Shown here piece after piece: positions 1 to 64,000 of a stretch of 64,000 bases of DNA. The DNA is from Thozetella sp. PMI_491. Taxonomy: Eukaryota; Ascomycota; Sordariomycetes; Chaetosphaeriales; Chaetosphaeriaceae. Positions within the stretch are counted from its first letter, which is position 1. Every line of letters begins with the position of its first letter. The stretch covers positions 682,001 to 746,000 of the forward strand of contig MU270024.1 in the NCBI GenBank assembly GCA_021432635.1, read 5' to 3'. Both the position numbers and the translations under genes were made by a program. The notes under the pieces were generated by a model. It searched no databases. It was not told where the DNA came from and saw nothing but the letters and a program-made list of their open reading frames with translations.

Positions 1-27
1 CGACCCCTGTTACCCCAACTGTAGTAA

Positions 28-1280
28 CGAACTCTAGTCGAATCTGTCGCGTCTAATACTCTAGCCACCTTCAACCATACACGCTCAGAACTTCGGAGCC
101 TCTTGTTCCGATTGGCCTTATTAGACACTACACCATCTTCCAAATGCGTTCTATGGTCGATTCTGGCCCTTTCTGCGGCACATCAACATCGTCATCAACA
201 CCAAACATCGCATCTGAAACTAGCCGCTATTCAGCTCTTGAAGTCATCTTCTACAAATGGCATTGATAGTTCCGAAGGGGTAAGGCATCTTGCTGCCAGC
301 ATGATATTATCTGCCTCTGAAGTACGTTGGATTCCCATAGTAACCGCAGTGGCCCCTCCTGATCACATCCCTAGATTCATGCTGGCGAGGACATCACTAG
401 CCACTGGTGTTGGTTTCTCTGCGGATCTGGACATCTCATGCGTCACATCCTGGGGGACCTCGAGGCTCTGGGAAGTGACGGATACATGCTTCAGGATTGG
501 GTTACCTACCACGGAGCCTTGCTAAAATTCAGCCTTCGACACTGGCACAGAATGGCAAAGATTGGTACAACTGTCGATTACAACGAATCGCGCACAAAAT
601 TGGTTAAGCCTGGGCCAGTGTGCTCACCATCTAGCGTAAGTAGACTGTGTGTGTCAGCAAATCCCCCTCAAGAAAGAGTGCTGCTGAACCTCCCGTAGGC
701 AGTTAAATTACCAGAAACTTCCCATAGTTTTCTGAAACTCCTTCAAGATATATTCGATGGGGTGTTGCGGCCGTCCGATACGGGCTATCACGATGCAGCA
801 TACGCCGAGTCGTTGCAAAATTTGGAGCGGCGGATTCAGAATATTTCGAATCGGAACGGTACGAGCACAAACGAAGCCACAACGTCAATACGTGGATGGG
901 GCGATACTCGCGAGCTTGAAATTTACAAGCTATCCCTACTAATTTACCTCGAACGAGTGAGCCGGGGCTTCTCAAGCCAGTCGGAAAAGATTGCCCTGTA
1001 CGCCGAACGGGCGTTTGCAATCTTCTCACAGGCGGATTGCTGTGGGCTACCGTTTCCACTCTTTATCATCGGGTGCGAGGCGCAGACCGACGAACAACGT
1101 ATGTTGATCATAAGCCTCGCACGGAATGGAGCCATTGCTCAACAGCACGGGGCAAGGTTGGCACTCATGTTGCAAGCTATCTGGAGCCAGGACGATCTAC
1201 AGACAGAGCAAGAATTGGACTACGCGACGAAATTAGATGTAGTGATGACATCAAACCCTTATTTACCAAGTTTTGCCTAA
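28..1280 (+). CDS. Fungal-specific transcription factor, C-terminal part (5' end outside window)
   Basis: Partial gene entering from the left edge. Three exons join in phase: about 28-321, 375-635 and 699-1280, with introns at 322-374 (GTACGT...CTAG) and 636-698 (GTAAGT...GTAG); the second intron removes an in-frame TAG. The product carries the conserved blocks of the Fungal_trans_2 (DUF3468-like) regulatory domain: a WSILALSAAH helix, an SASEV...W...L block, a WHR motif near the middle, and a C-terminal stretch ending LPLFIIGCEA...-like helices. Such domains sit C-terminal to a Zn2Cys6 DNA-binding domain, which would lie upstream of the window. No start codon is visible; the frame is open from about base 28 after stops at 22-27, so another intron probably ends there. 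It lies beside, and convergent with, a decayed MFS transporter gene. The target genes cannot be inferred. Confidence 0.75.
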
Positions 1281-1575
1281 TTTGCGGTCCTAGCATCTAC
1301 ATAGCAGTTACAGCCCGTTGTCCCAAGCAGCGAAGCATGTGAGTGCGACACCCCATCGCGAAGGATCTTCAGAACAAGTTAGGGGGTCTCACTGTTTTGT
1401 ACGATTGTGCTATCTTGTTCAAGGCTTTATTTTGACAGGAACGGTGGAACCTGGCACAAGGCGCTATAATGGTACTGGCAATAAATACTAACACCATCCT
1501 ATATGCGGGAAAGGCTCAGCCCTCACCGACATCTCTATATAAGTATAAAAATGCCATAGGGCGCAGCGAAGGCAT

Positions 1576-3395
1576 TTAAGCCGTGGATATATCAATCTCA
1601 TCCTTCTCCATGGGAGCATCAATGTGCATATTGAACTCCTTGGTCGGGTCAAAAGGAGAGATACAGCAGTAGCTGCAGCGACAAAGCAACCAGCTGCTAT
1701 CCATACGTGGGGAAAGGCTAAAATGTAGGTGTCTAGTAGAGCATCCAAACCATTACCGATGATCTGTGGTGTCACCCCGGGAACTATGGCGACGGCAGTC
1801 TGGTTGTGCGAAGTTAGCGCCACGATGAACTGGCCCGGATTGTCCGGCGAGAGCCCGTCAGGAATGACAGCATTGGCAATGTTCTGGGGAAGATGGCTCA
1901 TCTCGTCGCTGAAGAGAGCATTGTAGATAGCAATACCGATCGTACCTCCGAGAGAGCGTACGCTAATAATAAGACCTGTCGCGATGGCGATAAGGTCAGG
2001 CGGCGTCGAAAGTTGTGCGACAGTGACGAGTGTGGTAAGAGTCATGCCGAACGCTACACCCAGCAGGACCGGGTAGCCCCAGACCTAGGTACCAGAGCTG
2101 CGATCCGTCGTCGCTGTGCAGGCGAAGAAAGAGACAAAAATTAAAAAAAAGCCGCAACGGCTGCCCAGCGGACTTGCTGTGTCTTGTCGCAGTACCAGCC
2201 TACAAACAGCGACGAGATCGAGGCCGCGATCAGCATGATGCAGTAGCGAGTGGCCACTAGCACGCTGTCCGTCTCGTACAAAACGCTAACCTGGAAGGCG
2301 AAGTAGGTATTGGCCGCGAAGAATGCGACGCCCTCGCCGAAGACACAACATGTGGCGATAGCGAAGTTGCGGTTTCCAGTAAAAGTTCCATGGTGGAACA
2401 TGCCGTCAGTCTTAAACCAAGTCTCGTACACCATGAGCCCTAGCCCAAGCGCCAGACCGATAGCAAACGTTGTAGCCACGTGGGCATCACGGAAATCGTA
2501 TGGATTCTCGAAGTAGGAGAGGCCCAGACAGAAAACAAGTAGCCCAGCGGCCAGCAGGAAGTACCCGACCCAGTCAAGCTTCGCCAACTTCTGAGCGTTC
2601 GTAAACTCCCTTTGCTTTTCGGTCTCTGGCGGGTTGTAAACGATAGCGCATAGGATAGCAGCGCTGAAAAATAAGGCTATAGTCATATAGTAGTAGTAGC
2701 GGAAGCCGTTTGAGGTAGGATCGTTGGTGCGGTTCAGCACAGCACCGACCAAGAGGCCAACAATGCTGCCGAGGGCATTTGAGATCAAGTCAGCTGCTTG
2801 CGCATAACCCCTCCAGCGCCGCGGCAGGACCTCAGACGCGACAACATGGAGAAGTGGTTGCGTGCCGTAGGCAATGCCGATAATGGTGAATCCAGCGATG
2901 GCCTGCGACATGCTGCTTGCAAGGGCGACAATGAGAGAACCAATGGCGCCGAATAGAGTCAATACCACAAGGACCCATTTGCGGCCCCAGTAATCGGCGG
3001 CCTGGGAGACAACCGGTCCCAGGACAACGGTCAGAATGGTGATAGGTGAGGAGAAATAGACAGTATCGGTCGCATCATTAAAGTGACCAGCAATCACCTG
3101 ACCTTGCTAGAGTATTTCGCAATGTTAAGAAACTCAGCTCTGGCTCCATAGTCAACGGGTTTGACGCAGTACTTACAGCACCGACTCCGACTAAGTTCAC
3201 CAACTGAGCAAAGTAAATCATGCCGACAGCTAACACAGGTAGCCATGTTTTAGCATGTAGTTGCGCAGGCACATCCGGTGAGCTGGCAGTCGAATCGAAA
3301 TCCGGAATCGCCTTCTCGGGGCTTGTCGTGACTGGATTCGTCTTCAATGCGAGCCCGCTTTGCTCATCGTCCATCACTTCAACCTCAGACGACAT
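1576..3395 (-). pseudogene. TRI12-type MFS efflux transporter, pseudogene
   Basis: Reads 3395 to 1576. Exon 1 starts at ATG 3395 and encodes a short cytosolic N-terminus and the first membrane segment (motif IYFAQLVNLVGVGA); a clean intron follows (3098-3176, GTAAGT...TCAG). Exon 2 carries the family block PVVSQAADYWGRKW and many hydrophobic helices, and the 3' part carries TTLVTVAQLSTPP and IAIATGLIISVRSLGGTIG. This matches the trichothecene-efflux/siderophore-type MFS family (PF06609). Three lesions break the frame: a one-base loss in a T tract (plus-strand A run 2143-2150), an in-frame TAG (2085-2087) inside an otherwise conserved loop, and a second one-base loss in a short T tract (1651-1654), after which the natural acidic C-terminus continues in another frame to a stop at 1576. 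Two lesions lie in homopolymers and could be assembly errors; the TAG is a substitution. No splice pair removes them sensibly. Confidence 0.75.
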
Positions 3396-3615
3396 GGTCA
3401 AGGAAACTAGAACAACGATTCGATCCTCTATGAGAGTGGTGCTGGAAGAATGAGAAACAAAGGGAAGCCAAGATCACCAGTAAAGCTCGCATAGTATTTT
3501 CTCGTAATGATTTTGTTGTAGACCTCTAGGGTATTTGGGCCAGATATTACAGTCGCTCGCCATACTGCTGGTAGATAGTCTTTGTCCAGAAGTTTAGACC
3601 TGTATTATTCCTATA

Positions 3616-6051
3616 TTAAAACCCTGTGAATAGATTCTCATCGTTGACCTCGCCCAGTCCCTGTTGACTCGTACTAGGGCCCAAGATGTTCATTTCTAAA
3701 TCGTCAAAGACAATGGAAAACACGCCGCCATCTTCCAAGATCCCTTGTGCTTCCTGCGTGATAGACTCATAGGTGATATCGCTGTTGCCATTGTCCAACA
3801 GCACTTCTTCAGCAGCTAATGGGTGATCAAACATGCCTGCTTCTATTGCATCTTCCTGGGGGCCGTAGGTCTGGTGAAGGTCTGCCAACATGTCCAAGGA
3901 TGGAGCGGGATCGCTTCCCCCAGCTGCAGGGAGCGGTGTGGTGTGCACCGCGTGGGTACCGGATGTATTGCTCGGAGCAGGTGTAGGAAGTGGTCGGCTG
4001 ACGACATTAGGGAGAGGGTCAGCAGGTGTCATTGCATCCTCGGCTGTCGGAGGTATCTGCCCAATTGTTTGGGCACTCGAGGCGAGAAACTGGTCCAGAA
4101 TCGTGCTGATGAGGTCTCGTAAAAGCTGGGGAAGCAAAATAGACAAGTCTCGCTCCTCACTCAGCATGTCCCAGTTCAGAAGACCGCGTTCCGCAAGGAC
4201 GGTGGAAATGACCTCCTGGCCCGAGGCACCCCAATATTCGCGCAGCATTTCAATCAGCTCCTCGAGTTGGCCCTTGAGATACGCGGTCCGCGGGCGATCC
4301 TCGCCAGGGAAGACAACGTCCCATACCGAAAACCACTGCTCCTCCTCCGAGATCCCAGCTTCTACTCTTCGGGATAGCTCCTCTCGAAGATTCTCAGAAA
4401 TTCCATCCCAAATGGGACGGTCCCGTGCCATGCAGTTCCTCGATTGTATGTGAAAATCGTGATGTGGACGGCTGGTAAACACCTGATAGCAGATGGGACA
4501 ATAAAGTTGTGGCTGTCGGTGCTTGCGCCAGAGATGTTGCTTGACATCCTTGACTCGACGAAGGGTGTGTCGTAAGCAGTCAATATGCTGTATCTTGTTG
4601 TGCTTGTAGAACAAACAAGCCAGGGTTCTTTCCTGGTTTACCGCGGAAGCCTTGCGTTTCTTGGGAGGTTGCCGGCCCACAAACGGAGTGGATCCGGAAT
4701 TCAAGCTGTCGTCTATAGACAGGCGTCGCTTGGCGCTCTGAATATTCTGTTGGCCTGTTTTATTATCCGCCGCAGGTTCCTGATGCCCTTGGGTTGGAGT
4801 TCCGCCTTTGCATTGGGCTATATGGCTCCGAAATCGCCGAAGGGCACTGAGAAGTAGCTCTTCACGATGTTTCAAGAATGGATGACTAGCCTCCAGGATC
4901 TGGTCGTCCTCAGTGAGGTCCGAGAGCCAGTCGTCAGCGTTTTCCTCATCCCACGAGGCATCTTTACTTCCAGCGGTTGCTGTCTCGAAGTACTTCAGGG
5001 TCGACACGTCAGCTTGAAATGCATGGGTTGTTTCAAGCGACATGTGCCCGTCAAAGTTGGGGTTTTGAGTACGCAAAAGCTCGGATGAACCTAGGAGGGA
5101 AATGGTTTCTCTGTCGAACAGTATCGCGAGTCGATCAACCCCCCCGCTAGCATTTGCCTTGTCCCCTTCGAGGTCGATTTGGGACTCCGATGACTCTGAG
5201 AGGCTTCCTTGGTGCGTTCGGCGTCTCACCTGTCCCTTCCTCGGCGCCAAGGACTCGATTGTGCTCATAGTCCCGCGGCTCTCTCTAGAACTATCCGCCA
5301 TCGAAGGCTCGGTTTCTGACCCAGTGATGCAGTGTTGTTGTACGTATTTTCGATAAAAGTCTGCCGGTTCCATCTCTTGTCTCCAAAGCATCCCTGGATT
5401 TGAATTAGGTTTGGCGGCCTTAAGCTGCGTGACTGATATATTCGTCGGTAAGCTGTCCGCCTTGCCGTGGGTGGGGTTTATGCTTGGTGATTTGCTAGGC
5501 GTCTCCGTGGACAGGGCCAGCACGTTTGAATCCAATACATTCGTATGTACGGATTCCTGATCCTCCATCTTCTGAAGCTCATCGAACAGCGACCCAGCCC
5601 CGAGGAGGTTAGCCAAGGAGTCAATGGTGTCAAGGCCAGCGGCTCCCCCAATAAATGGATCCGATCGCGTCGCATGATCCCAATATTGATCCCACTGCTC
5701 GGCTATCTCGTACTCATCTTCCTCCCCACAGGCCGAGCTAGAAGCCTCGGCTTGCATTGAGCTTGAAACACTGGCGTTGTCAGAAACGTCGGGAAACACT
5801 AAATCGCGCTCTACGTTGAGCGCTTGAGCTTTGTCCCCAGGAAATAGCCATGTTAACAACTGGTCTGCTTTGCTTTTGATTGGCATAAGGTCCCTCGTGA
5901 CAGCTAGGTCTGAGGGCTCCATGGCTCGAAGGACAGTGGTAGAAATGTTGGGGCCAGGTAACTTTGAAGACTTGGGCTCGGTGATCAGCTTTTGTCGCAC
6001 GGAAATCCTGTGAAGCCCGATAGTCTCGGTGTGTAATGGAAAGTCACCCAT
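3616..6051 (-). CDS. Large C2H2-like zinc-finger protein of unknown function
   Basis: A single uninterrupted frame of 811 residues from ATG 6051; the frame is open somewhat further upstream but only with non-ATG starts. The recognisable part is around residues 500-580: a basic stretch (PPKKRKA), then a conserved cysteine/histidine block with C-LFYKHN, RVKDVKQHLWRKH, CPICYQVF and a final H...C, followed by a region ending WDVVFPGED. This layout is typical of a widespread, expanded family of fungal proteins annotated only as C2H2-type domain proteins. The N-terminal half is acidic, Ser-rich and low in structure; the C-terminus is also acidic. A nuclear regulatory role is plausible but is inference. 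It is divergent from nothing obvious: the following kilobase upstream is empty. The role in the cell is unknown. Confidence 0.75.
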   Translation of the reverse strand: MGDFPLHTETIGLHRISVRQKLITEPKSSKLPGPNISTTVLRAMEPSDLAVTRDLMPIKSKADQLLTWLFPGDKAQALNVERDLVFPDVSDNASVSSSMQAEASSSACGEEDEYEIAEQWDQYWDHATRSDPFIGGAAGLDTIDSLANLLGAGSLFDELQKMEDQESVHTNVLDSNVLALSTETPSKSPSINPTHGKADSLPTNISVTQLKAAKPNSNPGMLWRQEMEPADFYRKYVQQHCITGSETEPSMADSSRESRGTMSTIESLAPRKGQVRRRTHQGSLSESSESQIDLEGDKANASGGVDRLAILFDRETISLLGSSELLRTQNPNFDGHMSLETTHAFQADVSTLKYFETATAGSKDASWDEENADDWLSDLTEDDQILEASHPFLKHREELLLSALRRFRSHIAQCKGGTPTQGHQEPAADNKTGQQNIQSAKRRLSIDDSLNSGSTPFVGRQPPKKRKASAVNQERTLACLFYKHNKIQHIDCLRHTLRRVKDVKQHLWRKHRQPQLYCPICYQVFTSRPHHDFHIQSRNCMARDRPIWDGISENLREELSRRVEAGISEEEQWFSVWDVVFPGEDRPRTAYLKGQLEELIEMLREYWGASGQEVISTVLAERGLLNWDMLSEERDLSILLPQLLRDLISTILDQFLASSAQTIGQIPPTAEDAMTPADPLPNVVSRPLPTPAPSNTSGTHAVHTTPLPAAGGSDPAPSLDMLADLHQTYGPQEDAIEAGMFDHPLAAEEVLLDNGNSDITYESITQEAQGILEDGGVFSIVFDDLEMNILGPSTSQQGLGEVNDENLFTGF

Positions 6052-6499
6052 GCAACCACTGAGGAGTTTTTTTTGGGGCAAGCGGGGGGTTGCCGATTCT
6101 TGGGAGAGGGCACAGTTGTGCCTTGCTCCCTACGAACGCAACGACGCCACTTCAGGAATCGACCATTTAGAGACAAGATTTTCCGCCTCCTCGGTCGGCA
6201 GTGGGTGTGGGGCATTGTCTCTGTCTGCCGCCAGATCAACTCGTGATTGGTGCACTTTTAATACTGACCTGGCTCTTGCAGTCAGCTTGGGCTTGGCCAG
6301 AGGTAGGCTTATATGGTGACATCTTAGAGTTTGCTTACGGTACCTACCCGTAGGGCTGGCCACGGATGTGCCATGCGAAGGCCATCCCCCAATCCCAGGC
6401 CATAAGCACCAAACGCCATGCGACAGTTGTTTCCGCAAAACTTGGTTGTACTCACTTTTCTCTCCGACATTCACGTTGGCATGAGCGGCAAGCGTCTAC

Positions 6500-7583
6500 T
6501 ACACTGAAGTAACCGAAGAATCAGACCCAGAGATCTGGCGTTAAACAACTACTGGGACCTGGCCCTCTGTAGCAAGCACCCCCCCCTTTTTTTTGTATAC
6601 ATCCGGTTCCTACGTTTGAACAATGGAGGCAACCACAGAGACAACACCGAGAACTGCCAGCCCCGCTCCTTCGGCGCGTTTGAGCGCAATGTCCGGGTAA
6701 GACAGAGTTTCTGCTACCAAAACTAAAATACGGAACTGACTCTTCCGGTAGAGACAAAAAAGACACGGCTTCGGGGCCCTCTGAAATGCTTCAGCACTAC
6801 ACCGACCAAAGTCCTACAGTGACAGAACGTATTTGCATAAAAGAAAATCATCGCCCAGATACCTCCCTAGCGAACCTAGAGCAATATGTCAATGGATTGA
6901 TGCAGTTGTATAACCAAAAATAGAACAGTTAAAACAGTTTATTAGAACTGGCATTGGGGCTGGAGGGGCGGCTAGCATGGATTTGGACATCCATCTACTC
7001 TTCAACAACTTTCCAAGCGGCCCATAAACCTTTTGAATCATATAACAGAGGGATAGTCCAGCTCTCGCTTCTGCCAGCTTTTAGCCAGATCTCCGCGCTA
7101 TTAACCCCAACACCTAGACCTCACCCCTTTTCAATGTCACTATTCAACACACTATATAAGATATCTGAAAATATTTACATTAGCCAAAATATTCCGTCGT
7201 ATAGGTCAGCCTTGAAGGCGGGCATATAGAGCATTCCTTTTAACTCTGTAATTAATAGCTTGCTGCAGCTCGAATGCTTAGATTTCAATCACAGCAAAAG
7301 GCCACAATAGCCGGAAATAGCCTAGCTTCGTCCGATGGTTCGGTAATGTGTGGAGTAGCCATTTTACAGTTGGTATGGACGGATAGGATGTTGTGTTCAC
7401 AGGAAATGGCACGGCGCGATGTGGATCGGGTCGCGCTCTTTGTCGAGTTACGGTATAGTTAATAGGACTTGCTTGACTTCACAGAATTTTTTAATTTTTT
7501 TTTTAAAAAAAACGTTATCGAGAAGTTTCAGTTACCATAAAAGCTTGACAGTTAGTAATTAGACTTAGATGGCAATGCCCAGA
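6500..7583. other. Intergenic stretch without a recognisable gene
   Basis: No frame here has family features. It contains C and T homopolymers around 6579-6594 and a T/A-rich run near 7487-7512. AT content rises between 6820 and 7260. It holds the 3' flank of the bZIP gene and the 5' flank of the zinc-finger gene. Confidence 0.6.
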
Positions 7584-8711
7584 TTAAGAGTCAAGTTCCA
7601 GTACCAGCGGTGGCTCCTCGCGTCTCGCACGCCACCGGTTTGTGGCATTAAGTACATCTTCGCAGCCGCGGAGAGTCCACCCCCAACGATTCAGAAACCC
7701 TTCTGAGATCTCCCAGCCGCTGACGTCCCAGGATGGCGACCAGGCAATTATCCCACGGTGGCGCACCTCGGCGTCTGGAAAGCCCTCGAACAGGCCGCCG
7801 ATGATGTCGGACCATAGCGCGTCGTCGTCGAAGCCGCCCAGCGCCTGCAGCAGGTTGTCTCGCCACCTCGGGTGCGGGACGACGTCAATCCATGCCTGGT
7901 GTGGTACGGCACGCTGCAGGGCCGTGGGCTGCAGGGAGGGAGGTATCGTTTGAGACAGGAGTTGGCCAGATACTACGTGCAGCTTCCCGTCGGCACACTC
8001 GGCCATAAGATTGACGCCCAGGAAGGACGAGACCATCTGGTGGTTCGCAATGGAGGCCCTGAGGACGTTGTACTGTAGAAGCACAATGAGGTTGTCGGAC
8101 GAGAGCGGGAAGATGACCGTCTCTATAGGCGATGCATGATGGGAGAGTTGAGCAGCAGATAGCAGCGGGTTTTCTTTCCGCAGCGGTTGACCAGCAGCTG
8201 CAGTGGATAAGAACACAACCTCCCGCTGATGTTCATCCCAGTGCGGCACTATGGGTTGCGTCTCAACAAGATCCATAGGGGATGTTGCACTGCCATTGGC
8301 AGTAGAAAGCTGTCGCGCTTTTTCGGCCTTGCGCCGTCCTGTGGGTTGTCAGTAGTGTGCGCGCTTCTCCATTTGTCGCATTTGGTTCACTTGGAAAGCT
8401 TAGAAAGGAGGAATTGGGGAAACAAAGAGCAGGCGTAAACGCAAGGCAGGACGTATTTGGCCGTGTAATATCAGACCAGGATCGATCCGCTGTTGACTGG
8501 GAGAGCACCGCAGCGATTCTATAAGGAGCAAAACGTGCTGCACCTTGGTCTTGGGATGATGAAAGGGGAGGAGGGGCCGCCACTCACGGTATGCTCTGAC
8601 ATTCAACCGGTTCTGTATCTTTCTACGGTCAGCTTCATTTGTCACTCCAGTCCAGTCGTCTTCCTGGTCCACAGCCTTCGCCGAGTTAGTTGAAGTGTCC
8701 CTCACATGCAT
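7584..8711 (-). CDS. bZIP transcription factor with DUF3425 domain
   Basis: Two exons, 8711-8588 and 8338-7584, joined across a 249-base intron (GTGAGT...CACAG), give 292 residues. The join rebuilds a basic region: ADRRKIQNRLNVRAYR in exon 1 continues into RRKAEKARQL in exon 2, the usual N-x7-R form of fungal bZIP proteins (here N-RLNVRAY-R). The rest is a DUF3425 domain with hydrophobic blocks IVLLQYNVLRA and WSPSWDVSGWEISEGFL-like aromatic ends near the C-terminus (IIAWSPSWDVSGWE...NRWGW). Start is ATG 8711; the frame opens a few codons earlier only with GTG. This family is common in filamentous ascomycetes, mostly uncharacterised and likely nuclear. The intron is long for this window, so a small extra exon cannot be excluded. 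The neighbouring dehydrogenase is divergent. Confidence 0.85.
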
Positions 8712-9149
8712 GCAACTGCAGGTTTGCACTCGCCTCGGCCACCTGTCTCATTGGCACAAGCTCGATCTGCGTGGCCACATGGAGGATATCGCTGCGGCCT
8801 GACATGGCGCCTAGCCTGGCTGAGCTCGAGAAATATTTGGGTAACAAGAATGGCCGGAGCCCTTATTAAGGGTTTCTTGATCGGGATTAATCAATCATTC
8901 GCCTCACTGAGTAAGCGGCGGATTAGTCGATCATAGACCCCATTAGCCCAATCCCTTGCTTAGCGCTATGCACCTGGCTTACCTTTGCGCTAAGATTAAA
9001 TCAGAAGTCAGAGCCAAGCCCTATTGGGAGACTCAGAATCTTGGAGCTGCTGGACGGCAGCAACGTCCTGTTTCTCGGACGGTTCAAACGGACAAGATGG
9101 CTTTGGGTCAAGGATAAAAATTACGCGGTCAGGAGTGCCAGACTTTGAC

Positions 9150-9180
9150 GAGTGAATTTCTATAAATATGCGAGGTGCGC
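9150..9180 (+). promoter_or_regulatory. TATA-like element upstream of the SDR gene
   Basis: A TATAAATA sequence lies about 205 bases before the ATG at 9371, followed by a pyrimidine-rich leader. It fits a core promoter for the dehydrogenase gene, but this is by position only. Confidence 0.35.
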
Positions 9181-9370
9181 TGTCCTGTGGATCGTGCTCT
9201 CTTATTCCTCGTCACGCACTGCAATCCGTATTACACATTCCTCAAGCACATCGGACTAGAAGCTCTCACCATCTTGCCAACCGTCGCAAAGAAGCACAAT
9301 TCTCGCTACCATCTCAACTACCTGCACCGTCGCTGTAATATTAGGATCTCATCATAGACCTATCAAAAAC

Positions 9371-10416
9371 ATGCCGTTCCATCCTAACTCTCTTGCGGAC
9401 CTTAGCGGCAAGGTGTATATTGTTACGGGTGGAAATTCCGGCATGTATGTAGCGGCCCTGTTCCTATCCCCATCTCACCGCCCTTCTCTACAGATCTATG
9501 ATACATGCGGAGAAATTATAGATGCTCACATGAATGCAGAGGCTACTATACTGTCGCTTGGCTCGCAAAGTATGGAGCCCATGTGTACCTATGCGCGCGA
9601 TCCTCCGAGAAGGGCAAAGCCGCCATCGCCACTATCCAAGAGAAGGACCCCCGCGCGCACGTCACCTTGTTACTGATGGACCATATGTCACTCGCGTCCG
9701 TGGTTGCGGCAGCTAAGCTGGTGCTCTCAAACGAGATGGCACTGCACGGAGTGGTCAACAATGCAGGTATCATGGCGACGCCGTTCGAGATGACACAAGA
9801 CGGCTATGAAGCCCAGTGGCAGACCAACTACATTGCACACTGGGTCTTCACGTCACATCTCCTGCCGTTGCTGCGCACGACCGCCAAAGTCTCTGCACCG
9901 GGTATCGTGCGTATTGTCAACCTGTCGTCGGTGGGTCATCATGGAGCGCCCCGCGGCGGCATCCGTTTCGCCGACACGACCCTGCGCGGGGAGAGTAACA
10001 TGACGCGCTACTCCCAGTCCAAACTCGCCAATGTGCTGCATTGCAAGACGCTGCACCAGCTATATGGGCCTGGTTCAGACGCCGCGCGCGCCGGCAGCGG
10101 CGAGATCTGGTGCTCCGTAGTCCATCCAGGTTTCGTCGCCACCAATCTCGGCACGCACGAAGGGTTGCCTCGCTGGGCGAGCGTGCTTGGGTCGCTGCAC
10201 TCTTTCATAGGGCTCAGGATGGATTCAGACAGAGGTTCATGGACAAATGTGTTCTGTGTGGCGAGCCAGGATTTCAAGAAAGAGCAGTGCGGCACCTATT
10301 TCCAGAGGATAGCAGAGCCAGGTTGGCAGAGCAAGCTAGCTAAAGACCCAAAACTTGCGGTAAAGCTAGCGCAGTGGACAGAAGAGGAAATGAAGAAGGG
10401 AGGCTGGGTTGGTTGA
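9371..10416 (+). CDS. Short-chain dehydrogenase/reductase (SDR, retinol dehydrogenase/WW-oxidoreductase-like)
   Basis: Two exons, 9371-9444 and 9540-10416, separated by a 95-base intron (GTATGT...GCAG), encode 316 residues. The join restores the Rossmann glycine motif TGGNSGIG at about residues 20-27. Further SDR landmarks follow: NNAG (structural), NLSS, and the catalytic pair YSQSK with Tyr182 and Lys186, preceded by an RFADT...YSQSKLANVLH block typical of the classical retinol-dehydrogenase-like branch. The enzyme should use NAD(P)(H) to oxidise or reduce a carbonyl or alcohol; the substrate cannot be told from sequence. There is no signal peptide or clear membrane anchor. Divergent from the bZIP gene with about 660 bases between starts. 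It appears intact, unlike the two SDR relics elsewhere in the window. Confidence 0.88.
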
Positions 10417-11642
10417 CGAGAATAGAAGAGCTAGGGGAAATATGCCGAGAAAAAAAATAAAAGATTCGTAAATCAGTGTTTTTTTGGAGGGAAGTGAGTC
10501 GGGGGGGAAACGCCAAAGGTGTAATAGTATTAAATATAAGTCTCCCTCTCCAATCCTTCATGCGCACGCCTTGTAGAATCCATCGTGGCAAGTGAGCATT
10601 GAATTCCAACAAGAGAACCTTGTGGTCAATTTCCTGTTCTTTTATTCGTCAAATAGGAAAAGTTTCTCCAATGGCCTCCCATACGGAAGAGAAGCAAGTC
10701 CGAAGCAGTCCTATACACACAAGGAGTGGTCAGCAGGTTAAAAAAAACAAAGTAGCTATAACGTAAACGATAAATATTATGAATCTACGGGCAGCAAATT
10801 AATAGCATCAAGGCCATATGCAAAAATCACCGCGCACTCATTAGAGCACAGTTGACACATCCGCATAATTGTTGCTTTGGTGTCTCTAGAGCGTGTACGG
10901 CTGCGAATCAAGACTCTGATGTGTTCTCTTTTGTGAAAGTAAGCCAGACCTAGCACTTAAGGTGCCAGCGAGGGTTCGTCCACGTAAGGAAAATAAAACG
11001 TAACTAACTGATGAACCTGTTGAATACGGAAACCCGTTTTTGTTCCACGGAACCTGGATGGAGCGTATCAATGTTTCCCACTAATCCTATATAGGAAGCA
11101 GGCCACAAAAGAAGAAATTAAGTGAAAGGGCTGCGAAAAGAGCACCAAGAACCCATTGGGCGAGGCCGAAAGCTTTCCCAGAGTCCGGTTAGTACACCAT
11201 ATAAGACGTGGCCGCTGCCCCTGATATTTCTGATAGAGAACCATAGGTTTCACATCTTCCGCAACCACAATCCATTTTTTTCGATGCAATAGATGCTAGA
11301 AACACTTTACGGAAGAGTCAGAGGCACGCCATCACGAGCTTAAGGGAAAGAGCGAAGCGAAGCCGTCGCCAGGAAAGTACAGGCTTACAAGGGAACAAAA
11401 GGATGAGATCAAGAGCCGTCGTTTTGTGTCCGGGTCTGTTCCAAATTGGTATGCCTTATTTGCGATTATCTGGCCCAGTGTAACAACTGACGGCTTCAAT
11501 GGACATACACCGATTTTCCATGTAAGACTGAAGTTTCTAGAAGAACCAAAGGTCATTTGCTGACCGGAGCATAGACTACGATGAATTGATTTTTGCTCTG
11601 GTAGTATCGGTAGATGCACCATCATATGCTGATCACGCCTCA
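10417..11642. other. Intergenic stretch, nothing recognised
   Basis: Contains the 3' flank of the SDR gene with a few homopolymer runs (A, T and G tracts near 10450-10508). No open frame shows conserved motifs, and no splice combination tested by eye gave a credible protein. Confidence 0.6.
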
Positions 11643-12092
11643 ATGGAACTTCTACAAACGGTTAGCGCTAGCAGCGCTGGTGTGCGAAATGTATCAACGG
11701 CAGTGGAAGCCAGTGTTCCTGCAACAGCCCAGCGGGAATTTCCGGACCCTGACATCTTATTGGCATATTTTGAAGACATAGTACCGGATCCGACTGGTGC
11801 TGAAAGGCAACACGAGGTACTCTTAACAACGTTTAGCAAACAGCAAGCAACGATTGATACCGTTACAGGACATGTGAGCTTAGGGATCATGCCTTCATCA
11901 TCCCTTGAAGATCAAAGCTTGATGAATCCTGGATTGTCACTGGCCGACTCCAAACAAACTACTGGCTCAACCCAGGAAGAATTTTTACGACGAGACAATG
12001 AGCGACTGCCTGTTGTGGAGCGAGACAGAACTCCTGATACGGACGCAAAGCGAATTCGAGTCTCGTGTGAGCAGGGCCTTGACGGCAGCTAG
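11643..12092 (+). CDS. Hypothetical protein, weakly supported
   Basis: An ATG at 11643 opens a 149-residue frame rich in Ser, Thr, Asp and Glu, with no signal peptide, membrane segment or known motif. A second open frame continues at 11998-12252 (helix-forming, Leu and Ala rich) and could be a second exon or an alternative. The acidic, unstructured N-terminus and helical C-terminus resemble the middle of a regulator missing its DNA-binding domain, but I do not recognise a family. It could be a gene fragment or a chance frame. Confidence 0.3.
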   Translation: MELLQTVSASSAGVRNVSTAVEASVPATAQREFPDPDILLAYFEDIVPDPTGAERQHEVLLTTFSKQQATIDTVTGHVSLGIMPSSSLEDQSLMNPGLSLADSKQTTGSTQEEFLRRDNERLPVVERDRTPDTDAKRIRVSCEQGLDGS

Positions 12093-12252
12093 CTCTTTAC
12101 ATACTATTATCCGGGACGTACTATATCACCCCAGACTACAGTCGACTGATCGGAACTCCGAGGCTCAGGACCAGCTATTCCAGGCAATGGAAGCCTTGAG
12201 GAATCTTGGGATGAGTTTAATGAGAGGAAAAGAACTTGAAAAGCCATGTTAA

Positions 12253-12920
12253 GGGCGGTCACATGCCACGTACCCTAGCCAGCTGTCTTTTTTCGGCTCT
12301 CATAGTTACTTTATCGCTGCCACCACCAGCGGGGATGGCCCCAGCAGCACATGTATGTGCATTCATCGATTTCCCTAGAGATATATTACGGCAGTAGTGC
12401 TAGCCTCCAAGGGTCTGCCTATCAGGTGTTCCAACTGCCAATCCAAGTGACCTCGGCCTTCGGTTGGCATGTACTTCAACTTAATTTGCCCATGATATCC
12501 GAACTCGCTGTACAGTAACTCAATGGATTTCTGTGTCAGGATACCAACGAGATGTTTTCGGATGAAACGCAGTCCTTGGATGTTGAAACAGGTTCCAATA
12601 TTGCGTCTTGAATCAATTTTGGCTCAACTATATCTTTCCGAGATGCGAGATAGCTCCTAACCGAAACAGAAGCACGTCATGTCTTAACCCACTCATTGTT
12701 TCATGTCGCTGCAACTGAACCATGCAGACGGCAGACGAAAGCATCTAAGAGAGAAAGATGCCATTTGGAACGTAGACTCTAACTAGTTAAATATCACCCT
12801 CGGGTACTCTTTAGTTGGCGCGTGGCTACTTAAGATCATGCACTTCTCGCGTTTCCGAGCTACCAACCACGCTATTGACCACGCCATTGCGCGTATTACA
12901 ATTTTATCGCTTTTGCAAGT
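12253..12920. other. Intergenic stretch upstream of the secreted DUF7029 protein
   Basis: No gene seen. It should contain the promoter of the gene starting at 12921. No clear TATA box was identified. Confidence 0.5.
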
Positions 12921-15900
12921 ATGGCACTAAATTTCATTCTATTTGTAGCGCTATCTGCTTTCACGGCCTTGACCGTGGCTCTCGAAGGGTTACACCTAGC
13001 TACCCGCGGGCTCCTCCAGATACGTCCAGCCTTTGTTGGTAACGGCATCGTCCTATCCCCCGCCCACTCGTTTGGCCATGATCCAACCGATCATCGCCAT
13101 TTGACTCCTGAACCGCTCAAAGAGCTGTATTACTCCCAAGAGGGTCATCGACGTAAGTGACTGAGGCGTTGATATTATAATTCCTAACTTACTGACTATC
13201 GCAAGCCTCCTTTCACGGTTCAAAACATGGTAGAATGACAGCTTACTTTAACCTACCTACTGTGGTTCTTGACCAGTCGACTCATCCCCAGTCTGTACGC
13301 TGCTCGCGCGATAAAATCGTCATCTGCTTTCAAGAAACGGCATTCAAGCATATCGAAACTGCCTGGAATCGTCCCGAGTTTTATCTTATTACCTTCCACG
13401 TTGGGTGCGGTCATGAGCACAATGGCCAACGTTCTTACTTTCATGCCTCCAACCCGCAATTTGATGGGATATCGCGGTGCGCCACTATTGCTACTAAGCT
13501 TATTCAACAAGAAGACGCTGTTAACTCCGGCGAAATTTTTGTGGGCACATTCCTACATCCCAACCATAAAAATAGTATTCCGGTCAGAGGCCATGTCCGC
13601 TTTGACAAACTCCCTAGCGCCTGGCCAGATGCAGACCGCCAACGCCGTCTCCAGCGCCGTTCGACCCACGAAGTTTGCAGAGCAGAATCTAAGTCAGGCC
13701 CGCTCGATAATACCGTGGCCCCCCTTGGTTGCGACCCGATCGATTCCGAGCCTGAGAGCATTGTCGATTCCCCCAAAAATTTGGGGGCATTTGCAGGCGT
13801 CACAGAGTTGAAACCGCAAAATGACAAAAACGCTCATAAAGAACTCTCCTTTGCGAGCATGGATGGCCAAGTGACAGATGGCAAGGACGTGCAGCGACGG
13901 GCACTAGCATTGGTCTACTACCCGATGCAAAATCTAGACAAGCGCTTTTGGTGGGTCTGCACCGCATTTAATGCTATCTTGAGCGTCGTTGATGTGAGAA
14001 CACACTTCCTCTCCCAACCAGGGCCAGCCGATAACATGTGAATTATAGGTCGTGGCCCAAGCCCTAGAAGCAGCGGTCAGCATAATTGGCAAGGTTGCTG
14101 TTCTTATCGCCAATGTCGCCCTTGTTACCCTCAAGGGCATTGCGCTTGTCTTCGGTGTCCCCTTCAAGCATTCCTATCATGAAGACTTTAAATTCGACTT
14201 TCACCTTCGGTCTCCGAAAGGCTCGCTGCCAGAGATTTTCGAATATGACCAGGGCTTTGGCATTATCACCAAAAGAGATGAACTTACCAGTGAGGCTGAA
14301 GTTAGTCTCCAATGTCTTAGGTGTGGTATCAGCGCCGATTTTAGTGTTGAAGGACATGTTGCTTTCAGTATCCAAAAGGGCCTTACTAAGGGCAGTGTGT
14401 CCTTCACTAATAATGAAGATTTCAGCCTCGACCTGATCTTCGGCCTCTACATAGAGAAAGATTACAACGAGCCTATTGAAGGCTTTAAGAAGCAGATTGG
14501 GGCCTACCCGCTCAGCCCACTCACTATCCCAGGAATCATCACTCTTGGGCCCCAGGTCAGCATTAGTGCTGCAGTTGACCTCACCCTGCAGAGTCAACTC
14601 GGGGCAGAAATTGCACTTGGTGGTAGTCTATCGATCTCGAAAGGCAAGGCGTCACTCGACGCAGTGAATAAGACCAACAACGGAATTGAGGGTCTCGTTT
14701 CTAAATTCACCCCCGTGACTCGGGTTCGTTGGCATCATATCAACACTACTATTTGTGATGACCGTAAGAATGCTGATTATTTTCTCTATAGTTTAAAGGT
14801 GACCTCGCGGCCTCTGTTGAGTTCGGTCTACCAGTTGCACTTGAATGTGGTCTCGACGTTCTGAATGGCAAGTTTAAGCAAACGGTTGGATTGGTTAACA
14901 AACCGTCTGTCTACGTTAAAGCCAAAGTCGCCGACAAAGAGAATACGAAATGCAAAGGCGGGGTAGAACTTCTCGTTGGAGCGAACAATAGGATCTACGT
15001 CGAAGCCTTCCAATCATGGGACTATCAAATCCGAGTCGATGAACTCTACGAGAAGAGCCTCGGTTGCATTACGTATGTTAAAACTGTGATCTATGGACAC
15101 TAATGTATTGCTGTATCCCCTAGACCAGCTCTGCTAACAAACCACGGCATTAGCGCGGAGGGAAATACCGGGAGTTCTAAGCCTCCCCAGGCATCTCCTT
15201 TTAAAACAGTGGTCCAAGATCTCAACGGTGCTGATATTAGTGATTTCAAGCCTAATATCAGTAATCATGCCGCCAATATGGAGAATCTAGACGACAAGTT
15301 CGGATACCGCGTAATTATGTCTGAAGATCAAACTGGCATCGTGGTGGCCGATCCAGACGGATATATTTTTCTCGTCAATGTCACCGAAGAATTTGATATG
15401 AGTGCTCCTATTGGGAGCGCTAATCTATCTTCGAATTTATTCGACATTGACGTCTTCCAGCGCGTGCTTACTTATCAATCTGATGAATATAAAGGTCTTT
15501 CGGCAAGGTTAAGATTTTATAATGCATCAGAGATCCCAACCACTACTAAAGCAGCGTAAGTCATCCTTATAACAGCCATTTCTTCTCAACTTATATCCCG
15601 AGGCCTATATTTTCCTTTATTTCGTACAGAGTGTACCAAATAACCTATCTTGCAACACTTTAAACTACTGGCTAGCCTACTAACCTAATTACCTTTCTCT
15701 TAGCTTTTTTAGCGTCCTTAATGAAACTGATGGCGACAAAAAGACCAAGAGAACTGAAAATAACAAAGCCATATACTATGGACTAGTTCTCAAAGGAAAA
15801 GATGCCGATATTTATTTCCCGACATTCTGTAAGAATTACTACGGCCGTTACCAACTTTACGCTACTAGTCATTCATTTAATGGAAAAGGAGCAGTAGAGA

Positions 15901-16073
15901 GCCCATTTTCGTTTGAATATATTCGAGAGAAACTAGGCTTTCGAAATAATGATCATATTCTTGGGTCAATATTAGCAGGCCTTCACAGCTGGGTTAGGTG
16001 GAATGGTGGTGACATCCAGTTACATAATACCTGTATTACTGTAAGGTTGACTTCAAAGCTTATTAAAGATTAA
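12921..16073 (+). CDS. Large secreted protein with DUF7029- and DUF7223-like domains
   Basis: Six exons join in consistent phase: 12921-13152, 13206-13993, 14049-14714 (or 14723), 14792-15072, 15154-15555 and 15704-16073. They give about 912-915 residues. The N-terminus is a signal peptide (MALNFILFVALSAFTALTVA). Residues about 95-230 resemble DUF7029: an RCSRDKIVICF block followed by FYLITFHVGCGHEHNGQRSY. A variable linker leads to a DUF7223-like region starting near the exon 3 junction (alternating beta strands, GPQVSISAAVDL). The last exons hold aspartate-rich, strand-rich sequence with scattered cysteines. Proteins with this pair of domains are secreted fungal proteins of unknown function, often annotated near chitinase or killer-toxin-like genes. 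The donor of the third intron is ambiguous between GTGACT and GTTCGT; both keep phase. No catalytic motif seen. Confidence 0.72.
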
Positions 16074-17445
16074 TTAGTATTCCGAAATTAATAGTAATAA
16101 GAAGCACCAAGTATAGAGACAATAATATAGCTAAGATGTATCTATACTTTGGGTTTTATTTAATATTGACGGAGATTCTATAGATCATTATGTAAAATAG
16201 AAAGGCTTTTATGATAGCCTCGACCAGAGCGAGCATGCGGCTGTGAAGATTGGAATCCATTCATCAAATTCTCCGGGGACGTTATCCAAGGCGTGCTTGC
16301 GCTTTACTTGCCCCGGGCAAATCCAGTTGCTTGCCTCTGACCTGGCCTGGTCCGGTACGTCTTAAATTTGACCATCTATTGCCTGGAAAAGGATCTGACG
16401 TGCCTTATGTAAGGTAATTTATCTTTCGCAAGCCTCAAACGTTGGGCTGCGCACAAAGAAGAAATGAAAAACCGTCAATCCACACAGTAGATACTATACC
16501 TGGTATCTCTGAGCAAAGCAAAAATCCAGTAATGATCATAATTGATCTACTTCTCGTTCATAGATATAGCCACTCGGGGCTCGTAGAGCCTTATCCTTGA
16601 CCTGCTCCTTTATATGTGAAGCTTGTTAGGGCTGATGAGCTATGATTAGCTTCTGTTATGTGTAACGCCTATTAAAGTTGCTAAAGCCACTATAATGTTT
16701 ATAGTAAGGTTAAGCCACACTATGGCGAGCTTATGATAGCTTTGGCTATATTATAGTATAAAAGCTCGAGAAAAAGTTATAACAGCTAAGATATCTTAAT
16801 CAGTAATAACCTTTCTCTAATAAGCTCGGCCTAAGAGAATAAGAGAGCAGCTGTTTCTACAAGCCTACTATCTTAGACCTTAAACAACTTCCCTTACCTA
16901 ATATACTACTCTACTCACCACATCTCATACAATATACTCAAGGATATCTATTACCAAGAAAAAACCTATTCTAGTCCCCTTTTTTTTTACCTCTTAAGGC
17001 TAATATAAATAAGATCATAGGCTAAATAAGAAATATTAGTCCTTTACTTAATCTTAACTATCGATCTACCAAAGAACTTCTAAATCTCTTTAAGTTTAGT
17101 TATAATATTTTACTTAAGAGTAAGAATAAGACGATTAAGTAAGAGAAGATCCTAACAAGCCTTTATTTCCTTACAAAAGAAGATAAAAAGGCTTTATATT
17201 ATCATTTTTTACTTAAGAAAGATAAGTAGTTAAAATGTCTAGCACAAATGTCCTAGAGTATTTATAATAAAATGCAGAATAGCTAAAGCTGAAGCAGTTT
17301 GAAAGCTAGATCCTTAGGATAGCTATGTAATCAAGGCTTAAGTGCCCACGCCGTCAAAGATCCATCACATTAATGTTCACAGTCTAAGTTCCCTTATAGA
17401 GGGCTGACGTGCCTTATAAGACAAGTTAAAAAGTTTCGTCAGAAT
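16074..17445. repeat. AT-rich, TpA-rich stretch, probably RIP-degraded repeat DNA
   Basis: From about 16.1 to 17.3 kb the sequence becomes strikingly rich in A, T and TA steps and has almost no CpG, with no usable open frame. Words such as TTATA, CTTAA and TAAG recur. This is the pattern left by repeat-induced point mutation of an old transposon in filamentous ascomycetes. No terminal repeats or transposase motif survive that I can read, so the element type is unknown. Confidence 0.5.
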
Positions 17446-17974
17446 TTATAGCCTGTCGGTGAGTGATGTAATGGTTTTGGGCTGCACGAGAACTGTATCC
17501 TCTACAATGTAGTCATAGCTAACTCTGATCTGCGTAAGAATTTGCTGCTCTATTAGTTGAAGGCCTGAACTGCTAGCGGTCCCGGCTTGCCCGGGTCTCT
17601 TAGGAGCGTGTGGCTTCCCTCCATGATTGAGAATGGGAACAATATAGTCATAAGGCACCCAAAACTAAGCGACCGAACCCAGGAGAGAGCCTTATTCTGA
17701 ACCTTCTTTTGGCTCCCGACAAACTGACCTAGCTGGCAATCCTATGGAATTTCAACCTTCACAGATGGTGACCAGGCTCGGTGCTGCACATCAAGTAGCG
17801 ATCCAGACACCCAATGTTTCTATGTGCTATTCTTATGAGACATGCGATGCTCCAATTCTCCGATATCGACTCATCGAAATAAGTGGAATCTAGAAGTTGC
17901 ATAATAACATCATAACACTTGTTGATCATCTTGCTACGATTCCAGCAAATGAAGGTAGCGTCGGTGGACTTATG

Positions 17975-18370
17975 CTAGTAGAAGAGACTGGGGATGGTGG
18001 CCACAGGGTCGGCACACATGGCTACCAGCATGCTAAAAACACTGTATCTCTCAAATGCTTGCAGTTTCGATGAAAAGAAAGTCGGCACACGCACAACAGA
18101 GATCAGCGGGTACTCCAAAGCCACCCAGTCGTCTACCATGGCATCAAAGGTCTCCTTCGAGTAGATCGGGTCCGTGGATAGCTCTAGCCGCATCTCGACT
18201 AAGCCAGTTTGAGACGCGCTAGAAATTCTAGCAGATCCAACTGCATGGGAGTTAAGATAAAGACTCTGAGTTGGCGAGCTCAGGTCGCCGCTGATGCTAG
18301 TGTACTCGGCGCTGGGAATGGTCTCCTGGTCCACACTAGACTTGTCCGTTTCTATGCTTCGGTTGGATAC
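17975..18370 (-). CDS. Hypothetical protein fragment
   Basis: An open frame of about 120-130 residues on the minus strand, ending at 17975, with an ATG-independent upstream extension (positions to about 18395). It has a good amphipathic composition and no motif I know. It lies between an eroded repeat and a gene-free stretch, has no clear partner exons, and may be the tail of a decayed gene. A Ser/Thr-rich first half and a hydrophobic second half are all that can be said. Confidence 0.25.
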   Translation of the reverse strand, partial: VSNRSIETDKSSVDQETIPSAEYTSISGDLSSPTQSLYLNSHAVGSARISSASQTGLVEMRLELSTDPIYSKETFDAMVDDWVALEYPLISVVRVPTFFSSKLQAFERYSVFSMLVAMCADPVATIPSLFY

Positions 18371-18399
18371 GGTGTAGGTGAAGCGCGGGAATTCTAATA

Positions 18400-19739
18400 A
18401 CCTACACCCGACATCTTGAAATCAATTCTCTCTCTTTGCACTGCATATTGGCATCAGTAGGGTGGATATCAGATGGCATTGGGGTTTGCATACTGCCTGG
18501 GCCTTGGCCCACAGCGCTTCACCGGAACGTTGAAGGTGCAACACAGGCCATTGCTGGTATATCTGTAGCATGCCATAGCCGAATTGTTGGGCACCGCCTC
18601 CCCCGAGGATTTTCGACGGGCACGACCGGCGGCTGCCAAGCAACAAGACAACGGACTTCGGGGCGCCAGTAAGAATCGCAAGATCGAGATTGATTCAACG
18701 TAGAGACACAAATCCGTCAACAGCATGATAGACGACTATACAAACACACGATGGAATATTGGAGCTGGGGTATCTATGCTTAGTCGCATGATCACAATGT
18801 TGGCAAAAGTCGAGGCTAGATTGCCAGATTTTGGCGGGCAAAGCCCATAGATGGCATGCTTCACCACCATCTAATTTCCTTGCGAATTTCATGGCAAGGG
18901 ATGCTTTTAGGGAAGTGGGCTATCTACTCTGTTAGGACCTGTGGAAGCCAACGAAGAGTCTAGTCTCTCGTCTTGCTCGCCCGGCCATACATTGATTAAT
19001 AGCTGTTCGGTCCGCCCATATCCTATATAGCTCACGATCGAACGAAAGGGAAACCTGCCTGCAACTTCCACGAGACGAATAGTGGAAGCCGCAAGGCTGT
19101 CTTTTCATGTTAGTCACCTAATGAGCATGAGACAGTTCTACCTTTGTATCTCCAGCAACTAATAAGCAAGATACATTCTATTTCAGCTTAATTATATTGT
19201 GTCCAAGGCCGTCGCCATTTGCTTTTTAGTCAGGCCTCACCTTGACGTCAATCATCAGAGCTAGTTTCTCCTGTAATGCAATGATCCTCTGATTAGTCTA
19301 GTCATAGTAACTTGGATGTAGGGTCAGATCGAAACTGAACAAGAGCTTGGCCAACATCGAGCGCATGTGGTAATACGCCAAGTTGTGGCGCATGCAGTCT
19401 AGGGAGCCAAAACAGACGTCATCCAGCACTGGCAATTAAGCTTGGATCACAATGCGAGCCGTGCGAGATGCTTGCGCCACAGTTAACCATAACAGCTCGC
19501 AGCCACTATACTATAAGCCGAACCACACTGCTGTTCTGGGCTAGCGCAAAACAAAAGCCAGGCTGCAGCCAACCTGCGCGTCCAAGTCGATAGCTTGGAA
19601 AGCTTGATCCGATATTTATAGAGGAATTAGGCCCATGCTATGTAAAGTGCCTTATCATTTATCACTAAAATATCAGGTTCTCCAAGCCTCACCTCCCAAC
19701 CAAACATCTTTCTTAGCCCGCTTGGCCCAGAGAGCTAAC
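18400..19739. other. Intergenic stretch, nothing recognised
   Basis: Several short frames overlap here on both strands, but none shows family motifs or coherent splicing. The last 100 bases form the 5' leader of the UCH gene. Confidence 0.5.
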
Positions 19740-20553
19740 ATGTCTTTGTGGGATATCGATGAAGACGCCAGGCGATCGCGAAAAACGTGGATTCCGCTAG
19801 GTAAGCACCACAGCTTGGACGGCGGATTTTAAATGCTGATACTGAGGCGTAGAGAACAACCCTGAAATCTTCGCCCAACTGCTCCAAAAACTCGGCGTAT
19901 CCTCTAAGCTAGGCATCTACGATGTTCTCAGCCTAGAGGACAGCGAGCTGCTAGCCTTCATTCCCCGTCCATGCTTTGCACTCCTGGCCACTATTCCCCA
20001 CCAAGCATACGAGATCGCACGTAATGCCTCTGCCGACAAAGACCTCCCTATTTACAAAGGCAGCGGACCCGGGGAACCTGTCATCTGGTTCCGCCAAACC
20101 ATAGGCAATGCGTGTGGCACCATCGGCGCCCTCCACGCCGTCAGCAACGGTGGTGCGAAGGACTTTATTCAGCCGGGTTCCGATCTCGACAAGCTGCTCC
20201 AGGCTGCGGTGCCCCTAGAGCCCAAAGAGCGCGCTCAGCTGCTGTATGACTCTGCCGAGCTGGAAGCTGCGCACAAGTCCGTGTCCCACCAAGGCCAGTC
20301 GGCCCCTCCGCCAGAAGACGAGCACGTAGACAACCACTACATTGCCTTTGTCAAGGGCGACGATGGACATTTGTGGGAGCTAGAAGGTGGGGTTAATGGG
20401 CCATTGGACCGTGGGAAGCTGGCAGAGGGCGAAGATATGTTGGGTGAAGAGGTATTGAAGCTGGGTATTCTGTCGTTTATTGAAAAGGCGGCGGCAGCTG
20501 GTAAGGAAAGTATTCAATTTAGCGTCGTAGCCCTAGCTCTGGCTAGTGACTAA
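19740..20553 (+). CDS. Ubiquitin carboxyl-terminal hydrolase, UCH (peptidase C12) family
   Basis: Two exons, 19740-19800 and 19853-20553, with a 52-base intron (GTAAGC...GTAG), encode 253 residues, close to the 230-240 of UCH-L3/Yuh1 enzymes. The protein opens ENNPEIFAQLLQKLGV, the usual N-terminal helix. The catalytic block is FRQTIGNACGTIGALHA with Gln as oxyanion residue and Cys108 as nucleophile. His182 lies in NHYIAFV. The following block GHLWELEGG aligns with GHLYELDG, so the position of the catalytic aspartate is Glu198 here. The enzyme should cleave small adducts or short extensions from the ubiquitin C-terminus in the cytosol or nucleus. It looks like a housekeeping gene unrelated to its secreted neighbours. 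The Asp-to-Glu change is conservative and may be normal in filamentous fungi. Confidence 0.9.
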
Positions 20554-21119
20554 AGCTGGTGAAATATGCAGGCGTCTATAAGCACACAATATAGACATGG
20601 CAGAGACGGAAATCTCACCCTAGCTACGCGTATATGGCGGAGTAACTGTTACTCTCATCTTAACAAACCTTTTTAAGACATGGAAAAGCTCTATAAACAA
20701 CATATAGCGTTCAAGTTTTAGTGTTTAAGAAGGTGGGAGGCGGATGACAGGAGATTTCTAAAGTGAAAACTCTATAAGGCTAATTCAGCTAGTTAGTTAC
20801 GCCAGGTAAAAATTAACTCCACTCTCAGCGGGCAAGGACGTGCAAGCGCTGAATCAGCTCATCGGCGTCCCGGAATTAAGTGCATCACGGTCGTCTTCTC
20901 TTTAAGAATTTCGTCTTGTTCGGTGGCGATAGTTTTTCTATACTACGGTCTTACACAAATAAATCAGAAAAAGATTTCTAGATTCAAGGCGACAAAAAGC
21001 ACAGTTCAACATGTTACATATATTAGGTCTTCTTTTTAAACAATATAACCTACTTAGGAAGATGGATTCCGGATACAATAGCAGGATTATAAGCAGAGGG
21101 TGGTCCACTTCATCCTCCC
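20554..21119. other. Intergenic stretch between convergent genes
   Basis: Shared 3' flank of the UCH and SGNH genes. AT-rich in parts, no gene seen. Confidence 0.6.
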
Positions 21120-23281
21120 TCAATCGCTGCCTGAACATCCCACCTCTCCCCACCCAACGCCATTCGTTGAGCCGCCAGCCCCCTTCTGGACCTTGTCGTT
21201 GTTGAAGCAACGTGTGCGCACCCAGATGGGTGTGCGGAAGGTGGCCTTCCATTCGTAGCCGCCGCAGTCCTGGCTACCATCCAGGCAGTAGTCAAATGAC
21301 CATTTTGTGATGCCACCACCGACGCAGCTCTTGGCGGACGACAACAGTGTGTTTTGGCCAAAGTCGGAACTGGCCCACCCGGACCCGCGCAGCGTATACG
21401 ACCCCCACAGGAACTTGTAGTCGCCGTTGCAGTCACCCGTCATCGCCTTGATGAGTGTGCGGTCGTGTTTAGGATTTACCTGGTATTCGTAGTCGCCACG
21501 CACCCAGGAACCGCCGAACTTGAAGTCGAGCGGGTTGTTGGGGTCATTGCCGTCGCACCCATTGATGATGCGGCTGAACGAGTCTAGACACTGGCTCTTG
21601 TCCCACGCAGAGGCGTCGTTGCTCAGCTGGATGGACATCTCGTGCTCATCTTGCGTCCCCTCATGGTACGTCTTCTTCCGGCTCCAGTTGAGCGTGTTGG
21701 TAGGGTGGTCCTTGTCTACGGCATCGCAGAAGTCCTTGTAGTTCTCGTTCATGCGGTCACCGTTGGCGAAGGCCTTTTTGCCGCTGCTCTGCCAGCACGT
21801 GAAAACATCGTTGACGTGGCAGATGGGATCCTCCACATTCAGATCCTTGGACCGCAGCCACGCCAGGTTCTCCATAGCGAAGGCGGCAATGTTTTCGTGC
21901 CCTCGCTCGTTCGGGTGGAAGTTGGATGCCACCTTGTCCGGCAAGCCAAAGCCCAGCGTCGGGTCCAAGCTGTCGTCTCCGGGGCAGTTGGGCGGCGACG
22001 GTGCCCGGGGGTCGAGCTTGTGTAGCACTTCAGCGCGTGGGTTGCGCGACTTCCACAAGAGTGAATCATAAATGTTGACCTTGGACCACTTTGCATGCAT
22101 ATAATCCAAGAACTGCTTCCTCTTCTCTTCCGTCAGGGGGCCGCCGATGGCTTGCTCAACTGCCATGCGCGCCTCTTCGTGAGTGTCAACGTGAGCATTC
22201 TCGTCTAGGCTGCGCCGCTTCAGCTCGCGATATCTTTTCGGCGCAACGTATGTGTTGCGCTTGATGAACTGCAGCTCCTCTTGGCCCGGCTCCGGGTACA
22301 GCCCGACCCCGTTAGGAGAGCACATCTGGCCGTCGACCGTGGCACCCCAATCGGACCAGTCGGAGAAGGTGATCTTGTACTTGATGGAGGTATCGGCGAC
22401 ATACTCATCCACGACGTCGGAGATGGCCTGGTTGATATTGGCGACGAGCGTGTTGAACTTGGTGCGGCGGTCCACCGTCAGCTTCAGCGGCGTGCTGAAC
22501 CAATAGGACCACCACCACCACTCCTTGATGGCCCAGTATTGCTTGGTAAGGTCACCGCAATCTTCGTTGGTAGTATCGAAGAAGGGGGCATAGCCGCTGT
22601 AGATCATGTAGCCACCGGGTTTGATGACCGCGTTGAGCGCGGAGAGAATGTCGCGAATGTTGTCCTTGAGAATGGTATCGATATTCTCCTGCGCCTTGTC
22701 GATAATCTGCTGGCACGCATCCTCGCCACGCCATGCGAGGAAAATGCAGTTTGTGATCATGGTGGCCTAAAGTTTTACTTGTCAGTCTCTAGCTTGCTTG
22801 GTTTCCTCTTGCTGCTATCGCACGCGGGATATGGAGCAAATCTCACCAAGCAAAGGTCATTGCCGCCCGCTGTCATCATGACGAGATCCAGCGGCCCATT
22901 CAAGTTGATAGCCTGGTTGTAAATCTGCTCCGTACGATCGCCGCTGCAGGCCGGGTATTGAAAATCCTTGACAGTAGGACCGAAGGCATAGTTCAAGATC
23001 TTGACCCATGAGTAACTATACCGCGCGCACCACCAGTCGTCACTGAGTGGGATACCAAGCCGGTAGCCGGATCCGATGCCGGCGGTAAAACTGTCACCAA
23101 TGGCTGCCCACTTCGTGATCCAAGAGAAGTCGGTCGGATCTGTGTCTCGGCGCAAGAGCACCGTGGCCGGGTTCTGCGACGTAAAGTTGCTGTCGTCACG
23201 GCCGCCGCGCGGGTATGCGGCCACCAGAGGCGACGACGACAGCACGAGCACGGCTAGCCACGAAGACAATAGAGGGCCCAT
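21120..23281 (-). CDS. Secreted SGNH/GDSL-type hydrolase with long cysteine-rich C-terminal domain
   Basis: Two exons, 23281-22847 and 22766-21120, joined over an 80-base intron (GTGAGA...TTAG), encode 693 residues. The start at 23281 is followed by a signal peptide (MGPLLSSWLAVLVLSSSPLVAA). SGNH landmarks are present: AAIGDSFTAG with Ser64 as likely nucleophile, a conserved Gly in YPACSGD, TAGGNDL with the Asn oxyanion residue, and a late NFHPNERGH with the catalytic Asp/His region. The hydrolase part ends near residue 425. The remaining about 270 residues hold many cysteines and blocks such as INGCDG...NPLDFKFGG, which resemble the tails found on subgroup C fungal chitinases. The enzyme should hydrolyse an ester or acyl group outside the cell; whether the substrate is lipid or a wall polysaccharide is unknown. 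It is divergent from the chitinase gene, about 1.1 kb between starts. Confidence 0.85.
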
Positions 23282-24388
23282 GGTCAGCGTTGTGGGCTGT
23301 TCTGATGGTCGACAACGCGAGAAGAACGTAGGGAAGGGCAAGATCGGAGAAAAACGAGGGGAGGTACGAGCCCTCAACCCTTCGTGGAACTAATGAATTC
23401 CATTCAGTGCCTATAGCATGGCCTTCCCAAAATGGGGTCTGCTCCTTGCAGAGCAAGGGGCGCGCCCGGACGCACAAACCGATAGAAAGGTCATTTGTAA
23501 TAGCTAAGGGGGGCTTATGCCGGGGTCTAGGGCCCCCTCACGTGAGGGTAGGGAGGTTTCTCTCTGCCAGCATGGGTTGCGATGACGGTCGCTTCCTCCA
23601 TAGAACCAATGCATTCCGATAAAATGAGTAGATAGTCGAAAAAAGCCTATTAAAATCTCACCTTGGCGCCCATGGGTGGCACGGTAGTGGATTATTGAGT
23701 CCGGTGCTCACTGACTCGCCAAGGCGGCAAATTACCTACGGTTAGGGGCTGCCCCAGGATGCACTGTGGGGTCTGAAGGATTTTCGACAAGGACATGAAG
23801 GAATGTAGCATAGCTTCAATTGCCCCTGCTTTAGATCACTAGGCATGAAGCTATGTGCCGTGTAGTGCCGGCCTGCCCCCATTTCTTGGGCCGGCCCCCG
23901 GAGGCAAGACCCTGGTTAAGCAGTAGTAGGTGGAGGTACCGCCGCAGGTACCGGTACATGCCTTTACAGACGTCCCTTGCCCTACGACTAGGGATCCGAG
24001 CTAAGCATTGCTGACGGCCGGATTAGGACTAAGATTGAATAATACTCCAAAGCAGGCCCGCTCACTCCCGGCACCATTCGCCGATAGAGCTTGCCCATGC
24101 CCATCGGGCGAATCCGAGGTAATTACCTATTCTTATCCGTCACGCGGCTGGCCTCGGTGCCATTTCGCGCAACCTGCCACTCCACCCAGGACCACCCAGG
24201 AAGTGTGCAGTATCCCCTTTTCGTTGTTGGGGGCCGACGTGTCTCCGTACCACAGCCCTTCGTTGATTATTTCCAGTCTTGCGAAGGAGGAGCGCTGTGG
24301 CAGGTTTGGTCTCTCGTACTTTCCTGTCTCCCTTCCTGCCTGGGGATAACACACGAGACTGCACACATCGCATCTCTTCGCCATCAAG
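23282..24388. other. Divergent promoter region between SGNH hydrolase and chitinase genes
   Basis: About 1.1 kb without a gene. It is GC-variable and contains short inverted repeats, for instance around CCTCACGTGAGG (23536-23547) and a nested GGTACC/ACCGGTACC-like cluster near 23935-23957. The CACGTG core is an E-box-like palindrome that could bind bHLH factors. No TATA box is certain. Confidence 0.45.
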
Positions 24389-26490
24389 ATGGTTTCTTAC
24401 CTCTCCGGCAGGACGCTTTTGGCTTCCCTTGTGTTGCTCCAATGGGCGATCACCATTTCTTCTGCGGCGTCTTCTTTTGCGACCCAAGCTAAGATACAGG
24501 ACGCGCAGTTGGCAGCCACAGCAGCTAGCGATACCGACTATACCTGCTCTGCAACCAAGGGATGCGCCATTGGGTGCTGTGGAAAGTTGTAAGTTTCATG
24601 ATTGTCATAGACGCCTGCAAACTAGCTGTGTACCCGAGAAGTGCTATTTGCTTACTGCTCCCAAGGGACTCAACCGGGGCGGGCGTGTGCGGTGCCGGCC
24701 CCGACTTCTGCGGGGACGGGTGCACCTCGCAGTGCACCTGGAAAAGCGAGTGTGACCCGGGTTGGGGAATCCAGTGGTCCAACGCCTCGACGTGCCCTCT
24801 CAATGTCTGCTGCAGCAAATATGGATTCTGCGGCACCACGTCTGACTTTTGTGGCGGTGCCGTCGTATCGTCGCCGGAGTGCTCAGGCAAGAGTTCTGAC
24901 GCCCGCACAATTGGCTACTATGAAGGGTGGAATGCCCAGCACGCATGCGGCGGTGAGTGGTTTTCTGGGAGATTCAGTCTCCCGACAGAATAGATGTGCG
25001 CAGCGATGCTGATTCTGGGGCATCTACTCAGTCATGAAGCCGGCCGACATCCCTCTCGGTTACTATACACACATTAACTACGCATTTGCGCTGGTGGATC
25101 CTACGACGTTTCACGTGGTGGCCATGGACTCCGAGACGGCGAGCCATTATGATGAGGTGACCGCCCTCAAGGCCAGGCAACCAGGTTTAGAGGTGTGGAT
25201 CGCCATTGGCGGCTGGGCCATGAACGACCCGGGCCCTTATCGGACCGCCTTCTCCGACATGGCCAGATTCGAAGCAAACCAGGACGCCTTTTTCGAGTCA
25301 TTGGTGATGTTCATGTCCACGCATGGTTTTGATGGCGTAGACATTGATTGGGAGGTACGGTTGCAGTGAACATGAAAAAAAAAAAAAAAAAATTGTCCGA
25401 GATGCTTGCTAACAAGAACGCGAAAATAGTACCCTGTGGCTGATGATCGTGGTGGTATCGAGGCGGATTTCGCGGACTACGTGAGAATGCTTTCGCGCCT
25501 GAGAAACAGGCTCAACGGCAGTGGACGTAAATACGGGATCAGTATAACGCTGGTAAGTTTCCCTTCACGATCTGGAAACCGAATTTCTAACCCGGATCCA
25601 CCTCTAGCCCGCCTCATACTGGTATTTGCGCGGCTTCGATATCATCAACCTAGAACCCTTTGTGGATTGGTTTAACATTATGACTTATGATATCCGTAAG
25701 TGGGCCCGCCATCGGTTTTGACTGAGGTAGGTGCAGGACCATCCGCTGACTCCTAACAACCCATGAACAGACGGTGTTTGGGATAGCACGGTTCAGTCCA
25801 TCGGCGCGTTCGCCTATGCCCATACCAACTTGACCGAGATCAACGAGGGTCTAGAGCTACTTTGGCGCAACAACATCAATCCCGAACGTGTTAACATGGG
25901 TCTTGGATTCTATGGCCGCAGTATGTCTACGCTCTGCTTCTCCTTATCATCGCCTATGTAAATGCCATCGAGAATGACCACTAATCAATGCTGCTTTAGG
26001 CTTTACCATGGCTGACCCTAGCTGTATGACGGCAGGCTGCCCCTTCACATCCGGCGCCAATGGTGGTGAATGCACCGGTACCCCTGGCGTCCTGTCGGCA
26101 GCCGAAATCGTAAAGATTATCAAGAACGGAGCGACAGTTACTTTTGATCCGGTTGCTGCCGTCAAGATCGTCACGTGGGACACAGACCAGTGGGTCAGCT
26201 GGGATGATGCCGAGACGCTCAAACTCAAGCAGGACTTCGCCAACAAGCGTTGCCTAGGAGGGTAGGCGCTGTTCATTTCCCCAATCAATTTCTTGATCTT
26301 CATTCTTGTTAAAATGACTAACCATCTAAATAATAGAACGATGGTGTGGGCGATTGACCTGGATGACGGAACGCTCATAAATGCGCTTGGATCAAACTTG
26401 TCAAGGCCGAAGGCCAGCGTGTATAACGTCACCGCGACCGAGTCAGATCACAACATTTTTGGTTATGACTCTGGAACCGGCAGTACCTAA
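24389..26490 (+). CDS. Secreted GH18 chitinase with CBM18 chitin-binding domain (subgroup C-like)
   Basis: Eight exons join in phase: 24389-24588, 24666-24952, 25032-25354, 25430-25552, 25608-25695, 25771-25920, 26000-26261 and 26337-26490, giving 528 residues. A signal peptide (MVSYLSGRTLLASLVLLQWA...) precedes a cysteine-rich segment. Residues about 70-150 include VCGAGPDFCGDGC and a hevein-type CBM18 block (CPLNVCCSKYGFCGTTSDFC). The GH18 barrel begins at GYYEGWN and carries the catalytic signature DGVDIDWEYP at about 263-272, with Glu270 as acid/base, plus later blocks NIMTYDIHG and MGLGFYGRSF. It should hydrolyse chitin outside the cell. CBM18 with GH18 is typical of subgroup C (killer-toxin-like) chitinases; the LysM modules usual in that group are absent here but occur in a separate gene nearby. 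Intron 3 contains an A18 run. Confidence 0.92.
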
Positions 26491-26739
26491 TTACTGGTGT
26501 GTCCGAGGTGTAGCACCCAACATCCTTAGGGCACGTCTCTCTGTACACATAGAAACTTCCATAGATGACATAATTAAGCCTACCGAGTTCAACGTACTCT
26601 TTACAACCCTTAGACTGATTTAATTAAGTTAAATAACTACAAGGCCCGTGGCAAACAGGTCCAGCTACTCTACATCTATTACATGCGGGTGCTGGGCAGA
26701 AACGTGTTTAAAAATGCAAAGAATGCTAAAGTCTGGATT

Positions 26740-27939
26740 CTAACATCCCTTCTTCTTCTTGAACTTGTCCTTAAACTTGGAAAACCACTTGCTATTCTTC
26801 GAGTTGGGCATCACCGGCAGCCCCTCGAAGGCCCCCGTTCCCGTTCCGAAATCACTCTCGTACAGCTGCCTGATGCCCGCAATATCGAGCGCACTGGGCA
26901 CGAGGTTAATGCCCATCCTCGCACCATCGTTGCGCAGGAGCACGTTTGCACGCTGATCGGAGTCTCCGCCCGGTGGAACTGCGTTGCCGGTGGCACCGGC
27001 CCCGCTGGGGTACAGCATGATGGAGTTCCAATCGACATTGGTGTAGTCTGGAACTGACTTGCCCGAGCCGCCCGCGCCATCGTGTTGGCGCGTCGCGCCC
27101 AGGACAGGCAGCCAGTCCTGGGCGCTGAACTTGTAATGGGCTGCCACCCCACGAAGCTTGCATAGGAGATCCACGTCGGCTGGCTTTTCTTTCTGCACGC
27201 GGGAGAGCGCGTCAGGATAGTCCTTGAGCACCGTGCAGTCGAAGTGGTCGCCGAAAATGCTGCTGCCGGGGTTGCCCGTGTTGTAGGGTGATCCCCAGTA
27301 GTTCATGTTCTGGTGTTCGTGATACAGCCCCCACGCATGGCCAATCTCGTGGGCGTAGTTGGCTACCGTATCGAGCATACCTATGCCCGCCGCGTCCGAC
27401 AGAGCCATGGTCGGGCCTTTGTAGGTCGGGTCACCCTCGTCGAGCGAAGGCATGCCAATGGTGGTGGATAGTTTACCTTCGGTGTTGTAGCTGATAACAA
27501 GCACGCGGTCTCGCTGGTCGTTGTTGACGCAAGCGTCGCCCGGGTCGAACACTTCCATATACTTGTAGACATCGCGGTGCAAGCCAGGTCCGCCCTCGCC
27601 GTCGGAGCGCCACGTCTCAATGGCAAGCTCAAGCTGCTCGAGGAGAGTGTCGCGCGCGTCCTGCGTCTCGAAGCAGTAGCTGATGACTTTGTTGGGCCAT
27701 ATCTTGAAATTGGAGGTGCCGGCTTGGGGCTGGATCGACAGGTATCTCTTGGCGAGGTGCGTCTCAGTAGCGTTGTCAACGATAGCATGCCCGGCCGCGT
27801 CGACCTGGATTTGGTGTCGCTCCGACGCGACCAGGTGCTTGAGCGGCGCCTCCCACGCCCGGCTGCCCGCGAGAGCAACATGGACGAGGGCGGCGCCGAC
27901 GGCCAGAGACGAGAGTCCCTGTTCCGATCGCATCAGCAT
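26740..27939 (-). CDS. Secreted astacin-like zinc metalloprotease
   Basis: A single exon of 399 residues from ATG 27939; an upstream extension has no ATG in a better context. The N-terminus has a short charged start and a hydrophobic stretch (LSSLAVGAALVHVALAG) fitting a signal peptide, then a likely propeptide up to a basic AKRY site near residue 65. The zinc site is HEIGHAWGLYHEH (residues 197-209), the extended HExxHxxGxxH form of metzincins with the Glu that marks astacins, and a Met-turn follows as SIMLYPSG. The C-terminus is lysine-rich and ends in KKKKGC. It should be an extracellular endopeptidase. Convergent with the chitinase gene, about 250 bases between stops, and part of a run of four secreted-protein genes. 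Confidence 0.88.
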   Translation of the reverse strand: MLMRSEQGLSSLAVGAALVHVALAGSRAWEAPLKHLVASERHQIQVDAAGHAIVDNATETHLAKRYLSIQPQAGTSNFKIWPNKVISYCFETQDARDTLLEQLELAIETWRSDGEGGPGLHRDVYKYMEVFDPGDACVNNDQRDRVLVISYNTEGKLSTTIGMPSLDEGDPTYKGPTMALSDAAGIGMLDTVANYAHEIGHAWGLYHEHQNMNYWGSPYNTGNPGSSIFGDHFDCTVLKDYPDALSRVQKEKPADVDLLCKLRGVAAHYKFSAQDWLPVLGATRQHDGAGGSGKSVPDYTNVDWNSIMLYPSGAGATGNAVPPGGDSDQRANVLLRNDGARMGINLVPSALDIAGIRQLYESDFGTGTGAFEGLPVMPNSKNSKWFSKFKDKFKKKKGC

Positions 27940-29298
27940 GGTGCCTCTGGTCGACCAAGTGCTGGGAGGCTGCGGCAGCAAGGAGGCAGTTCAAACAAAT
28001 GAGGGCCCGGCGCGTTTCAATTCTTCTGCTCCTCGGCGAGGTGCAAACTCTAAAGCGGCTCGAAGCCGCCTTGTATCGAATGTTCTATCCAAAAGCGTTG
28101 CAGCGCGCGACTAAGCGTGCTCCTTCTCCCCTGAGTCATGCAGTCAGGCGGCGGGCAAGTTTATTGAACTCTCCTTTCCGAAGTTGGATATAATGCAAGG
28201 TACCTGCTTTGCTAGGTGACCCCTGCTGCGCTAGTACAGCGGCGCGGAGGGGCACTCCACAAGCCGAGGGGGCCGTGGACGGAATAGGAAAACAACCTCG
28301 TGGATGGAGGGGCCCGGATTCGGCATTTGATCTTGGCTGTTGAGGCATAGCTAATACCCCAGTCGGCGCAGAGACCAATACCTACGACTAGGGGGCCGGC
28401 TCCGCCCCGAGGATTCCGCCGGCGGGCAAAGTAAAAGTACGTATTGGGGGCCTAGAAAGCGATTTCGCTTGCAACGATCCTTGCCCCATGCAGCGTCTAG
28501 AATGGCTCGTCTTGCTCCTATTGAAGCTAGATCACGTAATTTTCAAGGCGTATTGCATGAGCAAAAGAAAGCAGAAGGAACTCTAGGTGTGTCCAGTAGC
28601 GCGCCCTGGTAGTGGCCGTTATACCATGGTGGAGCGCGAGCGAGGATGCGACTGACCTGGCGGGTTTCCCTGGCTAGTTGGAAGACCAGGCACTAGCCCG
28701 CCTAATAATATCCACCAGTGGATAGGTATACGGAGTAAGCTTACTTTGTATGCAGCAGAAGGGCAGTGGCGGTAGATTAATCGACCCCGATCACACCCCC
28801 ATCTAAAAGGCTCATTCCCCCCTATGCCCCTTGAACCTTAGGCGGACTAGTTCAAGTTCAGGTACCTTGCTCCTAGGTACCAGTACCTCAGCTACGCGCT
28901 GAGCCATCTCTTTCTCTAGTCCTTTATCCGTCGCTTTGGTCTTTGCGGGCCGAATGAAGAACCTGCAGATATCCACCCACACGTTGCTTACCTTAATCAT
29001 TGCTCCCTAGATAGAGCTACCTAGACGAGGGGCAATTTCCAAATATCCACGGCGCGAAATAGTCAGCTAGTTGCTAGTGCTCTCCGCAGCGTGGGATCCT
29101 AAGGTCCGTTTAGCGAGGTTCGCCGCGTGTAGATTTGTCGAGTCTCTCTGCGGCTTTGTCCTCGTCAGGTCCCGCGGGATACTTTCAACGCTCCTTTCTC
29201 GGCGACGCTTGGAGAGGGATCTCCGTCTGCAATGCGCGGTCGGTAAACCGTCACGAAGCCTTCCGCACTTTCATCTTCATACTTGCGAAACCGTCACC
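27940..29298. other. Intergenic stretch between protease and LysM genes
   Basis: About 1.36 kb with divergent genes on each side. Short frames here have no features. A duplicated GGTACC-type segment occurs near 28859-28885. This should hold both promoters. Confidence 0.5.
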
Positions 29299-31782
29299 AT
29301 GAAGGCCGCTCTCCTCGCGCTGGCCGGCGGCATTCTGGCCGGTCGTGCCGCCGCGCAAAATTCAACGCCGGCCGGCCCAACCCAGACGGGCACTATCTCG
29401 ACGTGCAACGAATGGTACCTCGTCCAAGATGGTGACACGTGCGGTACCGTTGAGAGCAAGTTCGGCATCACGCATGTTCAGTTCATAAAGTGGAACTCGG
29501 CTGTGTCGCCCGACTGCGCGACCAACTTCTGGGGTGGCTACGCCTACTGCGTAGGCGTGTCTGGAGCTGCGCCAGCTTCGACGACGAGCTCGAGCAGCTC
29601 CAGCAAGTCCGTTCCAACCGTGACAAGTCCGCCGGGTCCGACCATGACGGGCTCGCCAGCGAACTGCAACAACTGGTACCTCGTGAAGGACGGCGACAAC
29701 TGCGGCACCGTCGAAGCGGCGTACGGTATCACGCATGTTCAGTTCATAAAGTGGAATCCGGCTGTGTCGGCCGACTGCGCTACCAACTTTTGGATTGGAG
29801 AGGCGTACTGCGTGGGCGTCGGAGCCGTCGTATCCGGGGCATCCTCAACCTCGATCACGACTGCCAAGAGCAGCAGCACCGTCACTAGCAGCAGCATCAA
29901 CACAAGCACAACGCCATACTCGACACGCCTACCCGTCACTAATTGGACCATTTCGTCTCCCACTGTCGCAACAACGTGGCCGCCCACCCAGACGCAGGCG
30001 GGCCAGCCCAGCTACTGCAACTATTGGCATTTGGTGCAAGCTGGTGACACTTGCACAAGCATTGCGGCCATGTACCCAACGTGGATGAGCCTGGCGGATT
30101 TGTGAGCCTACCCAAATCCTCGCCTTACGTCCATTCCTCGTCCCATTTCTTGAATGCCAAGACGGCCGCGAGTGTGAGATGTGTATCTGCTAACATTAGC
30201 AATGTTGAACAGCTTTGCCTGGAACCCCGTTGTCGGTAGCGACTGCACCGGTTTGTACGTGATGTACTGGGTGTGTGTGGGTATCCAGCCGCAGACTTCT
30301 CTTACACTTGAATATCCGCCCACCACGCCCACGATCCCCGACGAGGTGCCGTGGACGTCGACGCCGCTACCGTCGGTCGACTACAACTTTACGCCGTCAC
30401 CCACCCAAGGCCCGCTGCCAACCAACTGTGCTAACTACTACTACTCCCAGCCGGTAAGTGACTAGATTATCCTTCTTCTGTAGTTCAAATATGGCTACAG
30501 TTCCTGGTCATATCTGTGAGCAAAACCCACATATATTGACTTGTATAGGGTGACACGTGCCGCATCGTGGCCGCCAACCTCGGATATGTCTCCCAGGAAC
30601 AATTCCTCGCTTACAACTCCTTCCTTGGCGGCAATTGTGATGGGCTCTGGTCGGGAGTGTACTACTGCGTCAGCCAGTGGAATGGCTCCCAGCACGACCT
30701 TCCCATGCCGCGCACTGTCAGCACAAAACCATCGCCGGTGCCCTCCGACACGACGACAGCATGCACGTCGTGGTACCAGATGAGCGGCGATGATGACTGC
30801 GATGTCATTCCGGCCATCTTTGGCACCTTTTCCCGGTCTGACTTCGTCTCCTGGAACCCGAGCGTCGGGCAAGGTTGTTCGGGGCTTGTGGTAAGATTCC
30901 TCCGTCCCTGTCTTGACGCAAGTCTTGTTTATAGAACCTGGCCCTTAATCGCGCACTTATAGGAAGGTACCTACTACTGTGTCTCAGTGCCTGGCACACC
31001 GACCACACGTACGGCCATTGTTACCCCAACGCCGACCCCTACAGCGCCGGTGCAGCCGGGCATCGCCGCCAACTGCATCAGCTGGTGGCTCGTGAAAACG
31101 TGCGTGATCCCCAGTTTACCCGCAGCCACTCGTGAACGATGTGGACGTTTGCTAAAACCTATCGTCTTAGCACCGATACTTGCGACATCATTACTACGGC
31201 AAATTCTCTCACTCTAGATCAGTTCCTCGAGTGGAACCCGGATGTTGCCAACGGTACCGGCAGCTGCACGCAGCTATACCCTGACTATGATGTGTGCGTG
31301 CTGATCGAGGGCCTGGCGCCCGGTGGCAACGGGACCACCACCGCGGTTAGCTCGTCAGGTGGCTCAACTAGCACCACCACCGCGGTTAGCTCGCGAGGTG
31401 TCTCAACTAGCACAATCACCTCCAGTACCCCAACCTCGACCCAGTCGGGCGGCGCAATCTCCACGCCGGTGCCGGTCCAGGCTGGTATGGTGTCAGGGTG
31501 CCACAGATTTTACTTCGTCGAGTCAGGAGACGGGTGCTGGGCGATTGCAAACTCGGCTCAGATTGACCTCAAGTATGCACTCCCCCCCTCGCTTTGCAAC
31601 CTGAGCCCTTGGCATGCCATTTGTTGAATGCTGACCAACTTCTTAATAGTAACTTTTATGCGTGGAATCCGGCCGTCCAAACGGACTGTTCTAAGCTCCT
31701 GGCCCAATACTACGTATGCATCGGCATCAGTGGTCCCGTGACAACAATCACGACCGGGTCGCCCGTTCCAGCGCCGACGTAA
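29299..31782 (+). CDS. Secreted multi-LysM protein, seven LysM domains
   Basis: Six exons join in phase: 29299-30101, 30213-30453, 30549-30890, 30963-31099, 31171-31572 and 31650-31782, for 685 residues. A signal peptide (MKAALLALAGGILAGRAAA) is followed by seven fungal-type LysM (CBM50) units, each with the C...W-x-V...GDTC...F-x-WNP...C...YYVC pattern, separated by Ser/Thr/Pro-rich linkers. Units 1 and 2 are nearly identical, including a shared stretch ITHVQFIKWN. Units 3, 4, 5 and 7 are each split by an intron, and unit 6 is interrupted early. LysM proteins bind chitin oligomers or chitin in cell walls; secreted fungal forms can protect hyphae or mask chitin. No catalytic domain is present. 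It lies downstream of the chitinase-protease pair, consistent with a chitin-related function for the locus. Confidence 0.9.
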
Positions 31783-31905
31783 ACTACCTAGCGTTTACTC
31801 AAGGCGCAGCCTTATGCATGTTTTCATAGAATCCACTTGTGACACCTTGAGATACAAAGACATAATTATTATTACCAGTTTCTATCCCTTTGTCATTGAC
31901 GAAGG

Positions 31906-33307
31906 TCAGAGTAGTGTATGTCCTGCCGTAGACAGACGCGTCGGCTGCCCCAGGTAGTCAAAGGAGAGATCGCTCTCTACTCCCCATTTGACCCAGAACC
32001 CGATCCTGCTGCCTTGTAGCTGCTGCTGCTGTTCTGGTGGATTCCCCGTCAAAGATTCTGGTATCTCAGCTGCATCACTAGCGCCATTCTCGTCAATATG
32101 GCGTCCAGGCTCCCACCAGAATCGAACGTCCTGCCACGAGCGTCCCTTGTCGATTTTGTTTCCACTCTTTTCTGCTCGCGCCATTAGCGGCCGGAACGTG
32201 TTTGTCGGAAGCTCGACGATACACTTCTCCAGCCTAGTGAGACGAGTAGCCATTTCACTATGGGGAGCCAGTAGGTTGCTATCGACCTCGGCGAAAAACT
32301 CTTCGGGTCGGATGTTTCGTCTGTAGAGATTGTCCGAGTAGGAAATGAAGATGCTAACAAGGTTCGGAAATGCTCGGGGCAAAAGATCAAGGCTACGCAC
32401 CATGTCTGTGCGGTGCGTATTTTGCTGCTCGGCGTATTCTGGGCGTGTGAATAAGGTCCAACCCCAGACCAACTCGAGTCTCGTGATATACGCCAAATGG
32501 TTGGGCGGGACGAGAACGCGCTGGTTAAGGGGACTACCAGGCGCCGAAAGCAGTAGGTCAATAATAAGTCGACGGCTCTCGATGAAAATAGTATTTGTGC
32601 TGTACAGCAAGCGAATTCCCTCGGTATATCTATGGGTTCATAGTGAGCCAGTCGCACGGTGATGGCGACCGAGCGCCCCGAGGAGAAACGAGGGAACGAA
32701 ATTAAGGTACTCACGCCTGTCGACAGGTTGTCAACCACCCCATGCAGCCAATCAGGCATTTCCCAGGCGCCTCCCCAGGGTACAGGTCGCACCACTTGGC
32801 TTCTCCCCGCACGCAGTTGTCTTGCCACGGTGCGATAACGACTCGTTCGTCGCCCGGAGGCAGGTTACGGTGGCACACGCACCCCCACCACTGCCATACT
32901 GGCTTGGTTTCCGGGGCCGCCACACGCGCTTGTCGCGCGGCATCGAGCACCTCCTTGGGCCACTGTCCATATTCTAGGTCTGCCGTGACACCGCCGTGTG
33001 GCATACGCTGGAGTGTGGAGGGGATTGTCGGTCGCTCCCTAACAGGGAGCAGTGGTGGGCCGAGACGGAGGTCCATGTGTAACGTGCGGTCCCCGAATGC
33101 TGCGATGAGGACTTTCTCGCGAATTTCGAGGGGCAGTTGCGTAAAAAAAGCACTATTTTCGATTGCACTAGTGCTAGGTGCGGCCGCTGTCAAGGAAGCA
33201 AGAGGGTAGGGGCACAGGTAGGGCAGTTCTGGCTCGCCATCTCTTTGGGTTCTGCGTCGTAGCTTTTGCCGCAGATCTCGCACCCATTGACCAAGGCTGC
33301 CAGGCAT
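31906..33307 (-). CDS. DUF7730/F-box-like protein of unknown function
   Basis: Two exons, 33307-32715 and 32629-31906, with an 85-base intron (GTGAGT...ATAG), encode 438 residues. The N-terminus is basic. Around residue 55 the motif FFTQLPLEIREKVLIAAFG followed by LHMDL matches the start of the fungal DUF7730 family, which resembles an F-box helix. After a Trp/Cys-rich segment, CLIGCMGWLTTCRQAYTEGIRLLYSTNTIFI gives the second conserved block of that family. The C-terminal part has Leu-rich helices and a polyglutamine-like QQQQQ stretch. These proteins are numerous in ascomycetes and without known function; adaptor activity in ubiquitination is only inference. There is no signal peptide, so it is not part of the secreted set. 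Convergent with the LysM gene. Confidence 0.7.
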
Positions 33308-33491
33308 CGCTGCTCTTTGTGTTGAATGCGTATAGAACGAGATTTCCACGTTGCGATCTTACCTACAGAGCAGCTTGCCAAAGCAATGGGCACGTCAGTC
33401 GGTGGGGGAATACTATGGGAAGGGGGATGAGGATGGTGGATTCGGTTAGCTATGCGTAGTCGGCAGCTAGTGGTCTAAATACATGAAGGGA

Positions 33492-33507
33492 GGGGGGGGG
33501 GGGGGGG
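33492..33507. repeat. G16 homopolymer
   Basis: A run of 16 G on the plus strand upstream of the DUF7730-like gene, about 190 bases from its start. It could form a quadruplex and is a likely site of length variation or assembly error. Confidence 0.9.
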
Positions 33508-33639
33508 TGGACCAAGGAAGACTACGCCTACCCTAGCAATGTGGATATTTCTAGGTTACTAAGTAGGGTTGGTGTTCTAACTGCAACAAAAATTGGAGCG
33601 CCCCGCATTTTTTAGCACCAGCGGTTTTATCTAGCACAA

Positions 33640-34005
33640 GCCCTGGCGGCACAGACTAGAAGCCGGCCCGTGACGTTCGGCAAGCAAGTGGAGAACTACA
33701 GCTACGGCATTTTCATTGCACTGCCAGTATGAGCGAACACATTGCCAACATTTTGCTGGTAGAAACGACATGTAACGCCTCCAAGGCCGAGGTTATTCAT
33801 ATGTGTGAGTACCACACGTCGGTCTGCGGCCGCGGGTCAATCGACATCCTCAAGTCAGTGCCTGTCCTAGCAGCGTGTAGGCCAGACTAAAACGACCTCC
33901 GCCGCAGGCAGGTCATTGGCGACCGAATGGTGCAGATACACACGCGCCAATGCGGTCTCGCCCGGCTATGTTGATACCGAGATATCGACATTCAATGTCG
34001 GGTGA
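33640..34005 (+). pseudogene. Short-chain dehydrogenase pseudogene fragment
   Basis: The C-terminal half of an SDR is readable. A TASMSEHIANI-like block around 33723-33755 is followed by TTCNASKAEVIHM, where the catalytic Tyr of the YxxxK motif is Cys. An intron with good signals (33805-33907, GTGAGT...CGCAG) then joins in phase to SLATEW and RANAVSPGYVDTEIS. The frame stops at 34003-34005, about 40-50 residues short of the normal family end. Upstream, a one-base frameshift separates the GIFIA strand from the TASMS block, and the N-terminal Rossmann half is missing. The best relatives are the sorbose/mannitol-dehydrogenase-like SDRs. It lies just past the 3' end of the PKS gene and may be a lost cluster tailoring gene. 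Confidence 0.65.
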
Positions 34006-34856
34006 GGCCAAGAGCACGTGGAAGCACAAAGTACCAATGGGGTGAGTGGCACACCCTATCCCACATTTTAACATATATAACCCAGCATATTACTGTGCAC
34101 GCATATGAATTTCCTAGCTCGTAATAGGTATTGTCTAGACTGACTCTCCTGTCTGTCGTACGGTTGGAGGCCAACTTGGGCACTTATTAACGAGGAATGA
34201 TCCAGGGGCAGGACTTACCGCGTTGAACCCACAGTACTGCTGTAAGAACATCAAAATGCACGCAGCCCCTGCACACGCCTTTGCGGCAGCAAAGAAAGTT
34301 AAAAAGCAACTCCCGACAGAGATCAGGTGTGGAGGAACGGACGGTGGCACTTCCTATCTTGCCCCGGGGTCTTGTCGGTCAGGGTCGCGGACGAAAGGAT
34401 GCAGATGCTACCCAGAAGACTGTGGGCTATTTGAAGCGCAAGCTATCTTAGGTATGCACAGTATAATACATTTAATCGTCAGTCAAGGCAGTATCTACGG
34501 CACTACATGCGGACAGCAGTAAGACTTGCTATGGTCTCTTCAATCTGCCCACGCGTCCGCTAATTTTGACCCTGCCAACCTCACATGCTAATAAGTACTA
34601 CCCGATAGATGTCTTGCTCCCGGCCTGCAAGGAGCAGAGCATCCAAGAATAGGACGGGAGAGAAATGCTAACATATTTAAGGCAGTTAAAACACCTCACC
34701 GTATTTATTTAAGACAGAAGTAGTGTTTATAAGGTGTTCAAAACTATTTGGCCGGATGTATCGCCAATAGTATTTTATACTGTTGGACATCACTGAACAA
34801 GAGAGGTGATAGCGCATGCTAAGCCGAAAACACTTATATAATCATAGAACTAGCCA
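34006..34856. other. Intergenic stretch downstream of the PKS gene
   Basis: No intact gene. I looked for remains of a condensation or release domain on the minus strand continuing the PKS and saw none. AT-rich toward 34660-34800. Confidence 0.55.
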
Positions 34857-37800
34857 TTAAGCCCGAACTTTAAGGTTAGGCGCTCCCATAACCGCAAGAG
34901 GTTTCTCCTCCTTAGCTTCTATATCGGCCAAGACAGAAGATCGGGAAGACTGGGTGTCGCCGGACTCAGACTCCCCGCTACCGCTTTCCGACGATGAGGC
35001 AATAGCTGGCTCTGCTGTAGACTCTGCCTTATCAGATGAGCTTGTCGCCAATTTCTGCACTGTGTCGTCCACTAGGTCCTGGATTGAAGAGCCGCCGAGA
35101 ATCTTGAGCACAGCAAGATCGGTTCCAACTTCCTGGGCAAACCAAGTGCGGATCTCCACTGCAACAAGGGAATCCACGCCGAGATCCACAAGTGGAGAGA
35201 CCTCGTTGATCGAATCGCTCTCGCTCATAAGTAAGCTATGCTTCAGCTTCCTAACAAAAGCATCTGCTCCAGGTTAGCCGTTACTCCAGATAGCTTTAGT
35301 AAGGTTGTGTACCTCTCAGAACCACTCCCATCTCATCTTCGTTCTTAGCTGCTTCGAGAAGCTTCTTGACGGGTATGGCGCCCGACTTCGCAACGCTGGG
35401 TAATTTGGCCAGCCCGATATCCTGAATGAAGTGGCCAAACTTTACGTTGTCACCCCATAGCGTTTCCTTTGCTTCCGCCGTGCTGATGACCCTGAGTCCT
35501 GTGATGATCTCTGGGTCCAAATTGCTACCTGGGCGGCCGGCAATAATCGCCTCGGCGAACAGCTGATGTAGATCAGTCTCAGACATGACAAATGCGCCTG
35601 ATCGACTGGTCAAGCGCATCGCCTGTTCTCTGGAAAGTGCGGCATTCTTCTGGGTCTCTCGGGCGATATAGCCCACTCCCACTACCTGGGCGATATCGAT
35701 GACGGAACCAGCGAGGCCACGGTGGCGTCGCTGAGCAATTAAAGCTTTCATGAACAAGTTGGCGGCGGTGTACCCTCCTTGTCCATGGTTTCCGACCATG
35801 GATGCGAGGGAGGAGAAAGCAACAAACCAGTCGAGTGTATTCTCTGGGAAGAGATGGTCGAGGTAAGTTGTTCCGAGCACCTTGGCCTTTGTGTTGGCGT
35901 GAAGCGTTTCGAGATCCATATTACCCAAGCTAGTGTCCCGTAGAACTAGTGCCCCATTGGCTACGCCAGCGATGGGTGGGCAAGATGAAACTATCCTTGA
36001 GTGGGCGTTCTCTACCTCTGACTTCATGGTGATATCGGCGGCGATATAGACAATGGTAGCGCCGCGCGTTGCATGTAGATATACCCACTCTTGGTCAATC
36101 TGTGGGTGGCGGCTGGTCAGAACCACATGCCTCGCACCGTGCTCGATCATATAGTCACAGATAGACCGTCCCAAATCTCCAGCCAGACCCAGCAACCAGT
36201 AGGTCTTATTATCCCCGAAGAGATCGTTGCGACGAGAAATGGGCTCAGTCAGAACGGGAATCGTAGGGTCTGCTCTCCAATCGACAATTGTCATGGCTTC
36301 AGTGTCAGTGGAGGCTCCTTCACCTGCCGCAATATGACTCAGTGGCACCATCCGCAATGGCATACCATCAGGAACGCCATTCAGCTGCGTCGAGGCGAAT
36401 TCATTTGCTTTGGCTAGCATCTGCTGGATACCATCATCCTGCAATCCAGACAACGGCGCCGAGATACGACCGATGAGAGCAGAAGCATCGTATTTGGTGC
36501 AGACACTCCGCATCTTTGCAGCAATTCGTTTGCCCAGATCCGAAGACTCGCTAGTGTTGGCCATAGATGCTGCAGAGGACAGATCGAAATACACCGACAC
36601 CTCTCGTGGAAGCAATGAGTCAAGATGTCTGTCCATTATGCGAGGGTGGAGGTGAATCCAGTTTCTCCTCGTCGACCTTTCCAATTCGACTGCGGAGGTG
36701 GTGAAGACAACTCGTGAGCCGCCGCTCGCTAGTTGCCGAGACAGGAGCGATGCCAGGCCAGAGTCAGCCTCGTGCACAAGAGCTGTGCTCCCTTGCGGGA
36801 TGAGAGACGCAATGTATTGACTCATGAGATAGCCGGACATGAAAGAGAGATACTGGGCATCGATACTCTTCATGCAGTCCACAGGAGTTGCCCATGTGCT
36901 TGGAATCGACACAGCCGACGCATTTTTGCACGAAGCGAGCAGAACCCGTTCGCTGGTATCCATGTCTGTCCCCAGGCCGAAATAGAGCCGGCCACGCTCA
37001 GTGGCCATGGATGGGAGAAGTGATGAGTCCATCTGGACCTTCCGATACCCATGGTGGCTCGGCAAATTCTTGCTCTCCTGTTCCCGTATGGCATATTTGT
37101 TGTCCTTCCACAAGAGCTCCACGACGGTATTCTGGATGTCTGCACTTTTGAAAATGTCTCTTTTGGCAGAATTATATCTTGCATTCTGGTCCATTTGTAG
37201 ATAGAGCCGTGGTATCTCCACGCTGCCTTTGCGAATCCGAATCTCGGGCTCGGTAGTCCACAGCCTTGTCGAACCACTGCTGCCATTTCGCCATTGCGCC
37301 GTAACCTCCAGGCGAAACAGCCGTTCGACCAAGGATGAGGCGTCGGCGCCCTGAGGCTTCTCAAAGTCTAGAATCTGAAGCTGCGAGTCTGGTAGCTCGT
37401 ACCGCAGAGAGCGGAAGAAGCCGATGGTCATGGCGCCATCAGCATTCTCTCTCTCTGCACCCCAGGTAGCCCAGAGGACGTTCCTAGGGGATGAGAAGAG
37501 TTTCTTGAACTTTGCGAACCGACTTTCTGTCATATTCTCCCAGAATGTAGAGTTATCGAAGTCTGTGAGACATAGAATGCTGTACCTTTCCGTTATTTTC
37601 TCGAGCTGTAGTTCATCCCAGCTGCTCGCATGGACAATATCTTCGTAGGCGTTCTTGGTCACAGCTTGGACTTCATCAATGATAGTGCGTGTAGTTGGGG
37701 TGCTACCTCCCATAATCACCAAGCCGCTCTTCCCCGTCTGGGGGATCGTGTTAGCGCTAGACATTGGAGCCATCAGCATGTTGATGTCTTTATCAACCGC

Positions 37801-40800
37801 CCTAGAGACCAAGATCGAGCCAGCCATGACTACGGGGTCATGGACTGGAGTTGAGGTATCAACTCCGGAGAATCCCGTCTTGAGCAACAACTCGTGCCAC
37901 GTCTCTGTCGACACTATAGGGCCGTAGCGACGACCTGTCTCCCGGCCCATCCACCAGCCGGGCAAGCCGCCGAAGATTAGACCATAGCGCATGGGGGTGA
38001 CGTCAACAAATTCCATGAGCAACAGGAAGCCACCTGGGCGCAAAAGTTTTCGCGCGTTGGTCAGAGTTTCCTCCAGATTCGGCGTTGCATGGAGAACATT
38101 GGCGGCCAATACCAGATCGTAGCTCGCTTCCTCAAACCCTTGATCTGCTGGATCTCTGGTGATGTCGAGGGTCTTGTATACGATTCGATCCTTATGGACG
38201 GAGAAGTTTTCTTGGGCCTTTTCGAAGAAACCGCTAGATATGTCGGTGTATGTATACGACGTGTATGCTGTTCCAAACGTCTCCAAGACTCCGCGGGTGG
38301 CACCTCCCGTGCCTGCGCCAATTTCGAGCACATTCATACGTGGATAGCGGTGAGAAATCTGGCCAGCCATCGTGGCAATAAGCTCATTGAGTCGAGCAAA
38401 GCCGGCAGCATGCTTATAATAGTTATCGAGAGCATTATTTTCTCTCATATGCTCAAGCATACTCGTCTCTCCTCGCAGCACCGCTGGGAGTCGCTCCCCT
38501 ACGGCTCGGGTCAGGGCGAAGTTCGCTTCTTTGGCGTCATATTTGTCCATGATTGAAATGATCTCGTCATAAGTGTCTCCCATATACTCTTGCTTGACAA
38601 ACTGGTGCTCCCCTCGGCCTACCATGTCGCAGATGTACCTGGCGTAGTCGAGAAGGGCTTCATGGTGATCTGGGAGATTCAGATCAACACCACCGACGTT
38701 CTCCAAGAGGGTTCTGAGGTAGTAGAACGCGACTCGCTCGACATCGTACCCAGTCTGGATCTCCTGTGGAGTAGCTCTGTGGCTGCCGAGTGCCAGCTGA
38801 CCATCTGGATGCTCGACGCTCCACAGAGTATGCGAGAAAAGATTGCGATCGTCGGATGCTCTGGCCTCTGAGAACGGAACGAAAGTAACGCCTTCGATGG
38901 AAATAGACTTCAAGTGGGAATCGGCCTGGAAGATATCCACGTCACCGGCGATTTTGCTGCCGGCGATTTGAGAAATGCTACAATCAAATGCCACCTCACT
39001 TGTCATGTTGACCCCGCAGAGAGACGGCACGAGGCTGACTCTCCGCATAGTGGATGGGACGTGAAGCGACCAGAGTGTTCCATCTCCTGGAGCACCCAAC
39101 GCGAGTAGGAGACCCTGTAAGGCAGAGTCGAGCATTCCAGGATGTGCTAAAAGCCCATCGTTTGACGGAGCCATGACCATTCCTCGCGAAACGCCTAGAC
39201 TGCGCTCGAGAGCCTTCAGACCTCTGAAAGACGGCCCATAATCGTAGCCGAGTTTTCCTACTTCCCGGTAGAAATTCTCGACGTCAACTGGGTTCAGGCT
39301 CCGTGCGCTAGGGGTTCGCGGTGGCAGGATCTCGTCAACACCTTGTTCGCCCAGGAATATCTGGACGCCGGCAGTGGCATTGAGCACCAGCTGAGGCGAA
39401 TCTTTGGTAGGTGCTGAGAAAAACGAAAAGCAAGCTCGAATGCCATCAGTAGTTTGCTTGATCTCCGTCATGGTCACCAGTATCTCCGTGCCTGCTGTGT
39501 CGTCGATCGCGACGGCCTTAGCGATGCATACATCCGTTAGCTCTAGGAGCTGCACTGTTTTCTCTCGTTGAGTGCTGTTGGCGATCTGCATCGCTGCTTC
39601 TAGCGCGAGTGCGACGTAACCCATCGCGGGAAAGACAGTCTGACCTTGTAGCGCATGATCCGGTAGCCAAGGTAGCTCCTTCGGAATAAGCACATTTCTC
39701 CACCTCCAGGCTTCTTCGGTACCATCAGGAATCCTGGTGCCCAGCAGGTCATGGTAAACCCCGGGTTGCTGGCGAAGCAACTTGGTATAACGGCCCTCGG
39801 ACCAAAGCGGGCGGTCATGGGTCCATGAATAACCTGGCAGGTCGTGTAGCATAGCAATCTTGTCCGCGTTGTCGTAAACACATTGTTGATAGCGCAGAAA
39901 GTCAACTGAATTGGCCCCATGAATAGTCCATAGCTCTCCGAGAGCCTCTGCTGTCGCATCTACATCATCCTTGCCACGAGAGAGCGGGGATATGTAACTG
40001 ACAGCTGGGACATTGCAAGCTCCTTTCAGAACATCCGAAGCTGGCCCTTTGAGTGCCGGATGGGGACCAACCTCCACGACCGAGTCGAAAGCACCGCACT
40101 TCTTCACTGCTGTCTCGAGTGCCTGAGAGAACAACACCGTGTTATTCATATTGTGTGTCCAGTACGGTCCCAGCAGGCCCTCGTGAGCCTGGACAGTAGT
40201 GCCTTCGTAAGCACTCGAGAACCAAGAGGGAGCTCCTGCGCTGGGGGTTATGATTTCGATCCCACAAGAGCGGAGGCCTTCTAGGAAAGGTTCCGTCGCA
40301 GCTTTCATGTGGTGAGAGTGGTATGCCTTGTCGACCCGGAGGCGCCGAACAAACTTTCCCTCCTCCTCAAAGATGATCTGAGCCTCTTCGATGGCGTCCA
40401 CGTCGCCCGAAATCGTGATACTCGTGGGAGAGTTGGACGCAGCGACCGTCAGTCGTCCTTGAAAGTCTTCCAAGTCGCAGAACTCTCGGGCGTCCTCTAG
40501 AGAAGTCCCGACAGCGATCATGCCACCTGTCTTTCCTTCGGGGCCGACCGCCAGCTGGGAGTAAAGGCCGCGATAGTATGCGATGCGAATAGCATCAGCC
40601 ATGCTGATGAATCCGGCTGCGTATGCTGCAGCAATCTCGCCTGAGCTGTGTCCCACAACGGCCCGGAAGGAAACTCCTGCCTCGTGCAACAAATTGACTA
40701 GCATAATCTGAATCGCGGCGGTCATGGGTTGCGCGAAGGCCGCATCGGTCACACGGCTAGTGGAGCCATCCTTCTGAAGCTCGTCGATAAGCCTCCAGTT

Positions 40801-42850
40801 TGGCCGATCCTCTGTATTTGGCAAGGATGCGAGTGACTGATCCAATGTCTCTATAATCCGCCGTGCATATGGGACTGTCGCTAAGAGCTCAGCGCCCATG
40901 CGTGGCCATTGGGCACCCTGACCCGTGAACACCCCGAGGATAGAGGGAGTGCCGGCGTTGGCTGAGCGGGTGTCCAAGGCAGAAATTTCGTTCGACGATA
41001 GAACATCCCGGATCTTGGCGATAAGAGAGTCTTTTCCTTGGGCGGACAGCGCTAGCTTGAATGGAAAGGTTGTTCTTTGACAGGCTAGAGTGTGGGCGAG
41101 ACCTTGCATGTCAACCGTGTTGGCTGTGTCCAGATAGCTCTGGTAGGATTCCAATACTCCACGAAGGCTCGCTTGAGAGGCTGCCGAGAAAACAAATGGG
41201 AGAATCTGACGACCTGTTGCCACACTAGGCGAAGGGACGGGCAAAGCTTTAACCGGCGGGGTGTAACTCTCTATAATTGCGTGGGCATTGGTTCCCCCGA
41301 AACCTATATATTTGACATGGTCAGTTATCACGGTCGTGGAGGAAAAGGGCCGGCCATATGCTATTTCTCAGGGAGTCCATCTCAACGATAGGGAACGTAG
41401 CTTACCGAAGCTGTTGATACTCGCTCGCCGTGGCACCCCTACCGGTAGGCTTGGCCACGGCTGTGGGGATGTTACGAGCTGCAACCCTTCGTAAAAAGGG
41501 GCAACAGTCGGACTCAGCTTCTTGAAGTGCAGATTTGGGGGTATAAGGCCGTGTTTGATGGCTAGGTATGCCTTGAGCAGACCAGCCAAACCAGCTGTTC
41601 CTTCGGTATGCCCTTTCCAAGATGTTAGAATCGAGTAAAGTTACAACAAGCAGTAAGAAACCAGATGGTAGAGTGGGACATTACCAATAACGGTCTTTAT
41701 AGATCCGACGTATAGCGGATCCCTGTTTTCGGCGCGGGAAGCCTCGGCCACGAATGCGGTGTGAAGTGCCTCGGCTTCCTGGGGATCCCCAGCTGGAGTG
41801 CCAGTGCCGTGAGCCTCGAAGTACTGGCACCGGTCGGTACTGCTATGGATGTCCAGTCCCGCCCTTGCGTAAGTATCCCGAATTAGCGCGGCCTGAGAAG
41901 TCGCACTGGGCATCGTGATACCCTTCGTCCGGCCGTCTTGGTTAACGCCGGTCTCGCGAATAACACACTCTATCTTGTCGCCATCGGCAATAGCATCGCT
42001 TAGCTTCTTCAAAATCACAGCTGCCACGCCTTCCCCGCGCGCATAACCGTCGGCATCAGCGTCCCACATTTGGCTCCGACCCGTGGGTGAAAGCATGCTG
42101 AGGGACGCCTCAGAAATGTACATCATAGGCGAGAGCGCCAAACTCGTGCCCGCGGCGACCGCAACACGTGAAGTGCCAGCTCTTAGCGTCTGCACCGCCT
42201 CATGCAAGGCTACCATGCTAGAGGAACATGCAGTATCGATTGTCATGCAAGGGCCATGCCAGTCGAAGAAATAGCTCAACCGGGCTGACGCGTTTGAGTT
42301 TGCAATTCCCGTGGCGTTGTACTTGGGCACGTGGTTGAAGTCTTGGCCGTGCAAAATATAATAATCGCTGCACATAACACCGACATAGACGGCGGTGTCT
42401 GAGCCTTGCATGCTGGGAATGGTCAGACCAGCCGTTTCCATAGCTTCATAGACAGTTTCCATGAGCAATCTGTGTTGCGGATCCATTGCAGCGGCCTCTG
42501 TCGTCCACACGTCAGCATCAAGTCTGGGGCATTGCAGGCTATGAACAGCCCGGGGGCTCCAACTCACCTCCGGGGGGGATCCCAAAGAAGCCATTGTCAA
42601 AGGTACGTATATCCTCATCGAGGAAGTAAGTCTCTTTGACATTGAATGTACCATGGTGTGAGCCATCGGGATGATAGAATCTATCCAAGTTGAAGCGATC
42701 AGACGGGATCCTCTTCGCCAGCTGTGGTGGGTTTTTGAGAACATCCCAGAGCTTGCTTGCAGAACTAGCACCACCTGGGAAACGACAACCAATGCCTACG
42801 ATGGCGATGGGCTCGTTGGTCTCCCGTACAGGGAGGGCGGTGGAGTTCAT
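34857..42850 (-). CDS. Highly reducing type I polyketide synthase (KS-AT-DH-cMT-inactive ER-KR-ACP)
   Basis: Five exons, 42850-42568, 42497-41685, 41612-41406, 41303-35313 and 35263-34857, join in phase through four introns of 49-102 bases and encode 2566 residues. KS: DTACSSS with Cys185, then EAHGTGT and the His of KTVIGHTEG. AT: GHSSGE with Ser654. [11 protein letters not shown] with His984 and MLDSALQG. C-methyltransferase: [11 protein letters not shown] near 1428. [13 protein letters not shown] and the catalytic Tyr2279 in [18 protein letters not shown] with Ser2463 for phosphopantetheine. Between cMT and KR the enoyl-reductase region lacks a working NADPH motif, as in LovB-type synthases that need a partner ER. 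After the ACP comes a Ser/Glu-rich tail of about 80 residues with no condensation or thioesterase domain. It should make an alpha-methylated, partly reduced chain; product unknown. Divergent from the ANL-ER gene. Confidence 0.95.
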
Positions 42851-43648
42851 TGTGCGAGCTCGCTACAAATCGCTCGCATATTACATGAAAAGGGACAAGT
42901 TTGGTCGTTGTAAATATGGAACAAGACTGGTTTCAGCAACGACCTCAAGATTCTCGTAGCTGTCGCTTGGTATGCGGGTTAATACTTTGCGACTTTATAT
43001 TACGTATTGCTCGTGTATATAGGCGGCTCCTCTCCTTCCTGCCACTCAGAGATCATCATGTCATGGCTAACCGCAGAAGCGAATAGGGCTTAGTAGTGGC
43101 TTGCGTTTAGTGCCAATCCTACCTCCAATAATTGTCGCCTTGCCTCAGACGAGCGCCGGGCTGTTTTCGTACCGTTGGCCACGGATCGGGTTGTTTCAGC
43201 CTTGCTCTAGTAGCTAGGTAACAACCAAAAACTCTCCGATTTCTGCCTGTAGTGGACCAAGGAACTCTCAGTAGCCCGCGGCTGGGCCACCGGCGAGTTT
43301 TCCGGCGGGTTAAGAGACGGCACCGGAGGCTGACTCATTTATGCTAGCTGATGATGTAGTCGGCGGTATACAACCCGGATGGAGGATTTAGGGCTGATAC
43401 GGTGATACTGATTACCAACAAGGAACACCATTTTTGAGCTTTTACTGCCTTTGACGATTCCCGGTAGAAGGTATCCGGTCTCCTTGCAAAGAAGCAGAGT
43501 AGAGTAGAACCTTCCGCTTGCAAGAACGGATATGTTCAAAGGCGTTGCCTGATTCCCAGACACAGTTTCTCTTTCTTGAGTCGTGAGGCTGACCGCATCC
43601 ATCCTTGCACAAGTCTCTAAGGTTGTTGAATAATCGCAGAGCGCAAAC
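42851..43648. promoter_or_regulatory. Bidirectional promoter of the PKS and ANL-ER genes
   Basis: About 800 bases separate the divergent start codons. It carries a tandem pair of the 9-mer CGGCGRGTT: CGGCGAGTT at 43291-43299 and CGGCGGGTT at 43303-43311, 12 bases apart start to start. The same motif recurs in other promoters of this cluster, which suggests coordinate control of both genes by the cluster Zn2Cys6 regulator. Confidence 0.6.
43291..43311 (+). promoter_or_regulatory. Paired CGGCGRGTT motif, PKS/ANL-ER promoter
   Basis: CGGCGAGTT (43291-43299) and CGGCGGGTT (43303-43311) in direct orientation. CGG-containing repeats of fixed spacing are usual targets of Zn2Cys6 proteins. Located 351-338 bases before the ANL-ER start and about 440 bases before the PKS start. 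Confidence 0.6.
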
Positions 43649-46557
43649 ATGGCTTCGAACGACATAGGTCCGGTTGCACTGGACCAGGCGCTACAATCGC
43701 GCACCATCCAGGAATTTCTCAACCATTACATCCACCTGGAGACCAGCATCTTTGGGTTCCCTCAACAGACTGCCCAGTTCGCCTACTATACGCCACGACA
43801 AATCTCAGAGGCGGCTGGAAAGGCCGTTTCAGTCTATCTAAAGCATGGCTTGCCGCTTCGCGAGACCGGGAAGCCTGCAGTCGTGGGTCTACGAGCTCAT
43901 TCTACGGTGGACTGGGTAATCACGTTCATCGGCTTATTGAGACTGGGCCACACCGTTCTCGTTCTCGCGCCGGCACTACCTGCAGAGAAAGTTGCAATCC
44001 TAATGTCGAAAGTAAATTGCACTTTTGTAATCGACGAAATTGCGGACTTGGTGGCTCTGCAGAACAAGGATCGAACGGTGGTACCGTTGGTGACAGCCGA
44101 CGAGTTATCTAGATTGGAGACTAGCTCGGTAAACATCGGTGTGGACTACTTCAAAGACGCATCCGCCGTTTCCGACACAGAACCGGTGATCTTCATGCAC
44201 TCGTCTGGTACGACAGGCCTGCCCAAGCTCATCCCGAAGGTTCATCGCGAGCTCATCATGGCCCTGAGTATGGTCAAGATTCATCAGAACCATTCCTTCT
44301 TCGTGGGATCTAGCTTTTACTACATTGCCGGTATTTTCTCTGTGCTGTTTTCTTTCATGAAAACCAAGCCCAGTTTCTACGCCAACGAGAAAATGCGCCT
44401 CACGCCTGAGGGCTACCGCCAACTCCTGCTCGAATCCCAGCCGAATGTGGCCTACTTCAGCCCCTTTTTGCTATCCATAGCGGCATCGCTCCCGGAGAGC
44501 GTCGAGGTGCTTAGCCGCAGCATGATGATTGCTGTGGTAGGTGCGGTGTGCCCAAAACAGTTAGGCGACCGGCTCATCAAGGCCGGTGTCCGACTTTCCA
44601 ATGAGTACGGCATGACAGAGCTTTCTATGGGCATGAGTTCTGCGATGCGCCCCCCTGGCGATCTCGACTGGGAGTATGTCTCGATGAGCCCCAAGACCCG
44701 GCCTTTTGAAGAGATGGTCCCGCTTCCTGAGGAAGAAGGCAGCATCTCGGCTACAGGCGAGCAACTCTACGAGCTAGTCATCCTCCCCAGCCACCCTCTC
44801 CAGGATAAGCGCTGGGCAAATTCCCCAGACGGTTCATTCCACACCAAGGATCTATTCGTCAAGCACCCCACGATGGACAGGTGGAAGCCGGTGGGCCGCC
44901 GAGACGACGTGATCAAGACGTTTCCTGACGATGACATGGTAGCACTCAATGCCATGCTATACGAACATGCGCTCAAGCACGCGAATGAGGATATCGTCGA
45001 CGAAGTCGTCATGTTTGGCCACGAGCGCCGCTACCCCGGTGTTTTAATCTTCGTGAAGCCCGAGTGTCTCCTGTCACCCGAAGAGGTCCTAGAGCGGGTG
45101 TGGGCCACTACAGAACGCGAGATCAATGGCGTGCTGAAGACAGGCCTGGCGCGGGACAAGCTGAAGGTGGTCATGGGCGCCACGGTGCCGCGTACAGCGA
45201 AGGGCAATTTCATCCGCCCGGAGATCTATCGCTTATTCGATGATGTTATCGAGAGCGCGTATTCCTCTCCACTGAAGACAAACGGGACCAGCGGGAGTGA
45301 ACAGAACGGCACTCACGGCACCAATGGGACGAACGGAGTCAATGGCGTCAATGGCGCCGACAATGGGTTGCCCAAGACACACTCCGCCGTCGTGGCGGAC
45401 GAAGTTGGAGCGCTTGTTGTGAACCCCGGCGCCCAAGTTCCAGACCTGGAAGATGATATGGTCTTGGTTCGCAATGCGGCCATTGCTCTGAATCCGGTTG
45501 ATATGAAGATGCTCGGCCCGCTTGCCACGGCCGGAGCTGTAGCCGGGCATGATTTTGCTGGGACAGTGGTTGCTCTCGGCTCTAAAGTTTGGACTGCTGC
45601 GCCTATCAAGGTAGGAGATCGCGTATGTGGCGCGGTTCAGGTAAGCAAGCCCCCAAAATTTGATTTAGCATCATGTCTCAGAGCTGAGTCGCGGTAACAG
45701 GGAATGCACTCCATCACGCCTCGAGTCGGTGCTTATGCGCAGTATGTCGGGGGCAGCGACGTAGGCATCATGAAGATTCCCGAAAACATGTCGTTCGAGG
45801 AGGCAGCTACGCTAGGTACCGGCATTGGTACCGTAGGCATTGCCCTGTTCCACAGCCTCAAGGTTCCCGGGTGGCCGGGCCGACCAGCCCCGGAGCCCAA
45901 GACGGTTCTGGTCTATGGAGGCAGTACGGCCACCGGCACTCTGGCGCTTCAGATACTAAAACTGTGAGATTGCACTCCGTCACCCTAACGCCGCTAGGCA
46001 TCTAACCGCCCAAATTTCCGTGCCACAGTGCCGGGCTAGATCCCATCACAACCTGCTCGCCGGCCAATTTCGATCTAGTCAAGTCCTACGGTGCCACGCA
46101 TGCGTTCGACTACCGCTCGAAAGATTGCGTGGAGCAGATCAAGAAACATACCAAGAACTCGCTGAAGTACATCATCGACTGCGTTTCCGACCCGGACACC
46201 ATGGAGTTCTGTTACAAATGCCTCGGCCGTTCGGGCGGTAAACTTACCACCCTTGAACCGCCCCCTCGGTACCTACATACCCGGGAAAAGACAGTGACTC
46301 TAGACTGGGTCCTTGGCCCCGCTTTGATGGGGAAACCCATTGCTTGGCCACCCCCAATGCAGCGGGACGCGGATCCTGCCTTGCGCGAGTTCGCCAAGGA
46401 ATGGTTCGGCACGATCCAGAAGCTGCTAGACCAGGGCAAGCTGCGTTGCCACCCAATGAAGGTGATGGAAGGAGGCCTAGCGGAGATCATCGGGGGGCTG
46501 GACATGCTGAAGAAGAAGCAGGTGTCAGGCCAGAAACTTGTATATCCCTTGGCTTAA
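43649..46557 (+). CDS. Fusion of ANL adenylating enzyme and LovC-like trans-acting enoyl reductase
   Basis: Three exons, 43649-45640, 45701-45963 and 46029-46557, encode 927 residues. The first exon alone is one open frame covering both domains, so the fusion does not depend on splicing. Residues about 1-540 are an ANL adenylating domain: HSSGTTGLPK at 184-193, NEYGMTELS, FHTKDLF, GRRDDVIKT and PRTAKGN with the catalytic Lys518. A low-complexity Asn-Gly linker spans about 545-572. From about 575 a medium-chain reductase follows: NPVDMKML, AGHDFAGTV, and in exon 2 VYGGSTATGTLALQILKL, then TCSPANFDLVKSYGA, close to LovC-type partner reductases. No carrier domain lies between the two halves. The ER should act in trans on the PKS, whose own ER is dead; the ANL part probably forms an acyl adenylate or thioester, substrate unknown. 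Confidence 0.93.
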
Positions 46558-47399
46558 TCAAGGTTCCTATTTTCCGTGGTCGTGCTTATAGCCGCCCACA
46601 TCCCGTTCCTTCCGCCCCCACGGACGGCCACCTGCAGATTTGTTTAAAAAGAGGCGAAGACAAGCTAGATTATTGCTTCGAGTCATGCCACAGTCTGCAA
46701 ACCGCTATATGTTTAATAAAGGACCATACTGTGCATAGCACAGTGCGGCTCTGGGGGAACACACGAAGGATTGATGTTTCATGCCCTCGTCAGCAACTAT
46801 TGCGCGCTACGCCGTAAGTGACTTCATTTGTTATAGCCCATGTGAGGAGTACACGAGTAATAGATTTACCTCTCGACATAGTTAGCCTGCCAACTATAAG
46901 TCCAGGCACCACCTGCGCAGCCGTGCCCCTCGCCAAGGGCCAAGAGACTGGAGGATCGCAGACCCCAGGCGAACTCCACTCTTACCAACTCCCTCCCCCG
47001 CTCTGACGTAGACCTTTTTGTTCCTCTCACCCGCCTCGATTGCTAAGAGTCGTCCAAAAATAATAGGCCGCCGCCTGCGCCTGGCGCTTCAGCTCGGGGC
47101 AAAGCTCTGAGGCCGAAAGTACCTACCCACTGTGGGAGCTGAGCTAGCATTCAATCCGACCGAGTAAGCCTTAAACCGGGTTCGCTTCCGGATGGTTCGT
47201 TCGTGTAGCTGGGGAAGGCTAGGGACAAACTAGGTAGCCAGCCGGCCGCCCTTATTGCCTTACTGCAAAAGAACCTACTCTGCATAGCCCTAGCCACATT
47301 ATTTAGGACCACAGATAGGTCAACGTCTTTACGGATCCAGTTCGGCCCAGAAGATTTCAACATCTGCCGGAACCGATTGCGCGACCTGTGGGATTCAAC
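46558..47399. other. Intergenic stretch upstream of the cluster regulator
   Basis: No gene seen. A short palindromic segment (CTGTGCATAGCACAG) lies at about 46729-46743. I found no CGGCGRGTT copy here. Confidence 0.5.
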
Positions 47400-48811
47400 A
47401 TGGACACGATGCAGCGCATGAGCCCGGGCGCGGTGAGTCGCGATGCTTGCGACCGCTGCCACGCCATGAAGACAAAATGCACTCGCAGGGCCAACTCAAG
47501 AATCTGCCAGAGATGCAACCGGCTCGGTGTTTCCTGTGACTACAGCCCGCCTCTAAAGACTGGGAGGCCGCAGGGCAGGAGGAGCAGTAATGTGCCGAGG
47601 AGTAGACAGCAGCACTGCAGCCAAAAACAAATGCCACAAGCGATTGGAGATATAGAAAGCGAAAAAGGTAGGGCTCGATGGCAATCCATATTTTATAATC
47701 ACTGATTTTGTTAGACAACACAGAAGACCCTGCTCTCACTCTAGACCCTTTGTTTTCTTTGCACAATTCACCTGCAGTTGCTTTACACATTCAGCCGCAA
47801 GACCAATGGCTGCAGAGCGAGCCCCAGCTTTTTGGCTTCTTTCCTGGGGCGGGACAGACGGTGGAGGGCCAGACGCTCTCGACTCTCGACAATTCGATAT
47901 TTGACTTGTTGCCGCGAACGGAACCGGTTAATGAGGACGGGGCGCCAGGCGGAGCTCTCTCGCCTAAGCCACTGCTCACGTCCGAGCTGGACCATGACGC
48001 CGAGGAGCATGATTTTCACGCTTACTGCACGCATGGCTCTGTCATCAACTTTGAGGCGCAATTATTAGATATACAAGCCGGCCTCCTGAGACTCGAGAGA
48101 GACGTCCGGGAGCACGAGGCACAAGAAATGCCCGCGCGAACTCGGGCTCCGTCCACTACCGACGGGGAGGCCCACCCTCTTACTTCCAGCCCGATGGCGG
48201 GGCTGATCGAGCGACTGTACATGACGACGCAGGAGCTGGCCGTTATCATCGAGAGGATGTACCAGCCGATAGAGGAGCCAACTTGCAGCTTGGATCCCAC
48301 CCTCGACGCCTTGACACCCCTGTCTACAATGGAGTCGGATCACCCTCGAGCGCCTATTGCGGTTGTTCAACAGAGCGCTACGACAGCACTCCTGGTGGCG
48401 AGTTGCTACGCACGGTTGGTCACTTCATACAATCTCCTGTTGAAGGACCTTAGTTCCTCCTATTTCTCAGCGGCGAGGGCCGACATTTCGGTATTTCTCA
48501 CGGGACGGCTTAAAATCTCCATGTCTCCGGAAATAAGTTTCGGCCTCCACATACACATCATATCCCAGGTGATGCACCGTGTGCGAAAGGCCATGGTGGC
48601 ATATTCATGCTGCCATTGGCCTCTTGCGAGCGAAAAGTGCGGAATCGGAGGGACATGGACATCGGAGGATAAGACAGGGGTGAAACCAGATGAGGACACC
48701 GCTCTGGCATATATACTCCGAGCGGCATCTACGGAAATAGGCCTAAGAGAGAAGAAGCTCAAATCGAGTTTGCAGGCAGCTGGGGAGGATACCGCATTAA
48801 AGGGGATGTGA
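47400..48811 (+). CDS. Zn2Cys6 transcription factor, AflR-like, probable cluster regulator
   Basis: Two exons, 47400-47667 and 47715-48811, joined over a 47-base intron (GTAGGG...TTAG), encode 454 residues. The binuclear zinc cluster begins at Cys17: CDRCHAMKTKC, then CQRCNRLGVSC, followed by a basic GRPQGRRSS linker. This matches C6 domains of AflR-type pathway regulators. The middle is acidic and proline-rich; the C-terminal part has helices typical of the AflR C-terminal region (QSATTALLVASCYARLV, ISQVMHRVRKAM). It should act in the nucleus and bind CGG-type sites. Its place between the ANL-ER gene and the MFS gene, and the repeated CGGCGRGTT motif in neighbouring promoters, make it the likely pathway-specific activator. 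Its own promoter lacks that motif as far as I can see. The start at 47400 gives the Zn cluster a usual short N-terminal leader. Confidence 0.88.
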
Positions 48812-49738
48812 GCTCATGCATCTTGTACTATACGTATACAGGGTCACGTCCGGTAGGTTTATAAGGTAAAGCCGCGTTGGAGTTGAATATGGCACATTTA
48901 GACAGGAAAAGGCACGGTAGTTTAGCACCCCTGGGTTGATTGTCCAATACAACGGGTCTGGTTAAGTCTGCTCAGGTTAGCAAGCCGGCTCACTTCGCAA
49001 TTGTCGTCTTTTCCGTCGAGCCGGCTCTGTTCTCTTGGCTACTACTCCTAGTTACAGATAAACGGTGACAGTTTTACTTTGTAGCATCCTATCAAAGCTT
49101 GATACTCTCTCAACTCGCCGTTTTTGCCCGTCGCATGGAAATGCGCCTCAACCCTGCGCAAGATGCTGAGTCTGGTCAGAGATGACGCAATTGGACGTGT
49201 CGGCCCATCTTTGTAAAGAACCCGCCGGTTGCCAAGTAAGGATGAAAGGACCGTACGGGAATGGTAAGATCCGAATGGATCCTAATCGTCGGGGCCAATA
49301 AAATACGAAGGAATGAGTAGTCGCAAGCTTTCTGACTCAGTGTTGTATAGTGGGTAATGCTAAATAGGCAACTAAGCTCCTGTAATACGCTGGCGTAGAC
49401 ACCACAGTTTGCACCTAGCTAAAAAGTCCACTGTGGGTCCTTCGCTAAGCGAGTTGCCGAGAGCGAAACGCGCCGGTCAACTGCAGGCAGTGTTCGTAGC
49501 TGTGCCATCATCTCACCGCCGAGCGTCGGCCTTGGTCGACCCACCTCGCTCTCACCAAGCACAGTTCGGGTGCACTGCCTCCGAGATGAATTTGGTACCG
49601 CTGCCTACGGCAACAAATTCCTCTACCTATCTTAGAGTATAGCACAGCGATACAGGCTTTCAATTCCTGTCTGGTTCTTCCACTCCCGGCCGTGCGTTTC
49701 GAAGATGAGGGGAGCATAGCTGCATAGAGTGCCAGGCC
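48812..49738. promoter_or_regulatory. Region upstream of the MFS exporter with two CGGCGRGTT copies
   Basis: About 930 bases between the regulator and the exporter. It holds AACTCGCCG (49112-49120) and AACCCGCCG (49219-49227), both reverse complements of CGGCGRGTT, some 520-630 bases upstream of the exporter ATG. No gene seen. Confidence 0.5.
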
Positions 49739-52089
49739 ATGGAACAACTCGAATCGACACGCTCATCTCCATCCAGGGGGTCCTCGCATCGGTTTGCCGC
49801 CGTGGACTGGGAGACATTCACCGAGCATGGGTTCGATTGGCACTACGACCAGTCTTCCATCTCGAGTGCACCAGAGACCCTCGACACGCGGCTGCTCGGC
49901 TGGCCAAACGACAGCTACGACCTTGGTGTTCGTCCACTCGAGGGCTCCAAGTTCAAAGCCGCCTCCAGCAGAGAGCATGTCACGTGTTACGACGCTTCAC
50001 CCTCGCAGCCCGCGGCCGGGCCTGGCATCCAGGCCGCACCTGCTCAAGATGATACAATCCAGCCGCTTCAGGGCTTCCGGCTATGGAGTCTAATCGCCGG
50101 GCTTTATCTCGCCATATATCTCATAGGTCTCGATTTAACCATGCTGTCGACGGTGCGTATCTTTACCGCACATACACATGTTATTGTAAAAAGCATTTAT
50201 ATTTACTTAGGTATCTCACTAGGTCATACCGAGTCTTTCCGATTACTTCGGCACCATTAATGACATCGGGTGGTATGAGTCTGCTTATTTGTTGGCAATG
50301 TGAGCCGTGAACTTCGCGCTGGGGGTCCAAGAAGTTAACTCTCCCCAGATGTGTACTGACGCCATTGGCTGGCAAGCTCTACAATGTCTTCTCTAACAAG
50401 GTTACTAGTTACACCCATAAGCCCCCTTGTATCATGCTGCAGTGTGAATCAAGCAAACGCTAATTGAATAACAGTTCACATTTGTCGGCTTTCTTGTCGT
50501 TTTCGAGCTCGGGACCATCATCTGTGCAATTTCCAAATCGAGCCAGACATTCATATATGGACGCGCTGTAACAGGCATGGGAGCATCGGGGCTCATGAAC
50601 GGCGGTCTCGTCATCATCTCGGTCGCGTGTCCACCAAGCATCAGGCCCGTCATCACCGCATGTGGGATGTCCTTGATTGCAGTTGGGGGTATCACTGGAC
50701 CTTTGATCAGCGGTGCTCTGACGCAGCAACTAGGCTGGCAGTGGTGTGAGTAAAATGGTGGCCAGACAGCCGCCCGTTCTGTGGCAACTTGGACTAAATA
50801 CCGGCTGTAGCCTTCTGGATCTTTCTTCCCATCGGCGCGGTAACCATTGCAGCGACTATCCTTGTCCGGGTCCCTGAGCAGTTGGTCAAGCCGCCCTTTC
50901 GCGCAGCGCTCGCCAACCTCCCGCACAGCATTGATCCTATTGGCCTTGCTCTTATCGGGCCCTCTATTGCCATGTTCCTCCTTGCTGTTAGCTGGGGCGG
51001 TACGGCGGAATACGCATGGTCTTCGCCCACTGTTCTAGGGCTTCTAGTCGGATCTGTGATTACCTTTGCTGTGTTCATCATGTGGAGTAGACGGCTTGGT
51101 GAAGATGCAATTATCCCCCCATCACAGGTCCGTCAGCCGCTGGTGGCTACGAGCTGCGCTGTGATCGCCTTGCAAGGAGGATCGACTACGCTGGTCACGT
51201 ACTATCTCCCCGTCTGGTTCCAGGCAATACAAGGCGCCACCCCGACTGATGGGGGGGTTAGGCTTCTGCCCTCCATGATCGCACAGATCATTGGCTTGAC
51301 CTGCTCCGGGGCACTTGGTATGTACCGCATCGCCCAGATTTCTTTACCGATTCTGATGCTTTATGGTCTTCAGTTCGAAGGCTTCGCTATCTACCTCCAT
51401 GGGCCATCGTCGGCAGCCTACTTTCAGCCATCGGGTCAGGGCTGATGACTACACTAACTCCAAATTCGGGGAAGGCGCAATGGATTGGGTTCCAGGCTGT
51501 CACGGCCCTTGGCCGCGGCATGGCCATGCAAATGGTCCGTACTATGCGTGCTTCTTACCTGTACGACTGTTAACGTACCGAGGGCATAGCCAGTAGTGGC
51601 TCTGCAGGAGTCGCTCCCCGGGAGCGAAATGGCAACAGCAACGTCAACACTGACGCTCCTAATGTACATGGGGAGTGCCATCGGGATATCCGCCGGTCAA
51701 ACAATATTTCGAAGCTCTCTTGTGCCGGCCATCAACCACTATACCACCGGAGTCGACCCTCAGGTCGTCCTTAATACGGGTGCTACTGACATACAGAAGC
51801 TCGTGCCACCGAGCGATCTGCTGGGACTGCTCTTGGCTTACAACGAGGCACTTACCCGCATATTTGTTAGTCTGCTCCTTACCCCAGTGGCTGGGGGTCT
51901 GCCAAAATCAATCTGGAGCATGCTGACGCATAACCACCGCAGTACTACCCCGTGGCAGCAGCAGCCATTGCCTTCTTCTTGAGCTTTGGCCTAGGGTGGA
52001 GGAAAATTGGAGTCACTAGTGTAGAACTATCTAACCCCCCGCAGGAGATGTCCAGGGACAATCCTGGAACGGACCGGTCGGGCTGTTAA
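49739..52089 (+). CDS. MFS drug/toxin-type exporter (DHA family, 14-TM-like)
   Basis: Eight exons join in phase: 49739-50152, 50223-50299, 50349-50400, 50475-50745, 50811-51317, 51374-51534, 51590-51865 and 51943-52089, for 634 residues. After a long hydrophilic N-terminus of about 110 residues, the first helix reads WSLIAGLYLAIYLIGLDLTM, followed by IPSLSDYFGTINDIGWYESAYLLA and PLAGKLYNVFSNK, the typical motif A region. A later block ASGLMNGGLVIISVACPP and GGITGPLISGALT is the antiporter motif C. These mark the DHA2-type exporters that accompany secondary-metabolite clusters. The C-terminus is short and hydrophilic. It should pump the cluster product or a related compound out through the plasma membrane. 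Several stop codons in the raw frames fall inside introns, so the gene looks intact. Confidence 0.88.
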
Positions 52090-52692
52090 CTAGCGTAACT
52101 AGCTATGAGCCGCAGGGCAAGGGCAAACCACTAAACCTAGACTAATGTGCCTATGAATAGCCAGGCGGCTTTAGATGTAATTGAATAAGCGCCCCTAACA
52201 ATACTCCGTACAACGTGAGCGTTTCGGCACGGCCTACTGCTTCAAAAACTGAGGCTCAGGAGCTCAGCTGTAGCCGCCCTAGGGGTACTTAGTATTGTGC
52301 TCCTTTGGAAGTTGGTTTAGGCCAGTTTATGGCGTGTAAGATATTCTTAGAAACTGCTAGGGCTGTTAGTAGGACAGCCCGATCCCGCGAAACGTAGTCG
52401 CCACAGGACGCCAGGCAGCAAGGTACCTACCTACCTAACCTAGCCACATTAATACACTCAGAGACGCTACCGGTGTCTTAGCGCCTCTTCCTCGCCTAAA
52501 AGTCGCCGATGGTCAGCTTGATGTAGTTCTATGGCCACAAGGGTGCGTCTTGCTATGAATCCTATGACACCGTACAGTCACTGTTGTACACCGGACACGT
52601 CGATTCGCACCTCTTCCTACCACGCAATTTACCATTCATTCTTCGTCCATCCCAGACAAAGCGGTCAAGGAACCAGCATTTCAATTTACCTC
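52090..52692. other. Short intergenic region upstream of the FSH hydrolase
   Basis: Contains AAGTCGCCG (52500-52508), which is CGGCGACTT on the other strand, one base off the cluster motif CGGCGRGTT. An in-frame ATG at 52531 would add 54 residues to the hydrolase but encodes sequence unlike the family. Confidence 0.4.
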
Positions 52693-53508
52693 ATGGCGCC
52701 TGTCACTCCCCGCCAGCCTTTGCCTAAAATTCTCTGTCTGCACGGCGCGGGGTCGTCCGGGGCCATTTTCCAAGCCCAGTGCCGAAAGATCACACGTTCG
52801 CTTCGTAACGAGCTCGAGTTCGTCTACGTGGACGCTCCTTTCGCATCGAAGGCCGGCCCCGGTATGTGGCCTGTGTATTCTGACTCCGGCCCATTTTTCC
52901 GATGGCACTGTGACGAAGCCGCGACGGAAGGCTTCGACATCACCGATGCGGAGGTTAGAACAGAAAGAGAGAAAGTCAGGAGCATGTTCGAGTCCATATT
53001 TGCTGAGAGTAAAGACGCTCCTTTTATTGGCGTCATGGCCTTCTCTCAAGGCGCTAGAGTTGCGACTGGCTTGCTTCAATATCTTGAAAAGATGTCGAGA
53101 GAGGGCTGTCAAGGTTGGCCAGATATGAAGTTTGCCATTCTTTGCAGTGGGACATACCCACCTCTTCTCATAGACGAAGATGCCAACACTGCAGCTACTG
53201 GCGAGGGTGGATCTGTTGTTGACGAGCAAGACCTACCCGCTTCAGAAGCAGTAGGAGATGATACAGTCAACACAGTCGAATCCCGGAAACTCAGGATTCC
53301 ATCCATCCATCTTCATGGAACCCGCGATCCATGGAAGACCGAGTCAGAGAGATTGGCGCAGGATTGCTACGCCGAAGAATCTTCTACTGTCATACAGTTT
53401 GCTGGCGGTCACCAGATTCCACCGCAGGACATTGATGTTGCCCGCGTGTCAGGGGAGATACTTCGCCAGCTTCTCAAGGCATCTCGGGGTCCTCTCGGCA
53501 TGGTGTAA
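52693..53508 (+). CDS. FSH1/LovG-like serine hydrolase, probable polyketide-releasing thioesterase
   Basis: One exon of 271 residues from ATG 52693. I prefer this start because the family begins with KILCLHGAGSSG within the first 20 residues; an earlier in-frame ATG exists at 52531. The alpha/beta-hydrolase landmarks are clear: LCLHGAGSSG (oxyanion loop), VYVDAPF, GVMAFSQGAR with nucleophile Ser118, LHGTRDPW with Asp212, and GGHQIPP with His240. The FSH family includes LovG, which frees the nonaketide from LovB. The PKS here has no release domain of its own, so a releasing or editing role is likely. It is cytosolic by lack of a signal. A motif copy with one mismatch sits about 190 bases upstream. 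Confidence 0.9.
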   Translation: MAPVTPRQPLPKILCLHGAGSSGAIFQAQCRKITRSLRNELEFVYVDAPFASKAGPGMWPVYSDSGPFFRWHCDEAATEGFDITDAEVRTEREKVRSMFESIFAESKDAPFIGVMAFSQGARVATGLLQYLEKMSREGCQGWPDMKFAILCSGTYPPLLIDEDANTAATGEGGSVVDEQDLPASEAVGDDTVNTVESRKLRIPSIHLHGTRDPWKTESERLAQDCYAEESSTVIQFAGGHQIPPQDIDVARVSGEILRQLLKASRGPLGMV

Positions 53509-53847
53509 CTATCCGGGTCGAATCTATAGCCAGCCCCAAGGTTTTCGGGTCAAGTTTAAGATTTTAGCATAGATTAATACATACCCAGCGTCATCTATGC
53601 TACGTAATAACCATGCCAGGGCACTTGATGCACATGACGGAACATCTAATATTCGGCCATAATTACTGGACAATGCCGCACTAGATTGAATCGCTACGCA
53701 AATATTATAGTTGTGCAACGCATTCAAGATATCTGTGAGCGACAAGAGAGAAGCACTCGAGCACAGAGAATAGTATAATAACCTCGGGGAGTCTTGGGGA
53801 TCTCTAACAATATCCTAGTATCATCTCTATCCACACACCGATTATCG
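53509..53847. other. Intergenic stretch between convergent genes
   Basis: Shared 3' flank of the hydrolase and the epimerase-like gene. Nothing recognised. Confidence 0.6.
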
Positions 53848-55160
53848 TCACCTCCGAGGTTCTACTGAAAATTTAAACTTATGAGACGCCGTCATCACAC
53901 GGTCTGGCCCGTACAGAATATGTTCATCACGCTGCCATTCTGGATGGTTCAAAGCATCCGGCCAGTCCTGCATCTGCATAGATATTGCAGCATTCCTAGG
54001 TACTCGTGCTCCACCCTGGGCGGACTTCAGAGATAAGTTCCCTGGATCATCGGAGTTAGATAAGGAAGTCGATTCGGGATTCTGGCAGTGAGGAGAAGGT
54101 GGCTGGGACTTACTGGCAGGCTCTTCATCCCACGTGACTATTCTCACGGCTTCCTGGTCGGTGTACAGTTCCATTTTGATGCCGGAACGCGCAGATGAGA
54201 GAGATGCAGCGGGCTTGCTCTCCCAGTGCCACGGCTGAGGACGCTGAATGAGATAAACGTCATCATAGCGAGCAATAGTAGGGCCGCCGCGCTGAGCAAA
54301 GCCCTCCCTTAAAGGCTTTGGGCCCGACCAAAAATCATGCTCGGAGTACTTAGGATTCCCTTTGATGTCACCGGTGGGGATACCGTGCTCGTCTTCCTCC
54401 AATCGCAATCCAGAGAATGGGAGATGCAGCCGCTGCTCGGCGACAGTGCGGGCATCAGGGTCCGGCCCGAAGCCGTCCAAATTGAAGAAAGTCTTGAGGC
54501 TCAAGCTCACAGGGATGCGAACATCTGTCCGTGTTGGCGTCACACCATATGCAATGCGCCACTCGTTTGGATATACAGAGTGTGTCATGCAGTAGCCCGC
54601 AGAACCCGGAAACCCATGCTTAGAAGGGCGGTCGAAGCCCACAAACGTGATACTGTTAGATGTGTGCGATGCTACATCAAATGCGCGATGTTCCCAGCCC
54701 TTGAAGCCGCCATTATATGTCGTTGTTCCGTTGTTCCCATTGGCTTCCCCGGCGGAAAAGGTTACTCCGTCGATTTCAAAACTAGGGCTGCTGATATGTC
54801 CCGCAACCCTGCCTGGAGATGGAGTGTCAGAAACGGAGAGGGCGGAGAAGCCCTGAAAATACTTGTGGACGTACCGATAGCCCCGCCAAGGAGTCCTCTG
54901 TAGTTATCGTACTCTGGGACTCGATCAAGACCAAGGATGACATCTATCTCATTGCCATTCGTATCGTTTATCCAAAGGTTGGTGACAGATCCTCCGTTGA
55001 GATTGGTAAATGCAATTCGAATGCCTTCAGCTTGAATGATCCATTTTCCTTCGTAGTCAGCCGGCCATAGAGCCGTATACCCAGCAAAAGGACTACCACC
55101 GTTCCATAGTGCCTTCACTGTTGCCGTTATACTAAAAAACCATTGCGCGGCGACAACCAT
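53848..55160 (-). CDS. Aldose 1-epimerase (mutarotase)-like protein, possibly secreted
   Basis: Two exons, 55160-54875 and 54812-53848, with a 62-base intron (GTACGT...CCAG), encode 416 residues. The N-terminus (MVVAAQWFFSITATVKA) looks like a short signal peptide. The family blocks are readable: RIAFTNLNGGSVTNLWI, EIDVILGLD, GGAIGRVAGHI across the splice, a TTTYNGG stretch (usually TLHGG), then SVYPNEWRIAY, KTFFNLDG and, near the end, LYGPDRVM. In aldose epimerases a catalytic His normally sits in NNLHGGxxG and in SH-x-YFNL; here the equivalent positions read TYNGG and KTFFNLDG, so both catalytic histidines seem replaced. The protein may have lost mutarotase activity and may bind a sugar or do other chemistry. 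Its promoter carries the cluster motif three times, which links it to the PKS cluster. Confidence 0.8.
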
Positions 55161-55397
55161 TATGAGAAGTGGCCAGTGGTCTCTTTCTCTGTAGGTATGG
55201 TAGGAGAACTTGAAATCCCTCCCAAGCTCGACCAGTTCCTGTCTTGTACCTAGTCACGATTGCTTTAGGTATGCCTCCGTTCCTTTGCCGCGCTGTCCTT
55301 CTGGCTAGTCTATGGATTCCTACCGCCAAACAAGTAAGGTGGATACTTAAAAATTCGAGCCGTGCAAATTTTCTCTGTTCGCCTTGAAGAATTCCAT

Positions 55398-55468
55398 CGG
55401 CGGGTTGTCGGCGGGTTTTAGGAGGTGAGGAAAGCCGCCAGCGCTTACGCCTTATAGAAAACTCGCCG
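55398..55468 (+). promoter_or_regulatory. Three CGGCGRGTT motifs upstream of the epimerase-like gene
   Basis: CGGCGGGTT at 55398-55406 and 55409-55417 in direct orientation, 11 bases apart start to start, plus AACTCGCCG (reverse) at 55460-55468. They lie about 240-310 bases upstream of the ATG at 55160. Same motif as in the PKS/ANL-ER promoter. Confidence 0.6.
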
Positions 55469-56913
55469 TTCGGCTTCGCCACGGAGGATGCACTACCCGA
55501 TCTAACTAATCAAGCTTCCTTTCTCTGTCTAAACGCCGAGATTGACAAGTTCTTTCCACACAGCGGAAACCTAAGCAGTGGGTCCCTAAGCAGCCCATTT
55601 AGAATAAGTCTGCAATCAGGCTGTGCTAACTCCGTTCCAAAGTGCGACGTGTGGCGAACCAACCATTGCGCGAGGAGATGACTACGCCAGTTAGCGAGTA
55701 AGATAGACGGTGCCTATAGTTTAGCTAGCGTTAAAATTGGCCTAAGTTGAGGATCTATTTGTGAAATGAGGCGCGTTGCTGAGCTAGCGGAGTTGTGCGT
55801 TTGCAAGTGACCGAAGTACTGCAAATAGTGCTTTTTGGGGGGGGAGGCATTTTTTTGCTGCATGCATACCTAAGAGCACGACCCTGCTGTTACCGGAAAA
55901 CTCCAAGTGATCTAGGCCAGGTCGCGACGGGTTCTGATGCTCGCCTACTCTGAGATAGTATCCCGAGGTTCTACTATAGGGATTTTCTAGCCTAGTAACA
56001 ATAAGTTGCTGCAAGTTAGCCAGATATATATATAGTAACTATATGGTTGGAGAGACAGGGATAATGAGAAGCTATAAACCTGTAAACGAGGATATAGACG
56101 CCCTCTTAGACGAGATATTAATAACCTTTACTTGCAGACTGTGCTATAGAGCAGGGTAGAAGTGCTTAATTATCAAGAACAGACCCTAGTATAGTCAGAT
56201 AAAATAGCGCCAGTTTAGGCTGGAAAGGGAACATCTAGATATCACCACGTTCACCCTAAATTTACTGATAAGGTCATCAGCGGTGTGCTTGCCCCAGCCA
56301 CTAGGTTTCAGTCCAAGCCCTGCCATAACGGTCAACGTCGATTCATAGATATATTGAGAACGGGGAGCAAGAAGCAGAGCACGTGCGGAACAACCCCCAT
56401 ACAACACCACCACCATACACTTCGTAGCCAAGTAGCTACAGCGCGGAACCAATACCACGATCTTGCGGTCCAGTTCGTAGGTAGGGCCGTTGAAGTAGCG
56501 TAAGCCTAGCGGTATGTGGGAGAGCGCATGCCTATGCGAGGACCAACGAGTGCTGGGCTCTGACCAGAGCAAGATGGACCCGTAGGAATGGGGCGAAGCC
56601 CCGTAATGGTCGTACGAAGTGGTCTTGTGGTTGGTCTTGTCTAGGGAAACGAATGAAGTTGATTGCTAGCTTAATGGATCGATGCTCGATGATGGTCCCC
56701 CTGAGGTAGGACGGCACCCCTTAGCTACTTATACAAATCAGGCTGCATGGTCTGATCGGACCAGGGTCTAGATCCACCACGCAGCCCATCCAGTACCAGC
56801 GCCACACTGGGCAAAAAGAAAAATCCACTGGTTACCCCTAGTTCAATATCTAGCTGAATTCATCTAGTATACTAACCTGCTTTATTAACAAGAAGGTTAA
56901 GTGGTTTTTTTCT
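55469..56913. other. Gene-free, partly AT-rich stretch
   Basis: No coherent gene. It has an alternating AT run (about 56022-56035), a G9 run near 55837, and short frames with no motifs. Possibly old repeat remains. Confidence 0.5.
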
Positions 56914-57162
56914 TTATACGTCGGCGGCGCTCTTAACCATATTCTCCTCGAGGAAGTCGATAGAAAATATATCGATTGTAACTGCCCTCAGCTACAGCAC
57001 CATATCAATTCCAACCCGCTCATACATCTGTCTCAGAAGAAAGCAACAACTTACAGGTCCAAGGTCGGCTTCGTCCTTCTCTACCGACCAAACCGATCCA
57101 TAAACGGTACATCCCCGGGCTTTAAACTTCTTTACAAGCTCAAGACCGATGCCCTGCTTCAT
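56914..57162 (-). pseudogene. N-terminal fragment of a short-chain dehydrogenase
   Basis: Reading from 57162, the frame gives KQGIGLELVKKFKARGCTVYGSV, which matches the NRGIGLE-type Rossmann start of fungal SDRs. A GT-AG donor (GTAAGT) follows LGP at 57054. Further on, AVTIDIFSIDFLEENMVKSAA, ending at a stop at 56914, matches the next conserved strand of the same family (VTILEID-LDE-like). The first glycine motif is incomplete, and no later SDR blocks (NNAG, YxxxK) are found. It is a decayed or truncated gene copy. Confidence 0.5.
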
Positions 57163-58514
57163 GCCTGGCTGTGGTCGTCGGGTCGATAGTGGCAGCTACC
57201 TTTACTTAATTAATGTAAAAGCAATGGGGTTCTGCAAGGCTTTACACCTATAATCAACACATTCTTTCCTACTATTTCTTCTGGTGAACTAATCAGGCCT
57301 ATTCTCTTGATATGTGGCAGTGGGCTGCTTAGCATAAAAATAAGATAGAGACGACTCAAAACGACAAGAAACAGAAAAATTACAAATGCTCGCAGCAGAT
57401 TTAGCAAACGCAGCACCATCAGTGAGTGGTAAACTGATTAGAGGATTTATTGCCCCGCTAGTTCAAGAGTGGGCTTGTCAAACGGAAGCAGAAACGGGTC
57501 AAATGGGGCGTGGGGCCATGGGAAACCCTGGAAAATGCGGCTCCGGTCGAGATGAGGCTGGTGGGGACGATTGGTTCAATGTGGTTCGCATTAGCGACTT
57601 CGTTGACTATGTTACATTTCATTCCGTAGGGAGGGGGTGAGATTATGGACTGCAATAACAACACTGGGAAACGAGACTGGGAAAGCGATTTGCTCACAAG
57701 CATAAATTTAGCAGCTGTAATTGCGCCAGCGCTCCGCCTGCTGCTCCACCTGCTGCTGTAAAAGGAGCGCCATCGAGTCGTCGCACAAGTTGGGTTTATA
57801 TTGACTGGCCAGAAGGGGAAATCCAGCTGGCCAATCAGAGTGCGCGATTAACTTTTGGATGAGCCCCTTCCGTCAAAGAGAATTAGTGTGCAGAGCGTAG
57901 CCAAAGGTCTGAGTGTTCGTTGTAGAGGGGCTTCCGTTCAATGACCGCTCAGACCGTCAGCTAATGGGTGTCAGCTAATGGGTTACAAAGCATAGGTAAG
58001 TGTTTAGACAAAAAGACTCATGCAGATAGGTAGTATCCATCATGGATACCATGTTCGCGTATCTGTCTTAATTTGGGATTGTTATTTGGCCTTGCCGGGC
58101 TCGTAGTTCTTGTATGTAATATCTGTCCTTGTTTGAATGCATTGCTAGCTTTGCCAGCTGCAAGGGATTTTTCATGCAGGTAATATCTGATACCGTATTC
58201 GCATATCTATCCAAGTTTGAAAAATAATATGTAATTTTACCGAGCCACATGGTAGCACATGGTATGACATTAAGTCGGTTGGAGAAATCAATTTGCAAGG
58301 TGTCAAGGGCGAGTGCGTAGAGGGTTGGGAGTTTAACCTGGGTTAATGCGAGTCTTGGAATCTTCAAATTTAGTATATAAAGGATCATTTTCCCAGGTTC
58401 TCATTTGATTTCATGGTCAGAGTTATTCCAAGGCTCCCTTCGACTTAACCTTCTCTGGGCCTTTTGAGTATATTTTTCACCGACAATTCTGTCCATAAAT
58501 CATCCCTCTTCGCA
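57163..58514. other. Intergenic stretch, nothing recognised
   Basis: Contains short direct repetition, for example GTCAGCTAATGGGT twice near 57957-57980 and two related segments around 58030-58070 and 58165-58210 (ATCTGATACC...TATCT-like). No gene identified before the small secreted protein. Confidence 0.45.
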
Positions 58515-59128
58515 ATGTTTGCCTGCAACGTGCTTCCGCTTGTCATTACGGCTGGCTTTATCGTTTCCTCGTTTGCAGCTCCTGTCGGACCCGATACTCC
58601 TGTTTGGCAGTACGCGAATGTCACTCGCGACCCTTCGACTCTCCTCGCAACCCGCCAATCAACCCAAACCACTGTCTGGTGTGGTTGTGGCTTTACTCTT
58701 GACCCTACTGACACAAACAATGCTGTGACTGGCTTTTCCAACACGCCAGAATTTGAACTCAACCCTGGCGATGCCTTCAGTCTTACTGTAGGAAGTGTGG
58801 TGGCTTTCGCGTGCAACTTTGGCTCCTCTACCCAAATACTCACGGGATTTGCCTACAAAACAGGTGTCCAAGGCCCTATTTCACAGGCCTGCGGAGGCTT
58901 TATTGCCGGTACACAATCGGTGCCCCCATTTTTTAACTCCAACGTCTTTTTTGGATACGTCCGGTAACTATCTTACTCCCCAATCCTTGTTATCAGTAGA
59001 CTATTCCTCACCATATTTAATCGTGTAGAAACACGGGACAATCGCTATCGGCTACATGCAATGGCGCAGAGAGCTCGCCTGCACATGTTTCTTTCACCAC
59101 AGGTGGCAATCCACCAAAGATCTGCTAG
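58515..59128 (+). CDS. Small secreted cysteine-containing protein
   Basis: Two exons, 58515-58963 and 59029-59128, joined over a 65-base intron (GTAACT...GTAG), give 182 residues. Without splicing the frame stops after 150 residues; the second exon adds a well-composed tail ending in Cys. The start MFACNVLPLVITAGFIVSSFAA is a signal peptide. The mature part has six cysteines (C-x-C near residue 57, then spaced singles, the last residue being Cys), suggesting three disulfides, and a repeated TGF...TTGG-type glycine/threonine pattern. It has no known domain that I recognise; this size and cysteine content is usual for fungal effectors or surface proteins. It is isolated between gene-poor regions. 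Confidence 0.65.
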
Positions 59129-59997
59129 GATTGAGATTACAGGCCTTTTTCGCTATGATGGCTTGTACATGTTGGGAAAAAGGTGAAGGTGAAGATAAGG
59201 TAGCAGTTCGTAAGCGGATGCTCACCAGGTCATTTCCACGTTACTCTTAGGGATCTGCCCCGTCACAATTACTTTTTCGCACAATCCTTCCGCTACACAA
59301 TGATTTTCTTGTTGTAGCCGCAACCTTTTTTAGATCTAAGAATTTTACGTGCGAGAGCAAATTCCTACCGCAACTCCCCATATTAACAACCCAAAGTGAA
59401 CCACAGCTAGATTAACGCAGTAGATCTATGTGAATATAACCCCAGGCGATGACACGGCCCCTGCCATGTTCAGGTACTGGATTAGACCGCGCCTCGCGAG
59501 CCAGCCGGCACCTCCGACGCCTTCGAAAAGGCCAATCCAGCTGGAGTTGGTGGGCGGCAGCCAGGCTTCGACGATGACGCAATCGCCCTCGGCAGGATGT
59601 GTACAGTGACGGTTACGTTTTCATATGCCTCCAGCTATGTGTACACGATGTTGATTCCGTTGATAATCCGCTGAATAATATCCCTTGCAGCATCATGGCC
59701 GAACAAGGTAATCAGTGGGTCCTCGAATGCAAGCACACGGCGAAATCGTTGGCGAGTAATAGAGAAGCATATGATAAACACCCACTCCATGAATCGACCT
59801 CCCGTAGAGAAAGAGGACATGGTTTTTCTCCTGGATCCTGAATCTTTATAACAAGATTTATCATAGACACACTGGCTAGTCGTATGGCCGCGAATGGCCA
59901 CGGCTTACTGTTTTTACCAGCAGTCGCGACTGGCTTTGCAAACGTCTAGCGGAAGTTCAACCCCCGCGGCATCGTCATCAGCCGCGGCACTGCACCA
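59129..59997. other. Intergenic stretch, nothing recognised
   Basis: No gene features seen. A minus-strand frame at 59635-59901 has no motif. Confidence 0.45.
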
Positions 59998-60800
59998 CAG
60001 ACTACTCTTGTATCAAGTCGGCCCATGCCCTGAAGAATAGCCCCTGAATTGTGTCCTTCTTCTTTCCGGTCAGTCCCGGTGATATAGCAAAGTCTCTAAG
60101 ATAGTGTATAATAGCGGCAGTCTCCATCCCTCCATCGTTGTCCTCCTGGTCATCTTTCAAGTGTCTCGTCATTCTGCAGATCCAGTATATTTGCTTCGAA
60201 GAAAAATCTGCCGTGCGGCGAGAGAACATCTGTTCTCGTTTGACCCACGCTCTCTAAAGTAGTGGGCTGTCATCTACATCTTCACGGAACGAGCTGGCAA
60301 TCTTCGAACCTCCTCTGAAGAAGACTCTTCCCTCACATCGACCGTTCATACTGGCCCTAAAGTCGATAGGGATCCCGGAGCGGATTCGATAAGCAAGAAA
60401 TCCTTGGCAAGCAGCGCTGGCTAAGGTTACACCAATGGTAAGATATACGCTGTCAATATGGCCCATCCGTTGTATCTCATCTATCCAATCCGCATTCTGA
60501 TTCTGACCTTGAACAATGCAGAGCGCATGTACCCAAAGATTTTGGATTCGGAGCTTACGGACTACCATGACGGCATCCTGGATTGTCGGGGAGAGCAGTG
60601 CTAAGGCACGCCCTGCATCATTTGGCTGAGGGTCTCGGTAGAGTAATATAGCCAGCCTGGTTTGTTACCCAGCAGTAGCCGAGAGCCGCGTACTTCAGTA
60701 GCAACATTTGGCTGCCCGGGCAAGCCGATATCAGCAGTTGCTGGCGGTGACGAGAGAACAGCTCTGGCCCAAAAAGGATTTCTATCGCGATCTTCGGCAC
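59998..60800 (-). pseudogene. HET-domain (heterokaryon incompatibility-type) pseudogene
   Basis: Minus-strand pieces in different frames follow the order of a HET domain: YAALGYCWVTNQAGYITL near 60690 (canonical ALSYCWG), then RKLRIQNLWVHALCIVQ near 60530 (canonical WIDALCI), DWIDEIQRMGHIDSVYLTI, and finally FSRRTADFSSKQIYWIC near 60210 (canonical ERxLSxRxLxFxxxQxxWEC). Frameshifts and stops separate the pieces, and the conserved Gly after YCW and the Asp of WIDALCI are changed. So the gene is not functional. HET genes evolve quickly in filamentous ascomycetes and decayed copies are common. Confidence 0.7.
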
Positions 60801-61561
60801 AAAATAGTGAGTCAGGCTACTCTGTAACTTTGTAAGAGGACTAATCTGCCTACGGCTAGATTATCTGAAATTCTAGAGCCACATATGCTGACCTTTCTCC
60901 ACGCACCATGTCCAAATGCTTCAGGTATAGGAACAAAATCTTTCCTATATAATACTCTGCATAATTCAATCTTTAGTGCTTGGGTCATCATGGATTCTGC
61001 TAGACGCCGCTTTGTCTACGACTCAATCTTCAAGATGCAGTCCGGACCAACCCCAGATACTCCATCACGTTTACCTTTTTTCTGTCAGAGAATTGCATAA
61101 TCAGAGAGACTGTGGATCGAATACAAGTCACTTACAAGCCGGTGCACCCAGCACTGATGCAGCCGTAGCCGAGAGAAGAATCAGAATGAAGGTGGTTTTC
61201 ATACTGACAGTGATCGATCTTGAGCTTCTATGGGGTCTGCTCGGTTTAGATGTAGTAGGCTAAGCTTGCGTTTAGGGGTCGTGGTCACGAACGGATTGGA
61301 AATGGAGCCTGTAGACCCAGGAATGAAGTGCTTTTTATACCTAAGGACGCTAATGTGTAGACAAAATTATAATATCTGCATTGGCACCTTTCTTCAATAT
61401 TGCTGGGCCCGACTAAGGTGCAGGCTAGTTATACTAGCTTATTCCAGAAGGTAACACACAAGAACGGCCGGAACTTTTGTAACACTGCAGAACACGAGAA
61501 GCAATAAATTTCAAAGTAGGCAAATATTCCACAAACAAACCGCTCAGATGTGGTACAGCTT
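60801..61561. other. Intergenic stretch, nothing recognised
   Basis: No gene or RNA identified. Confidence 0.45.
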
Positions 61562-61857
61562 TTACTTCTTGTTGCACGACGCCGACGAGGGCGTTCTGAC
61601 GTGTTTCGAGTATCCCCTCTTGGTCTCAAAGGCAGTGCCGCAAATGTCACATCTGAGAGTGCTGCCCCCGGTTTTTTTCGCTGTCCATTTTGCCTCGCCT
61701 TCGTCCTGTCTTTTATTGGCTTTGTTAGACCATGCCTTTTCCCTTGCATTTGCGCCTCGCTGCTACCCTTTGATCGCTGGTTGGTACACAGTTGCGATAT
61801 GAAATGTCTCACTCGCCGTCCTGCTCTTGCAACCAGTTCGGTAGATGAGAAAAGCAT
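61562..61857 (-). CDS. Possible small zinc-finger protein
   Basis: Two exons, 61857-61813 and 61762-61562, with a short intron (GTGAGA...GTAG, 50 bases), would encode 81 residues. The C-terminal part holds a single finger-like motif CDICGTAFETKRGYSKH with a later cysteine before a KK end; it has the C-x2-C and first His of a C2H2 finger, the fourth ligand being unclear. The remainder is lysine- and arginine-rich. The finger appears only in this frame; a longer overlapping open frame does not contain it. It might instead be the last exon of a larger decayed gene. Confidence 0.35.
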
Positions 61858-62499
61858 GTGTGGCCTGATATGACGCAATTAGGACGTAAGGGACGTAGGT
61901 AGCGTTATTATGCGTTCGTTAAGGGGAGAAAGAAGGAGCAAGACCCGGTATATATTGACTGGTGTTGGCAACTCACTTGACTCGATGCTAGAATCCGGGC
62001 CGTCTTCTGCTTCCATCACTCCCGAGAAGCTCCACAAAATCTAAGGTAATATAGAGCGAAAATAAGCTTATAACCGGGGCGCAAAGATCGTGTCTTAGGA
62101 GAAGCTGATTGTGCCTAGATTTTGACCGAGGAGTAAGAAGAAGCTCTCGCCGAGCAACTCACCAACTACTTGGCCATTCTACCACACACCACAAGTCTAA
62201 GAGTCCAGGTCTAAAGCCCTATATTTTACATGAAGGTCCAAATTTCATCTTGGTAAGCTCTCCGCAGCAAAGAGAAATCGCCAAGTACAAGTGCATTCGT
62301 TATACCACTTGTCTCACAGCTTCTAAGCGTTACTCATTTCAGATATTAAGTAAAAATAGCTATCATCTTCCATCGTATCCTACATATTGCTAAGGGAAAG
62401 ATATTCTGACAATTATAATCTCGAGGAAGCAAACTATTGGAAGAATCCTAGATTGAAGTTTATACAATTTACTTAGACCCTTAAAAAAGCTTTAAGCTC
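61858..62499. other. Intergenic stretch, nothing recognised
   Basis: AT-rich, no motif-bearing frame. Confidence 0.45.
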
Positions 62500-63431
62500 T
62501 TATATATTTGCAGTTGACCCTCCATACACATGAATCTGTTTGAGTGTGAGTGATTCGTCCGGCACATGTTCCCAGGTCACGGGGAAACGACCTGCTCTGG
62601 TGCGGTTCCCTACTTACGGTCTCATCCACGCATCCGCTCGGGGCATTGTAGCCGTAATCGCCGGTGTTGATATAGAGCTGGCCCTCTCCACCGCAGACGT
62701 ACCATGCGGCTGGATTGGGCCGGGTGAGATCGTCCGCGGTCCACGTCAGTGTGTCACCCGCGAGCGAGAAAGTCCCATAAATGTTGGCCGTTGCGTCAAA
62801 CCATGTCTCCAGTGCCCGTTGTGACTTATTGTTCGCATCTTCCACCCCCAGATACAGCACCTGGCCGCTAACATTGCCCGTGTAGTATTGCACTTGCCCA
62901 TCCGCCACCCGAAACTGCCCCGCCATACTCGCCGGGCCTAGATATGCATCGCTGAATCCAGACGACGGCGTTGCCGTCGGCCCCGGCTGCAGATATGAGT
63001 GTGAGTACGGAGACTCGACGGCTCGGATCCACGAGTATCCTGAGACTAGGGTTGCAGTGCCTGATGCTGTATTGTCAGGGGTGCGAGTCGTTGTGGTTGC
63101 CTTTGTTACTGTCGTAGTGGCCGGGGTCGTGGATGTGCTCTTGCCCGTGCTTGCTGTTGCTGTTCCCGGCACGCATTGGTAATAGTAAGGGCTGTTGTTG
63201 CCAGGGTAAGCTTGTGATTGACGCGTGAATATAGAGCGTGGGCGTGTCACTTAAGGTCAGAGCAGATATAACCGCCAACGCAAGATGTGTCGCCATTATA
63301 CCCAATACCTCCACCTGTGAATGTTGTCAGAGTATGGCTATATGCGTGGAAGCATAAGATCGCGATGCTTTACATTGGCCCCATGCAGACTGCTGACCAG
63401 ATGCAGCTCCAGCAAGCAGCGCTGATAGCAT
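62500..63431 (-). CDS. Secreted protein with N-terminal CBM1 cellulose-binding module
   Basis: Four exons, 63431-63374, 63314-63251, 63191-62618 and 62535-62500, join in phase and give 243 residues. A short signal peptide (MLSALLAGAASG) is followed at once by a complete CBM1 assembled over three exons: QQSAWGQCGGIGYNGDTSC, then CVGGYICSDLNPYYYQCVPG. A Thr-rich linker follows, then a domain beginning SGYSWIRAVESPYSHSYLQ with blocks GQFRVADGQVQYYTG and WYVCGGEGQLYINTG, which I know only as a recurrent fungal secreted module without a firm function. CBM1 anchors proteins to cellulose or crystalline polysaccharide. The last exon is the least certain; without splicing the frame runs on to 62492 with poorer sequence. 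No catalytic residues can be named. Confidence 0.75.
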
Positions 63432-64000
63432 GAAGATTTTCGCCAAGCCAGAACTTGGCGCAAAATTTAGACAGTTCCAAAAAGCCATGTCCTGGTTGGT
63501 AATAGCTGAAGTTAGGTAGTGATACTTGGTGAGCTTGAATAAGCAATATCCGCAATGTGTTGACAGGGCAGAGCCTCGGTATTTGAAGCCAAAAAAATCT
63601 GCTAGCTACTAACTTTCTTCTGCAATAAATGCAAGGGGAAACAATCCGACTACCCCTCATCAATGCATTATAAAGTACTTGTTATTGACAAGTTCACTCG
63701 GCTCTCCGGGCCCGTACACCGGGCTAATGCAGACAAGGTTACAGTTGGCCGTGATATCGCACCAGTCTCCTTGCGACAAGATATGGACTATAGCCGTCCT
63801 ATTAATGGAGAAATGTAGTCATTGGAAAATAAAACCGAGACAATAGTAGGTGTTCTACGTCCAAGTTGCAACGTCGGATTCTTAGTAGCTATAATCCCAC
63901 CAATCCTTCGTAATTCTGGTTCGGAGTCTCGTTCCGAGAAATAAGCGGCTCTAGCCGGGATGCGACAAGGGCGACTAGTTAGTGAGCCCGACAAGAGTAA
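63432..64000. other. Right-edge stretch, nothing recognised
   Basis: Upstream region of the CBM1 gene and the window edge. No gene seen. Confidence 0.5.

Follow-up and report, generated by a model that had tools for sequence, protein, structure and literature searches.

The locus studied here raises the question of whether a single fungal gene joins an adenylate-forming (ANL) enzyme to a LovC-like trans-acting enoyl reductase, and of what such a protein could do for the polyketide synthase (PKS) beside it. Known trans-enoyl reductases assist PKSs as separate proteins. The window is the whole stretch of DNA analysed, 64,000 nucleotides of contig MU270024.1 of Thozetella sp. PMI_491 (Sordariomycetes, order Chaetosphaeriales), and all positions below refer to it.

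Gene structure and reading frame

The gene runs on the plus strand from the ATG at 43649 to the stop at 46557, exact to the base as initially annotated (stop codon counted in). It has two introns (GT-AG, 60 and 65 bases), both in the reductase part, and its spliced product of 927 aa is ordered as ANL domain (1-543), linker (544-573) and LovC/FSL5-type trans-enoyl reductase (574-926). The features of the gene, with the protein model deposited for the same fungus, are as follows.

43649..45277, plus strand: ANL (adenylate-forming) domain, aa 1-543, carboxylic-acid-reductase type (PF00501 and PF23562), with motifs A3, A5, A7, A8 and A10
45278..45367, plus strand: in-frame linker rich in Asn, Gly and Thr, aa 544-573, with predicted disorder in P0034
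45368..45640, plus strand: trans-enoyl reductase, first part, aa 574-664, sharing its exon with the ANL domain
45641..45700, plus strand: intron 1, GTAAGC...ACAG, splice matching the deposited P0034
45701..45963, plus strand: exon 2, reductase, including YGGSTATGT (aa 736-744)
45964..46028, plus strand: intron 2, GTGAGA...ACAG, splice matching the deposited P0034
46029..46557, plus strand: exon 3, the remaining reductase and the stop, including the TREK loop aligned to the LovB-MAT-binding residues of LovC
45173..46557, plus strand: deposited 419-aa reductase model of Thozetella sp. PMI_491 (P0034), starting at the internal Met509

The initial annotation placed both enzymes on a single open exon. 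Exon 1 (43649-45640) does hold the whole ANL domain and the linker, but of the reductase it has no more than the first 91 residues. The first in-frame stop after 43649 is at 45695, inside intron 1, and from Met509 onwards no in-frame ATG occurs before codon 604, which is within the reductase. With a codon-usage model trained on the neighbouring PKS, frame 0 ranked top among the three forward frames in all 14 blocks of 150 bases and was positive in 13 of them, the linker included, while the last block, mostly intron 1, was negative. Reverse-frame scores exceeded 0.05 (0.08 to 0.26) in 4 of the 14 blocks, always below frame 0.

An intron parting two genes was considered and rejected. Exon 1 contains 15 GTRNGN donors, all of them outside 45101-45480, and the donors at 45098 and 45100 damage the ANL domain. 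Combined with the acceptors at 45143 or 45197, these two would yield a protein ending at 489-516 aa, and all four such introns cause a frameshift before the Lys518 codon and delete ANL sequence that is conserved in stand-alone relatives. The junction of ANL domain and reductase is thus a true in-frame fusion at the DNA level, and it is more than a chance join given the 53% identity of the ANL half to a relative, the mean pLDDT of 84.3 of its predicted structure, and the identity of the deposited P0034, each described below.

The deposited protein and its start

P0034 is identical, letter for letter (100% identity), to fusion residues 509-927, so both introns were spliced alike in the deposited model. 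Starting at Met509, it cuts through the ANL C-terminal domain and keeps only the last part of it, with Lys518, ahead of the linker and the reductase. The public annotation of the reductase begins at this residue, so its annotators did not treat the locus as one gene. The reductase part of P0034 has a confident AlphaFold2 model, whereas its residues 1-63 fall below pLDDT 50 and are predicted disordered. Within the model of the whole ANL domain, by comparison, fusion residues 511-540 have block means of 77-89 (46 for the last three residues), a contrast that may partly reflect alignment depth because few rows of the P0034 alignment reach residues 1-63. From these models, the deposited protein is most likely cut short by its start site.

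The same observations bear on the idea that the locus gives rise to two proteins, with the reductase made also, or only, from Met509 and the ANL part being a passenger or a separate, truncated product. The deposited start would fit this, as would the splice pairs that end the ANL part at 489-516 aa. Those introns, however, all lose the Lys518 codon's frame and sequence kept in relatives, a start at Met509 leaves 35 ANL residues on the reductase that are predicted disordered there, and the codon signal is unbroken. We consider the production of two proteins unlikely.

The adenylating half

Pfam detected PF00501 (AMP-binding) at residues 71-344 and PF23562 (AMP-binding C-terminal) at 434-539. 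All the motifs of a complete ANL enzyme, as claimed in the initial annotation, were located, i.e., A3 (HSSGTTGLPK, 184-193), A5 (NEYGMTE, 318-324), A7 (FHTKDLF, 397-403), A8 (GRRDDVI, 416-422) and A10 (PRTAKGN, with Lys518), and both subdomains are folded in the AlphaFold2 model (mean pLDDT 84.3 for the ANL half). Residues E324, D401, R417 and K518 are invariant across 15 aligned ANL sequences, and the PF23562-type C-terminal domain is present in all 15 aligned proteins, the window protein counted. The A7 core, TKD, is likewise found in three rows (P0010, P0011 and P0012) with the adenylation-carrier-reductase (A-T-R) architecture.

In the ANL tree, the closest proteins are the stand-alone P0002 and P0003 of Aspergillus felis and A. 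thermomutatus, the former 53% identical over a 543-column alignment, and the ANL half is placed with stand-alone enzymes, apart from the A-T-R rows. By sequence, it belongs to a stand-alone fungal group related to the adenylation domains of carboxylic acid reductases. The 927-aa protein has no Pfam match to PF00550 (carrier, T) or PF07993 (NAD_binding_4, R). A carrier domain hidden between the halves was likewise rejected, as Pfam detected none and the gap is the 30-residue Asn/Gly/Thr linker, in agreement with the earlier statement that no carrier separates the two enzymes. The fold matches of the ANL half include short-acid and aryl-acid ligases, which carry no substrate information as they share only 11-19% identity with it; no fungal carboxylic acid reductase is among the fold matches listed.

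The reductase half

The second half is a full-length zinc-type medium-chain reductase (PF08240 at 602-691, PF00107 at 742-821), and its top match among solved structures is LovC (3b6z; 277 bits, E 1.8e-81, covering LovC 13-359), so that its description as a LovC-like medium-chain reductase holds. Lys620 and Thr708 align with K54 and T139 of LovC and are invariant in 22 rows (K112 and T200 in P0034). These two LovC residues are said to have a catalytic role, reportedly described by Ames et al. in 2012.

In LovC, the loop T271-M274 binds the MAT domain of LovB, as described in PMC7870829. T271, R272 and K273 align with T836, R837 and K839 of the fusion, with a one-residue insertion and the methionine not kept, and the predicted PKS-docking loop reads TREK in the fusion versus TRKM in LovC.

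The reductase falls in a clade of seven rows (SH-aLRT 100) in a tree of 112 rows, built with a quick method without bootstrap after 11 of 118 listed relatives were dropped by length, along with the window's own P0034. Its six clade partners, from Metarhizium, Arthroderma, Meristemomyces, Pestalotiopsis, Diaporthe and Stachybotrys, are each stand-alone proteins of 351-365 aa, and the source records call the Metarhizium and Meristemomyces proteins FSL5. The identity is 70% to the FSL5-named Metarhizium protein and 63% to a Fusarium pseudograminearum protein. Two other LovC-like reductases, P0047 (Aspergillus wentii) and P0091 (Purpureocillium), have C-terminal extensions of ~60-70 residues that look alike by eye.

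Occurrence of the fusion

To see whether other proteins combine an ANL domain with a trans-enoyl reductase, the check suggested in the initial annotation, we compared 152 proteins. The ANL half had 29 matches among them and the reductase half 124, and P0034, itself a piece of the fusion, was the single protein shared by the two sets. The protein searches scored ~8000 candidates each. A second ANL-reductase protein was found in 0 of 17 and 0 of 21 matches (lengths of ~510-1622, with ANL models shorter than 510 aa outside this range). P0034 aside, there was also none among the best 120 of 1318 reductase matches, whose lengths reached ~610, so that a whole fusion could not appear there. In the open-access literature, judged by titles and abstract openings, we found no description of an ANL-reductase fusion, consistent with the earlier remark that none was known to have been described. 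The parts are known and, within the proteins and literature searched, the pairing is new.

Six other multi-part proteins were examined as candidates for the same fusion and rejected, as none has an ANL match. P0001, P0006 and P0133, from Teloschistaceae lichens, are each annotated as one protein with two LovC-like reductases in tandem, joined by an NG-containing linker, and P0006 and P0133 lack part of the second copy. P0008 (Paramyrothecium foliicola, 589 aa) is annotated as a LovC-like reductase followed by an FSH1 hydrolase, an arrangement resembling LovC-LovG, although a run-on of the gene model is possible. P0007 (from a metagenome, 958 aa) consists of a condensation-domain piece, a thioester-reductase domain and a LovC-like enoyl reductase. 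In P0009 (Aspergillus fumigatus, 728 aa), an FSL5-like reductase breaks off after its first 218 residues and the protein continues as a P450. Aspergillus has fusarielin-like clusters, which are disrupted in several A. fumigatus strains (PMC5711037); P0009 would fit a deletion or a mis-model in this decaying cluster.

The gene cluster

The fusion gene is flanked by the following genes.

34857..42850, minus strand: LovB-like highly reducing PKS, KS-AT-DH-MT-psiKR-(no detected ER)-KR-ACP, introns partly mapped
42851..43648, no strand: intergenic gap of ~800 bases from which the PKS and fusion genes diverge, presumably serving both as promoter
47400..48811 (approximate), plus strand: Zn2Cys6 transcription factor, matching FSL7 by family
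49739..51979 (approximate), plus strand: transporter in one exon, TRI12 efflux-pump match (Pfam)
52531..53508, plus strand: FSH1 serine hydrolase, FSL2/LovG counterpart by family and place
53848..55253 (approximate), minus strand: aldose 1-epimerase, FSL3 counterpart by family

The best solved match of the PKS is LovB (1102 bits), to which it aligns along the length of LovB, and the acidic patch E747-D748-E749 of LovB aligns with EEE. Pfam detected neither ADH_N nor ADH_zinc_N in the PKS ORF, and no release or other domain was seen after the ACP. The supposition that the reductase has a partner PKS lacking a working ER is therefore borne out to the extent that no ER domain was detected in the adjacent gene; the ER of LovB itself is inactive according to PMC7870829.

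According to PMC6274466, the F. graminearum fusarielin cluster comprises FSL1 (PKS), FSL2 (thioesterase), FSL3 (aldose epimerase), FSL4 (P450), FSL5 (trans-enoyl reductase), FSL6 (AMP-binding) and FSL7 (factor). FSL6 is FGSG_10459 and FSL5 is FGSG_10460 or 17367, making them neighbours by number. By Pfam family and the LovB match, the window cluster resembles a fusarielin cluster. No P450 was found among the window ORFs searched with Pfam, nor did a single heme-motif expression match in six frames, a search that an intron-split motif or a gene beyond the window would escape. No T-R protein or acyltransferase partner was recognised among the ORFs searched with Pfam.

Elsewhere in the window, chitin-binding and GH18 chitinase exons (24529-26265, plus strand) and a nearby LysM protein (29071-30105, plus strand) make up a set of secreted chitin-related genes in 24529-30105. 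An astacin-like protease (26743-27990, below the Pfam cut-off) and an alpha-galactosyl-binding fungal lectin domain (21123-22766) are encoded on the minus strand, as is a piece of a heterokaryon-incompatibility (HET) domain protein (60260-60664).

Possible roles of the fusion protein

By analogy with characterised systems, we favour a division of labour in which the reductase half works with the PKS and, once the hydrolase has released the acid, the ANL half activates it, a reading to which we give a probability of about 0.45. As in LovC and FSL5, the reductase half would dock on the acyltransferase domain of the PKS and reduce chosen enoyl intermediates that the PKS is unable to reduce alone. 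The FSH1 hydrolase, as a counterpart of FSL2 and LovG, would then free the chain as a carboxylic acid. The ANL half, tethered at the PKS by the flexible linker, could adenylate the freed acid and pass it to a CoA thioester or another acceptor. The join would fix both activities at equal amounts, near the exit of the PKS. As the T and R domains are absent, the fusion alone would not be expected to reduce the acid, and a CoA thioester or transfer to another acceptor would be the likely outcome.

The initial annotation offered two roles, loading of an acid starter and re-activation of the released chain. A fusarielin-type cluster, an expected acid-releasing hydrolase and an ANL domain related to carboxylic acid reductases together favour the latter, though they do not prove it. 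A carboxylate-activating step is to be expected in pathways of this kind. The F. graminearum deletions, as presented in PMC6274466, suggest that the chain is built by the PKS with FSL5 and released hydrolytically by FSL2, and the same paper assigns no enzyme to the step from fusarielin acid to the alcohol. FSL6 was left out of that deletion study and deemed unlikely to be involved, since it was not co-expressed with the cluster. A 2025 paper, in its account of the carboxylic acid reductase PtsG, reports FSL6 as the most similar protein (39%) and suggests that FSL6 is a carboxylic acid reductase that may reduce fusarielin acid (PMC12616698). Several points stand against this favoured reading: the public annotation of the reductase from Met509, the reported lack of co-expression of FSL6, the grouping of the ANL half with stand-alone rather than A-T-R enzymes, and the absence of a recognised partner gene or P450 among the ORFs searched with Pfam.

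Starter loading, in which an unusual short acid, once activated by the ANL half, would reach the PKS as starter unit by way of the docked reductase, is in our judgement also unlikely. From the LovB complex as described, the reductase is expected to sit on the acyltransferase domain, near the entry of the starter, and both the loop and the acidic patch are largely kept; the short-acid and aryl-acid ligases among the fold matches would suit such a role, but are uninformative on substrate at that identity. Fusarielins, the characterised product of such clusters, begin from acetyl-CoA according to a legend in PMC6274466, and are made with a stand-alone reductase.

A recent accidental fusion, whose domains act as in their separate relatives and whose join has no functional meaning, seems improbable. 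A single fusion was found, its six nearest neighbours in the reductase tree are unfused, and other LovC-type reductases are annotated with different fused partners, so joins of this kind may arise often. Against this, the Asn/Gly/Thr linker is spacer-like, unlike read-through intergenic DNA, and the motifs are kept in both domains. Such an origin is compatible with activation of the released acid and does not exclude it. An assembly or sequencing error joining two neighbouring genes is very improbable, as the deposited Thozetella P0034 carries the join (ANL residues 509-543, linker and reductase), albeit a weak check that probably derives from the same assembly.

An extension of the favoured activation of the released acid, more speculative and doubtful, is that the reductase half is a docking adaptor parking the ANL domain on the acyltransferase domain, where the freed chain would be re-activated and returned to a carrier or channelled to the next enzyme. 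If so, an iterative PKS would have a bifunctional trans-partner that governs reduction as well as what becomes of the chain end, and carboxylate activation would be tied to fusarielin-type pathways by a natural fusion. More generally, a natural ANL-reductase fusion hints, on the genetic side, at a place for carboxylate activation in these pathways. It bears on the step that alters the acid at the chain end of fusarielin, for which FSL6 was set aside and later proposed as a carboxylic acid reductase in the accounts cited above, and its fusion point may be ready-made for attaching new activities to a trans-reductase.

Comparison with known systems

Fungal carboxylic acid reductases have the A-T-R architecture; the window ANL domain shares their PF23562-type A domain without T and without R. 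FSL6 of the fusarielin cluster and PtsG of the pterrespiramide cluster are described, like the window ANL domain, as adenylating enzymes encoded within a cluster. The A, T and R domains are all present in PtsG, and FSL6 has been proposed to be an enzyme of that type (PMC12616698), whereas the window ANL has neither T nor R. The A. felis and A. thermomutatus ANL proteins likewise combine PF00501 and PF23562, and are 53% identical over the ANL domain, but at 545 aa they are without a reductase, unlike the fusion.

The fusarielin cluster includes the P450 FSL4, of which no counterpart was found within the window, and it makes its product with a stand-alone reductase, whereas the window reductase is fused. 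FSL5, the fusarielin trans-enoyl reductase, is a separate protein with a fused counterpart here, their likeness being measured through the Metarhizium and F. pseudograminearum proteins. LovC, from lovastatin biosynthesis (3b6z; LovB complex 7cpy), likewise has the aligned lysine and threonine and likewise a LovB-like PKS partner. LovC/FSL5-type reductases are separate polypeptides, LovC included, whereas in the Thozetella DNA the reductase carries an in-frame ANL domain at its N-terminus.
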